In this document: positions 1-64,000 of the stretch, one piece after another
Layout: each line of letters opens with the position of its first letter
Numbering within the stretch: the first letter of the stretch is position 1
Source: Cinnamomum chago
Taxonomy: Eukaryota > Streptophyta > Magnoliopsida > Laurales > Lauraceae
Direction: 5' to 3'
DNA: 64,000 nucleotides
Assembly (NCBI GenBank): GCA_038049695.1
Contig: CP142458.1
Location: 42,129,501-42,193,500 of the forward strand
Notes under the pieces: model-generated
What the model was told of the DNA's origin: nothing
What the model saw: only the letters and a program-made list of their open reading frames with translations
Databases searched by the model: none
Made by a program: the position numbers and the translations under genes

Positions 1-1270
1 GCTTTTCAAGGCTAAGCATAAACCTTTACACCATATGCTTTTCAAGGCTAAGCATAAACCTTTACAACATAGAACTTTTCTCTTATGAAAAATGCCTAAG
101 GATGCATGGATTAAGAGAGCAATGAAGTGCAATGGAGTGCCTCTAAATAGGCTAATTAGAAAGTGAAAACTCAACTCCTAGAAACATGCATAATAATGAC
201 AAAGTCTATGAATGATGCATTTTCTAGAAATAACTCTTTCTCTTTGAAAAGATAAAACCATGAATGATGCAAAGATGTTAATCAAATATTTGAGAAAGAG
301 TTGTATGTCTAACACATGTAATTAACAATGAAAATTAACTTGTTTTCAAAAAGGATGTTCTAAAGTCAAACAAGTTGATTTTGAAACAAGAACACAAAAT
401 CATGTGTAACATAGACAATATGTTGCATTCATAAAGCTCATGTGATTTCTAAAGTACTAAGCATGTTATGAAGGTCAACATCTTAATAGAAAAGCATCTT
501 GTTAGTCATGCATTGAAAGAAATCAAAAGAGAGAAACAAAACATGATTTTAAAATACTTAGGATTAAAGGAAGCACACCCATTTGAAGATCAAAGGTTGA
601 ATAAAGGGAATGGCTTCATAATCCTTGTCAAAATGCTCTTTAGGAGTTGCTAATCCTTGGCCTCAAATGTCAGCAACTTTTCCCAAACAAAAAGCCACTT
701 TTTATAGAGAAAAAGTTCCCAACGGCTAGCTCCCCGGTCGACCCCATGACAGGGCCCGGTCGACCGGGTACACACAACGGCTAAAATTCTGACCGTTGGA
801 GCTTCAGAAGCAGGTCAACCTGCAGTGTACCCAGTCGACCGGGTCCTCTGGGCCGGTCGACCGGCCACACAGGCAGGTTGACCTGCAAAGAGCCCAGAAA
901 TCTGAAAATTTTGAAACTGGCAATATTTGAATGGCACTTTCTAGGGGACTTTGAGGACCATTTCTCAAGCATGAATTCATGACTAAAAGAAGATGAAAAA
1001 TGAATTTCTAAAGCCATGAAAACTCCAAAACCAAATAATGATTTTAAAGATAGAAACTTTGGAAAGCTTGAATGATTTTGAAATAAAAAACTCCATGATC
1101 TTAAGAGACAAACTGAAATGAAAACCATGCATATCAAATGATAATAATAAAGATCAAGAAAGAGAAATATGCATGATGAACCTTTGAATAAAACCATGAA
1201 TGAATGAGAGGACAAGCTTTATGAAAGTGAATGCATCCTATCAAATTGCAACAAAACAAAAACTCTAACA
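1..1270 (-). repeat. 3' LTR (partial) of the SIRE-like element
   Basis: This is nearly identical to 6798-8067 and ends in CTAACA, the complement of the LTR start TGTTAG. The upstream end is outside the window. It carries one more unit of the roughly 33-bp minisatellite (GGCTAAGCATAAACC core) at its left edge than the right LTR does. TATA (699-706), the MSA-type site (718-728) and the palindrome block (731-886) match those of the right LTR. Confidence 0.93.
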
Positions 1271-1282
1271 ATCTCCCCCTTT
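1271..1282 (-). other. polypurine tract of the SIRE-like element
   Basis: AAAGGGGGAGAT on the minus strand directly abuts the 3' LTR, as expected for the plus-strand primer. The same tract and the following CAATTTGATGGC occur next to the NA-4 LTR at 42876, which links the two elements. Confidence 0.88.
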
Positions 1283-1649
1283 GCAATTTGATGGCAACTC
1301 TTGAAGCTTGAACTCTCTCTCAATCTCCTTGAAATCTTGAACAGCAATAACTTTGGATATTTAAGGAGCTTTGGATATTTTGGAGCTTTGGATTTTCCTT
1401 GCAGGAGCGACGACAGAAGACGACCAACCTAGAAGCTAAACAAAATATGCACTCTAGGCAAAGCTACTCCCCCTCAACAATAGCAACCCTTGAATCTTCT
1501 CCCCCTCAATTGGTGAACTCTCTCCCCCTTTGACATCTAATTGCAAAGGAGCCTGCCCATCAAAGATAAAACACACAACCTTGTTAGTAGCACCTGTTTA
1601 TAAGAGATATAAAAATAAGATGTGGAACAGGTGATTAGCGAACAAGAAT
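1283..1649 (-). other. 3' untranslated internal region of the SIRE-like element
   Basis: There is no coding potential here. It lies between the end of the RNase H region and the polypurine tract and is rich in CT-type runs on the plus strand. The stretch around 1588-1640 resembles 43350-43400 in NA-4, so this 3' flank is shared between the autonomous-type and non-autonomous elements. Confidence 0.7.
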
Positions 1650-4600
1650 TTAAAAAACAGGGCAAGGGCCAATGCCCAATTGATGTCTCAAATTTATGAA
1701 ACGATCATTTCCAAGGGGTTTAGTGAACAAATCAGCCAATTGGGTATCTGTAGGGACAAACATTAACTCAATGGTGCCTTGGTCAGCATGATCACGCAAG
1801 AAATGATAGCGAATGTCAATGTGTTTAGTGCGAGAGTGCTGAACAGGATTTTTTGAGATACTGATGGCACTAGAGTTGTCACACATGATAGGCATGCATT
1901 GTTGTGGAACATTATAATCTAATAAAGTTTGTTTCATCCACAACAGCTGGGCACAGCAGCTACCTGCAGCAATATATTCAGCTTCTGCAGTAGACAAGGA
2001 TACAGAATTTTGCTTTTTGCTATGCCAGGCTACTAAGCAGTTCCCTAAGAAATAGCAGCAGCCACTAGTGCTTTTCCTATCATCTATTGATCCTGCCCAA
2101 TCTGCATCACTATATCCAATTAATTGCAGAGTTGAGTCATGAGGATACCAGATACCATAATGAGAAGTCCCATTAATATATTTTATGATACGTTTAACAG
2201 CTTTAATGTGAGACTCTCGGGGGTCAGATTGATACCTAGCACATATTCCAACGCTAAAAGAGATATCAGGGCGGCTAGCAGTGAGGTAAAGAAGGCTTCC
2301 TATCATGCTCCTATAAAATTTTTGGTCAGCTTTCTTTCCCTGAAGGTCACTAGAGATTTTAGTAGTGGATCCCATAGGATTGCAACTAGTCTTAGATTCT
2401 CCTAAGCCAAACTTTTTTACTATTTCTAGAGCAAACTTGGATTGACTAAGAAAAATACCTTGATCAGTCTGACTAACTTGTAATCCTAGAAAGAACTGAA
2501 GGGGTCCTACCAAACTCATTTCAAAAGTGGAGCTCATTAACTTAGAAAATCCTTGAGCAAGATGATCAGATGTTGATCAAAAAACAATGTCGTCAACATA
2601 TATCTGAGTAATGAGAATATCTTTATCAACCTTTTTAATGAATAGAGTCTTGTCCACATTCCCACATTCATATCCATTTTCAAGTAAGTGACTTGTCAGC
2701 TTTGCATACCAGGCTCTTGGGGCTTGTTTCAATCCATAGAGAGCCTTTTTCAATTTAAAAACATATTCTGGGTGATGAGGATCCTCGAAGCCTTGAGGTT
2801 GAGTAACATACACATCTTCCTCAATTTCACCATTTAAAAAGGCACTCTTTACATCCATTTGAAACAGTTTAATCTTCATGCTGCTGGCATAAGTCAATAA
2901 AATTCGAATAGACTCCAACCGAGCTACTGGTGCAAAGGTTTCCTCAAAATCAACTCCTTCAATTTGAGCATACCCTTTGGCTACAAGTCTAGCTTTGTTC
3001 CTTATAACATTTCCTGATTCGTTCAGCTTGTTCTTGAAAATCCATTTTGTGCCAATTTGGCTTTTGCCTTCAGGAAGGGGTACAAGATCCCATACATCAT
3101 TCTTTCTAAACTGATTTAATTCATCTTGCATGGCCTCAATCCATTCAGACTTGGTTTCTGCTTCAGAGAAGTTCTTGGGCTCAATTTGAGAAACAAAGGA
3201 ATAGTGAGCACACAGATTATGAACCTGTCTTCTTGTCATGACTCCTTTTGTGATATCTCCAATGACATTATCCAAGTTGTGATTTCTTAATAACTTTGTG
3301 GGCATAGTACGGACTGAGGGAATCTCTTCTTCACTTTCAGATGAAATAGGCTGCTCAACTAAGGTCTCTTCTTCATCATGAGGAGCTTTCTTAATTTGAT
3401 TAGTCTCATCAAAGACAACATGAGCTGATTCCATGACAGCCATAGATCTGAGGTTGAACACTCTATAAGCCTTGCTTTTATCAGAATATCCTAAGAAGAT
3501 CCCTTCATCAGATTTGGAATCGAACTTTTCAAGTTGCTCTCTATCTCTTAAAATATAGCACTTGCTACCAAACACTTTAAGATAACCCAGATTTGATTTT
3601 CTTCCAAAATACAGCTCATAAGGGGTTTTGTTAGTGTTCTTTGTCAAATAAACACGGTTAATAAGGTAGCATGCCGTATTGATAGCTTCAGCCCATAAGT
3701 TGCGCGGGAGATTTTTCTCATTAAGAAGGGTTCTGGCCATTTCTTGAATAACTCTGTTTCTTCTTTCAGCTACTCCATTTTGCTGGGGAGTTTTTGGAGC
3801 AGAGAATTGATGACTGATCCCATGGCTTTCACAAAAGTCTGCAAATCTTTCATTTTCAAATTCACCTCCATGATCACTTCTTATCTTCTTAATTTTGCAG
3901 TCCTTCTCAACTTGAATTTTCTTGTAAATCCTTATGATATTATCTACTGCATCTGATTTTGCATGAAGAAAGGCCACCCATCCAAATCTCTAATAATCAT
4001 CAACCATAACTAGGATATACTTTCTCCCACCAATACTCTGAATAGGTGCAGGTCCAATGAGGTCCATGTGAATGAGTTCAAGAGGACGAGCAGAGGATAT
4101 ATCTTTTATACCTTTAAAACTTTTCTTGATCTGTTTACCCATTTGACAAGCCTTGCACAATTCAGATTTGTAATCATCTAATTTGGGTATTCCTCTAACA
4201 ATTTCTTTCTTTGATAAGATCTTCATCAGTTTGTAATTTATATGTCCCATTCTTTGATGCCACAACTGATTTTCTTGAACTTTTGACATTAAACACATGG
4301 ATTCATTCTCACAACATTCTTCTATGGTGTAGATGTTATCGTTAGTACGTAATCCAGTGAGTAGAACTGTGTGGGATTTCTCATCCAGAACTTTGCAAGA
4401 TTTGCTATCAAAAACAACTTTGTTTCCTTTGTCACACAACTGACTTATGCTCAAGAGATTATGCTTTAAACCATCCACAAGGAAAACATCTTTTAATGTA
4501 GGCATTTGATCTCCTCCAACACAGCCTTTTCCTATAATCTGAGCTTTCCGATTATCTCCAAAAGACACATTACCTCCATCATAGTCCTCAAGAGTGATAA

Positions 4601-5240
4601 ATCTAGAACGGTCTCCAGTCATATGCTTGGAGCAACCACTGTCCAAAAACCATCTAGAGTTTTCTTTAACTTTGAGAGCGGTTTGAACTAAGAAATTCTT
4701 AACACTTTTCTCTTTTTCAATCCAAGTAGCCTTAATGAAGGTAGAGGTAGAAGTCTTGGGAACAAACTTGAAATGAGCTCTAGAACTATGATTTTGAGAC
4801 ATCCTAAACTTAAAAGGACAGTTTGGAACTAGATGACCTATTTGATTGCAAAAATGACAAGTCCATCTAGAGGAAAAGAAGATTTTACCTATAGGTTTGA
4901 GATAAGTCCTAGTATTATGTTGAAAGCTATTCTTCTTGCTACTAGAGGAGCATTCAAAACCTATACCATTCTTGTTACCAAAGACTTTATTCAAGCCTAA
5001 CATTTGATAGAATTTGTCATTGCCTAAGGTAAATTTTTCAACAACATGTTTTCCCTTTTCAAGTTTCATTTTAAGAGATTCTGATTCTTGTTGACTAGAT
5101 TCTAGCAAACTTTGTAATTTATGAATTTCTTTTTCAGCTTTAGCAAGATTGTCATTAGAGGTAGTCAACTTAGATTGAACATTTTCTATCTCATTGTATT
5201 TCAAGATTAATTGATCTTTTAAAACATTTAGATCATTCAC
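1650..5240 (-). pseudogene. pol: pol region of the SIRE-like element (spacer, protease, integrase, RT, RNase H)
   Basis: Reading leftward on the minus strand, the parts are as follows. A coiled-coil spacer lies at about 5000-5240. A CCHC knuckle (CHFCNQIGHLVPNC) lies near 4820-4865. A Ty1/copia aspartic protease with DSGCSKHMTG lies near 4620-4650. An integrase has its HHCC zinc module near 4130-4260 and a catalytic core near 3500-3900 ([23 protein letters not shown]). A reverse transcriptase lies at about 2350-3100 with the YVDDIVF motif, and a copia RNase H at about 1680-2110 with STSGCCYFLG, STAEAEYIAAG and ADLFTKPL. The domain order PR-INT-RT-RH is diagnostic of Ty1/copia. The region is broken in a few places and is treated as a fossil. 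It would have supplied the enzymes needed to mobilise itself and elements sharing its LTR ends. Confidence 0.9.
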
Positions 5241-5361
5241 AAGCCTTTTAGATTCACTTTTAAGCTTTTATTTTTCTTGGTTATGACTTCACATAGTTCA
5301 TATAGTTCCTCATAGGCTTGATGAATATCATTGTCACTATTCTCTTCACTTACTTCTTCTA

Positions 5362-6465
5362 TTAACACATTATGATCATTGTTTTCTTCAATGGGAGTAA
5401 AGAGAAGCCAAAAGTGGAATTATCATTATCTTCATCATTTTGAGGTTCATTATTGTCACTACTTTCCTCTTCCTCATCATCCCAAGTTATGTTCAAGACT
5501 TTCTTTACTTTCTTATCTTTCTTTTCAGATTCTTTAGGGGAGGGGCAGTTTTGAGCGATGTGACCAAATCCTTTACAGTTGTAACATTGCACATCCTTTT
5601 TGGTAAAAGATCCCCTTGAGTTCCTTTGAAAATTTTCATTTCTAGAATCTTCAGACTATTTATAGTTCTTTTTGTTCTTAAGGAAATTCTTAAACTTCTT
5701 AGCAAGCAAAATAGTGTTTTCATCATCACTCTCACTCTCATTGTCATTTTCTTTATGTTGGGAGCTAAGAGCTACACCTTTCTTCTTGCTAGGGACTTCA
5801 AAATCTAATTCATAATTGAGAAGATTTCCTCTAAGTTCTTCTATTTTGATCTTGTCCACATCTTTGCTTTCAGTTATAGCTACTATCTTGGGTTTGAACC
5901 TTTTGGGGAGAGATCTTAATATTTTTCTAACAGCTTTTGACTCATCCATCTTCTCTCCTAGACCTATGAGGGAATTAACAATCTCCATGAATTTAGTATA
6001 GAACTTGTCAAAGGTTTCTTCCTCTTGCATTCTGAGTTCTTCATACTTAGTAGACAACATTTGGATTTTAGCTACTTTGACTTGATTGGTCCCTTCATGA
6101 GTGGTCTCTAAGGTATCCCACACTTCCTTAGCAGTAATACAATTTACTACCCTATTGAACTCTTCTTGGGACAAGGCACAAAACAAGGCATTTTTAGTTT
6201 TAGCATTTAGATTTGCCCTATCTTTCTCTCCTTGAGTCCAATCTTTCTTAGGCTTATCCTTGATAGCTATGACATGTCCTTCAGAATCTTTTTCAGTGAT
6301 AATGGGGTCATGATACCCTCCTTCAATGATACTCCAAACATCTAGACTTTGAGATTCTGGAAAGACTTGCATCCTAATCTTCCAATACCGGTAATGAGAG
6401 CCATTAAACAAGGGAGGTCTATTGGTGGCATGACCTTCTCCTAATTGGGATTGCATGGTGATCAC
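5362..6465 (-). pseudogene. gag: gag region of the SIRE-like element
   Basis: The N-terminal part (about 5656-6465) is a UBN2-type copia Gag: PPLFNGSHYRYWKIRMQVF near the start, then KEVWDTLETTHEGTNQVK and a helical C-terminal half. A CCHC zinc knuckle (CYNCKGFGHIAQNC) follows near 5550-5592, then an acidic stretch. Gag forms the virus-like particle and the knuckle binds the genomic RNA. The start MITMQSQLGEGHATNRPP lies about 70 nt inside the primer site, a normal distance. The region shares the element's breaks. No counterpart of this UBN2 part is visible in NA-4 or NA-5. Confidence 0.88.
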
Positions 6466-6529
6466 AAAAGCACAAACTCACTCTAAGGATTCTAACTCTA
6501 GGTGGTTAGACCTAAACAAGAGCACCTAG

Positions 6530-6541
6530 GCTCTGATACCA
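6530..6541 (-). other. primer binding site, initiator Met tRNA
   Basis: TGGTATCAGAGC on the minus strand lies two bases inside the 5' LTR. It is complementary to the 3' end of plant initiator Met tRNA, the usual primer for copia and many gypsy elements. Confidence 0.92.
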
Positions 6542-7496
6542 ATTGAAAGTCCAAGATCGAATCCTAGAGGGGGGGGGGGGGTGAATAGGGTGAGCTCAAA
6601 TACCTAGACCAATTTTAAATCTTTTAGCTTTTAAGTCCTTATGCTTTGAAGAAGAATAATAAAATTAACCAAGAGAGCATAATCCATAAAAAGAAAGCAT
6701 AAAGACAATCACCATAACACAAGCATATATAGTGGTTCGGCCAAATTGCCTACATCCACTCCCGGTACACCTACCGGTATTCACTAACTTCAATTAAGGT
6801 TTAGGATCACCTCAAACCTTACAATCAACACTATGCTTTTCAAGGCTAAGCATAAACCTTTACAACATAGAACTTTTCTCTTATGAAAAATGCCTAAGGA
6901 TGCATGGATTAAGAGAGCAATGAAGTGCAATGGAGTGCCTCTAAATAGGCTAATTAGAAAGTGAAAACTCAACTCCTAGAAACATGCATAATAATGACAA
7001 AGTCTATGAATGATGCATTTTCTAGAAATAACTCTTTCTCTTTGAAAAGATAAAACCATGAATGATGCAAAGATGTTAATCAAATATTTGAGAAAGAGTT
7101 GTATGTCTAACACATGTAATTAACAATGAAAATTAACTTGTTTTCAAAAAGGATGTTCTAAAGTCAAACAAGTTGATTTTGAAACAAGAACACAAAATCA
7201 TGTGTAACATAGACAATATGTTGCATTCATAAAGCTCATGTGATTTCTAAAGTACTAAGCATGTTATGAAGGTCAACATCTTAATAGAAAAGCATCTTGT
7301 TAATCATGCATTGAAAGAAATCAAAAGAGAGAAACAAAACATGATTTTAAAATACTTAGGATTAAAGGAAGCACACCCATTTGAAGATCAAAGGTTGAAT
7401 AAAGGGAATGGCTTCATAATCCTTGTCAAAATGCTCTTTAGGAGTTGCTAATCCTTGGCCTCAAATGTCAGCAACTTTTCCCAAACAAAAAGCCAC

Positions 7497-7526
7497 TTTT
7501 TATAGAGAAAAAGTTCCCAACGGCTA
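7497..7526 (-). promoter_or_regulatory. LTR core promoter: TATA box with upstream MSA-type site
   Basis: On the minus strand TATAAAAA (7497-7504) lies 11 bp downstream of an exact match to the mitosis-specific activator consensus YCYAACGGYYA (CCCAACGGCTA when read on the plus strand, 7516-7526). A second exact match (TCCAACGGTCA) lies just upstream in the same LTR near 7587-7597. The MSA consensus and its binding by three-repeat MYB proteins are established for plant G2/M genes; activity here is inferred. Confidence 0.6.
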
Positions 7527-7528
7527 GC

Positions 7529-7684
7529 TCCCCGGTCGACCCCATGACAGGGCCCGGTCGACCGGGTACACACAACGGCTAAAATTCTGACCGTTGGAGC
7601 TTCAGAAGCAGGTCAACCTGCAGTGTACCCGGTCGACCGGGTCCTCTGGGCCGGTCGACCGGCCACACAGGCAGGTTGACCTGC
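7529..7684. repeat. GGTCGACC palindrome block of the SIRE-like LTR
   Basis: A GC-rich island in an AT-rich LTR. It has outer inverted arms GCAGGTCAACCTGC (7608-7621) and GCAGGTTGACCTGC (7671-7684), perfect 14-bp complements. They enclose two perfect 16-bp palindromes, ACCCGGTCGACCGGGT (7627-7642) and GGCCGGTCGACCGGCC (7649-7664). Two more GGTCGACC words lie at about 7532-7565. The left LTR has the same block at 731-886. Confidence 0.85.
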
Positions 7685-8067
7685 AAAGAGCCCAGAAATC
7701 TGAAAATTTTGAAACTGGCAATATTTGAATGGCACTTTCTAGGGGACTTTGAGGACCATTTCTCAAGCATGAATTCATGACTAAAAGAAGATGAAAAATG
7801 AATTCTAAAGCCATGAAAACTCCAAAACCAAATAATGATTTTAAAGATAGAAACTTTGGAAAGCTTGAATGATTTTGAAATCAAAAACTCCATGATCTTA
7901 AGAGACAAACTGAAATGAAAACCATGCATATCAAATGATAAAAATAAAGATCAAGAAAGAGAAATATGCATGATGAACCTTTGAATAAAACCATGAATGA
8001 ATGAGAGGACAAGCTTTATGAAAGTGAATGCATCCTATCAAATTGCAACAAAACAAAAACTCTAACA

Positions 8068-8940
8068 GGGGGCGCGCGAGAGAGAGGGAGAAGGAAGAAG
8101 GAGACGGAGAGAGAGAGAGAGAAGACAGAGAGATAGAGAGCGAGGGATGGGTGCACAGGTGGAGAAAGAGGAAGGAAAGAAAGGAAAGAGAGTGCTGTGT
8201 GTGCAGAGTGCGGGTGGAAGGAGAGAGTCTACCTGGTCAACGAGGCGTCCGGAGGAGGAAGAAGGTGGCGCTGGTGCTGCGTACAGGGGGAGAACAACGG
8301 TGCTGCAAGCGTTTGGCGTGCGTCTGGTGGTGCTGCTGTGGGATGGAGAAGAAGACCATGAAGATCTGAGAGAGGGGTGGTGGTGTGGTAACAGAGATGA
8401 TGAGACGGAGAGGGGATGATGGGTTGCAGGGAATGGATAGCAGAGAAGATGGTGGACGCTGCCCGCTGTGAGGAGAAGATCGATGAGTGGATAGATCGGG
8501 AGTGGAAGAGAAGAGAGGATGATGGAAGATGGGTGACGGATCGTGAGATGGAGATGATCCCAGGGACTGCTGCGTGAAGGAGATGAAGATGGGAGGTGGG
8601 TCTGGGAGGCCTAGGATCTGCGCAGGATGGAGATGATGGGAGGATGGAGAGGTGGGAGTAGAGATGGATGGGAGAGATGGAGATGATGGGAGGATGGAGC
8701 GGTCTGCACTTAGGTTGTGAATGAATGGAGGATCAAGGAGGGCCTGATGGGGAGCACTCTGCGCATCTATGGGATGAGGAGAGGCGCCAAAGATCGAGAT
8801 CAGGAAGTTTGGGATCGAGAGGGGAAGAGAGATATCAGGAGCGATGGAGAGATAAGGAGCGAGAGATAGAGATGAGGGAGAGTTTTAGCGGAGGAGGGAG
8901 TGGGAGAGAGAGAGATATCAGGGGGGAGGGGAGAGTCCAG
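8068..8940 (+). repeat. GA-rich low-complexity stretch
   Basis: Purine-rich sequence with GAGAGA runs and many GATGGGAGGATGGAGA-like words. Open frames across it are explained by the base bias and show no recognisable domain. On the minus strand it is a CT-rich tract, as often seen in LTR R/U5 or leader regions. Confidence 0.6.
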
Positions 8941-9729
8941 ATCTTGTGGACTCTCCTCTCCCATGCAGGTGATGGGCCAGGCGGGCTAGGTCGGGTCTGG
9001 GTCGAGTTTAGGTTGGGCTTCAGGTTTGATTCAGATTAGATGGGTTTGGGCTTGGTTTTAATGGGTTGGATCGGGTCAGGTTCAGGTTTGGGTTCCGCTT
9101 GGTTTTGGATTGGTTTTGGCTCGGTTTTGGACCATAGGAATTGGTTCGGGCTCAGAAGGTGGAGTTCGAAAGAGTTTGGTCCGGTTATCATTGTCGGGGC
9201 CCAGGCTTCGTAGATTTTGATCCGCTTGCCGGATTTCGACGTTCTACACATCTGCGGAAAGCTCTCGGCGTGTAGGTCACGATGAACCAATTTTTAAGGC
9301 GATTAGAGGTCTAGAAATGAAAAGTAATTTTTTAGGCGCGCGCCTTTGGAGTATGGGACCCACTGTTATGATTTTTCGATCCGCCCGTCAGATCTCAGAG
9401 TTCTATATATGGATGGAAAGCCGTTGGCAAACAGATCGTAATAAACTAACTTCCAGGGTGATCGGGGGTCCAGAAATGATAGGTGACCTTTGACTCGGGA
9501 CCTAATCATGAAACCATTAAATAGGGTGGATTGAATTACCCCTCATAGGTTGCCAAAATGAGGTGTATACGCTATATATCGTCGGAAAGCTCTCGGTATG
9601 TAGAATCTTTGGGTCTATACATCATAATAATCAAAGGTCGGGAAAAGGTAGGGACTTGGGGTTAAGTTGACCTAGGGTTTGGTTCGGGTTGTCTTCGGGT
9701 TGAATTTGGACTAAAACAGAGGAAATTGG

Positions 9730-10015
9730 ACTTGGGCGCACTTGTGGGGGCGCCCAAGTGGATTTTAGAACTTGTGTCTGCACCCATGTTATCTTCTGGG
9801 TCGAATGGGCTTGGGGTTTGGTTTTGGATTGTTTTCGGATTGAGATTGGGTTGGAACTATGAAGAGTGGACTGGAACCAGCTAAAATGTGCACTAAAGTG
9901 TGTTCTAGGGTAACTAGGGACTTAGGCGCACTTGTGTGTGTGCCCAAGTGTGACCTTGGAACCTGGGTGCACTGCAGTTTGGAACTTGGTCGCACCTATA
10001 TTGGCGCCCAAGTGT
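9730..10015. repeat. three CTTGGGCGC / GCGCCCAAG inverted-repeat units
   Basis: At 9730-9759 ACTTGGGCGC and GCGCCCAAGT are perfect 10-bp arms around a 10-nt loop. Related, less perfect units follow near 9928-9955 and 9977-10012, each with a CGCACTTGTG-like middle. This is another palindrome cassette inside an LTR, with a different word from the GGTCGACC families. Confidence 0.7.
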
Positions 10016-10547
10016 GTCCCTAGTGCGGGACCACTTGCTTAGTCTTCCAAGAGCCATATCTTTTGATCCGTTGGTCGGAATTGGACGTTCTATATATTAT
10101 CGGAAAGCTCTCAGAACGTAGAATCTTGTGGTCTAAGATCCTAATGGTCAGAGGTCAAGAACAGTAAGGGATACTTGGATCAATGACTCTAACCTCTTAA
10201 TTCATGTTAATCGTATCGTACTTAGGCAAACTAAGTGTAATTTCTTTAGGAACAATATGAGTGTGTTCTATGTAGTCTGGAAGGGGCTTGGATAGCGTTG
10301 TAGTCCATTCCTTATATGAGTAGTGGGTTGGACTCGAGATCTCGATGCGATTCAGCCTTTTCTCTCACAAATCTCTATAGATCGTCGAACTAAGTCTAAA
10401 ATTATCAACAAGCATCTTCATCGTCATTAATTAATCTGAATTATGCCATTAACCATTCAATTATGGGTGAAATGGGGGCATCGTTATATATGATAAGTGT
10501 TTAAGGCTATCATAGGGGGCCAAAATGAGGTGTCTACACACGCGACC

Positions 10548-11471
10548 CCACATCTCATGTACAATCCGGGCCTACAGTTAATTGCAAATAACTCCACTAT
10601 ATAAATGCAATTGAACTCCAGTCTTAGGAATATATTACAATAAAGACCCTAAACTTCCCAATTACCACAAGTAGACCCCTCCATCTATATCCATGGATCA
10701 ATTGGACCTGTCCACCAAATTAGATCCAAATCTTATTATCCTTGAGCCCCAATTAATTATAATGATCATTTCGTACCGATCCAATTAACTCTTAATCGGA
10801 ATGGGTGAGCACTTACCAATGATAAATCAATTAATTGGCACAAGGGGATATTAAAGATAGATTCCATCTTGACCATTGAATGTTCCCACAGCTCTACTAC
10901 CACATGCCCAAATCACCGAGGTGTTGACCTACAATTGGCCTCACTCATTGGTGACTCAAAGCAAATGAATAGATAGAAACTTGAGTTCATTAATGTCTCA
11001 GAATTATGAGCCTATTGTTAGGGAATTATGTGAGTAGACCTTAAAGTAAAGACAGTGTATATAAGGTGCATCTCATGGTCCTTCAATACATTTAATGTAC
11101 CGGTACCATGATCCGGAATCTTACATTCCGATGATCGAGACAAATCACACTATCTCATAGTGATCAAAGTGTTGCAACCTTGTCAGATGAGATGCCCAAT
11201 CTCATCACTGGTTGTGAAGATATTTAAGTATAAGATTTGCAATACATGTCTCCTGTATGTGGATCTCATCCACACATATGTATTACATCTAGTATACTTG
11301 TGGACTCCAGTTCGTCTCAAGAACCATTATGTCATTCGTATTGGTTATGTGCAAGTATATAATTAAACACCATTCATCTCATGAAAGGAAAGCATGATTG
11401 TATTGATAAATAAAGAAATTAATCAATTTATTACATCATATACTTGGTATTGAGACCATAAAACTAACAGT
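10548..11471 (-). repeat. Angela-like LTR fragment, minus orientation
   Basis: It reads on the minus strand from TGTTAGTTTTATGGTC (11471) and matches the first roughly 0.9 kb of the LTR at 16587. It ends abruptly at the Tat-1 LTR boundary. No internal sequence is attached. Confidence 0.8.
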
Positions 11472-11841
11472 AGAGCTGTGGGAACATTCAATGATCAAGA
11501 TGAAATCTATCTTTAATATCCCCTTGTGCCAATTAATGGATTTATCATTGGTAAGTACACACCCATTCCAATTAAGAGTTAATTGGATCGGTACCAAATG
11601 ATCACTGTAATTAATTAGGGCTCAAGGATAATAAGATATGGATCTATTTTGGAGGACATGTCCAATTGATCCATGGATATAGATGGAGAGGCCTACTTGT
11701 GGTAATTGAAAAGTTTAGGGTCTTCATTGTAATTTATTCCTAAGACTGGAGTTCAATTGCATTTATATAGTGGAGTTATTTGCAATTAACTGTGGGCCCG
11801 GATTGTACATGAGATGTGGGGTCATGTGTCCCAGTTGGAGT
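11472..11841 (+). repeat. Angela-like LTR fragment, plus orientation, middle part
   Basis: It matches the LTR of 16587 from about 570 bp inward (GTAGAGCTGTGGG near 17159) up to CCAGTTGGAG. Its continuation is found at 13601, on the other side of the complete minus-oriented LTR, so that LTR was inserted into this copy. Confidence 0.8.
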
Positions 11842-13600
11842 TGTTGGAAAATAGGTGGGCCATTCAGATAGGTTTCAAAAACTTTTGATCCACTTAATGT
11901 AGAGATCAACTATCTAGAAAGCAACAAAACCCAATCCAGGATGCAATCCCTCAAACTCATAAATCATGTACAGCAATATATCCTATCTAGAAAATAGAAA
12001 ACAACACCTAAACATGCAACCACGAAATCTACAACATACAAGGATGTAGATTATACCTTTGGAGCTTAGTAGTGCTCTAATGGAGAAGTTGATCTCTTTC
12101 TTTGATGATGAACACCAACACTAATCAAACTCCAACACCTTTTGATCTTCCACGCTATGACCCATATTAGATTCTCTTTTCTCAAGAAAATAGTGGAATC
12201 TCCAAGAGAAAACCCTAAAGGAAACTAGAAGAGGGAAGAGATGTGCAACAACTTGCACAAGAGATGAAGAAAGATGATGGGCGTGAATCCCTAGGTGGAA
12301 TTATTACATGGGACGTTCAAGCCTCTTCTCTCTCTCTCTCTCTCTCTTTTATAGCACTTAAGTAACCTCCTCTTACTAATTGAAATAGAAGTCTTACTTC
12401 TAAAACAATTAGTTGCTTACTAAATCACAATTAGAAGTCTTACTTCAAATATGATTAGTAACTTCCTCTTTTACTAATTAAAATAGAAATCTCACTTCCA
12501 TTAATAATTAGTAACTTACTATTACCACTATTAGAAGTCTTACTTCAAATAGAAATAGTAACTTTCTATTTCCTTTTAGAGTTCTACTATGATTAGTATC
12601 TTTCTAATATCTTGGGCTAGTGTGGGGGCCACTAGGGATTCCTTAGAAAGCTGGCTCCAACTGGGACACGCGACCCCACATCTCATTTGCAATCCGGGCC
12701 CACAGTTAATTGCAAATAACTCCACTATATAAACGCAATTGAACTCCAGTCTTAGGAATATATTACAATGAAGTCCCTAAACTTCCCAATTACCACAAGT
12801 AGGCCCCTCCATCAATATCCATGGGTCAATTGGACCTGTCCACCAAATTAGATCCATATCTTATTATCCTTGAGCCCCAATTAATTATAATGATCATTTG
12901 GTACCGATCCAATTAACTCTTAATTGGAATGGGTGCGCACTTACCAATGATAAATCCATTAATTGGCACAAGGGGATATTAAAGATAGATTCCATCTTGA
13001 TCATTGAATGTTCCCACAACTCTACTACCACGTGCCCAAATCACCGAGGTGTTGACCTACAATTGGCCTCACTCATTGGTGACTCAAAGCAAATGAATAG
13101 ATAGAAACTTGAGTTCATTAATGTCTCAGGATTGTGAGCCTATTGCTAGGGAATTATGAGAGCAGACCTTAAAAGTAAAGACAATGTATATAAGGTGCTT
13201 CTCATGGTCCTTCAATACATCCAATGTACCAGCACCATGATCCAGAATCTTACATTCTGATGATCGAGACAAATCACACTATCTCATAGTGATCAAAGTG
13301 CTGCAACCTTGTCAAATGAGATGCCCAATCTCATTACTGGTTGTGAAGATATTTAAGTATAAGATTTGCAATATATGTCTCCTGTATGTGGATCTCAGCC
13401 ATACACACGTATTACATCTAGTATACTTCTGGACTCCGGTTCATCTCATAAACCATTATGTCATTCGTATTGGTTATGTGCAAGTATATAATTAAACACC
13501 ATTCATCTCATGAAAGGAAAACATGATTGTATTGATAAATAAAGAAATTAATCAATTTGTTACATCATATACCCTTGGTATTGAGACTATAAAACTAACA
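11842..13600 (-). mobile_element. Angela-like solo LTR, complete, minus orientation
   Basis: A full-length LTR of 1,759 bp with TG...CA ends, running TGTTAGTTTTATAG to TTTTCCAACA on the minus strand. Sequences on its two sides belong to one plus-oriented Angela-like LTR, so this is an insertion into a relative. No primer site or coding sequence is attached, which makes it a solo LTR. I do not see a perfect 5-bp target duplication. Confidence 0.8.
12327..12570 (-). promoter_or_regulatory. Angela-like LTR promoter: GAAGTNAGACTTC repeats, TATA, CT run
   Basis: Upstream of a minus-strand TATAAAA (12347-12353) lie four copies of the small palindrome GAAGTNAGACTTC or close variants (about 12390, 12430, 12490 and 12535 on the plus axis), spaced 40-60 bp. 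A CT dinucleotide run (12327-12347) lies just downstream of the TATA box. Repeated short motifs ahead of TATA are known from U3 regions of other plant copia elements such as Tnt1 and Tto1; the function here is inferred. Confidence 0.55.
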
Positions 13601-14371
13601 ATCAGCTTTCTAAGGAATCCCTAGTGGTCCCCATGCTAGCCCAGGTTATTAGAAAGATACTAATTCTAGTAGAACTCTAAAAGGAAATAGAAAGTTACTA
13701 TTTCTATTTGAAGTGAGACTTCTAATTTAATTTGAAAAAGAGAAAGTTACTAATCATATTTGAAGTGAGACTTCTAATTGTGATTTAGTATGTTACTAAT
13801 TATTGTGGAAGTAAGACTTCTATTTCAATTTGTAGGAGGAGGTTGCTTAAGAGATATAAATAAGAGGAGGAGTGCTTTGGACGTTCCCCATGCACAATTC
13901 CACAATTGGAATTCACGCTTAAGCCTAGGATTGTGCAAGTGTTGCACACTCCTCTTCCTCTCCCTCTTCTAGTTCTCTTCTAGTTTCCTTTAGGGTCTTC
14001 TCTTGGAGATTCCACCATCTTCTTGAGAAAAGAGAATCTGATACGGGTTATAGCGTGGAAGATCAAAAGGTGTTGGAGATTCTGATTTGATCAGTGAAAG
14101 TGTTTCATCATCAAAGAAAGTCACAACTTCTCCATTAGAGCACTACTAAGCTCCAAAGGTATAATCTACATCCTTGTATGTTGTAGATTTCGTGGTTGCA
14201 TATTTAGGTGTTGTTTTCTATCTTCTAGATAGGTTATATTGTTGTATATGACTTATGAGTTTGAGGGATTGCATCTTGGATTGGGGTTGTTGCCTTCTAG
14301 ATAGTTGATCCCTGCATCAAGTGGGTCAAAAGTTTTTGAAACCTATCTGAATGGCCCACCTATTTCCAACA
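13601..14371 (+). repeat. Angela-like LTR fragment, plus orientation, 3' part
   Basis: It continues the copy begun at 11472 and runs to the LTR end TTTCCAACA at 14371. It contains three GAAGTNAGACTTC palindromes and TATAAATA at 13855-13862. The Tat-like pol remnant follows directly, with no primer site, so this is an LTR at the 3' end of its insertion or a solo LTR. Confidence 0.82.
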
Positions 14372-16586
14372 GCTATGGTTGGGTGAAGGGATGATGTGGG
14401 GGCATGTATTAGGTCGGCATGTAGCTGACATTCTTTGCATCTCCTAACATAATGGACTGAATCAAATTCTAGGGATGGCCAATAATAACCTAAACGGATG
14501 ATCTTCTTAGCCAACATCTGGCCGTTGACATGTCCTCCACACTCTCCTGAATGTGCTTCTTCAATTATCTCTTGCCCTTCTTCTGTGGTCACACATCGTA
14601 GGAGGATTCCACTGAATGATCTGCGATACAATAGCCCCGCGACTATGATATATCTCTGAACCATTTCTTTCAACGCTTTTTTATCCGATCGGGTGGCATA
14701 TTCAGGGATGTAGCCATCGTGTAAGTAATTCCAGATATCGTAGTATCATGGGTGATCATCTACCAGGTCATCGTCACGTTGTATGCGAGCTAAGACTCCT
14801 TTGGGCTTGGTGTTCTCCTCGTGATCAGACTCTTTGGCCTTGGTTTTCTTACTCTTTTCCTTCGAAACTTTTGGCAGAACTTCGGCAGGGTTCCTTTTGG
14901 TTAAATCTATCGGTTTGACGGACGGAGACAGTAGCCTTTTAATTAGGAAGCCTTCAGAATCTTTATTGTCAGGTATCTCTATGATCGAAGCTAGGATTGC
15001 TAATGAGTCAGCCAGTTGATTCAAGGCTCGTGGGATGTAGAGGAAGGAAATCTTTTTGAAATCAGTCATTAATTCTTTTGCTTTTGCATGGTAATGTGCA
15101 AGCTTGGGGGCATTGACCTTCCATTCCCCGGCTACTTGGGAAACAACAACCTTAGAATCACCGAAGACTCTCAGTTTCTCGATACCTAGGGTCTGGGCTT
15201 CTCTCAGTCCTGCTAGTAAAGCTTCGTATTCCATCATGTTGTTGGTTGCTGGAAACCCAATCTTGTAGGCTTTCGGTATGGCAACTCCTTCTGGGGATAA
15301 CAATACAATCCCAACTCCTTTTCCATTTTGGTTCAAAGCCCCATCGAAATACATGGTCCATAAATCATCATTCTTAACTTCCTCAATGTCTGTAAATAAA
15401 ATGTCCTCATCGGGGAAACTGGTTTTGACTGGCTCGTATTGAGGCAGAGGGAGGTGTGCTAGATGGTCAGCGATCGCCTGTCCTTTTACGGACTTTTGTG
15501 TAATATAGGTTATGTCAAATTCGGCCAAGAGCATTTGCCATCAGGCAACTCTTCCTCAAGTGACAGGTTTCTTGAAAATATACTTTAAGGGATCCATCCT
15601 CGTTAGGAGTTTAACTTGATGGGCTAGAAAGTAACGTCTCAATTTCTAGGCCGCCCAAACCACGACTAAGCAAGTTCTTTCCATCGGAGAGTATTTCCTT
15701 TCATAGGGTAATAGCGATTTGCTCAGGTAATAAATAACGTTCTCCTTTCGGCCGGTCTCATCATGCTGACCCAGGACTACACCAATCGCAGATTCTGTCG
15801 TTGACACGTATAGGATGAGAGGCTTGTTTTTGATAGGGGGTTTCAGGTCGGGAGGACTCAAAAGATATTTCTTCAGATCTTCAAATGCCTTTCGGCAGTC
15901 GTCATCCCAGTGGTACTTCACACCTCCTTTTAGCAATTTGTGGAATGGTTCACACCTATGGGAATGTTGTGATATGAATCTCCTGATGAACTGCAATCAC
16001 CCTATGAGGCCTTTAATTCTTTGAGATTCTTCGGGGGTGGCATTTCAAGGATGGCCTTTACCTTAGACGGATCAACCTCGATCCCCCGATTACTTACCAT
16101 AAAACCCAGGAGTTTGCCGGAGGATACTCGAAAAAAACATTTCTTCGGATTTATTTTCAGTTGGGTGTCTCTGGATCGTTGAAAGACTTTTCTGAGAGCC
16201 GTGACATGATCTTCACGGGTTTTGGATTTGATTAGAATTTCATCTACGTAGACTTCCATACAATCGTGTATCATATCGTGGAATATCGCCATCATGGCTC
16301 TCTGATAAGTGGCACCGGCATTCTTTAATCTGAAAGGCATCACAAGGTAGCAATAGGTCCCCCAGGGTGTAATGAATGATGTTTCTCTTGATCCTCTGGT
16401 GACAGCTTGATTTGATTGTACCATGAGTAACCATCCATGAATGATAGCATAGTGTGCCCTGTAGTATTATCAATAAGCACGTCGATGTGAGGCAAGGGGA
16501 AATCGTCTTTAGGAGATGCCTTGTTCAGATTTCGGAAATCAATACAGACTCGGACGCGTCCGTCTTTCTTCTTTACCAGGACTATG
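14372..16586 (-). pseudogene. pol: Tat-1 pol remnant (RT, RNase H, second RNase H, integrase start)
   Basis: On the minus strand the order from right to left is as follows. The reverse transcriptase palm begins near 16580 (KKDGRVRVCIDF-like) and has FRLKNAGATYQRAMM and EVYVDEILIKSK near 16200-16330. A gypsy RNase H with connection follows at about 15650-16000 (AFEDLKKYLLSPP, SIGVVLGQHDETG-like). A second, archaeal-type RNase H lies at about 14950-15420 (MYFDGALNQNGKG, NNMMEYEALLAGLREA, FGDSKVVVSQV). The integrase HHCC region lies near 14390-14600 (CGGHVNGQMLAKKI, CKECQLHA). The extra RNase H marks the Tat lineage of Ty3/gypsy. It has about five breaks and both ends are cut by Angela-like sequences. 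Confidence 0.85.
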
Positions 16587-19500
16587 TGCTAGTTTTATGG
16601 TCTCAATACCAGCACATGATTAATAAATTGATTAATTTCTTTATTTATCAATATATATTATTGCTTTCCTTTCATGAGATGAATGGTGTTTTATTACTTG
16701 TTTGCACATAACTAATACGAATGACAAAATTATTCATGAGATGAACCGGAGTCCACAAGTATACTAGATGTAATACATGTGTATGGATGAGATCCATATA
16801 CAGGAGGCATGTATTGCAAATCTTATACTTAAATATCTTCACAACCAGTAATGAGATTAGGCATCTCATTTGACAAGGTTGCAGCACTTTGATCACTATT
16901 AGATAGTGTGATTTGTCTTGATCATCAGAATGTAAGATTCTAGATCATGGTGCTGGTACATTGGATGTACTGAAGGACCATGAGAAGCACCTTATATACA
17001 CTGTCTTTACTTTTAAGGTCTGCTCTCATAATTCCCTAGCAATGGCTCACAATCCTGAGACATTAATGAACTCAAGTTTCTATCTGTTCATTTGCTTTGA
17101 GTCACCAATGAGTGAGGCCAATTGTAGGTCAACACCTCGGTGATTTGGGCACGTGGTAGTAGAGCTGTGGGAACATTCAATGGTCAAGATGGAATCTATC
17201 TTTAATATCCCCTTGTGCCAATTAATGGATTTATCATTAGTAAGTGCGCACCCATTCCAATTAAGAGTTAATTGGATCGGTATCAAATGATCACTATAAT
17301 TAATTGGGGCTCAAGGATAATAAGTTATGGATCTATTTTGGTGGACAGGTCCAATTGATCCATGGATATAGATGGAGGGGCCTACTTGTGGTACTGTGGA
17401 AGTTTAGGGTCTTCATTGTAATATATTCCTAAGACTGGAGTTCAATTGCATTTATATAGTGGAGTTATTTGCAATTAATTGTGGGCCCGGATTGCACAAG
17501 AGATGTGGGGTCGCGTGTCCTAGTTGGAGCCAGCTTTCTAAGGAATCCCTAGTGGTCCCCACGCTAGCCCAAGATATTAGAAAAATACAAATTATAGTAG
17601 AACTCTAAAAGGAAATAAAAAGTTACTATTTCTATTTGAAGTGAGACTTCTAATAGTGGTAATAGTAAGCTACTAATTATTAATGGAAGTGAGACTTCTA
17701 TTTTAATTAGAAAAAGAGAAAGTTACTAATCATATTTGAAGTAAGACTTCTAATTGTGATTTAGTAAGCAACTAATTGTTATAGACTTCTAATTGTGATT
17801 TAGAAAGTTACTAATCATATTTGAAGTAAGACTTCTAATTGTGATTTAGAAAGAGTTTCATCATCAAAGAAAGACATAACTTCTCCATTAGAGCACTACT
17901 AAGCTCCAAAGGTATAATCTACTTCCTTGTATGTTGTAGATATCGTGGTCGCTTGTTAGGTGCTGTTTCTGTTAGGGATTTTGTGTATTGCAATTTGATG
18001 GATGCATTATCATTCTAGCATCATTTGAATTTTTACACATGCATTTTTTTAGAAAAACTTGAAATCTTGTTTTACACATGCATTGTTGAAATATTGATTT
18101 ATGCATATTTTTATTTTAAACATTGGATGCAATTTGTTTTGAAAAGAAGTTTTATCAAATCAAGCTAGCCTATGTTTTATATCTTTCAAATCATTTTAGG
18201 CTTTTTATGTTTCATGATTTTAACCCTCTTAGTTTGATTTAAATCATGATTCCAAGCTTGATTCAGTGGCCCAAAAGTTCCCTTCAAGAAATACTTTGAA
18301 ATATGAATTTTAAGGGAATTTGGTCCCTGGGCCCGGGTCGACCTGTAGTCGACCGGGTAAAGAGCTGTTGGGTTTCTTTTCAAACAGTCAGATTTATGAC
18401 CGTTGAAGGCCAGGTCGACCGGGGAGACGCAGGAACTCAATTTTTGAGTATAAATACAAGTTCATTCCTTTGGAAATATGGTTGAAAAAGAGAGGAACCA
18501 AGAGCCACTCTTGAGGTGTTTTGTGACAAGAAAAAGGGGATGAACTAAGAGAGACCAAGGGGTCATTAGTGAAGCTAAAGCTTGGATCAATGAAGTTAAA
18601 TCTCTAAGTAAGCTTTACTTTTCTTAATCATATGTTATATGCTTTGTTTAAATTATTGGTAAATGAATTTTAGCATTATAACTATGATGTGTTGAATCCA
18701 TTTTTCTTTTAATCTTTGATCTAAGGTAGATTGGATTCTTCACTTTGATTTCAATCCAAGTTGTTTTAAAATCTTCCTTAATCATGCTTAGCCAAAATCT
18801 TTGTTTTCTTTTATAGCATGATTCTTTTACTTGGTTGAATCTTTATTTGTTGTTTTCATTCATTTGAACTTTATTTAAATTTGTTTAGTTTTGAAAACAA
18901 CATTGCACATGCATCACATGTTTAGAGCTAATTAATTTCATACAACTTGTGAGCCTTTAATTTTCATATCATCAAGTCTGTATCCATACATTTGATTTGC
19001 ATTTAACTTCAATCAAATATTTTTTATGTGCCTTAAACTTTTAAATGCTTTGAGCATATATTAATTGAGCTTTGTTTTTAACTTGATTGAAGTTATCACA
19101 CACACACACATCATGAGCATACACATTTTCATTCATTTAGTGTTTGTGTGAGTTAGTTTTTCACTTCCATATCCGCCTATTTTAGAGGCAAATATATTGA
19201 GCTTTAATTGTATTTCTTAAAGTGTTTGTGTAGACACTACATTGAGAGAAAATCTTTTTATTGTAAAGGTTATTGCTTAGCCTAAGAAAAGCATTAGTGT
19301 AGAGGTTATTGCTTAGCCTTGGGAAAACATCTTGTAAAGGTTGTTGTTTAGCCTAGAAAAACAACATTGTAAAGGTTATTGCTTAGCCTATTGAAAAGCA
19401 TAGATAGTGGAAATCCGGTGTGGTGTTGGATCACAAGCCGGTAGTGGATGTAGGCATTGAGGCCGAACCACTATAAATCCTTGTGTGATGGTGCATGCTT

Positions 19501-19817
19501 TGTGGTGATTGTTTTTGTAAGCTTCCGCATTTATTTACTTAATCACCACTTGTGACTAGTTAATTTTAAAGAAGTTAAAATTCGTCTAAATTGGTCACAT
19601 TTTGTAGCTCACCCTATTCACTCCCCCCCCCCCCCACTAGGGTTAGGATCCCAGGACTTTCAGTTTCTATCTTCTAGATAGGTTATATTGCTGTACATGA
19701 TTTATGAGTATGAGGAATTACAGCCTAGATTGGGTTTTATAGCCTTTTGGATAGTTGATCCCTGTATCAAGTCAAAAGTTTTTGAAACCTATCCTAGAGG
19801 CCCACCTACTTCCAACA
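16587..19817 (+). repeat. 5' LTR of the Angela-like element, interrupted by a solo LTR
   Basis: It starts TGCTAGTTTTATGG inside the Tat-1 reverse transcriptase and ends TTCCAACA, followed by a primer-site-like TTGGTTTCAGAG. Removing the nested solo LTR (17970-19662) leaves about 1.5 kb. It contains the GAAGTNAGACTTC repeats at 17625-17840, part of which is locally duplicated. The lineage is inferred from the Gag sequence further right and from the long LTR plus long leader typical of Angela/BARE-type elements. Confidence 0.82.
17970..19662 (+). mobile_element. solo LTR of the NA/SIRE-like family, target duplication GTTTC
   Basis: It runs TGTTAGGG to GGACTTTCA, 1,693 bp, flanked by GTTTC at 17965-17969 and 19663-19667. 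The host sequence rejoins exactly when compared with the uninterrupted copy near 25450. It has GGTCGACC words at 18330-18425, TATAAATA at 18449-18456, a GTAAG donor-like site at 18608, and four units of the GGTTATTGCTTAGCC minisatellite at 19265-19395. Solo LTRs arise by recombination between the two LTRs of one element. Confidence 0.93.
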
Positions 19818-20145
19818 ATTGGTTTCAGAGTCATACCTCATCTCTAATCATGTTAGATCAGTAAGCTTGTTCTAATCTTTGCATGAGATGCGAAGAGGAT
19901 AGAGCAAGGCCTATGTATGGATCAGTTTTTGATGAATTTACTTGGTTTAATAGTAGATTCATGTTTGGATAGTCACAAAAGGGTTTAATAATGATGGAAG
20001 GATGGTATGAAGCCATTGGAACACTTTAGAAGTGATTTGGTGAAGATTGGACACGAACTGTAGAAACCCAAGTTGCAGGTTTCCGTCAGCTCGATCGACC
20101 GAGACCCGCGCTCGGTCAACCGAGCACTTGCAGGTCGGTCGACCG

Positions 20146-22115
20146 TGTTAGGGATTTTGTATTTGCAATTTGATGGATACATTTTCACTTTAGCATCATT
20201 TGAATTTTCACACATGCATTGTTTTAGAAAATCTTGAAATCTGGTTTTATACATGCATTGGATTTTAGACTTGTAGAATTAATGATTTATGCATGTTTTG
20301 TTTTTAAACTTGGATGCATTTGTTTTAGAATCCAAACTCTTTTGAAAACCTAATTCTTTTTGCATTACTCTTGAGAAATCAAATTGAGGATTTAGGTTTG
20401 TGCCTTGCATACATTCATCATTTTCAGAATCATTTTTGTATGCATTTAAATGTGAAAAGAGTTTTTAGAAATCAAGCAAGCCATTGGTTTTAAAGTTTCG
20501 AATCATTTTAGGCTTTTTGTGTTTCATGTTTTTAAACATCTTAAGTTGATTTAAAACATGTTTCCAAGCTTGGTTTAGTGGCCCAAAAATCCCCACAAAG
20601 AAATACTTTAAAAATATGCATTTTTGGGAATTTTGGTCCCAGGTGGTCGACCTGCAGTGTGGCCGGTCGACCGGGTCCCACTGTGCAGGTCGACTGGGGC
20701 AAAGAGCCGTTGGCTCTTCCAATGGTCATTTTTATGACCGTTTATAGCCAGGTCGACTGGGCCCTGTTACCAGGTCGACTGGGCACTCGCAGGAACCCAT
20801 TTTTTGGGTATAAAATGAAGTTCATTCCTTTTTAAAAGTTGGAGATTTTGAAGACTCTTTTGAGGAGCTTTGAGACAAAGAAAAGGGGATGAACTAAGAG
20901 AGATCAAGGGATCTTAAGTGAAGCTAAAGCTTGGATCAATGAAGTTAAATCACTAAGTAAGCTTTACTTTTTATTAATCATATGTTATATGCTTTGTTTA
21001 AATTATTGGTAAATTAATTTTAGCATTATAACTATGATGTGGTGAATCCATTCTTCTTCTAATCTTTGATTTATGTTGGAGTGGATTCTTCACCCTTGAT
21101 TTCAAACCAAGTAGTTTTTAAAATCTTTCTTAATCATGCTTTTAGACAAAATCTTTGTTTTTCTTTTATAGCATGAGTCTTTTACTTGGTTGAATCTTCA
21201 TTTGTTGTTTTCATATATTTGAACTTTAGTCAAATTAATTTGGTTTTGAAAACAACATTGCACATGCATCACATGTTCTAAGTTAGTCATTTTCATACAA
21301 CTTGTGAGTCTTTGATTTTCATATCATTAACAAGTTGATTTTCATACATGTGATTTGCATTAAACTTCAATCAATTATTTTATGTGCCTTAAACTTTGAA
21401 ATGCTTTAAGCATATATTAATTGAGCCTTCTTTTAAACTTGATTGAAGTTACCACACACACACATCATGAGCATACATCTTTGCATTCATATAGTGTTTG
21501 TGTGAGTTTGTTATTCACTTTCATATCCGCCTATTTTAAGAGGCAATTTCAATTGTGCTTAAATTGTATCTCTTAGAGTGATCTTTTGTGAAGACACCTT
21601 CTTAGAGAAATCTTTTTCTTTGTAAAGGTTATTGCTTAGCCTAAGAAAAGCATTGTGTAAAGGTTATTGCTTAGCCTAAGAAAAACATTTTGTAAAGGTT
21701 ATTGCTTAGCCTAGGAAAAGCATTGTGTAAAGGTTATTGCTTAGCCTAAGAAAAGCATTTTGTAAAGGTTATTGCTTAGCCTAGAAAAGCACATTAAGAG
21801 GTTGTTGTTTAGCCTAGAAAAACAACATTGTAAAGGTTATTGCTTAGCCTAGTAAAAAGCATAAATAGTGGAAATCCGGTGGGGTGATTGGATCACATGC
21901 CGGTAGTGGACGTAGGCATTGAGGCCGAACCACTATAAACCTTTGTGTTGTGGTGTATTCTTGTGGTGATTGTTTATATTAGCTTCCGCATTTTGTTGGA
22001 TTAAATCATCACATGTGACTAGTTTATGTTAAGAAATTAAAATTGGTCTAAATTGGTCATATTTGTAGCACACCCTATTCACCCCCCCTCTAGGGTTAGG
22101 ATCCAAGGACTTTCA
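20146..22115 (+). mobile_element. solo LTR of the NA/SIRE-like family, target duplication GACCG
   Basis: It runs TGTTAGGG to GGACTTTCA, 1,970 bp, with GACCG on both sides (20141-20145 and 22116-22120). The insertion split a GGTCGACCG word of the Angela-like leader. Features are GGTCGACC/GGTCGACT words at 20643-20790, TATAAAAT at 20809-20816, GTAAG at 20957, and the largest minisatellite of the window, about eight units at 21620-21860. Confidence 0.94.
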
Positions 22116-22759
22116 GACCGAGCCCTCTGGCTGGTCGACCGAGGACACTGCACAGCAGGTTGCAGAAATTGGATTTTTTAGTTTCGGGTCTTCTTTTGCG
22201 TTCTGTTTTTCCAACATTATTTGGCAGCCTATTTTTGTGATTTGTATGATTGTATGAGATACTAACTGTTAGGAATTTTGTATTTGCAATTTGATGGATG
22301 CATTTGCACTTTAGCATCATTTGTATTCTCACACTTGCATTGTTTTAGAAAACCTTGAAATCTAGTTTTATACATGCATAGCTTTTAAGATTTGGAAAAG
22401 TATTTGTTTTATGCATGTTTTGGTTCAAAACTTGGATGCATTGGTTTTATAATCCAAACTCTTTTGAAAACCTATTTCCTTGTGCATTACATTTGGAAAA
22501 TCATGTTGAGAATTTAGGTTTGAGCCTTGCATACATTCTTCACAAAAAGAATCATTTTTGTATGCATTTTCATTTGAAAAGAGTTTTGTCAAATCAAGCT
22601 AGCCTTTGGTTTTACTTTTGAATCATTTTAGGCTTTGGGTGTTTCATGTTTTTAAACATCTTAGAATATCATAAAACTTGTATTCTAACTTGGTTTAATG
22701 GCCCAAAAAATTCCCAACCAAAATTACTTTAGAAAAATACATTTTTGGGAAAACAGGAC

Positions 22760-22814
22760 CTTTAGCGGCGGAAAAACCACTTTTAGCGGCGGTTTCTGTG
22801 TCCGCCGCTAAAAG
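22760..22814. repeat. AGCGGCGG hairpin cassette
   Basis: CTTTTAGCGGCGG (22780-22792) and CCGCCGCTAAAAG (22802-22814) are perfect 13-bp arms around a 9-nt loop. A third direct copy, CTTTAGCGGCGG, lies at 22760-22771. Similar words are common in subterminal regions of some plant CACTA transposons, but no CACTA ends are seen here. Confidence 0.85.
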
Positions 22815-22892
22815 CAGTTTTTCAAACGGTCATTTTTTTGCCCGTTGTGTGATCCCGGTCGACCGAGACCCCTTTGCCGGTCGACCGAGGAC

Positions 22893-22921
22893 TAGCCGTT
22901 GGACACTTTTTGGCTATAAAA
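22893..22921 (+). promoter_or_regulatory. LTR core promoter of the solo LTR: MSA-type site plus TATA
   Basis: TAGCCGTTGGA, the complement of TCCAACGGCTA, is an exact YCYAACGGYYA match. TATAAAA begins 12 bp downstream. The spacing is the same as in the SIRE-like LTR. Confidence 0.6.
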
Positions 22922-24276
22922 TCCTTTCTTTTCCAACCTTTTTCAAGGCTTGAAACTTGAACCTTTGAGAGCATTTTGGAGCCATTGAAAGGGGATGAAG
23001 TTGGAAAGGCTAGGAGGCAATTAGGAGAGCTAAAGCTTGGATTATTAAGTTAAACCACCAAGTAAGCTCTACCTTTATTAATCATAGTTATGTGCTTTGT
23101 TTAAACTATTGGTATATGATATTTAGCATAATAACTATGATGTGTTGAATCCATTCTTCTTCTAATCTTTGGTCTAATTAAGATTGGATTCTTCACCTTT
23201 GTTTTCAATCCAAGTTGTTAACTTTTTAAATCATGCTTAGACAAAATCTTTGTTTTTCTTTCATAGCATGAGTCTTTTACTTGGTTGAAACATTGCTTGT
23301 TGTTTTCATTCATTTAAGCATTAGTAAAATTAATTTGGTTTTGAAAACAACATGCACATGCATCACATGTTCTAAATTAGTCATTTTTATACAACTTGTT
23401 AGTTCTTGATTTTTATGTCATAAACAAGTTGAATTTCATACATGTGATTTGCATAAGACTTCAATCAAATCTTTTATGAGCTTTAAACTTTGAATTGCTT
23501 TAAGCAATATATTGAGTGAGCCTTCATTTTAAACTTGATTGGAGTCATCACACACACACACATCATGAGCATATACTTTTGCATGCATAGAGTGTTTGTG
23601 TGAGTTTGTTTTAAACTTTCATATTAGCCTATTCAAGAGGCAATTTCATTTGAGCTTAAATTGTAATCTCTTAGAGTGTTGAGTAAACACTTTCTTTGAG
23701 AAATCTTGAATTGTGTAAGGTTATTGCTTAGCCTAAGAAAAGCATTTTGTAAAGGTTATTGCTTAGCCTCTAAAAGAACATTGATAGGTTATTGCTTAGC
23801 CTTGAAAAGCATCTTGTAAAGGTTGTTGTTGAGCCTTAGAAAAACAACATTGTATAGGTTATTGCTTAGCTTTTGAAAAAAGCATAAATAGTGGAAATCC
23901 GGTGGGGTGTTGGATTCACAAGCCGGTAGTGGACGTAGGCATTGAGGCCGAACCACTATAAACATTGGTGTTGTGGTGCTTGCTATTGTGGTGATTGTTT
24001 TATTAGCTTCCGCATATTGTATGGTTAATCATCACATTTGACTAGTTTAGTTTAAGTATTTAAAATTGGTCTAAATTGGTCACAATTGTAGCTCACCCTA
24101 TTCACCCCCCCTCTAGGGTTAGGATCCTCGTGGTCTTTCACTAACTTGCAGATGTCATGTCCTCTCCATATGGCCCACAAGTCTTTTGCTTTCTATTTAT
24201 GGTTATTAGTTTATTTAAGGCTAAGTGTAAAGGGCATCATGGTTTCCTTGGTTTCTCGTGAAAGGGCAAGGCATGA

Positions 24277-25152
24277 TGAGGGTGATAAGCCGTGCTGAAT
24301 TGTAACTTCGTACCCATAGACTCATGTAGTGCCCTCCAAAATCTCGAGACGAATCTGCTGTCTCTATCAGATGTGATAGAAACTGGCTGACCATGTCTGC
24401 TGACAATCTCATTAACAAACAACTCTGCTAATGGTAGCATGTGCATCTTCTTTCCTGTCCTCATTGGAATGAAATGAGCTGACTTGGTGAGACGGTCCAC
24501 GATGACCCATATTGCATCGTTGCCTCTGCTGGTTCTCGGTAGTCTCGAAATAAAATCCATGGTAATGTGCTCCCATTTCCATTCCGAGATCTCTAATGGT
24601 TGTAACAACCCTGAAGGCTTCTGATGCTCTGCCTTAATCAACTAACAAGTCATACAATGGGAGACAAACGTTGCAATCTCTCTCTCTTCATGTTATTCCA
24701 CCAAAATCTGCCCTTCAAGTTCTGATACATCTTCGTACTGCCTGGATGCATGGAATACTTCGTGTTGTGAGCTTCAGTCATGATGTCATTCCTCAAATCT
24801 TCTATATTGGGTATACATAGACGGTCACGGTAGTATAAAATTCCATCAACAGTACGAAAGTCAGGACGTTCTACTATATGCTCTGAAATCTTAGCCAACT
24901 CTGGATCTTGCATCTGACTATCCTTAATCTTCTGAAGGAAGGAAGGCTCTGATAGTGACATGTTGGCTAGCAATACACCCTTCTTCAGTGGCTGTAGATC
25001 TATTCTCAACTCTTCAAATTGCTCAAAAATACAAGTGCGACTGAGATTTGCCTAGCCAACCGATTTTCTATTCAAGGCATCAGCGACTACATTTGCTTTG
25101 CCCGAGTGATACTTGATTGGAAAATCATAATCTTTGATATATTCTAGTTGGA
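24277..25152 (-). pseudogene. Tekay-like gypsy pol fragment (end of RNase H to integrase core)
   Basis: On the minus strand it reads from the end of RNase H ([12 protein letters not shown]-like, near 25100-25150) through the integrase zinc module (TKYSMHPGSTKMYQNLKG, near 24700-24760) into the catalytic core (EWKWEHITMDFISRLP, VDRLTKSAHFIP, ITSDRDSRFVSRFW, near 24300-24600). It corresponds to about 33670-34540 of Tekay-1 but is clearly diverged from it. It has no LTR and is flanked on both sides by pieces of the Angela-like element, so it is a stray fragment carried in by recombination or repair. It has about two breaks. Confidence 0.85.
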
Positions 25153-25606
25153 TTTTCTCTTGAAGTTTCCACCAATCTTCTTGAGAAAAGAGATCTAATA
25201 CAGGTCACAGCGTGGAAGATCAAAAGGTCTTGGAGATTCTGATTTGATTAGTGAAAGAGTTTCATCATCAAAGAAAGACACAACTTCTCCATTAGAGCAC
25301 TACTAAGCTCCAAAGGTATAATATACTTCCTTGTATGTTTCATCATCAAAGAAAGACACAACTTCTCCATTTGAGCACTACTAAGCTCCAAAGGTATAAT
25401 CTACTTCCTTGTATGTTGTGGATTTCGTGGTTGCATGTTTAGGTGTTGTTTCTATCTTCTAGATAGGTTATATTGTTGTACATGATTTATGAGTTTGAGG
25501 GATTGCATCCTGGATTGGGTTTTGTTGCCTTCTAGATAGTTGATCCCTGCATCAAGTGGGTCAAAAGTTTTTGAAACCTATCAGAAAGGCCCACCTACTT
25601 CCAAAA
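25153..25606 (+). repeat. Angela-like LTR, 3' part only (copy B)
   Basis: It matches the last roughly 0.4 kb of the LTR ending at 14371, from CTTCTTGAGAAAAGAG onward. It includes a tandem duplication of about 79 bp (25258-25336 and 25337-25415) that starts GTTTCATCATCAAAG. The end is followed by a standard primer site. Confidence 0.82.
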
Positions 25607-27375
25607 ATTGGTATCAGAGACATACCTCATCTCTAATCATGTTAGATCAGTAAGCTTGTTCTAATCTTTGCATGAGATGCGAAGAGGATAGAGCAAGGGC
25701 TATGTACGGATCAATTTTTGATGAATTTACTTGGTTTAATAGTAGATTCATGTTTGGATAGTCACAAAAGGGTTTAATAATGATGGAAGGATGGTAGGAA
25801 GCCATTGGAACACTTTTTAAGTGATTTGGTGAAGATTGGACACGAACTGCAGAAACCCAAGTTGCAGGTTTCCGTCAGCTCGGTCGACCGAGACCCGTGC
25901 TCGGTCGACCGAGCACTTGCAGGTCGGTCAACCGAGCCCTTTGGCTGATCGACTGAGGACACTGCACAGTAGGTTGCAGAAATTGGATTTTTCAATTTTG
26001 GGTGTTCTTTAACATTTTATTTTTCCAGCATTATTTGGCCGCCTATATTTTTGATTTGTATGGTTGTATGAGAAACTGACTTGCAGATGATCATGTCCTC
26101 TCCATATGGCCCACAAGTCTTTTGCTTTCTATTTATGGTTATTGGTTTATTTAAGGCTAAGTGTAAAGGGCATCATGGTTTCCTTGGTTTCTCATGAAAG
26201 GGCAAGGCATGATGAATTTCCCTATAGCCCTTTTTTCCATGTTTAGATTACCATGTAAGTCTCATCATTGAGACATAGGAATTTATGTAATCTTCAAATT
26301 TGTAAATTCTGGCGATGTCCGAGACGAAGAAGGAATGCGATGTTGGACTCCTAATCAAAGAGTTTGAAGATTACCAAAAGTGTTTTGGAGTTGTCCAAAG
26401 AGTTTAAGGAATTTCAAAGTTTTGGAAAGTCTAGAAGTCCAAGAAGTCTATTCCGCTAGGGCCATGTGGAGGAGAGGACTAGTTTCTAATCTTAGCACTT
26501 TCTATTTATGGATGAATGCTTGATTTAGAATGTTTCCAACTCTGATACAAACATAGCAAGTTACTAAAATTGGTCAAATCAAATTAATTTTTGAAAAAAG
26601 TTCTAATTAGTGTTGATGACCCATGAGATCGACACATTGGTAACACTAATTTAAGAAACTGGACTTTCCTTAAAATAACTTGACTTGGAAACAATCTTTG
26701 ATCATATCACGAGATGATTTGATATCCACATATATATATATATGTGGGCCCTAATACCTTACAAGGAAATCCTCAATTATAAAATATTAAGTGGGAGCGG
26801 GGCATTTAAACTGAGAAATCCCAATGGTTTTCCACCATAGGTCCATTGTAAGGAAAGTATTAGCCTTCCGCCTTCTTGAGAATGGCCGTTTCCCACGGAG
26901 GGCTTTTATTTCTCCGGTTACTAGATATGGATCTCCTATGGATAGTGTTGGTGAGATGGGGCGGGGGCCCACTCCCCAAGGAAGAGCTGCCTGCAACGGT
27001 TGTCATGCAATGCTAGTTGGTGGGTCACCCTTAACTAAATTAATGATGTAGTATCCCCAAGGATTTGCCTCATGTATTTTAGAAACCGAAGTTAACCGGG
27101 AGTCATACATTATTTGGCATGAGATACCTAGATAATAATGAATGATGGGGATCATGGATAGTTAGTCTTAATCCCAATTTTGACCAACTTTGATCCGCAC
27201 TAATCTAGGTGGTATTTGCACTCCCCAAGGAGGCATACCCCAGGGGATTAGGATTCCGATGTATTCTGAATTTAATGGTTAAGAGGACTCCATATAAATT
27301 TGGTAGAATACTAAACCCTAATGTCATTTAAATTCATTAATTGAATGTATGGTTATCTGCTATAGTATTTCAAGC
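25607..27375 (+). other. primer site and 5' leader of the Angela-like element, copy B
   Basis: TGGTATCAGAGA at 25609 is the tRNA primer site. About 1.75 kb of leader follows before gag; long leaders are typical of Angela/BARE-type copia elements. GGTCGACC-type palindromes occur at 25879-25960. A TA-rich perfect palindrome (CACATATATATATATATGTG-like) lies near 26728-26747. I see no other coding sequence in it. Confidence 0.78.
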
Positions 27376-27585
27376 ATGAATTCAAATACTTTCAATCCAC
27401 TTACGACCATCTTCAACCAGAATAAGTTGGTGGGATCCAATTATGTAGACTGGAAACGGAACCTAGATATAGTTCTGACTGCTTCAGGATATAGATATGT
27501 CCTTAACAAAACTCCCCTTGATGAGCCAGGGCCAGAAGCATCACAGGACGAACAAGAACTTTACACAAAGTGGGTCAAAGACGAT
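27376..27585 (+). pseudogene. gag: start of gag of the Angela-like element
   Basis: It begins MNSNTFNPLTTIFNQNK and continues LVGSNYVDWKRNLDIVL, a typical copia Gag start. The first methionine of the frame is 27 nt upstream at 27349; I prefer the ATG at 27376 because the family signature begins there. Tekay-1 is inserted at 27586 and the gag sequence resumes at 38251. Gag would form the virus-like particle. Nothing of this element's pol is present in the window. Confidence 0.82.
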
Positions 27586-30496
27586 TGTTAGACCCCGACC
27601 CAGACCCATTCGATTAGTATGCGATTAGTATGTGTTTAGCACCAAGTAAGATTAGTTGTCGTGGGGTTAGAAGTAATTAGTTTAGTCTTGGACATAGCTT
27701 TGAGAATTTTGAGAACGTTTAGTGTTGGTCTGACACACTCAGGAAGGTCTGAGTGCACGTGTAAGCTTGGGAGGATCGTATCGGTTTTCGTGTGATTGTA
27801 ATCTTGATTTCATTTGAATGATTTTTCTATGTGTTACAACTTTCGTCTTAGACCCATTCATGTTTGAAGCCCAAAAACCCATGTTTTGGCCCAAAGAGGG
27901 TAAAATTGTCTTTTATGCACAAATCTGGACACAATTTTTGAGATCTCAAAACCATTTCAAAAATATACTTTTTTGAAACTAGATATTTCGAGGATCGTTT
28001 TATCCTTCTTTGTCGAAGTCATTCGAGGTCCACAAGATCGTGTTTTGGCCATTTCAAGGTTCAAGCTAATTGGGGCCCATTAGCATCACTTAAGCCCCAT
28101 TTCCCTCTCTTTTCATTCACTTTACCAAATCTCTGCAACTTTCTTAACCTAGGGTTGAAAAACCCCTCTTTCCTTTCCATCTTCCTCTCCTTGCAAGCTT
28201 TCTATTGGTACAAATTTCTTGGAGTTTCTTGTGGGACAAGCTCTTCATTTTCTTCCTCCTCTCTTGTTTGACCTTCTCTAGGTAAGAGCTTCAACCCATG
28301 CTTTTCATGAAGTCTTTTTAGTTCCTTAAAGATCTTGTTTTCCATGTTACAAACCCTTTTGGTAAAATGGGTTTCTTGTTTTCAAGATTGAGTGAGTTTT
28401 GTGTGGTTTTCTTAGGTTTTTGTAGTTCTTTGGATTGGCTTGAGTGAAGTGCTTGGAGAAGAGTGTTTAGCATTTGGGCAAGGCAAGTAATCTCTATAGG
28501 ACCATTGTGCATGTGTATTTTAAGCTTCATTGTTGTTTTAGGAATTTTGTATATAAATATGTTTATAAGCTTCATGATCATGTTTTCCTTGGATTGAATG
28601 TTTGAAATTGGGAAAAATGTGTGTTTTGTCCCTTGGAGAGCATGTAGGCTCAGGGAGTGCAAGTAGGATGAGAAACAAGAAGAAGGGAAGAAGGAAATGT
28701 GAAAATTTGAACTGAACTGCATTTCCCGTGCAGTTTCGGTCAGCCGTCGGTCGGCTGGCGGCTAGCCGAAATCCTCATTTCGGTTAACCGCGAGCTGACC
28801 GAGCTCGGCGGTTCCCTTTCTAGAAGCTGACATTTCGACAGTGGGTCTCGGTCAGCTGGACGGTTAGCAAGCGGCTAGCCGCCATACCCCATCTCGGCTA
28901 ACCGCTGGCCAACCGCGTATTTCGGCTCCTTTTCCCGAGAGCTAAGTTTCAGACTGGATCTCCCGCGGTCAGCCCTACGGTCAGCTTGCGGCTAACCGCC
29001 AAGTCTCAATTCGGCTAACCGCAGTCAGTTCGGTTTCTTTTCCAGAGGGCTGTGTTGGGCCTGGATTTCCGGCGGTCAGCATGTCGGTCAGCTGGCGGCT
29101 AGCCGCCAGACCCTAGTTCGGCTAGCCGACACCTGACCGCGAGGTGACCGAAATTGACAAATTTCCTGTTTTGAAGAGTCTTTGCAAGAATGAAAACTAG
29201 AACATGTTAAGTGGCCTTTAGCCTGATATTATGCACTCGAAACCCGAGATGTCCTTGAACTTCTAGGGCACCAATTCCGTTTTAATTCCAACATCTGGGC
29301 TTCGGCTGCACAACGATCAACTAAAGGTCCTTGCATGAGCTTAATAGGCATTGTATTCGTACTTTGGTTTCAATATAATGAATATCATCGTGTACTCGTT
29401 TTGAAGTTAAGTACAAGCTCATTTTGAAGATGTGTTTTAAGAAAAAGGGGATCACTTCCTAAGCGTGTTATGCATATTAATTATGCCCTTGCTAGTCGTG
29501 TTCATCGTGTCTTGATAAGTGATTTCCCCCTTTTTATCTCGACATGTTTTGATAGTGTTTCGCGTGTTTTGTGCATTCATGAATTAAGTAACACCACTGA
29601 GCTTGGACTGCCCTTTCAGTTTGATCCACTGTCTGGGGTCCTTAAACATGTGGACTGTCTGCAGACTGGTCGTGTATTTATTACACATCGTGCGTGTCCG
29701 GTTCCGCGGTCGGAATTCCCGTCTTTGTGGGAAATCGTGTCGTGATTATATTATGTATATCGTGCTTGTCGTGCGTGCTTGCTCTTTTCATTATATAAAT
29801 GATAGTGAAAGGATGGGCTCTTTGTGGATTGTGACTATTCATGCTATTATAAGTACTCATGCTAGTTTGTTTCAGTATCTCAGTCATTTTAGTATTTCAA
29901 ATCAAGGATTTATTATATGTTTCTAAAACGTTTATTGTTTCATGCTTGCACCTAAATTGATTACCTGCCAAACCGTTGTGTTTGACCCTTGTTTGTTGGT
30001 GCCTAGGTGCACGAGACGTTACCTTTGAGGAGGAGCGTCAGGAGGAGGCTTGTGAGCCGACCCCTGTGAGAGAGTGGCAGCCCGACGATGTCATCTAGAC
30101 GTCGGGCGGGTTCTTGAGTCTCGTCATCTTTTTGTTGGGGGTTTCCTTTAACTATTTTAGAGAAGTGTATTGGCCTCTGTTGGCCTCTTATGAATTGTAA
30201 CAAAAACTTAACTTACTTTCGTGTCAGTCCTATAACTTGAACTATGTTGGGAATGCCATGTTAGCTTCTTTCTTTGATACTATGTCTTGTCATTATTTGT
30301 TAAGGCACTTAAAGATTTATTGGTGCTCATCTTGTTGTGTTTTGCTACACGCTTCCGCATACTTGATCGTGTGAGTCAGATTCCGCGTGTCTTTGGGAAT
30401 CCTCACGGCGGGAACCTGTGGGAAAGTATATCTCCAAAATTCAATGCACACAAAATCAACGTCACGGGCCCGGGGTCCCATTCCGGGGTTGTGACA
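27586..30496 (+). repeat. 5' LTR of Tekay-1
   Basis: TGTTAGACCCC to GTTGTGACA, 2,911 bp. It includes a 75-bp block shared with the Tekay-2 LTR (27961-28035), a donor-like AG/GTAAG at 28281, a GGCTAGCC palindrome field (28735-29160), and a GC-rich conserved block preceded by an acceptor-like CCTAG (30001-30098). Small open frames in it recur in the 3' LTR simply because the LTRs are copies. Confidence 0.93.
28735..29160. repeat. GGCTAGCC / GGTCAGC palindrome field of the Tekay-1 LTR
   Basis: A GC-rich island of repeated CGGTCAGC, GCGGCTAGCCGC and CGGCTAACCG words. The best unit is the perfect 18-bp palindrome CTGGCGGCTAGCCGCCAG at 29092-29109. The same field recurs at 36495-36905 in the 3' LTR. 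It lies about 1.15 kb from the LTR start, the same place as the GGTCGACC field of Tekay-2. Confidence 0.85.
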
Positions 30497-30500
30497 GGAA

Positions 30501-30512
30501 TGGTATCAGAGC
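30501..30512 (+). other. primer binding site of Tekay-1, initiator Met tRNA
   Basis: TGGTATCAGAGC, four bases inside the 5' LTR end. Confidence 0.9.
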
Positions 30513-30657
30513 GGGACATGTTTCAGGCACTTAAAAGAAACTAGAAAGGTCGTAGGAACGTGGCGAGGATTCGTGAGTTCGATAGATTCGTTGGTATAGG
30601 ATCTTAGAAACCCTTGTACCATGATTCTTGTGTTCTAACTCTTTGTTTTACAACAAT

Positions 30658-31690
30658 ATGCCTCCAAGAAAAGCTCCAAATCATCATGCTTCAGGCAGTA
30701 ATCTGAATGAGTCAGACGCATCTGATACCCCAACAACCACACAATTTCAGGAACTTATGCGAGCAATGATAGCACAACAAAGGCAAGCTAATGAGAACCA
30801 AGCCAGATTTCAAGAACAGTTGGCCAAGAAAGATGATGAAATGGCTCAAGTCCAGAGGCAACTGTTGGAAGTACTTCAGAACAGGAATGTAGCACCACTC
30901 GTGGGTCCGCAGATTGTTATACAAAATAGGGATCCTGACCCTAATGCACTGTTTGAGAAGTTTAGGAAGAGAGCACCCAAGGAATTTTCGGGCAATGAGG
31001 ACCTGTTGGTGGCAGATGACTGGCTAGTCAATACCGAGAAGATCTTTGATGTCTTCATGTGCACGGGTATACAGAAGGTCAATCTCACAGCTTCATTACT
31101 CTATGGACTTGCAGATAGGTGGTGGCAAACAGTCAAGGACCCATATGCAGTGATGGCTGACGAGGAGGCATGGGCAGCATTCAAGACACAATTTCAAGAT
31201 AAATACATTCCCTCTCATGTCAAGAGGCAGAAGGCCATCGAATTTCAACAGCTCAAGCAAGGTAGCATGACGGTGCTAGATTACGTCACCAAGTCTGAAA
31301 GATTGGCTAGATATGCTACCGAGCTTATTGACACTGAAAGGAAGAAGATAACAAAGTTCTTGGAAGGATTGAACCGGATCATCATGAGAGATGTCATAGG
31401 AGTAGTCCCTCTAGCTACATATGATGAGGCAGTCAAGCGGGCATATACATTTGAAGATATTAACAACATGATTGTTCAGGACAGGAAGCAGCACTATCAG
31501 TAGCAGAATCAGAGGCAACAACAGAGCAAGAAGCCGAGGCAAGAACAAGGTCAAGTGAGGCAAGGGTGTGGACATTGTGGCAAGAATCATGAAACACACG
31601 AATGTCGTAAGGCCATGGGTGCATGTTTCAAGTGTGGGGCTATGAACCATGCAATCAAGGATTGCCCACTACTTCAGAATCAAGGGAACA
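30658..31690 (+). pseudogene. gag: gag region of Tekay-1
   Basis: I start it at MPPRKAPNHHASGSN, the ATG at 30658; an upstream ATG at 30628 adds ten residues that do not look like Gag. A glutamine-rich helical N-terminus is followed by the retrotransposon Gag domain (FEKFRKRAPKEFSGNE, WAAFKTQFQDKYIPS, DYVTKSERLARYA). Two CCHC-type knuckles end the region (CGHCGKNHETHEC and CFKCGAMNHAIKDC, about 31565-31665), then a Q/N-rich linker. Gag packages the RNA. It shares the element's breaks. Confidence 0.9.
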
Positions 31691-34600
31691 AAAACCAGCA
31701 GCAGAGACAAGTAGCTCCTCAGAATCAAGGACCAGCTCAGAATCAGATTAGACCACCTCAGCAGCAGCAGCAGGCTAGGCGACCCGCACAAAATCAGAAT
31801 GCTCGTCCTCCACAACAGAATAGGCATGGCCAAGGAAGGCAGAATCAAGTACCAAATAGACTACAAATGCATGGACGTTTGTATTATCTCAACCATGCAG
31901 ATGCTGAAGCTGCGGGAGACGTGGTAGAAGGTAAACTTCTTGTTTGTGGGATAGAAGCCCAGATTTTATTTGATCCTGGATCCACACATTCATTTTCATT
32001 CCCTAGTTTTGCTAAGTTGATTGATGCACCATGTAGTGAGTTGGATTACATTTTAGTAGTGACCACTCCAGTAGGGAAACAAGTTGTGTGTAGAATCCAT
32101 TACCCTAGTTGTACAGTGTTGTTAGGAGATGTTAATCTACCGGCCAACCTCATAGTTTTGGACATGCATGATTTTGATGTCATTTTAGGCATGGATTGGT
32201 TAGAAGCATATCATGCCACTATGGATTGTTTTAGTAAGACCATCACATTCAGATTCCAAGGACCACAGGCAGAATTGATATTTCAGGGGAACAGGAGAAA
32301 ATCTCAGGCAGGGTTTATTTCAATCTTGAAGGCAAGCAGATTAGTTCAGAGTGGGTGTCAGGCATTTATTGCGTTTATCACGGAGGATAAACAGTCCCAA
32401 GGGGTGGAGGATTCCCCATTGTGTGTGAATTTCCGGATGTTTTTCCAGAAGAAATCCCGGGTTTACCACCAATTAGAGAAGTTGAGTTCACAATTGAGCT
32501 CCTTCCAGGGACAGCTCCGATCTCGATTGTACCATATAGGATGGCTCCAGCAGAAATGGGTGAGCTAAAGCTCTAATTGCAGGATTTGTTGAGCAAAGGT
32601 TTTATTAGGCCAAGTGTTTCACCGTGGGGAGCACCGGTGTTGTTTGTGAAAAAGAAGGATGAGAGTTTGAGAATGTGCATCGACTACAGGAAGTTGAATC
32701 ATGTGACGGTGAAGAACAAATATCCATTGCCAAGGATAGACGAGTTGTTTGACCAATTGCAAGGAGCAGCCTATTTTTCCAAGATAGACTTGAGGTCAGG
32801 GTACCATCAGTTGAGAGTTAGAGACTCAGATGTTCAGAAGACAGCTTTTAGAACAAGATATGGGCACTATGAGTTCTTAGTGATGCCCTTTGGTTTGACA
32901 AATGCAGCCGTAGTCTTTATGGCTCTGATGAACAAGGTCTTTGCACCCTATTTGGATCACTCCACAGTAGTGTTTATTGATGATGTCCTTGTGTATTCCA
33001 AGAGTAAGAAGGAGCACGAACAACATTTGAGGACAGCGTTGCAGCTCTTGAGGGACAACCAGCTGTATGCAAAACTCAGTAAGTGTGAATTCTGGTTAGA
33101 GCAAGTTGCTTTTCTAGGCCACATCATTTCCAGAGAAGGTCTAGTGGTTGATCCAGCCAAGATAGAGGTGGTTGTTAGTTGGGCAAGGCCAAGCAGTGTG
33201 ACAGAAATTAGAAGCTTCTTGGGGTTAGCAGGCTATTACAGAAGATTTGTCCAAGGTTTTTCGTCCATTGCAGCCCCGTTGACAAAATTGACTAGGAAGA
33301 ATGTCCCATTTGTTTGGACCGATCAGTGTGAAACGAGTTTTCAAGAGTTGAAAGGAAGGTTAACCACCGCCCCAATCCTTACATTACCATCGGGCAACGA
33401 CGGATTTATTGTTTACACAGATGCTTCGAACGTGGGATTGGGTTGTGTATTGATGCAAGAGGGCAAGGTGATTGCTTATGGCTCGAGACAGTTGAAGGAC
33501 CATGAGAAGAATTATGCGACTCACGACTTGGAGTTGGCAGCAGTTGTTTTTGCATTGAAGATGTGGAGACACTACCTCTACGGAGCGAAATTTGAGGTCC
33601 ATTCAGATCACCGAAGTTTACAATATTTGTTCTCGCAGAAGGATTTGAACATGAGGCAGAGACGGTGGATGGAGTATATCAAAGATTATGACTTCCCAAT
33701 TAAGTATCATCCAGGCAAAGTGAATGTTGTAGCAGATGCCTTGAGTAGGAAATCAGTAGTCATGGCCAATTTGAGAGGAATGGGTGTCTTATAGCAGTTT
33801 GAAGAGTTGGGGGTAGAGGTACAAACCCTGAGATTGGGTGCGATGTTAGCAAACATGACAGTATCATAACCTACCTTCATCCAGAAGATCAAGGAAAATC
33901 AGTTGCAAGACCCAGACTTGGCTAAGATAGTAGAGGTTATTGCAGAACGTCCTGATTTCAAGATGGTGAATGGAATATTGTATTTCCGTGACCGGTTGTG
34001 TGTGCCAAATGTGGATGATTTGAAGAGTGAGATAATGAACGAAGCTCATAGCACGAGATATTCTATGCATCCGGGTAGCACGAAGATGTACCACAATTTG
34101 AAGAATAGATTTTGGTGGAACAACATGAAGAGAGAGATAGCAGCTTTTGTGTCTCGTTGTCTAACTTGTCAGTTGATTAAGGCAGAGCATCAGAAGCCTC
34201 CAGGTTTGTTACAGCCTTTGGAGATTCTGGAGTGGAAATGGGAACACATTACCATGGATTTCGTTTCCGGTTTGCCGAATACCAAGAAGGGAAATAATGC
34301 AATTTGGATCATTGTAGATCGTCTGACAAAGTCTGCTCATTTCATTCTGATGAAGACAGGGAATATGATGCATATGGCACCGCTTGCGAAGTTATTTGTT
34401 GATGAGATTGTTAGTAAACATGGTCAGCCCGTCTCCATTACTTCAGACAGAGACAGTAGGTTTGTTTCAAAGTTTTGGAAAACTCTTCATGAGTCTATGG
34501 GTACCAAACTTCAGTTCAGCGCAGCTTATCATCCTCAGACCGATGGTCAGTCAGAAAGGACGATACAGACTCTCGAAGACATGTTGCGTGCTTGTGTATT

Positions 34601-35312
34601 GGATTTCAAGATTCAGTGGGATGAGTGCTTACCTTTTTGTGAATTTGCTTATAACAATAGTTACCACTCGAGCATCAGTATGGCACCTTTCGAGGCACTT
34701 TATGGTAGAAGATGCAGAACTCTGGTTTGCTGGGAAGAAGTCGGTGAACGTAGTTTTCATGGACCGACAATAGTTGGAGAGACAAGTGACAAGGTCAAGC
34801 TAATTCAGGAACGGTTGAAGATCGCCCGAAGTAGGCAGAAGAGTTATGCAGATACTCGCAGAAGAGAATTGCAGTTTCAGGTGGGTGACAAGGTGTTCTT
34901 GAAGATCTCACCAACTAGAGGGACTTTGAGGTTTGGACAGAAGGGCAAATTGTCTAGAAGGTTTATTGGTCCGTATGAGATTTTGAGCAAGATTGGAGAT
35001 GTCGTTTATAGACATGCGTTACCGCCGGAACTCTCCGGGGTACACAATGTTTTTCATGTTTCTATGCTCAAGAAATATGTCTCTAGTCCTGCACACATTC
35101 TACAGCATGAGCCTTTAGAGATTCGGGAAGATGCCTCGTATGTGGAAAGACCGATCAAGATCATTGACACCAAGGAGCAGGAGTTGAGAAACCGGACCAT
35201 TCATTGGGTCAAGGTACTTTGGGAAAATCACGAGCCAGAGGAAGCCACCTGGGAATTGAGAGAGCAAGTGCAAAGGAAGTATCCACAGCTTTTACCAGAG
35301 GTAATTGTTTGA
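31690..35312 (+). pseudogene. pol: pol region of Tekay-1 (protease, RT, RNase H, integrase, chromodomain)
   Basis: Domains in order. Aspartic protease with DPGSTHSF near 31975. Reverse transcriptase at about 32580-33100 with [19 protein letters not shown] and FIDDVLVYS. RNase H at about 33390-33760 with [13 protein letters not shown] and [13 protein letters not shown]. Integrase at about 33900-35000 with its zinc module (STRYSMHPGSTKMY, CLTCQLIK), core (WEHITMDFVSGLP, ITSDRDSRFVSKFW, YHPQTDGQSERTIQ) and GPY/F-like part (GPYEILSKIGDVVYR). A chromodomain at about 35115-35312 has YVERPIKI, WVKVLWENHEPEEATWE and KYPQLLP. In chromoviruses this domain directs integration to particular chromatin. 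The region shares the element's breaks. Confidence 0.92.
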
Positions 35313-35334
35313 TTTATTTGGTGGACCAAATTTC

Positions 35335-35349
35335 CTAAGGGGTGGAGGA
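35335..35349 (+). other. polypurine tract of Tekay-1
   Basis: AAGGGGTGGAGGA directly precedes the 3' LTR start TGTTAGACCCC. Confidence 0.88.
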
Positions 35350-38250
35350 TGTTAGACCCCGACCCAGACCAATTCGATTAGTATGCAATTAGTATGTGTT
35401 TAGCACTAAGTAAGATTAGTTGTCGTGGGGTTAGAAGTAATTAGTTTAGTCTTGGACATAGCTTTGAGAATTTTGAGAACGTTTAGTGTTGGTCTGACAC
35501 ACTCAGGAAGGCCTGAGTGCACGTGTAAGCTTGGGAGGATCGTATCGGTTTTCATGTGATTGTAATCTTGATTTCATTTGAATGATTTTTCTATGTGTTA
35601 CAATTTTCGTCTTAGACCCATTCATGTTTGAAGCCCAAAAACCCATGTTTTGGCCCAAAGAGGGTAAAATTGTCTTTTATGCACAAATCTGGACACAATT
35701 TTTGAGATCTCAAAACCATTTTAAAAATATACTTTTTGGAAACTAGATATTTCGAGGATCGTTTTATCCTTCTTTGTCGAAGTCATTCGAGGTCCACAAG
35801 ATCGTGTTTTGGCCATTTCAAGGTTCAAGCTAATTGGGGCCCATTAGCATCACTTAAGCCCCATTTCCCTCTCTTTTCATTCACTTTACCAAATCTCTGC
35901 AACTTTCTTAACCTAGGGTTGAAAAACCCCTCTTTCCTTTCCATCTTCCTCTCCTTGCAAGCTTTCTATTGGTACAAATTTCTTGGAGTTTCTTGTGGGA
36001 CAAGCTCTTCATTTTCTTCCTCCTCTCTTGTTTGACCTTCTCTAGGTAAGAGCTTCAACCCATGCTTTTCATGAAGTCTTTTTAGTTCCTTAAAGATCTT
36101 GTTTTCCATGTTACAAACCCTTTTGGTAAAATGGGTTTCTTGTTTTCAAGATTGAGTGAGTTTTGTGTGGTTTTCTTAGGTTTCTGTAGTTCTTTGGATT
36201 GGCTTGAGTGAAGTGCTTGGAGAAGAGTGTTTAGCATTTGGGCAAGGCAAGTAATCTCTATAGGACCATTGTGCATGTGTATTTTAAGCTTCATTGTTGT
36301 TTTAGGAATTTTGTATATAAATATGTTTATAAGCTTCATGATCATGTTTTCCTTGGATTGAATGTTTGAAATTGGGAAAAATGTGTGTTTTGTCCCTTGG
36401 AGAGCATGTAGGCTCAGGGAGTGCAAGTGGGATGAGAAACAAGAAGAAGGGAAGAAGGAAATGTGAAAATCTGAACTGAACTGCATTTCCCGTGCAATTT
36501 CGGTCAACCGTCGGTCGGCTAGCCGAAATCCTCATTTCGGTTAACCGCGAGCTGACCGAGCTCGGCGGTTCCCTTTCTAGAAGCTGACATTTCGACAGTG
36601 GGTCTCGGTCAGCTGGACGGTTAGCAAGCGGCTAGCCGCCATACCCGATCTCGGCTAACCGCTGGCCAACCGCGCATTTCGGCTCCTTTTCCCGAGAGCT
36701 AAGTTTCAGACTGGATCTCCCGCGGTCAGCCCTACGGTCAGCTTGCGGCTAACCGCCAAGTCTCAGTTCGGCTAACCGCAGTCAGTTCGGTTTCTTTTCC
36801 AGAGGGCTGTGTTGGGCCTGGATTTCCGGCGGTCAGCATGTCGGTCAGCTGGCGGCTAGCCGCCAGACCCTAGTTCGGCTAGCCGACACCTGACCGCGAG
36901 GTGACCGAAATTGACAAATTTCCTGTTTTGAAGAGTCTTTGCAAGAATGAAAACTAGAACATGTTAAGTGGCCTTTAGCCTGATATTATGCACTCGAAAC
37001 CCGAGATGTCCTTGAACTTCTGGGGCACCAATTCCGTTTTAATTCCAACATCTGGGCTTCGGCTGTACAACGATCAACTAAAGGTCCTTGCATGAGCTTG
37101 ATAGGCATTGTATTCGTACTTTGGTTTCGATATAATGAATATCATCGTGTACTCGTTTTGAAGTTAAGTACAAGCTCGTTTTGAAGATGTGTTTCAAGAA
37201 AAAGGGGATCACTTCCTAAGCGTGTTATGCATATTAATTATGCCCTTGCTAGTCGTGTTCATCGTGTCTTGATAAGTGATTTCCCCCTTTTTATCTCGAC
37301 ATGTTTTGATAGTGTTTCGCGTGTTTTGTGCATTCATGAATTAAGTAACACCACTGAGCTTGGACTGCCCTTTCAGTTTGATCCACTGTCTGGGGTCCTT
37401 AAACATGTGGACTGTCTGCAGACTGGTCGTGTATTTATTACACATCGTGCGTGTCCGGTTCCGCGGCTGGAATTCTCGTCTTTGTGGGAAATCGTGTCGT
37501 GATTATATTATGTATATCGTGCTTGTCGTGCGTGCTTGCTCTTTTCATTATATAAATGATAGAGAAAGGATGGGCTCTTTGTGGATTGTGACTATTCATG
37601 CTATTATAAGTACTCATGCTAGTTTGTTTCAGTATCTCAGTCATTTTGGTATTTCAAATCAAGGATTTATTATATGTTTCTAAAACGTTTATTGTTTCAT
37701 GCTTGCACCTAAATTGATTACCTGCCAAACTGTTGTGTTTGACCCTTGTTTGTTGGTGCCCAGGTGCAGGAGACGTTACCTTTGAGGAGGAGCGTCAGGA
37801 GGAGGCTTGTGAGCCGACCCCTGTGAGAGAGTGGCAGCCCGACGATGTCATCTAGACGTCGGGCGGGTTCTTGAGTCTCGTCATCTTTTTGTTGGGGGTT
37901 TCCTTTAACTATTTTAGAGAAGTGTATTGGCCTCTGTTGGCCTCTTATGAATTGTAACAAAAACTTAACTTACTTTCGTGTCAGTCCTACAACTTGAACT
38001 ATGTTGGGCATGCCATGTTAGCTTCTTTCTTTGATACTATGTCTTGTCATTATTTGTTAAGGCACTTAAAGATTTATTGGTGCTCATCTTGTTGTGTTTT
38101 GCTACACGCTTCCGCATACTTGATCGTGTGAGTCAGATTCCGCGTGTCTTTGGGAATCCTCACCGCGGGAACCTGTGGGAAAGTATATCTCCAAAATTCA
38201 TTGTACACACACAATGTCGCTGGCCCGGGGCCCATTATGGGGTCGCGACA
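35350..38250 (+). repeat. 3' LTR of Tekay-1
   Basis: 2,901 bp, close to the 5' LTR except for its last roughly 55 bp (38196-38250), which differ far more from 30442-30496 than the rest of the LTR does. The palindrome field, donor-like site (36045) and conserved GC-rich block (37764-37855) are all present. Confidence 0.93.
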
Positions 38251-38529
38251 ACGATGAGATGGCCAGATGTTACATACAGGCATCCATGTCTAGTGTTTTG
38301 CAACACCAACATCAATCCTATAAGACTGTATATGATGTTATATCAAACTTAAAGGAGATGTTTGCAGAACAAGGCAGGCCTGCTAGACAGGCTGCTATAA
38401 GGGTGCTTATAAGCACCAAGATGGCTGAAGGCACACCAGTACAGGACCACATGTTGAAAATGATGGACTCATTGAATGAGTTAGATGTATTGGGGGCTGT
38501 GATTGATGCAGAATAGTAGATTGACATAA
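38251..38529 (+). pseudogene. gag: continuation of the Angela-like gag after Tekay-1
   Basis: After the second ACGAT the copia Gag resumes: NEMARCYIQASMSSVLQHQH, then YDVISNLKEMFAEQGRPAR and VQDHMLKMMDSLNELDVLGA, the UBN2-type core. It is cut at 38530 by the Tekay-2 LTR, and the rest would lie outside the window. The match of sequence on both sides of Tekay-1 is the main evidence that the region is one disrupted copia element. It is treated as a fossil. Confidence 0.85.
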
Positions 38530-40961
38530 TGTAAGACCCCACCCCGAGTGAACTCGATTAGTGTTAATTAAGTCATGTGTTAGTTCTAAGCTTGATTAGT
38601 GATTTTGGTTAAGTTGGGTTCGGAATAGCTTTTGTTTTAGTTTTGGGCAACTTTGAGTGCTTTGGTAACTAGTGGGGCCTTTGGGGTTCCCCTTATGACT
38701 TTGCTTTTACTTAGGGGATTTTTCAGAATCGTTTTGAATTGCATTATTATCACGTTTCACTTATCTTATTGATCCCTACAACTTTCATGTTGATCCGGTT
38801 CCCATTCGAGACCCCGAAACCCAATTTATTAGCCTCGAGGGGCAAAACGGTCTTTTTACATTTAACCTGTACCCAAAACTTGATATCCCCGAAACTCGCG
38901 AAACATATACTTTTTGGAAACTAGATATTTCGGCGATCATTTCTTCCTTCTTTGTCGAATTCATCTGAGATCCCGAAAGACATGATTTCAGTCAAACAAA
39001 CTTCTTTAGTAGTGGGACCCAACCCCATTTGTTAACAAAGGGAAACCCACTCTCCCTTTCATCTAATTCTTCATTTTCCAGCACAAAGAGAGAGCCTAGG
39101 GTTTGTTGGCAACTTTCTCTTCTTCTTCTTGCTCTCTCCATCTCAATCTCCTACTAATCTTGCACCAACATCAAAATGGAGATCACCATTCTCTCCCTCA
39201 TCTTGAAAGCTTCCTTTTGATACCATTTGTAGAGAAATCCATCAACCTTGAGACTCCCTTTGAGCTAACTCTTCTCATTTGAAGGTCATCCAAGTAAGTA
39301 ATCTTCTCCATCTTCTAGATTTGTGTTCTTCTAGCCCTTGACAAGCTCCATTTTCATTATTGAAAGTTCTATCCTTTTCATTCTTTGTTTGACCCATTTA
39401 GGGTTTGTTTTGGGAGTTTTTGCTTGTAGCTTGGATTTGAGCTTAAGAGGTGATTAGAGGCTTGGTTGTTGCAAGGTTGGACCTAAGGCAAGTGGATGAT
39501 TAGGTGTTTTGAGTTTTAAATGAATTGGTGAAACATTAATGAATTTCTCATGCTTTTATTGATTTGCATTATTGAAATAAATGCTCATAATGCATCTTGC
39601 TAGCTTCATTTAATATCTTGGAAACATGAGTTTATAGCTTTCTTATCTCTAGTCTTGTGGTGGTTGTTTTAGTGTTGAAAGGAGGGAAAAAGAGAAGGAC
39701 CCAGCCCACTGCATAACAGAACCTGGGTTCTGTTCCGTAGTGTGCGCGGTCGACCGGCACGGGGGCTCAGTCGACCGGCGACACAGGGAGCCTAACCAAA
39801 ACACTATTTGGGCCATTTATGTTACAACTCCCGGTCGACCGGCCATGGGTTCGATCGACCGGGCACACAGGGACCAGGTCGACCGGGCCAACTGAGAAAT
39901 CCCTGCTGGAAGGGATTTTTACCCTGTTTTTGGATGGGCTTAGGTGGGACTTTGGCTACCCTTTTTGGACTCATTGGACTATATGTGAGGATGTCTTGAG
40001 CCGACGTTCTTCATGGTTAGTTTGGTTGCATCGAAATCCAATCCAATTCAATCTTGAACGGTATGGGACAACGCGATATCCACCTTATATCTATACGCGA
40101 AGTCTATTTCCTTGGGTATCGCGAATCCTATCCCTTTCGGTGACTGAGTAGGTTGTACGATGCTTCAGGATTAACATCATACTTAGGATGGATTGTTTAT
40201 AGTTTTGATTTTTAATCGTACCGTCTAGTATAATCTATAAGCTCATTTTAAAGTTTTGAAAATTGTAAAGTGTATAAGGAGCCCGGAATGTCTTCAAACT
40301 CAAGGAGTACCAAGTTATTATTATAATCGACATACGGGACCCCTATTCACCTTAAATAAATCTTGAAACCAATATTTTACCCGAAATTGTAATAGTTCAT
40401 TGTATTCTCTCATTTTCCGAGATTTTAATCACATGACTTGTTTTCCCGAAAGCATTGAAGTTAGACTAGTAACAATTACTTGTCCCGAAATATATTGCAC
40501 CACATGAAATGGAAATTGTTCCTTGAACATCCTTGCCCCGCCTATTCATTTACTTGCACTCGATTTACTTGTTCATGTCTGGATTTGTGATTTGACCTAT
40601 GAGTCGGTATCACTAAGCTTGGATAACCTTGTTGGTTTGATCCACCGACTTGGAGATCCCCCTCCCGTCCTGCCAGCTACAGTTTGGATCCCGATACCTG
40701 ATTTATTACCGTGGTCCCGTCTCGATACTCGGTTCGCTACCGTGGTCCATCCCCGTATATTTATATTGTATATATGTTTTCGTTGAATCTCCTCACTTTG
40801 TGTGACTGAGACCAACGTCCCGTTATACTCTTGTCACTTTTGTGATAGAGGACTTAGCTATGTGTGATTGCCATTTTGTTAGTTCCCGATTCCTTGGATA
40901 CCTTACATATTTTATCTTGTTTATTTGTTTTCTCGTAAATGATTTATCTCCTTTATGAGTG
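38530..40961 (+). repeat. LTR of Tekay-2, first part
   Basis: It starts TGTAAGACCCCACCCCGAG and aligns along its length with the Tekay-1 LTR at low identity. Conserved islands include 38901-38975 and a donor-like CCAAGTAAGT at 39291. It carries a GGTCGACC palindrome field (39745-39895) at the same offset as the GGCTAGCC field of Tekay-1. It is interrupted at 40962 by NA-4. Confidence 0.82.
39745..39895. repeat. GGTCGACC palindrome field of the Tekay-2 LTR
   Basis: Five GGTCGACCG-type words (about 39748, 39769, 39834, 39851 and 39877), some with one change, are separated by ACACAGGGA-like spacers. The layout recalls the SIRE-like LTR although the host LTR is from another superfamily. Confidence 0.8.
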
Positions 40962-42875
40962 TGAAAGTCCTCGGGATCCTAACCCTAGAGGGGGGGGTGA
41001 ATAGGGTGAGCTACAATTATGACTAATTAAGACCAATTTTAATTCTTAACAAAAACTAGTCACAAGTGATGATAAATCAATCAATATGCGGAAGCTAAAA
41101 TAAACAATCACCACAAAAGCAAGCACCACAACACCAAGGTTTATAGTGGTTCGGCCTCAATGCCTACGTCCACTACCGGCTTGTGATCCAATCACCCCAC
41201 CGGATTTCCACTATGTATGCTTTTTACTAGGCTAAGAAATAACCCTTACAATGTTGTTTTTCTAGGCTAAACAACAACCTCTCAATGTGCTTTTATAGGC
41301 TAAGCAATAACCTTTACAAGATGCTTTTCAAGGCTAAGAAATAACCTTTACACAATGCTTTTCTTAGGCTAAGTAATAACCTTACAAGATAAAGATTTCT
41401 CTAAGAAAGTGTCTGCACAAAAGATCACTCTAAGAGATTACAATTTAAGCTCAAATTAATTTGCCTCTAAATAGGCGGATATGAAAAATGAAAACTAACT
41501 CACACAAACACTCAAAGAAATGCAAAGATGTATGCTTATGAAGTGTGTGTGTGAAAACTTCAATCAAGTTTAAAAGTAAGCTCAATCAATTTATGCTTAA
41601 TGCAATTCGAAAGTTTAAGGCACAAAAAGATATGATTGAAGTTCTATGCAAATCACTTGAACAATTACACACTTGTGAATGATATGAAAATCTAAAGATC
41701 ACAAGTTGTATGAAAGTGTTTAAGCCTAATCAAGTGATGCATGTGCAATGTTGTTTTCAAAACTAATTTGACTAAAGATTAAAATGAATGAAAACAACAA
41801 GGGAAGTTTCAACCAAGTGAAATAATCATGCAATAAAAGAAATCAAAGATTTAGGCCAAACATGATTAAGAAAGTTTAAAACTAAACTTGGGTTGAAATC
41901 AAAGTAATGAATCCAATCTTAATTAGATCAAAGATTAAGGGAAGAATGGATTCAACATATCATTGTTATCATGCTTGAAATCATTTTCCAAAGTTTCAAA
42001 TAAAGCACATAACAAATGATTAATTAAAAGTAAAACTTACTTGGAGATTTAACTTAGTTGATCCAAGCTTAAGCTTCACTTAATGACCCCTTTGGTCTCT
42101 CTTAGTTCCTCCCCTTTGTCTTGTCTCAAAGCTCCTCAAAGAAGGCTTAAAAATCTCCAACTTTGGACAAAGGAAAGAACTCATTTTTATAGCCAAAAAT
42201 GCCCAACGGCTAGTCCTCGGTCGACCTAGACACAGGTCTCGGTCGACCGAGAAAGCACAACGGTCATATTTCTGACCGTTGGCATGTTACAGCTCAGAAA
42301 CTGCCCACTCGACCGACAGTGGTCCCGGTCGACCGGGAAGCAGGTCTCGGTCGACCGGCGACACTGCCAGGTCACTCCCCTTTTGCAAAATTTCCAACTT
42401 TTGCACATTTGAAGGTATTTCTTTGGGAGGATTTTTGGGCCACTAAATCAAGCTTGGTAACATGTTTTAGATCAATCTAAGATGTTTAAAAACATGAAAC
42501 ACAAAGAGCCTAAAATGATTTGAAACTTTACAACCAAAGGCTAGCTTGATTTGATAAAACTCTTTTTCAAAAACAATGCATACAAAAATGATTCTGAAAA
42601 TGATGAAAGTATGCAATGCACAAACCTATCTTCTCAAATGATTTTCCAAATATAAAGCACAAAGAATTAGGTTTTCAAAAGAGTTTGAATACTAAAAACA
42701 ATGCATCCAAGTATAAAACCAAAACATGCATAAAACAAAACTTTTACCACTTTTAAAAGCAATGCATGTATAAAATCAAGATTTCAAGATATTTTAAATC
42801 AAAGCAAGTGTGTGAATTCAAATGATGTGAAAATGCAAATGCATCCATCAAATTGCAAATACAAAATTCCTAACA
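40962..42875 (-). repeat. 3' LTR of NA-4
   Basis: TG at 40962 to CCTAACA at 42875 (plus-strand view). Contents: five minisatellite units at 41215-41395, a donor-like GTAAG on the minus strand (42036-42040), TATAAAAA (42184-42191), an exact MSA-type match (42202-42212), a hairpin cassette (42218-42249), a divergent AACGG pair (42258-42281) and a second cassette (42305-42362). Confidence 0.93.
42184..42281 (-). promoter_or_regulatory. LTR promoter of NA-4 (3' copy)
   Basis: From the transcription side: a divergent CAACGGTCA / TGACCGTTG pair (42258-42281), a hairpin with 14-bp arms and one mismatch built on CGGTCGACC (42218-42249), CCCAACGGCTA (42202-42212) and TATAAAAA (42184-42191). The same set lies at 48194-48291 in the other LTR. 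Confidence 0.6.
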
Positions 42876-42887
42876 ATCTCCCCCTTT
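42876..42887 (-). other. polypurine tract of NA-4
   Basis: AAAGGGGGAGAT on the minus strand next to the 3' LTR, identical to that of the SIRE-like element. Confidence 0.88.
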
Positions 42888-45315
42888 GCAATTTGATGGC
42901 AACTTACTTATCATTGAATTAACACAACAAGTCTTCAGCTCCCCCTAAGCTGGACAAGTCTTGAAATCTTCTTGGATGCTCCTCCTCTTAGCTTGGGCTC
43001 TTTTCTTCATTCTTCTTGATGCTTGGAGCTTGATCATTCTTCAAGCTTTCTCTTCTTCTTTCCTTTCTATGACCAAGCATCTTCTTTAGCTCCAAGCTTT
43101 CTTTCTTCTATTTGCTCTCCCCCTTTGACCATGCCCTTCTCTCCCTTTGGCAAGATATGCATTCACTCCCTTTGTAGAAGATCATACACAACTCTCCCCT
43201 TAGGAAGCTTGGACATTCTCTTCTCCCTTCTTAAGAACTTGAATGCTCTCTACCCCTTTGAAGTGTAGGAGATCTTCGAGTACTTGAACTCTCTCTCCCC
43301 CTTTGACATTAAATTGCAAAGGTACCTACACACATGAAACAAGGAAAATACCTTTTAGTAGAACCTGTTAACAAATGAAATCGAAAATGAAATACATAAC
43401 AGGCTATCATGTATGGAAGTAATTTCTAAGGGCTCAAAAGCAATCCAAGGGTCAATTTGATCAAAACTAATTCTTCCTATGAAGGTTTACACTCCCCCTC
43501 AATCCATTCTCTTCCTTTGTCAAACTTTTGACAAGATTTAACTATTAGATTCAAGAAGTAGATGGTTTATCCAATTGAGGGTCAACTTCAAGAGAAGGAT
43601 TAGATTCATTTAACTATAAATCTCAATATGATCAAATTACCAAAAGAGAGCTAGGTCTAATGGGAAAAGCAATCATGGATACCAATTGGAAAAACAAAGA
43701 ATACCAATTGAGATTGAAAGATATGACTATTAAATCAATCACTCTAAAATGGAGTTATAAGGAATATAACTATTAAGATAAATCCAAATTAGAGCTATCC
43801 ATGATGCAATGGGGTTAACTAAACATAGCATCAATCAATATAACTATGAAAATCATATGCTATGTAAGTTTTGAAATCATTTCATTCAAACAATAAATAT
43901 GACTATTAATGTCCAAGAATGAGTGAAATGAAATTCAAACATGAAGCCAACCTCAACTAATAACCAACCAATATTATGAACACATAAACATGGTGGTCAT
44001 GAGATTTACCTATAAGAGCAAGAGAGATGGCAACATGAACATTATGATGCTAATGGTGTGTGACATGGAACAATCATATTACTATCAAGTTCAAACCAAT
44101 GTACACAAGGTCTATCACATACACAAGATAAGATATCAATTGGATATGAAATCAATGGAAAGTTATACCAAATGAAACCAATTGAATATGATAACATGAT
44201 TAAAAGCAAGGATGTGACAAACACACAATTCCATCAAGCATCATAAATGCATATTCATCACTTTTAAAGATATGACTATTAAGCATAGTGATGAATAAGA
44301 CAAATTGCAATGCAAAAGGATATGGCTATGAAATGCATGCAATTTCCAAAGTGTCAAAATCATATGAATTCAACATCTAAGATATCCATCAAACATATAG
44401 AAATATGAGAAATGGGTTTCAAAGAGTTTCATATGATTAAGAACACTACTTATGAAGTTGAAACATGTATAAGGATGATACCAAGAAAATATACATGAAT
44501 CAACATCATAACCATCCAAAAAGAAATGACTATAAGGCATAGAGGATGGATTTGGGTTCTAGTATGGTTTCTACAAATATTACTAAGATCACAACCATAC
44601 ATGGAACCAAAAATCATTTGCATATAAAAAGAATGTAAATAAACAAGCAAGGATGCAAACAACAAACATTTCCATTTCTAAGATAATGAAACCAAAAGAA
44701 AAGGAAATGAAAACATGGAACATGCTTTAGATGGATATAACTAATGATGTTATAGAGCATTTCCATTCAAACAATCTTCAAATCATTTTGAAAAACAAAA
44801 TCCAACAATGAGCATAAAGAGAATGATTTTGAAGATCAATTTTCAACATTGTATTTTAAAAGATATAACTTAATTGAAACACATACAAGTTGATTTTTCA
44901 AAACAATGTTTTCCATATAAAAGTATAACTTAGAAATCCATGGAAAAACTTGAATTGATTCAAATCATTTGTTCAAATAATCTTACTATGACATATACAC
45001 AAATGATTCAACAACAATTGATCATGAATAAATTAGCTATGAAAGCTTTTAAAAACACAATCAATTAATCATGTAAAGAAATGCAATGCAAGACATATGT
45101 GTGCAAAAAGCAAATCAAACATGATGTAATTATAATCAAAAGATTTTGAAAACCATGATATGTAACAAGAATGGTGCATGAAAACAAAATCAAATGATCA
45201 TAAATAAACATTGCATTTTAATAAATGTAACTAAGAAAGAACAAAATGCAAAGCAACATGACCAACAAAGTGATTTAACTTAAAAAGAATAGGTTGGTCA
45301 ATGAGGTTCAAGGCC
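42888..45315 (-). other. long 3' non-coding interior of NA-4
   Basis: About 2.4 kb of AT-rich sequence without convincing frames. On the transcribed strand it contains about a dozen scattered copies of a motif near AGTYATATCYTTT, for example around 43720, 43755, 43900, 44270, 44320, 44865 and 44930. The corresponding parts of NA-5 and NA-6 carry the same motif. CT-rich stretches lie at 42940-43320. Confidence 0.7.
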
Positions 45316-46884
45316 TTAAGGTTTGTCTAAGTGAATAACTTTAGGAATCCACCTAAGGTCTTGTGAGGGTTGAACTTTGAGGTCTATTTTGGACTTCTCA
45401 CCAACTAAAGGAGATTTGACTTGATAAATTTTCAATTTAAACTTATCACCATGATATTTAGATTTAACTAAATTTAGCTTAGATTGGTGATTAGTCTTTT
45501 GATGTTGGTGAGTTTGTTTCTTTGGGGATTGTTTCTCTTTTCTTTTCTTCTTATTTTCTCCTTTTACTTGACTTTTGAATTTTAGATTTAACTTAGCAAC
45601 TTTCTTCAAAAGTTCTTTCATGGGTTGATATAAGGGAGATAGGTTGAGAAGCTTTTTGTTTATAGATTCTTTTAAGCTAGGTTTGACTTGTTTAACCTTT
45701 TTAGAATCTATCTTAGGAGACTCCTTGTTAATTGGTTTTACTTGTTTAAGCTTTATGGAGTCTTCCTTGGTTTTTAGTGTCTTACCCTTCAAGTTTGATT
45801 TTACTTTCTTTGGTTCAAAGATGGGATTAGACACATTGCTTCTTCTTCGTTTGCACTCAAACCTAAAGTGTCCTTCAATGCCACAATAATTACATTTCGA
45901 CATGGGCAAAGAAGTGTGAGTGCTAGAGAATGAGGACTCACCTTTCACAAAAGTGATGGTGAAATTAGGGTCATGTGAAATATTCCTATCAAAACCAAGA
46001 CCCGTCCTATCTCTTTGAGATTTACCCAATTTAAATAATTTTACAAATTTCTCATTACTTTGGGTAAATTTGCACTCATACTTTTGTTTGTACTCTTCAA
46101 GTTGAGTGACTTGGGTTTTAAGGGTTGAATTTTCATTTTTAACTTTTGTTAGTTCATTTTCAATTCCCTTAAAATTGTTTAGCTCTTCATAGGCAAGTTT
46201 TAACTTAGATTTAAGCTCATTAACAACATTAGATCCAAGTTCTAAAGTTTTTAAATTACTTTGAGCATTAGACAAATTTTCATTGGAAATTGTCAACTTG
46301 GATTTTAAATAGTTAATGTTTTCATCTTGTCTTTTAATTGTATCTCTTAGGTTTAAATTTTCATTTTTAAGCTCATCACAATTAATCTTAATCTCATTTA
46401 ATTCATCTTGAGCATTAGATAAATTTTCCTTAGAGATAGTCAATTTAGATTCAAGATTGTTAAAGTCTTTATCTTGCCTTTGTAATTGATCTCTTAGTTT
46501 TAGATTTTCCTTATTAAGATGATCATAACCTATCTTTAATTCTTTAAGTTCATCTTGAGTATTGTATAGGTTATTCAAAGAGATCATGAACTTAGATTCT
46601 ACACAATTTATGAATTCATCTTTTTCTCTAAGTTCATTTTTAGAAGAGACTAATTCTTGGTTTAGCCTTTTAGATTCTTCTTTTAATCTTTTATTTTTCT
46701 TGGAAACCTCTAAGGACCATGTGTACAATTCCTCATAGGCTTCATATTCATCAAATTCTTCTTCTTTTAATTCAAGTTGAGATTCTTTAATTTTAATGTT
46801 TGAATCTCCATAAGATGGAAGAATGAGGGGTCTAGAAGAATCTACAAGGTCTAGCATAGTAGAGTCCATTCTAATGATTTTCAT
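45316..46884 (-). CDS. gag-like coiled-coil and zinc-knuckle protein of NA-4 (522 aa)
   Basis: The first about 50 residues are acidic (MDSTMLDLVDSSRPLILPSY). A long coiled coil spans about residues 60-290 and contains a roughly 49-residue unit repeated two and a half times (SKLTISKENLSNAQDELNEI and variants). A CCHC knuckle, CNYCGIEGHFRFEC, is at residues 331-344. The C-terminal third is very lysine-rich and ends DLRWIPKVIHLDKP. The SIRE-like element has a matching coil (SKLTTSNDNLAKAEKEI) and a second knuckle between Gag and protease, so this frame corresponds to that spacer. RNA or particle binding is inferred, as is use of partner enzymes. The start could be residue 1 or the MDST methionine at residue 6; the NA-5 homologue shares both. 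The frame is open throughout. Confidence 0.85.
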   Translation of the reverse strand: MKIIRMDSTMLDLVDSSRPLILPSYGDSNIKIKESQLELKEEEFDEYEAYEELYTWSLEVSKKNKRLKEESKRLNQELVSSKNELREKDEFINCVESKFMISLNNLYNTQDELKELKIGYDHLNKENLKLRDQLQRQDKDFNNLESKLTISKENLSNAQDELNEIKINCDELKNENLNLRDTIKRQDENINYLKSKLTISNENLSNAQSNLKTLELGSNVVNELKSKLKLAYEELNNFKGIENELTKVKNENSTLKTQVTQLEEYKQKYECKFTQSNEKFVKLFKLGKSQRDRTGLGFDRNISHDPNFTITFVKGESSFSSTHTSLPMSKCNYCGIEGHFRFECKRRRSNVSNPIFEPKKVKSNLKGKTLKTKEDSIKLKQVKPINKESPKIDSKKVKQVKPSLKESINKKLLNLSPLYQPMKELLKKVAKLNLKFKSQVKGENKKKRKEKQSPKKQTHQHQKTNHQSKLNLVKSKYHGDKFKLKIYQVKSPLVGEKSKIDLKVQPSQDLRWIPKVIHLDKP

Positions 46885-46970
46885 ATAAACACAACTCTAG
46901 GGTTTTAACTCTAGGTTTTTACACCTAATCAAGAGTTCCAAACACTTGATCCTAAAAGATAGAGCACGAG

Positions 46971-46982
46971 GCTCTGATACCA
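46971..46982 (-). other. primer binding site of NA-4, initiator Met tRNA
   Basis: TGGTATCAGAGC on the minus strand, two bases inside the 5' LTR, the same spacing as in the SIRE-like element. Confidence 0.92.
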
Positions 46983-46984
46983 AT

Positions 46985-48885
46985 TGAAAGTCCTCGGGAT
47001 CCTAACCCTAGAGGGGGGGGGGTGAATAGGGTGAGCTACAATTATGACTAATTAAGACCAATTTTAATTCTTAACAAAAACTAGTCACAAGTGATGATAA
47101 ATCAATCAATATGCGGAAGCTAAAATAAACAATCACCACAACACCAAGGTTTATAGTGGTTCGGCCTCAATGCCTACGTCCACTACCGGCTTGTGATCCA
47201 ATCACCCCACCGGATTTCCACTATGTATGCTTTTTACTAGGCTAAGCAATAACCCTTACAATGTTGTTTTTCTAGGCTAAACAACAACCTCTCAATGTGC
47301 TTTTATAGGCTAAGCAATAACGTTTACAAGATGCTTTTCAAGGCTAAGCAATAACCTTTACACAATGCTTTTCTTAGGCTAAGTAATAACCTTACAAGAT
47401 AAAGATTTCTCTAAGAAAGTGTCTGCACAAAAGATCACTCTAAGAGATTACAATTTAAGCTCAAATTAATTTGCCTCTAAATAGGCGGATATGAAAAATG
47501 AAAACTAACTCACACAAACACTCAAAGAAATGCAAAGATGTATGCTTATGAAGTGTGTGTGTGAAAACTTCAATCAAGTTTAAAAGTAAGCTCAATCAAT
47601 TTATGCTTAATGCAATTCGAAAGTTTAAGGCACAAAAAGATATGATTGAAGTTCTATGCAAATCACTTGAACAATTACACACTTGTGAATGATATGAAAA
47701 TCTAAAGATCACAAGTTGTATGAAAGTGTTTAAGCCTAATCAAGTGATGCATGTGCAATGTTGTTTTCAAAACTAATTTGACTAAAGATTAAAATGAATG
47801 AAAACAACAAGGGAAGTCTCAACCAAGTGAAATAATCATGCAATAAAAGAAATCAAAGATTTAGGCCAAACATGATTAAGAAAGTTTAAAACTAAACTTG
47901 GGTTGAAATCAAAGTAATGAATCCAATCTTAATTAGATCAAAGATTAAGGGAAGAATGGATTCAACATATCATTGTTATCATGCTTGAAATCATTTTCCA
48001 AAGTTTCAAATAAAGCACATAACAAATGATTAATTAAAAGTAAAACTTACTTGGAGATTTAACTTAGTTGATCCAAGCTTAAGCTTCACTTAATGACCCC
48101 TTTGGTCTCTCTTAGTTCCTCCCCTTTGTCTTGTCTCAAAGCTCCTCAAAGAAGGCTTAAAAATCTCCAACTTTGGACAAAGGAAAGAACTCATTTTTAT
48201 AGCCAAAAATGCCCAACGGCTAGTCCTCGGTCGACCTAGACACAGGTCTCGGTCGACCGAGAAAGCACAACGGTCATATTTCTGACCGTTGGCATGTTAC
48301 AGCTCAGAAACTGCCCACTCGACCGACAGTGGTCCCGGTCGACCGGGAAGCAGGTCTCGGTCGACCGGCGACACTGCCAGGTCACTCCCCTTTTGCAAAA
48401 TTTCCAACTTTTGCACATTTGAAGGTATTTCTTTGGGAGGATTTTTGGGCCACTAAATCAAGCTTGGTAACATGTTTTAGATCAATCTAAGATGTTTAAA
48501 AACATGAAACACAAAGAGCCTAAAATGATTTGAAACTTTACAACCAAAGGCTAGCTTGATTTGATAAAACTCTTTTTCAAAAACAATGCATACAAAAATG
48601 ATTCTGAAAATGATGAAAGTATGCAATGCACAAACCTATCTTCTCAAATGATTTTCCAAATATAAAGCACAAAGAATTAGGTTTTCAAAAGAGTTTGAAT
48701 ACTAAAAACAATGCATCCAAGTATAAAACCAAAACATGCATAAAACAAAACTTTTACCACTTTTAAAAGCAATGCATGTATAAAATCAAGATTTCAAGAT
48801 ATTTTAAATCAAAGCAAGTGTGTGAATTCAAATGATATGAAAATGCAAATGCATCCATCAAATTGCAAATACAAAATTCCCAACA
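46985..48885 (-). repeat. 5' LTR of NA-4
   Basis: 1,901 bp, about 99.7% identical to the 3' copy by eye. TATA at 48194-48201 and the MSA-type site at 48212-48222. Confidence 0.93.
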
Positions 48886-49356
48886 GAGTGTTCTTGCTTA
48901 AACAAATTTCTATGCTTTTCAAGATATTTCTTTTATTATATGTTGTTGTACCTTTTGACTCTTGTGCCAGACCGTCGTGTCTGATCCATTTTCTTTGGTA
49001 CTCAGGTCCCGTTGCCGGTTACCTTGAGGAGGAGCCGGAGGAGGCGGTAGGTGAACCGCAGCCCCTAGTTGAGTCGCGTGCTGACAATGTCATGTAGATA
49101 TCGGGTTGCTACGAGAGACTAGACATTTTGGAAAAACTATTTAACCATTCTTTTGGGTTATTGTTTTGTTTATATTGGCCTTTGTTGGCCTCTATTTTTG
49201 GGTAATGTAACTAAATGATCTTTTGTTAAACTTTAACTTACTTTTGGGAAACATGCTTTTTATCATTGCTCATTCTGATACAGTATTTCATACTTATGAT
49301 ATTGTCTTCATGACTAGGGATAATCTGACTATTTGATTTGCTATATGCTTCCGCAC
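48886..49356 (+). repeat. LTR of Tekay-2, second part
   Basis: After the repeated GAGTG the Tekay-2 LTR resumes and matches the last quarter of the Tekay-1 LTR, including the acceptor-like CTCAG (49001-49005), the GC-rich block up to 49097, TTGGCCTTTGTTGGCCTCTA and the GCTTCCGCA near its end. It is cut at 49357, roughly 150 bp before the expected LTR end, by Tat-2. Together the two parts give about 2.9 kb, the same as Tekay-1. Confidence 0.8.
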
Positions 49357-49519
49357 TGTTGACACCAAAAATGTCACTTTGCCTCCTCACACCAAAAGCT
49401 ACACGGAGCCGCATCCTACCAAAAATAGGCAGGCGCTACTTCAAGCATCAGATCTTGTCAGAATCAAACAAAAACTGCAAGGTCATTCAAAACAACCAAA
49501 AGAGAGGTACACATGAAGT

Positions 49520-50020
49520 TTCGGGCCATTCCGACATCATTCTGCCTAACTTCACTTCTCCAACAGCTGAGCAGCAGCTCCCGGCGGCGATAGTGTCAAA
49601 GACTTCAATCTTCGATCAGAGCCTACGGATGGTTACAAAATACTTCCAAAAGGCTCCATGTCAAGTTTCAAGTCAAACCGACATCGTTTGACCAAAAGTC
49701 AAAGCTCGGCATTTCCCTCGCGGTGAAATAAAGGCAAGCGTTTGCATGACTCCAAATGGCTTCAAAACTCAAACGAAAGCCTATGGTTGGTCCTATCTAC
49801 TGATGAGGAAGCTACCCATCAAATTTCAGGTCAATCGGACATCGTTTGACCGAAAGTCAAAGCTCGGCATTTCCCTCGCAGTGAAATCAAGTCAAGCATT
49901 TGCGGGCCCCCAAATGGCTTCAAAACCTGAACAAAAGCCTATGGTTGGTCTCGTCTACTGCTCAAGAAGCTACACGTCGAATTTCAGGTCATTCCGACAT
50001 CGTTTGACCTAGTTTCGACG
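49520..50020 (+). repeat. 158-bp tandem repeats in the front part of Tat-2
   Basis: GACATCGTTTGACC recurs at about 49680, 49838 and 49996, an exact period of 158 bp. The units share GTCAAAGCTCGGCATTTCCC and CCAAATGGCTTCAAAAC. A more diverged unit precedes them near 49533. Tandem repeats in non-coding parts are characteristic of Tat/Ogre elements and are a known source of satellites. Confidence 0.85.
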
Positions 50021-50663
50021 CTTGACAAAAATCGGCAGTTCTCCACAGCAAAGTCTTCGGCTTTTCAGAAAATGGGAAACTTTGCGATCCGATTTGCACG
50101 GCTTCTCGTCAGGTTTTCTTAAGGGAAATCCAGCCAATAAATGAGAGGAAATTCCAAGAAAAATGCAGGAGAAAATAGAAGCAAAAACGGACGAAAAACG
50201 GCGAAGAAAAAGCGACCGAAAGGCGGCCAAAAAAATGGGCCAAGGCCCGCGACCATGGAGGTCCGGGCCGCCGAACCTCGCCCAAAAACCCCATTTTTCG
50301 GGTATTTTTCACGTTTCGAGTTGATTGGCCCCTGTGATTTTTCCAAAATCTGATTTTTTGTGCATGATATCCGTCGATCTTCATCAACATCACGGATCCA
50401 TCACTGGAATCATTAGATCATCACCGGACGCCTCAAGATCGTCAAACGGCTAACAAAGAAAGCACCATTTCTGCCCGCCCGATCGTGAAATCGACTGGAC
50501 AGATGTTGCTGGCCCGCTGACATCAACCAATGTTTGACATTGGATCACCATCCGACATCAAATGGTATGTGGGTCCATTGATGATCATTGCAAGAAGAAT
50601 CCCAAAGGACGCGGCACGGCCCGCGACTCTTCAAGCGCCCAGGCAATCAATTAATGAAGTTAA
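50020..50663 (+). other. non-coding stretch before the Tat-2 frame
   Basis: A+G-rich sequence with repeated GCCAAAAA/GGCGGCC words and no domain. Short frames on both strands lack recognisable similarity. The LTR end and primer site of Tat-2 should lie here or just upstream, but I cannot place them. Confidence 0.5.
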
Positions 50664-53600
50664 ATGACCCGTTTATGGGAGCCGACTGCCATTGCAACCT
50701 CAAAACCAAAGAAAAAGGAGGTTCTCAATGTGCAAACCAAGTCAGCTCCTCAGCAGCCAAGGAAAGCTGAAAACAAAGCTGCAGGTAAAAAGCCTGAACT
50801 CTCTGATGCCTTCAAAGAACGAGTAGAGAAGAAATACCCGTTCGATGAAGATGTTGAAGAAATCTTTGGGGCACTTCTCGCAAACGGTAAATTCACCTTG
50901 CCTGACCCCAAAAGACCAGGAGATGTTGGCAAAACCAACGATCCTCGGTACTGTCCATACCATCAGATGGTTTCGCATCCTCTCAGTCAATGCTTTGTTG
51001 TGAGAGAGAAGATAAATGAGAAGTGGAAAAACGGAGTCATTACCTTCGACAAGAACTATGGGTCTGCCTCCGTCAACATGGTGTCGTGTGGACAAAAACA
51101 AAAATCACCAAAAGAGAAGATCACTACTTCCTTCAAGGTAATAAAGATGACCCAAACGTCTCAAGAGTTGGTTCCATATCCAACATCAGACGGACAGCCC
51201 ATATGGGTACACCCCGATATCCTAGAAGATGAAAATTGGGAGGTCGTCAAAACAAAGCCAACCGCTCGACAGCGAAGGCAAACCAGGAGACAACTCCGCA
51301 AGCTCAAACAGCAGGAGAAAGCTCCGAAAAAGCAAGAAGTCGCTGAAAAGGCAGAAACCTCCTCTACCGCTTCACTGGGGGCAACAGAAGAGTCCTCTCC
51401 TAAGGTTTCAAAGGCAGCAAGAAAATTCACTCTTGGTGATTTCATGCCACCACACCTCAAAGATGAAACTATGCAAGGGGCATCATACTCTTGCAACTCG
51501 GTGGTCGGATTCCCCATGGATGGATACGAGTCCAGTGACACCGCCAGTGACATCGATGAGTGGGAGGAATCCCTCGAAACAGGAGAATATCTCTCCGACG
51601 AGGAATGGATCCCTGAATCTCATCTTATGCCAGTAATCTGGTATAACCCATTACAGCCGCAAGGATCCTGGTCTGATGATGAAGAAGACCAAGAGGTTGT
51701 CCAAGAAAATACTCCAGTGGAACCCAACCATGTTGAACCACAAGGAGCAAACGGAGAAGAAGATTTGGCTCCCGTGCCTGATCTCGATGAATACGCAAGG
51801 ATCTTGCAGCACCTTGCTATAGAGCAAGAACAAGGTCGCATCAATCAGCTTCGTCACAACCCAGCACCGGAAGTTCCTGAAAATCTACAGGAATCTCCTC
51901 CGGTAACCCCGGAAAATGAAGAAAGTTGTTGGATCAATGATCCTCTTACATCTGAGGACGAATCTGATTCCCAACAGTTCATCTTGGAGGCATCTTCCGT
52001 CAAAGTTACTTGCAATGCAATAGCTCAGGATGATAATTCCTCACTTTCTCAGGCTTCTTCTCCTGGAACAGTGACATCGGAACTCAAACCTTTTCCGACT
52101 GATCACCATGAAGAAATTCCAGCCGGTGAAATCTTCTTCAGAGAAAATCCGGTCAATTGGTCCCAAATGCCCGATCTCATCGGTGATGTCTGGACCGACA
52201 AAATATTCGATAAAGAAGGAAAGTTGCTGGATGCTGTTCAGGACTTGCTCCCGGAAAATGCTCCATGCAACACAATTACTGAAGATGGCAATGCTGACAC
52301 AGAGACATCTTCAGCAAATGAGAAGGAACGACCCCTCGATCTCGAGGGTGATCTTCTAAACAAAGACCCTTCTCCAGAAGCTCTTGAAGTTGGTAGAGGT
52401 ACCCGTTCTGGCCGGGATTACCACAAAAACTACAACCAACCTTCTGCTTCTTATGTAAATCCTTCGGGAAAACAAGTTGTAAACGCCCCTACTGGCAAGA
52501 ATAATGAAAATGCAGGCCCCAAGGAGGCTTTCAAGTACGACTTGATTCAGCACTTCAAACACATACCTACACGTCTGCACATCCTAGACTTATTACGAAT
52601 GTCACCACAGACTCGTGATAGTCTCATTTCAGAACTACAAATGCTGGATGCGGATGTCGACAAACATGCCCCACAAGTCCTACAAATTGAAATGGACTAT
52701 AGGGTCAAAAAATCAAAAACTCCCTCAAAAGGAGAAAAGAAGAAAACTGAGGGATCCTGCATCGAATGCCTCTCGGTTCAAAAAGCAGCAAGTGCAACCA
52801 TCGCCTTCACCAAGGAAGACCTCCTGCTAGGTGAGACAAAGCACAACCGACCCCTGTACTTCACCGGGTACATCAAAGAGGTGCCACTACGCAGAATCCA
52901 GATCGATCCAGGTTCTGCACTCAACCTCATCTCCACTTCGGCACTCGAAGAACTGGGCATTCCGCCTAGCAAGCTGAGCCACACATCTGTGTCCATCTTT
53001 GGATATGATGGCAGCGCTCAAAGTCCGATCGGCAAAATCAGGTTCAAGTTGCAAATCGGTGATCTTATCTCCGAGGTCACTGTCCATGCAATAAAGACCC
53101 CTTCGTGCTACAACATCCTTCTCGGACGCCCCTGGATACACGAGAATGGTGTTGTCCCCTCGACTTTACATCAGTGCATCAAGTTCGTTGGCAATGACGG
53201 CTTGATACATCGAGTGTTTGCAGACAAAAAGCCCTTCAAAGGCAAAGAAGTCTATTTCGCAGATGCTCAGATGTACAATGATGAAAAAGAAGAAAGGGAG
53301 GAAGAAATAGCACCCTTTACCGAAAATCTCCAGAAAGACAAAGGCAAGGCTCCTCAGCAATCACCGGAAGAAAACAAACCCTCTATCAAAACCGAAGAGA
53401 ATAATCAATCTCCCTTCATGGTCTCCCTCAAGTCTTCAAAGTCTCTGGTGATCACCACCAAAGCAAAGAAGATAAAACAAAAGGCTGGGGGCAAGTTTGT
53501 TGTCTCCTTCGTGACTATCTTGCAAAACACGGATTCGGACTCAGAGCCAGAAGACGATACATCGTCAAGCCAAGCTGATGATCAACAAGTTCAGCCCGCT

Positions 53601-56475
53601 CTCACTCCGATGGAGACAACCGTTGACATAGAAGATCCGGCATCTGCTTCCTTCGTTGTTCCAGCAACATCAGCAGAAGAAAAGCCAATCTTCTTCCATA
53701 AATCGGGAGTTTCTTCATCAAATTCTTCGCTTGAACCTTTCCAAAATGAAGGTATGCCTCAACTATCCCTGTATAGTCCAATGGCGCAAGCTATCATGAA
53801 GAAAATGGGCTACGACGCTCAGAACCCAATCGGTTTGGGAGATGGCCGTGGTATTATCACGCCATTGGAACCAACCCTGACCAAAAGTCAACTGGAAGGT
53901 TGGAAACCCCACCGCCACATAGAAAAGTCTTCACATGGGCTAGGGTATGATCCTGACGCCTCCTTGAGACAGTTGACACAAAGGCCGCAAAGTCATCTTG
54001 TCGACCAAGCCTCAACATCTCATATTAATGAAGACATTGATCTCCCTGGATATCTCTTTGAAGAGTTGACCGTCAAGGATCCAGGAAGTCTATCCAATTG
54101 GTACGATTCCTCTGATGATGAAGAAGAATTGTCCGATAATACAGACACACGGTTCTCTGACCCAGAAGAACCACTGTCTCCAAAGGAAGTGCCCTACTTC
54201 GACCTAGTTTCAACAGGTGATTGGGACCACCTCATAGGAAATCTTGAGAAAAGTACCAATCAAGAAGACCCATGGACAAAAGCAGAGCCGTGGTCTGTAG
54301 ATACCTTTGGAACTCCAGAAGGCTTTGTTGGGTTGGAAGCCTTCGAAAATATTGTGGAGGAACCACCTTCAAACCTTCCAACTGAAGATTCTGTTCAAAA
54401 GATAGACTTGGGAACACCTGATAACCCACGTCCTGTATTCATAAGCAAGAATATAAAGGATGATGAGTTACCCGAGTATATCGCGTTTCTTCATGAGTTC
54501 GTTGATTGTTTTGCATGGTCTTACGCTGAGATGCCTGGCTTAGACCCCAAAATAGCAATCCACAAACTCAATCTTCAAAAAGATATCAAGCCTGTCAAAC
54601 AAGGCCAAAGAAGGTTCCGTCCTGATGTGATGGACAAAATTGAACAAGAAGTTCAAAAACTTAAAAGCGTTGGCTTCATCCGTGAGGAACAGCATCCTGA
54701 ATGGTTGGCCAACATCGTCCCCGTGACAAAGAAAAATGGGCAAATCAGGATCTGCATTGATTACAGAGACCTGAACAATGCATGCCCAAAAGATGAATTC
54801 CCGCTCCCTATACCGGAGGTGATGATCGACAACACCTGTGGGTTCGAGCTAATGACATTCATGGATGGCTTCTCTGACTACAATCAGATAAAGATGCATC
54901 CTGAAGATGAAAAACACACAGCATTTCGGACCCCGTTTGGCGTGTATTGCTACACTGTCATGCCATTCGGTCTGAAGAATGCCGGCGCTACATATCAGAG
55001 GGCTATGATGAAGATATTCCAAGATATGCAGCACAAGACGGTCGAATGTTATGTCGACGACCTCGCCGTCAAAAGCAAAAGAAAAGAAGACCATCTCAAA
55101 GATCTTCGAGAAGTCTTCTTCCGACTTCGCAAACACAAACTGCGAATGAATCCCCTCAAATGCTTCTTCGGTGTTTCATCGGGTAAGTTTCTCGGATTCG
55201 TAGTACGGAAAGCTGGCATAGAGCTTGACCCCATCAAAGTCAAGGCTATCCTAGAAATGCCATCTCCAAAAACCCTAAGACAATTAAAAGGGCTCCAAGG
55301 AAGATTGGCATACATTCGACGGTTCATCTCCAACCTATCAGGGAAGTGCCGTCCATTCTCTCGGTTAATGAAGAAAGGTGTCGATTTTGTCTGGGATGCT
55401 GAATGTGAAGCCGCGTTCCAGGACATCAAGTCATACCTGACTAAACCTCCAGTGTTGGCTGCCCCCACAACTGGAAAACCATTCCTCTTGTACACAAGAG
55501 CCCTTGACTGTTCTTTAGGCGCTCTGCTCACACAAAAGAATGACGAGGGAAAAGAAGCTGCTCTATATTACCTTAGTCGCATGTTGATAGGTGCAGAGCA
55601 TCGCTACTCTCCAGTCGAAAAAGAATGCTTGGCAGTGATGTTCGCCGTACAAAAACTGCGTCACTACCTGCTATCCAACACAGTGTACCTGATTTCGAGG
55701 ATCAACCTCCTAAAGGTCCTTGTCACAAAAGCAGGTTCTCTCAATGCCCAACTGGCAAAATGGTCCATCCTCCCGTCACAATTTGACATTAGGTATGTAC
55801 CACAAAAAGCAATCAAAGGCCAAGCTCTAGTAGACTTCTTCGCGGAGCATCCATTGCCTAAAGATTCTCCACTCAGGGATGACCTCCCAGACGAATCGGT
55901 CTACAGTGTGGAGACTTCCTTATCAAATGCTTCCTGGCACATGTACTTCGATGGCACAACCTGGACAAATGAAAAGGGAAATCAAATATCGGGAATTGGC
56001 ATTCTCTTTGTTAGTCCCGACAAAAACATGATTCCACACGCATTCTCGTTACTGGAACCATGTTCAAACAATGCAGCTGAGTACCAAGCCCTCATCGTAG
56101 GATTGGAGCTCGCCCTTGAATCCGGCATCACTACGCTGGAAGCTTTTGGAGACTCTCAACTGATCGTCAACCAGATGAATCAGAAATTTGAAATCAGGAA
56201 GCCCGATCTGTTGCCTTACTACAACAAGGCACAATCGCTTCGACAAAAGTTCGACATCTGTCACATCACCCATATCCTCAGAGGTGAAAACATTCGTGCA
56301 GATGCCCTGGCTGGACTTGCTGCGTCTATGGCAATCCAAGAAGGGGAAAACATGCAAGTTACAGTGTGTCAAAAAAGGATTCTCCCTCCTCTCAACACAC
56401 ATCAAGCAGTTGCTGAATGCCACCAAGTGGTTGGAAGTCGGATCTCCGTCCTTAAACCTCTGATCGGCGACTGGA
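50664..56475 (+). CDS. Tat-2 polyprotein with G-patch, protease, RT and two RNase H domains
   Basis: One open frame of about 1,937 codons before the NA-5 insertion. Residues about 40-130: a PYHQMVSHPLSQC module common in Tat-type proteins. Residues 130-720: low-complexity acidic linkers. About 740-830: aspartic protease with DPGSALNLIS (D748) and NILLGRPWIH. About 1036-1085: a G-patch-like segment (MAQAIMKKMGYDAQNPIGLG). About 1319-1530: reverse transcriptase with ICIDYRDLNNACPKDEFPLP and YVDDLAVKS (YVDD at 1463-1466). About 1600-1680: RNase H. About 1758-1888: second RNase H (MYFDGTTWTNEKGN, NNAAEYQALIVGLELA, FGDSQLIVNQMN). The classical Gag matrix part is not evident upstream. Integrase would lie beyond the window. 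The frame looks whole as far as seen; the last codons of the full open frame (to 56558) belong to the NA-5 LTR. Confidence 0.88.
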
Positions 56476-58386
56476 TGTTAGGGATTTTGGAATTGCAATT
56501 TGATGGATGCATTTGCACTTTAGCATCATTTGATATTTCACACATGCATTGTTTTTAGAAACATTGAAATCTAGTTTTATACATGCATAGCTTTTAAGAT
56601 GTGGAAAAGTATTTGTTTTATGCATGTTTTGGTTTTAAACTTGGATGCATTAGTTTTGAAACCCAAACTCTTTTGAAAACCTATTTCCTTGTGCATTACA
56701 TTTGGAAAATCATCTTGTGAATTTAGGTTTGAGTCTTGCATACATTCTTCACAAAAAGAATCATTGTTGTATGCATTTTCATTTGAAAAGAGTTTTATCA
56801 AATCAAGCTAGCTTTGGTTTTAAACTTTTGAATCATTTTAGGCTTTGTGTTTTTCATGTTTTTAAACATCTTAGAATGTCTTAAAACATGTTATTTAAGC
56901 TTGATTTAGTGGCCCAAAGATCCCTCAAAGAAATACTTTGAAATGGAAAAAAGTTGGATTTTTGGCCCCAGGGACTCGCCCGGCAGTGTCGCCGGTCGAC
57001 CGAGACCTGTGTCTCGGTCGACCGAGGACACTGTAGGGCGACTGTGCAGTTTCTGAACTGCAAGCTGCCAACGGTCATTTTTATGACCGTTGTGCTTTCT
57101 CGGTCGACCGAGACCCCTTTGCCGGTCGACCGAGAACTAGCCGTTGGCAACTTTTTGGCTATAAAGTCCATTCATTTCCAACCTTTTTAAAGGCTTGAAA
57201 CTTGAACCTTTGAGACCATTTTGGAGCCATTGGAAGGGGATGAAGTTGGAAAGGCTAGGAGGTCTTTAGGAGAGCTAAAGCTTGGGATTAATGAGTTAAA
57301 CCTCCAAGTAAGCTCTACCTTTATTAATCATAGTTATGTGCTTTGTTTAAACTATTGGTATATGATATTTAGCATAATAACTATGATGTGTTGAATCCAT
57401 TCTTGTTCTAATCTTTGGTCTAATTAAGATTGGATTCTTCACCTTTGTTTTCAATCCAAGTTGTTAACTTTATTAATCATGCTTAGACAAAATCTTTGTT
57501 TTTCTTTCATAGCATGAGTCTTTTACTTAGTTGAAACATTGTTTGTTGTTTTCATTCATTTGAACTTTAGTAAAATTAATTTGGTTTTGAAAACAACATT
57601 GCACATGCATCACATGTTCTAAATTAGTCATTTTCATACAACTTGTTAGTCCTTGATTTTCATGTCATAAACAAGTTGAATTTCTACATGTGATTTGCAT
57701 AAGACTTCAATCAAATCTTTTATGAGCTTTAAACTTTGAATTGCTTTAAGCAATATATTGAGTGAGCCTTCTTTTTAAACTTGATTGGAGTCATCACACA
57801 CACACACATCATGAGCATATACTTTTGCATGCATAGAGTGTTTGTGTGAGTTTGTTTTAAACTTTCATATTAGCCTATTCAAGAGGCAAATTCATTTGAG
57901 CTTAAATTGTATCTCTTAGAGTGATCTTTTGTAAAGACACCTTCTTAGAGAAAAGCTTTGTGTAAGGTTATTGCTTAGCCTAAGAAAAGCATCTTGTAAG
58001 GTTATTGCCTAGCCTAAGAAAGGCATTTTGTAAAGGTTATTGCTTAGCATATAAAAGCACATAGAGAGGTTGTTGTTTAGCCTTGAAAAGCAACATTGTA
58101 AGGGTTATTGCTTAGCCTAGTTAAAAGCATAAATAGTGGAAATCCGGTGGGGTGATTGGATTCACAAGCCGGTAGTGGATGTAGGCATTGAGGCCGAACC
58201 ACTATAAATATTGTGTTGTGGTGATTGCTTGTGTGGTGATTGTTTATTAGCTTCCGCATATTGATTGTTTTATCATCACATTTGACTAGTTTATATTAAG
58301 AAGTTAAAATTGGTGTAAATTGGTCATAGTTGTAGCTCACCCTATTCACCCCTCCCTCTAGGGTTAGGATCCTCCGTGGACTTTCA
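56476..58386 (+). repeat. 5' LTR of NA-5
   Basis: TGTTAGGG to GGACTTTCA, 1,911 bp. In order: hairpin cassette with perfect 14-bp arms and a 4-nt loop (56993-57024), AACGG hairpin with 10-bp arms (57069-57092), second GGTCGACC pair (57101-57134), MSA-like core (57138-57148), TATAAAG (57160-57166), GTAAG (57308), five minisatellite units (57962-58130) and the conserved end CTCTAGGGTTAGGATCC. Confidence 0.93.
57138..57166 (+). promoter_or_regulatory. LTR core promoter of NA-5
   Basis: TAGCCGTTGGC is one base off the MSA consensus on the complement, and TATAAAG starts 12 bp downstream of it. Confidence 0.55.
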
Positions 58387-58388
58387 AT

Positions 58389-58400
58389 TGGTATCAGAGC
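58389..58400 (+). other. primer binding site of NA-5, initiator Met tRNA
   Basis: TGGTATCAGAGC, two bases inside the LTR. Confidence 0.92.
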
Positions 58401-58486
58401 CAAGTGCTCTATCCCTTAGGATCAAGTGTTTGGAACTCTTGATTAGGTGTAAAAACCTAGAGTAAAAACCCTAGAGTTGTGCTTAT

Positions 58487-59881
58487 TTGATAATCATTAG
58501 AATGGACTCCACTATGCTAGACTTTGTAGATTCTTCTAAACCCCTCATTCTTCCATCTTATGGAGATTCAAACATTGAAATTAAAGAATCTCAACTTGAA
58601 TTAAAAGAAGAAGAATATGATGAACTTGAAGCCTATGAGGAATTGTACACATGGTCCTTAGAGGTTTCCAAGAAAAATAAAAGATTAAAAGAAGAATCTA
58701 TAAGGCTAAACCAAGAATTAGACTCTTCTAAAAATGAACTTAGAGAAAAAGATGAATTTATAAATTGTGTAGAATCTAAGTTCATGATCTCTTTAAATAA
58801 TCTATCTAACATTCAAGATGAACTAAAAGAATTAAAGATGGATTATGATAATGTCAATAAGGAAAATTTAATTCTAAGAGATCAAATAAAAAGGCAAGAC
58901 AAAGACTTTAACAATTTAGAAGCCAAGTTGATTAAAAGTAAGTTAAAAACCCAAGAGCTTGGATCTAATGTTGTTAATGAACTAAAGCTTGAATTAAAAC
59001 TTGCCAATGAAGAGCTAAGCAAATATAAGGAAATTGAAAATGAACTTTCAAAAGTCAAACATGAAAATTCAATCCTTATAACCAAAGTCACTCAACTTGA
59101 AGGATATAAACAAAAGTATGAGTGCAAGTTTACCCAAAGTGAAGAAAGACTTGAAAAATTATTTAAATTGGGTAAACCTCATGGAGATAGGACGGGTATT
59201 GGATTTAATAGGAATATGTCTTATGACCCTAAATTCACCAACACATTTGTGAAAGGTGAGTCCTCTTTCTCTAGCACTCTTTGTCACTTGCCTAAAACAA
59301 AATGTGATTATTGTGGCATTGAAGGACACTTTAGGTTTGAGTGCAAACTAAGAAGAAGCAATGTGTCTAATCCCATCTTTGAACCAAAGAAAGTAAAATC
59401 AAACTTGAAGGGTAAGACACTAAAAACCAAGGAAGACTCCATAAAGCTTAAACAAGTTAAACCAAGTAACAAGGAGTCTCCCAAGATAAATTCTAAAAGG
59501 CTTAAACAAGTTAAACCAAAAATCAAAGAATCTATTAACAAAAAGCTTCTCAACCTACCTCCCTTAAGTCAAAACATGAAAGAACTTTTGAAGAAAATTA
59601 CAAAGTTAAATCTAAATTTCAAAAGTCAAAGAAAGGGAGAAAGTAAGAAGAAAAGAAAAGTGAAACAATCCCCAAAGAAACAAACTCACCAACATCAAAA
59701 GACTAATCACCATTCTAAGCCAAATTTAGTAAAATCTAAATATCATGGTGATAAGTTCAAATTGAAAATTTATCAAGTTAAATCTCCTTTAGTTGGTGAG
59801 AATTCCAAACAAGACCTCAAAGTTCAACCCTCTCAAGACCTTAGGTGGATTCCTAAAGTTATTTACCTAAACAAACCTTAG
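58487..59881 (+). CDS. gag-like coiled-coil and zinc-knuckle protein of NA-5 (464 aa)
   Basis: Closely related to the 522-residue frame of NA-4, with the same start (IRMDSTMLDFVDSSKPLIL) and the same end (QDLRWIPKVIYLNKP). The coiled coil (about residues 60-235) is shorter because it has about one unit fewer of the roughly 49-residue repeat, which accounts for most of the length difference. The CCHC knuckle CDYCGIEGHFRFEC is at residues 273-286, and the lysine-rich tail follows. The frame starts about 90 nt after the primer site and no other frame precedes it. Both copies stay open although the flanks have diverged, which hints at selection for the protein; this is inference. It is probably a structural or RNA-binding protein used with enzymes of a SIRE-like partner. 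Confidence 0.85.
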   Translation: MIIIRMDSTMLDFVDSSKPLILPSYGDSNIEIKESQLELKEEEYDELEAYEELYTWSLEVSKKNKRLKEESIRLNQELDSSKNELREKDEFINCVESKFMISLNNLSNIQDELKELKMDYDNVNKENLILRDQIKRQDKDFNNLEAKLIKSKLKTQELGSNVVNELKLELKLANEELSKYKEIENELSKVKHENSILITKVTQLEGYKQKYECKFTQSEERLEKLFKLGKPHGDRTGIGFNRNMSYDPKFTNTFVKGESSFSSTLCHLPKTKCDYCGIEGHFRFECKLRRSNVSNPIFEPKKVKSNLKGKTLKTKEDSIKLKQVKPSNKESPKINSKRLKQVKPKIKESINKKLLNLPPLSQNMKELLKKITKLNLNFKSQRKGESKKKRKVKQSPKKQTHQHQKTNHHSKPNLVKSKYHGDKFKLKIYQVKSPLVGENSKQDLKVQPSQDLRWIPKVIYLNKP

Positions 59882-60956
59882 GGCCTTGAACCCTCATTGA
59901 CCAACCTATTCTTTTTAAGTTAAATCACTTTGTTGGTCATGTTGCTTTGCATTTTGTTTCTTTTAAGTCACATCTTTTAAAATGCATTGTTTCTTTATGA
60001 TCATTTGATTTTGTTTTCATGCACCATTCCAAGTTACATGTCATGGTTTTCAAAATCTTTTGATTATAATTTCATCATGTTTGATTTGCTTTTTGCACAC
60101 ATAAGTTTTGCATTGCATTTCTACATGATTAATTGATTGTGATTTTAAAAGCTTTCATAGCTAATTTATTCATGATCAATTGTTGTTGCAAAATCATTTG
60201 TGTAGATGTCATAGTAATATTATTTGAACAAATGATTTGAATCAACTTAAGTTTTCCATGGATTTCTAAGTTATACTTTTATATGGAGAACATTGTTTTG
60301 AAAAATCAACTTGTATGTGTTTCATTTAAGTTATATCTTTTAAAATACAATGTTGAAAATTGATCTTCAAAATCATTCTTTCTATGCTCATTGTTGGATT
60401 TTGTTTTTCAAAATGATTTGAAGATTGTTTGAATGGAAATGCCTATAACATCATTAGTTATAATCTTTTAAGCATGTTCCATGTTCTCATTTCCTTTTCT
60501 TTTGGTTTCATTTTCTTAGAAATGGAAATGAATGTTTTTTGCATCATTGCTTGTTTGTTTACATTACTTGCATATGCAAATGACAATTGGTTCTTTGTAT
60601 GGTAGTGATCTTAGTTATACTTGTAGAAACCATACTAGAACCCAAATCCATCCTCTATGCCTAATAGTCATTTCTTTTTGGATGGTTATGATGTTGATTC
60701 ATGTAGATTCTCTTGATATCATCCTTATACATGTTTCAACCTCATAGTAGTGTTCTTGATCATATGAATATCTTTGAAATCCATTCATTGTATTTCTATA
60801 TGTTTGATGGATATCTTAGATGTTGAATTCATATGATTTTGACACTTTGGAAATTGCATGCTTTACCAAGTCATATCCTTTTGCATTGCAATTTGCCTAG
60901 TTCATCACTATGCTCAATAGTTATATCCTTAAAAGTGATGAATATGCATTTATGAT
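59882..60956 (+). other. 3' non-coding interior of NA-5 (partial)
   Basis: AT-rich, no convincing frame. It contains scattered AGTYATATCYTTT-type motifs (about 59962, 60325, 60868 and 60913) in the same order as NA-4. Interrupted by NA-6. Confidence 0.7.
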
Positions 60957-63163
60957 TGTTAGGAATTTTGTAGATTGCAATTTGATGGATGCATTTCATT
61001 CTAGCATCATTTGATTTACACACTTGCATTGGTTTTAAATAAACTTGAAATCTTGTTTTATTCATGCATTGCTTTTAAGATTTGTAAAAGTATTGATTTA
61101 TGCATGATTTGTATTTTCATCTTGGATGCATTTGATTTAGAAAAGAGTTTTCAAGAAATCAAGCAAGCCTTTGTTTTAAAAGTTTTGAATCTTTTTAGGC
61201 TTTTTATGTCATGTTTTAAAAACCTTTAGAATCTTTAAAACATGTTTTCCTAGCTTGATTTAGTTGCCAAAAGGTCCCCCAAAGAAAAACCTTCAAATAT
61301 GCAAAAGTTGCAAAGGGAGGCTGTCCCGGCAGTGTCGCCGGTCGACCGAGAGGCAGGTCTCGGTCGACCGAGACAACTGGAGGTAAAATCTGCAGTTTTG
61401 AACTGAAACCTCCAACGGTCAGAAATCTGACCGTTGTGCCTTCCCGGTCGACCGAGACCTCTTTGTCGGTCGACCGAGGACTAGCCGTTGGCAACTTTTT
61501 GCTATAAATATGAGTTCTTTCCCTTGCCAAAAGTTGGGAATTTTTAACCCCTCCTTGAGAGGATTTGAGGCATATCAAAAGGGAAGAGAACCAAGGGATG
61601 AAGGGGAAGATTAGGAAAGCTAAAGCTTGGATTAATGAAGTTAAACCACCAAGTAGGCTCTTCCTTTCTTAATCATATGTTTGCATGCTTTTGTTTTATT
61701 TTTGGTAAATCATTTCTAGCATGTTAAACTATGTTTGTGTTGTGTCCTTAACATATTTTATGTTTTGAGTTGATTTATTGTTTTGGATACAACATCATAT
61801 GATTCAATCCAAGTAGTACTTGAATTGGTAAATCAAAGTAGATCATGTTAATGAAAGAAACTTGGTAAATCATATGTAACATGATTCCTATACTTGGTTG
61901 AATCTTTGGTTGTTGTTTTCCATCATAAGAAAATCACTTTCAAAAGTATCTTATGTTTTGGACTCAACTTCTTTACAAATCATATGTTTTCATGTTTTGT
62001 TTTATCATTGGTAAATCTTGTAACATGTTAACCTATGATGTGTTGTATCCTTAGCATGTGTTATATTTTGAATAGATCTATTGTTTTGGATACATCACCA
62101 TTGATTCATCAAAGTAGTACTTTATCTTTGGTAAATCTAAGTAGATCATGTTAATGAAATATGTAACATGATTCATATACTTTGTTGAATCTTTGGGTGT
62201 TGTTTTTCCATCATAAGAAAATCTCCTTCAAATGTATCTTATGTTTTGGATTCAACATCATTACAAATCATATGTGTATTATTGTTTTAATGCTTCACAA
62301 CTTGCCTTACTTTGATTGGTAAATCATTTTCAAGTTGTCCTTATAATTACATATGATTTGTCCCCTCTTTTCAATCAAATCTATTTTTATGTTTTGAGCT
62401 TCATTGATGATTTGATTGACATCCCTATGCATCACATGTTTAGAGCTAATCCATTTCATACAACTTGTGTAACTTTGATATCATTAACAAGTTGTTACTT
62501 TTAACATGTGATTGCATTATATCCTCAATCATAAATGTTTTATAAGCTAAAACTTTCAAAAGCCTTAGGCTTACATTTATGAACTTTCATTTTCAAAATG
62601 ATTGAGGATCACACACACACACTTCATTTGTTTTCATCTTTGCATTCATAGTGTGAGTGTGTATTTGTATTTCACTTCCATATCCGCCTATTTAAGAGGC
62701 AATGTAATGAGCTTAATAGAATCTCCATCAAGTGTATGTTAGACACTAATTTAGTGAGATAACCAACCTATGGTTGAAGAGGTTATTGCTTAGCCTATAA
62801 AAGCATAATGTATAGGTTGATGTTAAGCCTTGAAAAACATCATTGTAAGGTTATTGCTTAGCCTTGGAAAGCATATTGTAAAGGTTATTGCTTAGCCTAT
62901 TGAAAAGCATAAATAGTGGAAATCCGGTGGGGTGTTGGATCACAAGCCGGTAGTGGATGTAGGCATTGAGGCCGAACCACTATAAATACTTGTGTGATGG
63001 TGCTTGCTTTGTGGTGATTGCTTATATTAGCTTCCGCATATTGTTTGATAATCATCACTTGTGACTAGTTTGTTTTAAAGAAGTTAAAATTGTTAAAATT
63101 GGTCATAAAAGAAGCTCACCCTATTCACCCCCCCTCTAGGGTTCGGATCCAGGTGGACTTACA
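60957..63163 (+). repeat. 5' LTR of NA-6
   Basis: TGTTAGGA to GGACTTACA, 2,207 bp, the longest of this LTR group. It has a hairpin cassette with perfect 13-bp arms (61339-61370), an AACGG hairpin with 11-bp arms and a 2-nt loop (61413-61436), a second GGTCGACC pair (61445-61478), a TATA box (61503-61510), a weaker donor-like GTAGG (61653) and about four minisatellite units (62775-62905). An expanded region at 61780-62280 repeats words such as TTGTTTTGGATACA twice. Confidence 0.9.
61411..61510 (+). promoter_or_regulatory. LTR promoter of NA-6
   Basis: An exact MSA match TCCAACGGTCA (61411-61421) forms one arm of the hairpin CAACGGTCAGA-AA-TCTGACCGTTG. TAGCCGTTGGC (61482-61492) lies 10 bp before TATAAATA (61503). 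Confidence 0.6.
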
Positions 63164-63165
63164 AG

Positions 63166-63177
63166 TGGTATCAGAGC
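63166..63177 (+). other. primer binding site of NA-6, initiator Met tRNA
   Basis: TGGTATCAGAGC, two bases inside the LTR. Confidence 0.92.
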
Positions 63178-64000
63178 GGGTTACTCCATTTTAGGGCTTA
63201 ACAACCCGAAGTTGATCCTTGCTAGATTTGAACCCTAGTGTTGGGTTTTTAATTGCATATCTTTTTAAAGATTTCCACTATGATTGAAAATGAATTTTTC
63301 CCTAGCCTCATTGCACCACTCTAAGACTTTTCCAAGTTATATCTTCAAGAGTTGGTGAGTCCTCAAAGTGTTCTCTCATGGACAACCTTTTCAAGACCTT
63401 AGGTGAATTTTCAAAGGTAGACTATTTGAGTAACCTTAAGGCCTTGATACCCCTAGACCAACCTATGCTTTTTAGTTATATCTTTTTGTTGGTCATGTTA
63501 CATTTGCATTTTGTTTCTTTATAGTCACATCTTTTAAAATGCAATGTTTCTTTGTGATCATTTGATTTTGTCTTCATGAACTTTTATAGTTATATCTCAT
63601 GGTTTTCAAAATCCCTTGATTGCAATTTTTTTCATGATGGATTTGCATGTTGTTCATTTAGTAATATCTCTTGTTGTGCATATCTAGTCATGATCAATTG
63701 ATTGTGATTACAAATGCTTTCATAGCTAGTTTTTCATGATCAATTGATGTTGGAAAATCATTTGATGTTTGTCATAGTTAGATCCTTTTTGGAAATCAAA
63801 TGATTTGAAGCAACTTTAGTTTTCCATTGATTTACAAGTTATATCTTTTGATATGGAAAATTTGTAAGTGTCTATTGTTTTTAAAATTTGAAAACTTTAC
63901 AATAGTACACTTCTTGTTTTTCAAAATCACTTGCTCTTAATTCTATAAATGATTCTTTGTTGGAATTTCATATATTGAAGTGATTTGAGAAACTTTGGAA
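63178..64000 (+). other. interior of NA-6, non-coding as far as seen
   Basis: No long frame. It carries at least six AGTTATATCTTTT-like motifs (about 63330, 63470, 63520, 63587, 63775 and 63833). Confidence 0.7.

Follow-up and report, generated by a model that had tools for sequence, protein, structure and literature searches.

Introduction

In the LTRs of Tnt1, Tto1 and ONSEN, the region upstream of the TATA box contains several copies of short protein-binding words, which couple the element to a host response. Unlike the arrays described below, these words and the factors that bind them are specific to each element, and we know of no enhancer box of the Tnt1, Tto1 or ONSEN kind that is common to copia and gypsy.

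A closer likeness is found in the Sireviruses. Bousios et al. described in 2010 the RM boxes, palindromes with a CGG-CCG core that form clustered CpG islands in the LTR, number at least eight copies per element and are followed by a TATA box on average 37 bp downstream (PMC2829016). The Vitis word is CGGTCGACCG, and the account given there terms the RM box Sirevirus-specific, has it absent from classic copia elements and reports that no common binding factor was found (PMC2829016). The maize Sirevirus palindrome clusters of Bousios 2016, as relayed in PMC5311732 and PMC10760457, resemble the present arrays in lying in the LTR regulatory region and in having strong predicted structure, but are built on a different word, CACCGGACNNNGTCCGGTG.

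Here we follow up an initial annotation of a 64-kb stretch of Cinnamomum chago DNA (the window, by which we mean the whole stretch analysed). It had singled out clusters of the palindromic word GGTCGACC as a hairpin cassette shared by unrelated LTR retrotransposons. The portion of these clusters in the SIRE and NA elements is the RM box of the published Sirevirus account, a connection absent from the annotation: palindromic CGG-CCG clusters stand upstream of TATA, and the Vitis word is an extended form of GGTCGACC (PMC2829016). In contrast to that account, we find the present arrays beyond the Sireviruses as well: a gypsy LTR has them, as do the leader of a copia element other than SIRE and two more LTR families.

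Results

The window holds 36 exact copies of GGTCGACC against a mean of 0.19 and a maximum of 2 in 100 dinucleotide shuffles, so the enrichment over shuffled sequence stands. Each of the 12 stretches first named as clusters has at least one exact word, and a word at 22133 that had been missed continues a copia leader cluster split by the solo LTR at 20146. Across the 1.06-Gb assembly (14 contigs, 12 of these longer than 56 Mb) we counted 97,078 copies, compared with 12,208 for the reversed control. In 19 systematically sampled 10-kb stretches we found 20 words, two of them lone, spread over six stretches. When this sample is joined to the window, GGTCGACC ranks first in enrichment among palindromic 8-mers with 10 or more occurrences, at 77.6 times first-order expectation. 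A further 20 C1 stretches were picked from listed places because they bear the word, and are not a random sample.

The words come in pairs of narrow spacing. Genome-wide there are 34,521 pairs with N10-16 between the words (18-24 bp apart), against 20 for the control, and 7,763 over the 30 spacings of N17-46, against 28; the yield per spacing is thus about 4,900 in the first range vs about 260 in the second. The spacing is 22 bp in 29 of 51 GGTCGACC pairs, LTR twins included. An intact word followed by GGTTGACC makes 1,505 pairs forward and 1,506 reverse across the genome.

Sirevirus-type LTRs contain 29 of the 36 window copies. The SIRE element, which occupies the left end of the window and extends to 8067, encodes a copia pol (Pfam RVT_2, gag_pre-integrs and Pol_BBD) and has boxes in both LTRs, at 736-883 in the 3' LTR (minus strand; three exact and three one-mismatch words) and at 7534-7681 in the other (minus strand; four exact and two one-mismatch). 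No word lies between the two LTRs (1271-6544), and the 3' LTR count leaves SIRE short of the minimum of eight copies per element that is given for linker plus 3' LTR in the RM-box account (PMC2829016). The region 8001-9000, which starts beside the SIRE LTR, has a strongly G-rich strand (GC 0.548, GC skew 0.573). Four words each are found in the islands of NA-6 (61340-61475, plus strand) and of the two NA-4 LTRs (42219-42356 and 48229-48366, both minus strand). Three solo LTRs carry plus-strand islands: 18336-18420, two words, in the LTR at 17970-19662 (TSD GTTTC); 20645-20790 in that at 20146-22115 (TSD GACCG); and 22857-22886, two words, in that at 22267-24140 (TSD CTAAC). A Sirevirus-type primer binding site, TATCAGAGC, follows the 5' LTR at 6530 (SIRE, minus), 46971 (NA-4, minus) and 58392 (NA-5, plus), and a Sirevirus-type polypurine tract, AGGGGGAG, precedes the 3' LTR at 1271 (SIRE) and 42876 (NA-4). 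The NA LTRs are akin to the SIRE LTR across the island region, and the three solo LTRs to the NA LTRs. The proteins of NA-4 (45316-46896) and NA-5 (58475-59881) are 70-73% identical, rich in charged residues and have no Pfam match.

The NA-5 U3 island (56977-57147, plus strand) illustrates the arrangement, with a word pair at 56994/57016, an AACGG dyad, a second word pair at 57102/57124 and a CCAACGG box at 57138-57147. A TATAAA at 57160-57165 (plus strand), read directly, comes 28 bp past the final word, compared with the published mean of 37 bp (PMC2829016). The dyad, AACGGTCA-N6-TGACCGTT at 57070-57091 (plus strand), sits between the two word pairs; it occurs seven times in the window against 0.00 expected. 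Sixteen aligned U3 pieces, from which LTR twins, the partial island at 22857 and L032 were omitted, have this order of box pair, AACGG dyad, box pair, CCAACGG and TATAAA in common, with some boxes gapped or decayed, and TATAAA is aligned beside the array in 16/16. The SIRE and NA words are palindromic with a CGG-CCG core, the outer C or G missing in some.

The full pattern of the mitosis-specific activator (MSA) is YCYAACGGYYA. It has eight matches in the window vs 0.22 expected, every one at a Sirevirus-type island (718-728, 790-800, 7516-7526, 7588-7598, 22893-22903, 42202-42212, 48212-48222 and 61411-61421), while NA-5 has the AACGG core without a full match. AACGG is described as the MSA/MYB3R core (PMC9730800). 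The full matches suggest MYB3R (G2/M) input into these LTR promoters; among the papers listed in literature searches, none dealt with MSA sites in LTR promoters.

Outside the Sireviruses, the array at 39748-39884 (plus strand; three exact and two one-mismatch words) belongs to an LTR that starts at about 38533, in the element annotated as Tekay-2 and here called gypsy family B. Its gypsy nature was established through other copies. The LTR segment around 39748 has at least 41 genome matches (40 of 5,819 candidates were scored), and three sets of these are paired 7.8-7.95 kb apart. Between one such pair, defined by segment similarity and not by words, locus L054 has coding regions for gypsy protease, RT and integrase, the RT/RNase H 82% and the integrase 71-81% identical to the proteins of the Tekay-1 element of the window. 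Since L050 unites a gypsy integrase and, after it, an LTR with three exact words within one 3.8-kb stretch, and since L048-L050 carry three to five exact words apiece, we place the family-B array in a gypsy LTR. A scan of the window LTR ahead of the array found no TATAAA-type box. Elsewhere in the window, 50664-56558 is a stop-free frame of 1964 codons with gypsy-type RT/RNase H similarity (35-37% to the window gypsy proteins).

A further array lies in the leader of a copia element, at 25882-25960 (plus strand; two exact words and decayed ones). A second copy at 20085-20145 (plus strand) is interrupted by the solo LTR at 20146, beyond which the final word of the copy stands at 22133-22140. That solo LTR is inserted in a GGTCGACCG box of the leader (20137-20145 / 22116-22140), and its TSD derives from the box; the next solo LTR, at 22267, begins about 150 bp beyond the first. 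The leader segment has at least 43 genome matches, with 40 candidates scored. In L055, a relative of the copy at 25882, the array stands between the primer binding site and the gag-pol of a copia that is not close to SIRE (30-38% identity in the two pieces compared). The order there is TATA at 3054, primer binding site at 3565 with the LTR end inferred just before it, words at 3835-3907 and then the gag-pol. The copia assignment of the initial annotation therefore stands; Angela and Tekay, as lineage names, remain that annotation's own labels.

Two more LTR-like families carry arrays. Family A (L028, L033, L038-L040 and L043) is weakly similar (61-65%) to the gypsy LTRs of L042 and L044. Family C, which is unclassified (L001, L019, L031, L034, L036 and L041), has tandem-like units of about 99 bp, and in the three copies scanned its words lie some 540-1,250 bp after TATA, provided that the LTR runs on the minus strand. 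The word-bearing L037 was omitted from the lineages. Restriction of the RM box to Sireviruses thus fails in this genome, where the carriers also include a gypsy LTR, a second copia (in its leader) and two additional LTR families. With the words and 14 bases on each side masked, no flank homology was found at E 1e-4 among Sireviruses, family C, the copia leader and the A/B group, in line with what had been claimed for sequence outside the SIRE/NA group; the sole cross-link at that threshold is a neighbouring gypsy LTR in L026, which is not itself an island.

Beside word and spacing, the lineages have an outer half-site, CAGTGTNCYC, in common. Counting around words with up to one mismatch, CAGTGT was matched at five or more of six positions in 26/57 cases in family C, 15/49 in Sireviruses, 11/19 in family A, 4/20 in gypsy family B and 1/12 in the copia leader, against 0.1-0.7% of shuffled flanks. 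Support is good in C, Sireviruses and A, modest in B, and the half-site is barely present in the copia leader. Across 127 distinct sites, palindromic matching centred on the word exceeds a within-lineage shuffled null at positions ±1, 2 and 3 (P 0.017, 0.002 and 0.008). There is no excess at ±4 to 12, and a deficit at ±5, 7, 8, 9 and 11. By lineage the excess is found in Sireviruses (P 0.001), A (P 0.024) and C (P 0.016), and neither family B (P 0.10) nor the copia leader (P 1.0) reaches significance. In these and the following permutation tests, related copies count as independent. The recurring unit is a palindrome of about 14 bp, NNN-GGTCGACC-NNN, in which each NNN tends to match its partner, a weak covariation.

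Half-sites were also compared across lineages. The best single match was above the column-permuted null (P<0.05) in none of the 10 lineage pairs, the lowest P values being 0.055 and 0.06; the mean of the five best matches was above it in seven of 10. The Sirevirus half-site CTGCAGTGTGGCC-GGTCGACC-GG recurs exactly in the family-A island of L039 and, in all but its first base, in the family-C island of L036.

The pairs are themselves spaced with some regularity. Adjacent gaps of at least 27 bp measure 44, 55, 64, 66, 74-76 and 84-86 bp in Sireviruses, 44, 66-67 and 76 bp in family A, 64 and 90 bp in family B, and 32-33, 75-81, 99 and 128 bp in family C. At a period of 10.5 bp, 27 gaps show phase-free concentration (R 0.545, P<1/5000), as do the 14 clustered gaps left after merging neighbours (R 0.686, P 0.001). 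The peak is wide: the 27 gaps stay below P 0.03 between 10 and 12 bp. Anchored at phase zero, neither set reaches significance at 10.5 bp (P 0.23 with 27 gaps and 0.295 with 14), and it is attained only at 10.75-11.0 bp (P 0.0006 or less), a period chosen after looking. Genome-wide start-to-start pairs number 7,382 at 75-79 bp, 807 at 80-83 bp and 812 at 90-94 bp, ranges chosen after the sample histogram and counts that large families dominate. Pairs may tend to lie whole helical turns apart, and the genome counts are such as phasing would predict. The account of RM boxes in PMC2829016, as far as it goes, is not one in which we met the pairing at about 22 bp, the helical phase or the CAGTGT half-site.

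The same geometry is occupied by other palindromes. The Tekay-1 gypsy LTR has an array of GGCTAGCC, GGTTAACC and variants at 28690-29180 (plus strand), with the same words at 36517-36884 in its twin, spaced at 22-23 and about 113 bp. Genome-wide, pairs in this geometry number 4,418 for GGCTAGCC (control 1) and 1,288 for GGTTAACC (control 17). Pairs of GCTCGAGC at 20-22 bp occur in L025 (1287-1386, 6644-6743 and 9115-9195) and L026 (2841-3167 and 7251-7577). One GCTCGAGC array lies directly downstream of a gypsy integrase fragment.

Pooling all families, CpG observed/expected is 0.937 in the islands, 0.317 in the islands minus words and 0.322 in the flanks; removal of the words drops the ratio to flank level, so the words alone make the CpG island, a contrast that is partly circular because the sites were found by the word. 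Among 50 one-mismatch words near exact ones, 20 differ by CpG transitions, 11 and 8 by transitions at the two outer G positions and 0 at T/A, a pattern compatible with selection on source copies, again at sites found by the word. Three family-B copies were identified through LTR similarity; in these, conservation of the box columns does not exceed that of other columns (36/40 vs 678/758), and therefore nothing suggests selection after insertion; CpG sites in these copies (4/5 vs 16/27) are too few. Leader conservation figures (27/32 box vs 127/285 other columns) were dropped because the three stretches aligned poorly.

The hairpin that gave the cassette its name is present in NA-5 as described. 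The pair at 56994/57016 has perfect 14-bp arms and a 4-nt loop (-49 kcal/mol, z -9.0), with an outer CAGTGT/ACACTG stem that extends it, and the second NA-5 pair (57102/57124) forms a 14-bp stem with a 12-nt loop. Long arms are not general: perfect stems of at least 14 bp occur in 5/48 distinct exact pairs, and in 12/48 the stem is the 8-bp word alone. What recurs instead is the 14-bp palindrome, the pairing at about 22 bp and, as a tendency, the phasing.

Discussion

We reasoned that the islands, as Sirevirus-type RM-box arrays, could act like enhancers, with a putative dimeric host factor occupying one face of the DNA, and judging from sequence features we give this reading about even chances. 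The array would be a control sequence at the level of DNA, made of palindromes of about 14 bp that are paired about 22 bp apart, often with CAGTGTNCYC outside, the pairs tending to whole-turn distances. A candidate host factor would bind the palindromes as a dimer from one face of the helix. In the Sirevirus U3 the array would work from just upstream of TATA, interleaved with AACGG (MSA-core) sites, and in the copia leader from downstream of the likely promoter, where an enhancer may also sit. Unrelated elements would have adopted a common site because all could draw on one putative factor, and further families may rely on different factors or words while keeping this geometry. We favor such an array because the word-centred symmetry, the pair spacing of about two turns, the apparent phase between pairs and the position on either side of the promoter all fit it. 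Pair spacing and word persist while the spacers differ. A literature search for a factor that binds GGTCGACC gave nothing usable, the matches listed being unrelated by title.

Alternatively, the arrays could act once transcribed, as RNA hairpins that feed small-RNA silencing or serve the element in packaging or dimer initiation. Four folded pieces do beat their shuffles (z -9.0, -4.8, -2.5 and -4.4, the gypsy piece being equalled by 7/200 shuffles), maize has an excess of small RNAs over Sirevirus LTR palindrome clusters (Bousios 2016, via PMC5311732 and PMC10760457), and in family C the symmetry about the pair centre is above the null (outer P<1/2000, inner P 0.01). Against this, a stem arises from any two copies of a palindrome, and long perfect ones are as scarce as noted above. 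The remaining four lineages lack significant pair-centred symmetry (lowest P 0.067), whereas the loop-free, word-centred symmetry is significant. Since Sirevirus arrays lie upstream of the TATA box, the RNA should not include them at its 5' end, and RNA would not be expected to show helical phasing. We consider an RNA role improbable, and small-RNA targeting of the palindromes may be a consequence. The hairpin as the selected unit was likewise found insufficient, given 14-bp arms in 5/48 pairs and significant pair-centred symmetry in one of five lineages. A mutational process, such as quasi-palindrome correction or tandem duplication, might make or homogenise the words without selection. Palindromes can be self-correcting, and the tandem-like units of family C point the same way; yet such a process leaves unexplained why one word and an outer half-site recur across unrelated lineages, the helical phasing and the 77.6-fold excess of a single palindromic 8-mer, and we regard it as very improbable.

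A different kind of origin is exchange, ancient or repeated, in which gypsy elements, Sireviruses and a second copia would have come to share a cassette of about 50 bp, whether through template switching, recombination or nested insertion, and the copies then diverged. The shared stretch does exceed the word, as the recurrence of the CTGCAGTGTGGCC-GGTCGACC-GG half-site in L039, and its near-exact form in L036, demonstrates; the mean of the five best matches is above the null in most lineage pairs, and nesting is extensive in the window, with one solo LTR inside a box. What speaks against it is that the single best match never rises above the null, that there is no homology beyond the islands at E 1e-4, that the placement of the array relative to the promoter varies among lineages, and that palindromic correlation within each site can also yield an excess in the top five. 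Recent exchange we rejected because in none of the 10 lineage pairs did a single best match stand out, even if the mean of the top five did in seven; exchange in the wider sense, which had been one of the two explanations first offered, is in our judgement possible but rather unlikely, with the best few matches taken together in its favor and no single one. The simplest account, one recently amplified Sirevirus family with all other matches due to chance or nested fragments, draws on the 29/36 window words in Sirevirus-type LTRs. It conflicts with L050, where an integrase of gypsy type is followed by a word-bearing LTR, with the gypsy protease, RT and integrase encoded between paired LTR segments, with the unrelated flanks of Sireviruses, family C, the copia leader and the A/B group, and with the number of matches to the gypsy LTR and leader segments (at least 41 and at least 43, 40 candidates scored for each). 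Gypsy coding regions beside arrays and unrelated flanks led us to reject it as scarcely credible. Sharing across superfamilies, as first claimed, is thus far above chance and involves more than one amplified family.

Returning to the dimer-bound array, the other explanation first offered, a single DNA-binding host factor, fits the shared word. It does not extend to every array, since a second gypsy family has other palindromes in the same geometry and one factor would therefore not explain all of them. A broader and more tentative idea is that superfamilies have a regulatory code in common, consisting of phased, paired palindromes in which the geometry is shared and the word names the host factor, so that families would compete for one and the same factor or be synchronised by it. 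GGTCGACC would be the word of Sireviruses, one gypsy, another copia and two LTR families, and GGCTAGCC, GCTCGAGC or GGTTAACC would be used elsewhere.

The RM boxes of Sireviruses are known. Among the literature matches listed for CGGTCGACCG only PMC2829016 concerns retrotransposons by title, and RM-like arrays in gypsy LTRs were not found in print, as far as literature searches in one library go. Within the same limits, a gypsy LTR, a second copia (in its leader) and further LTR families are new as carriers of such arrays, and the CAGTGT half-site, the apparent phasing and the alternative words are new as well.

These data suggest that the Sirevirus RM box is not peculiar to Sireviruses. The putative RM-binding factor can now be specified as one that would bind a 14-bp palindrome as a dimer, in pairs about 22 bp apart and often with CAGTGT outside. 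Were a single factor to serve both copia and gypsy elements, linked waves of activity would be expected, and the nearly 100,000 potential sites across the genome could rewire host genes or titrate the putative factor.
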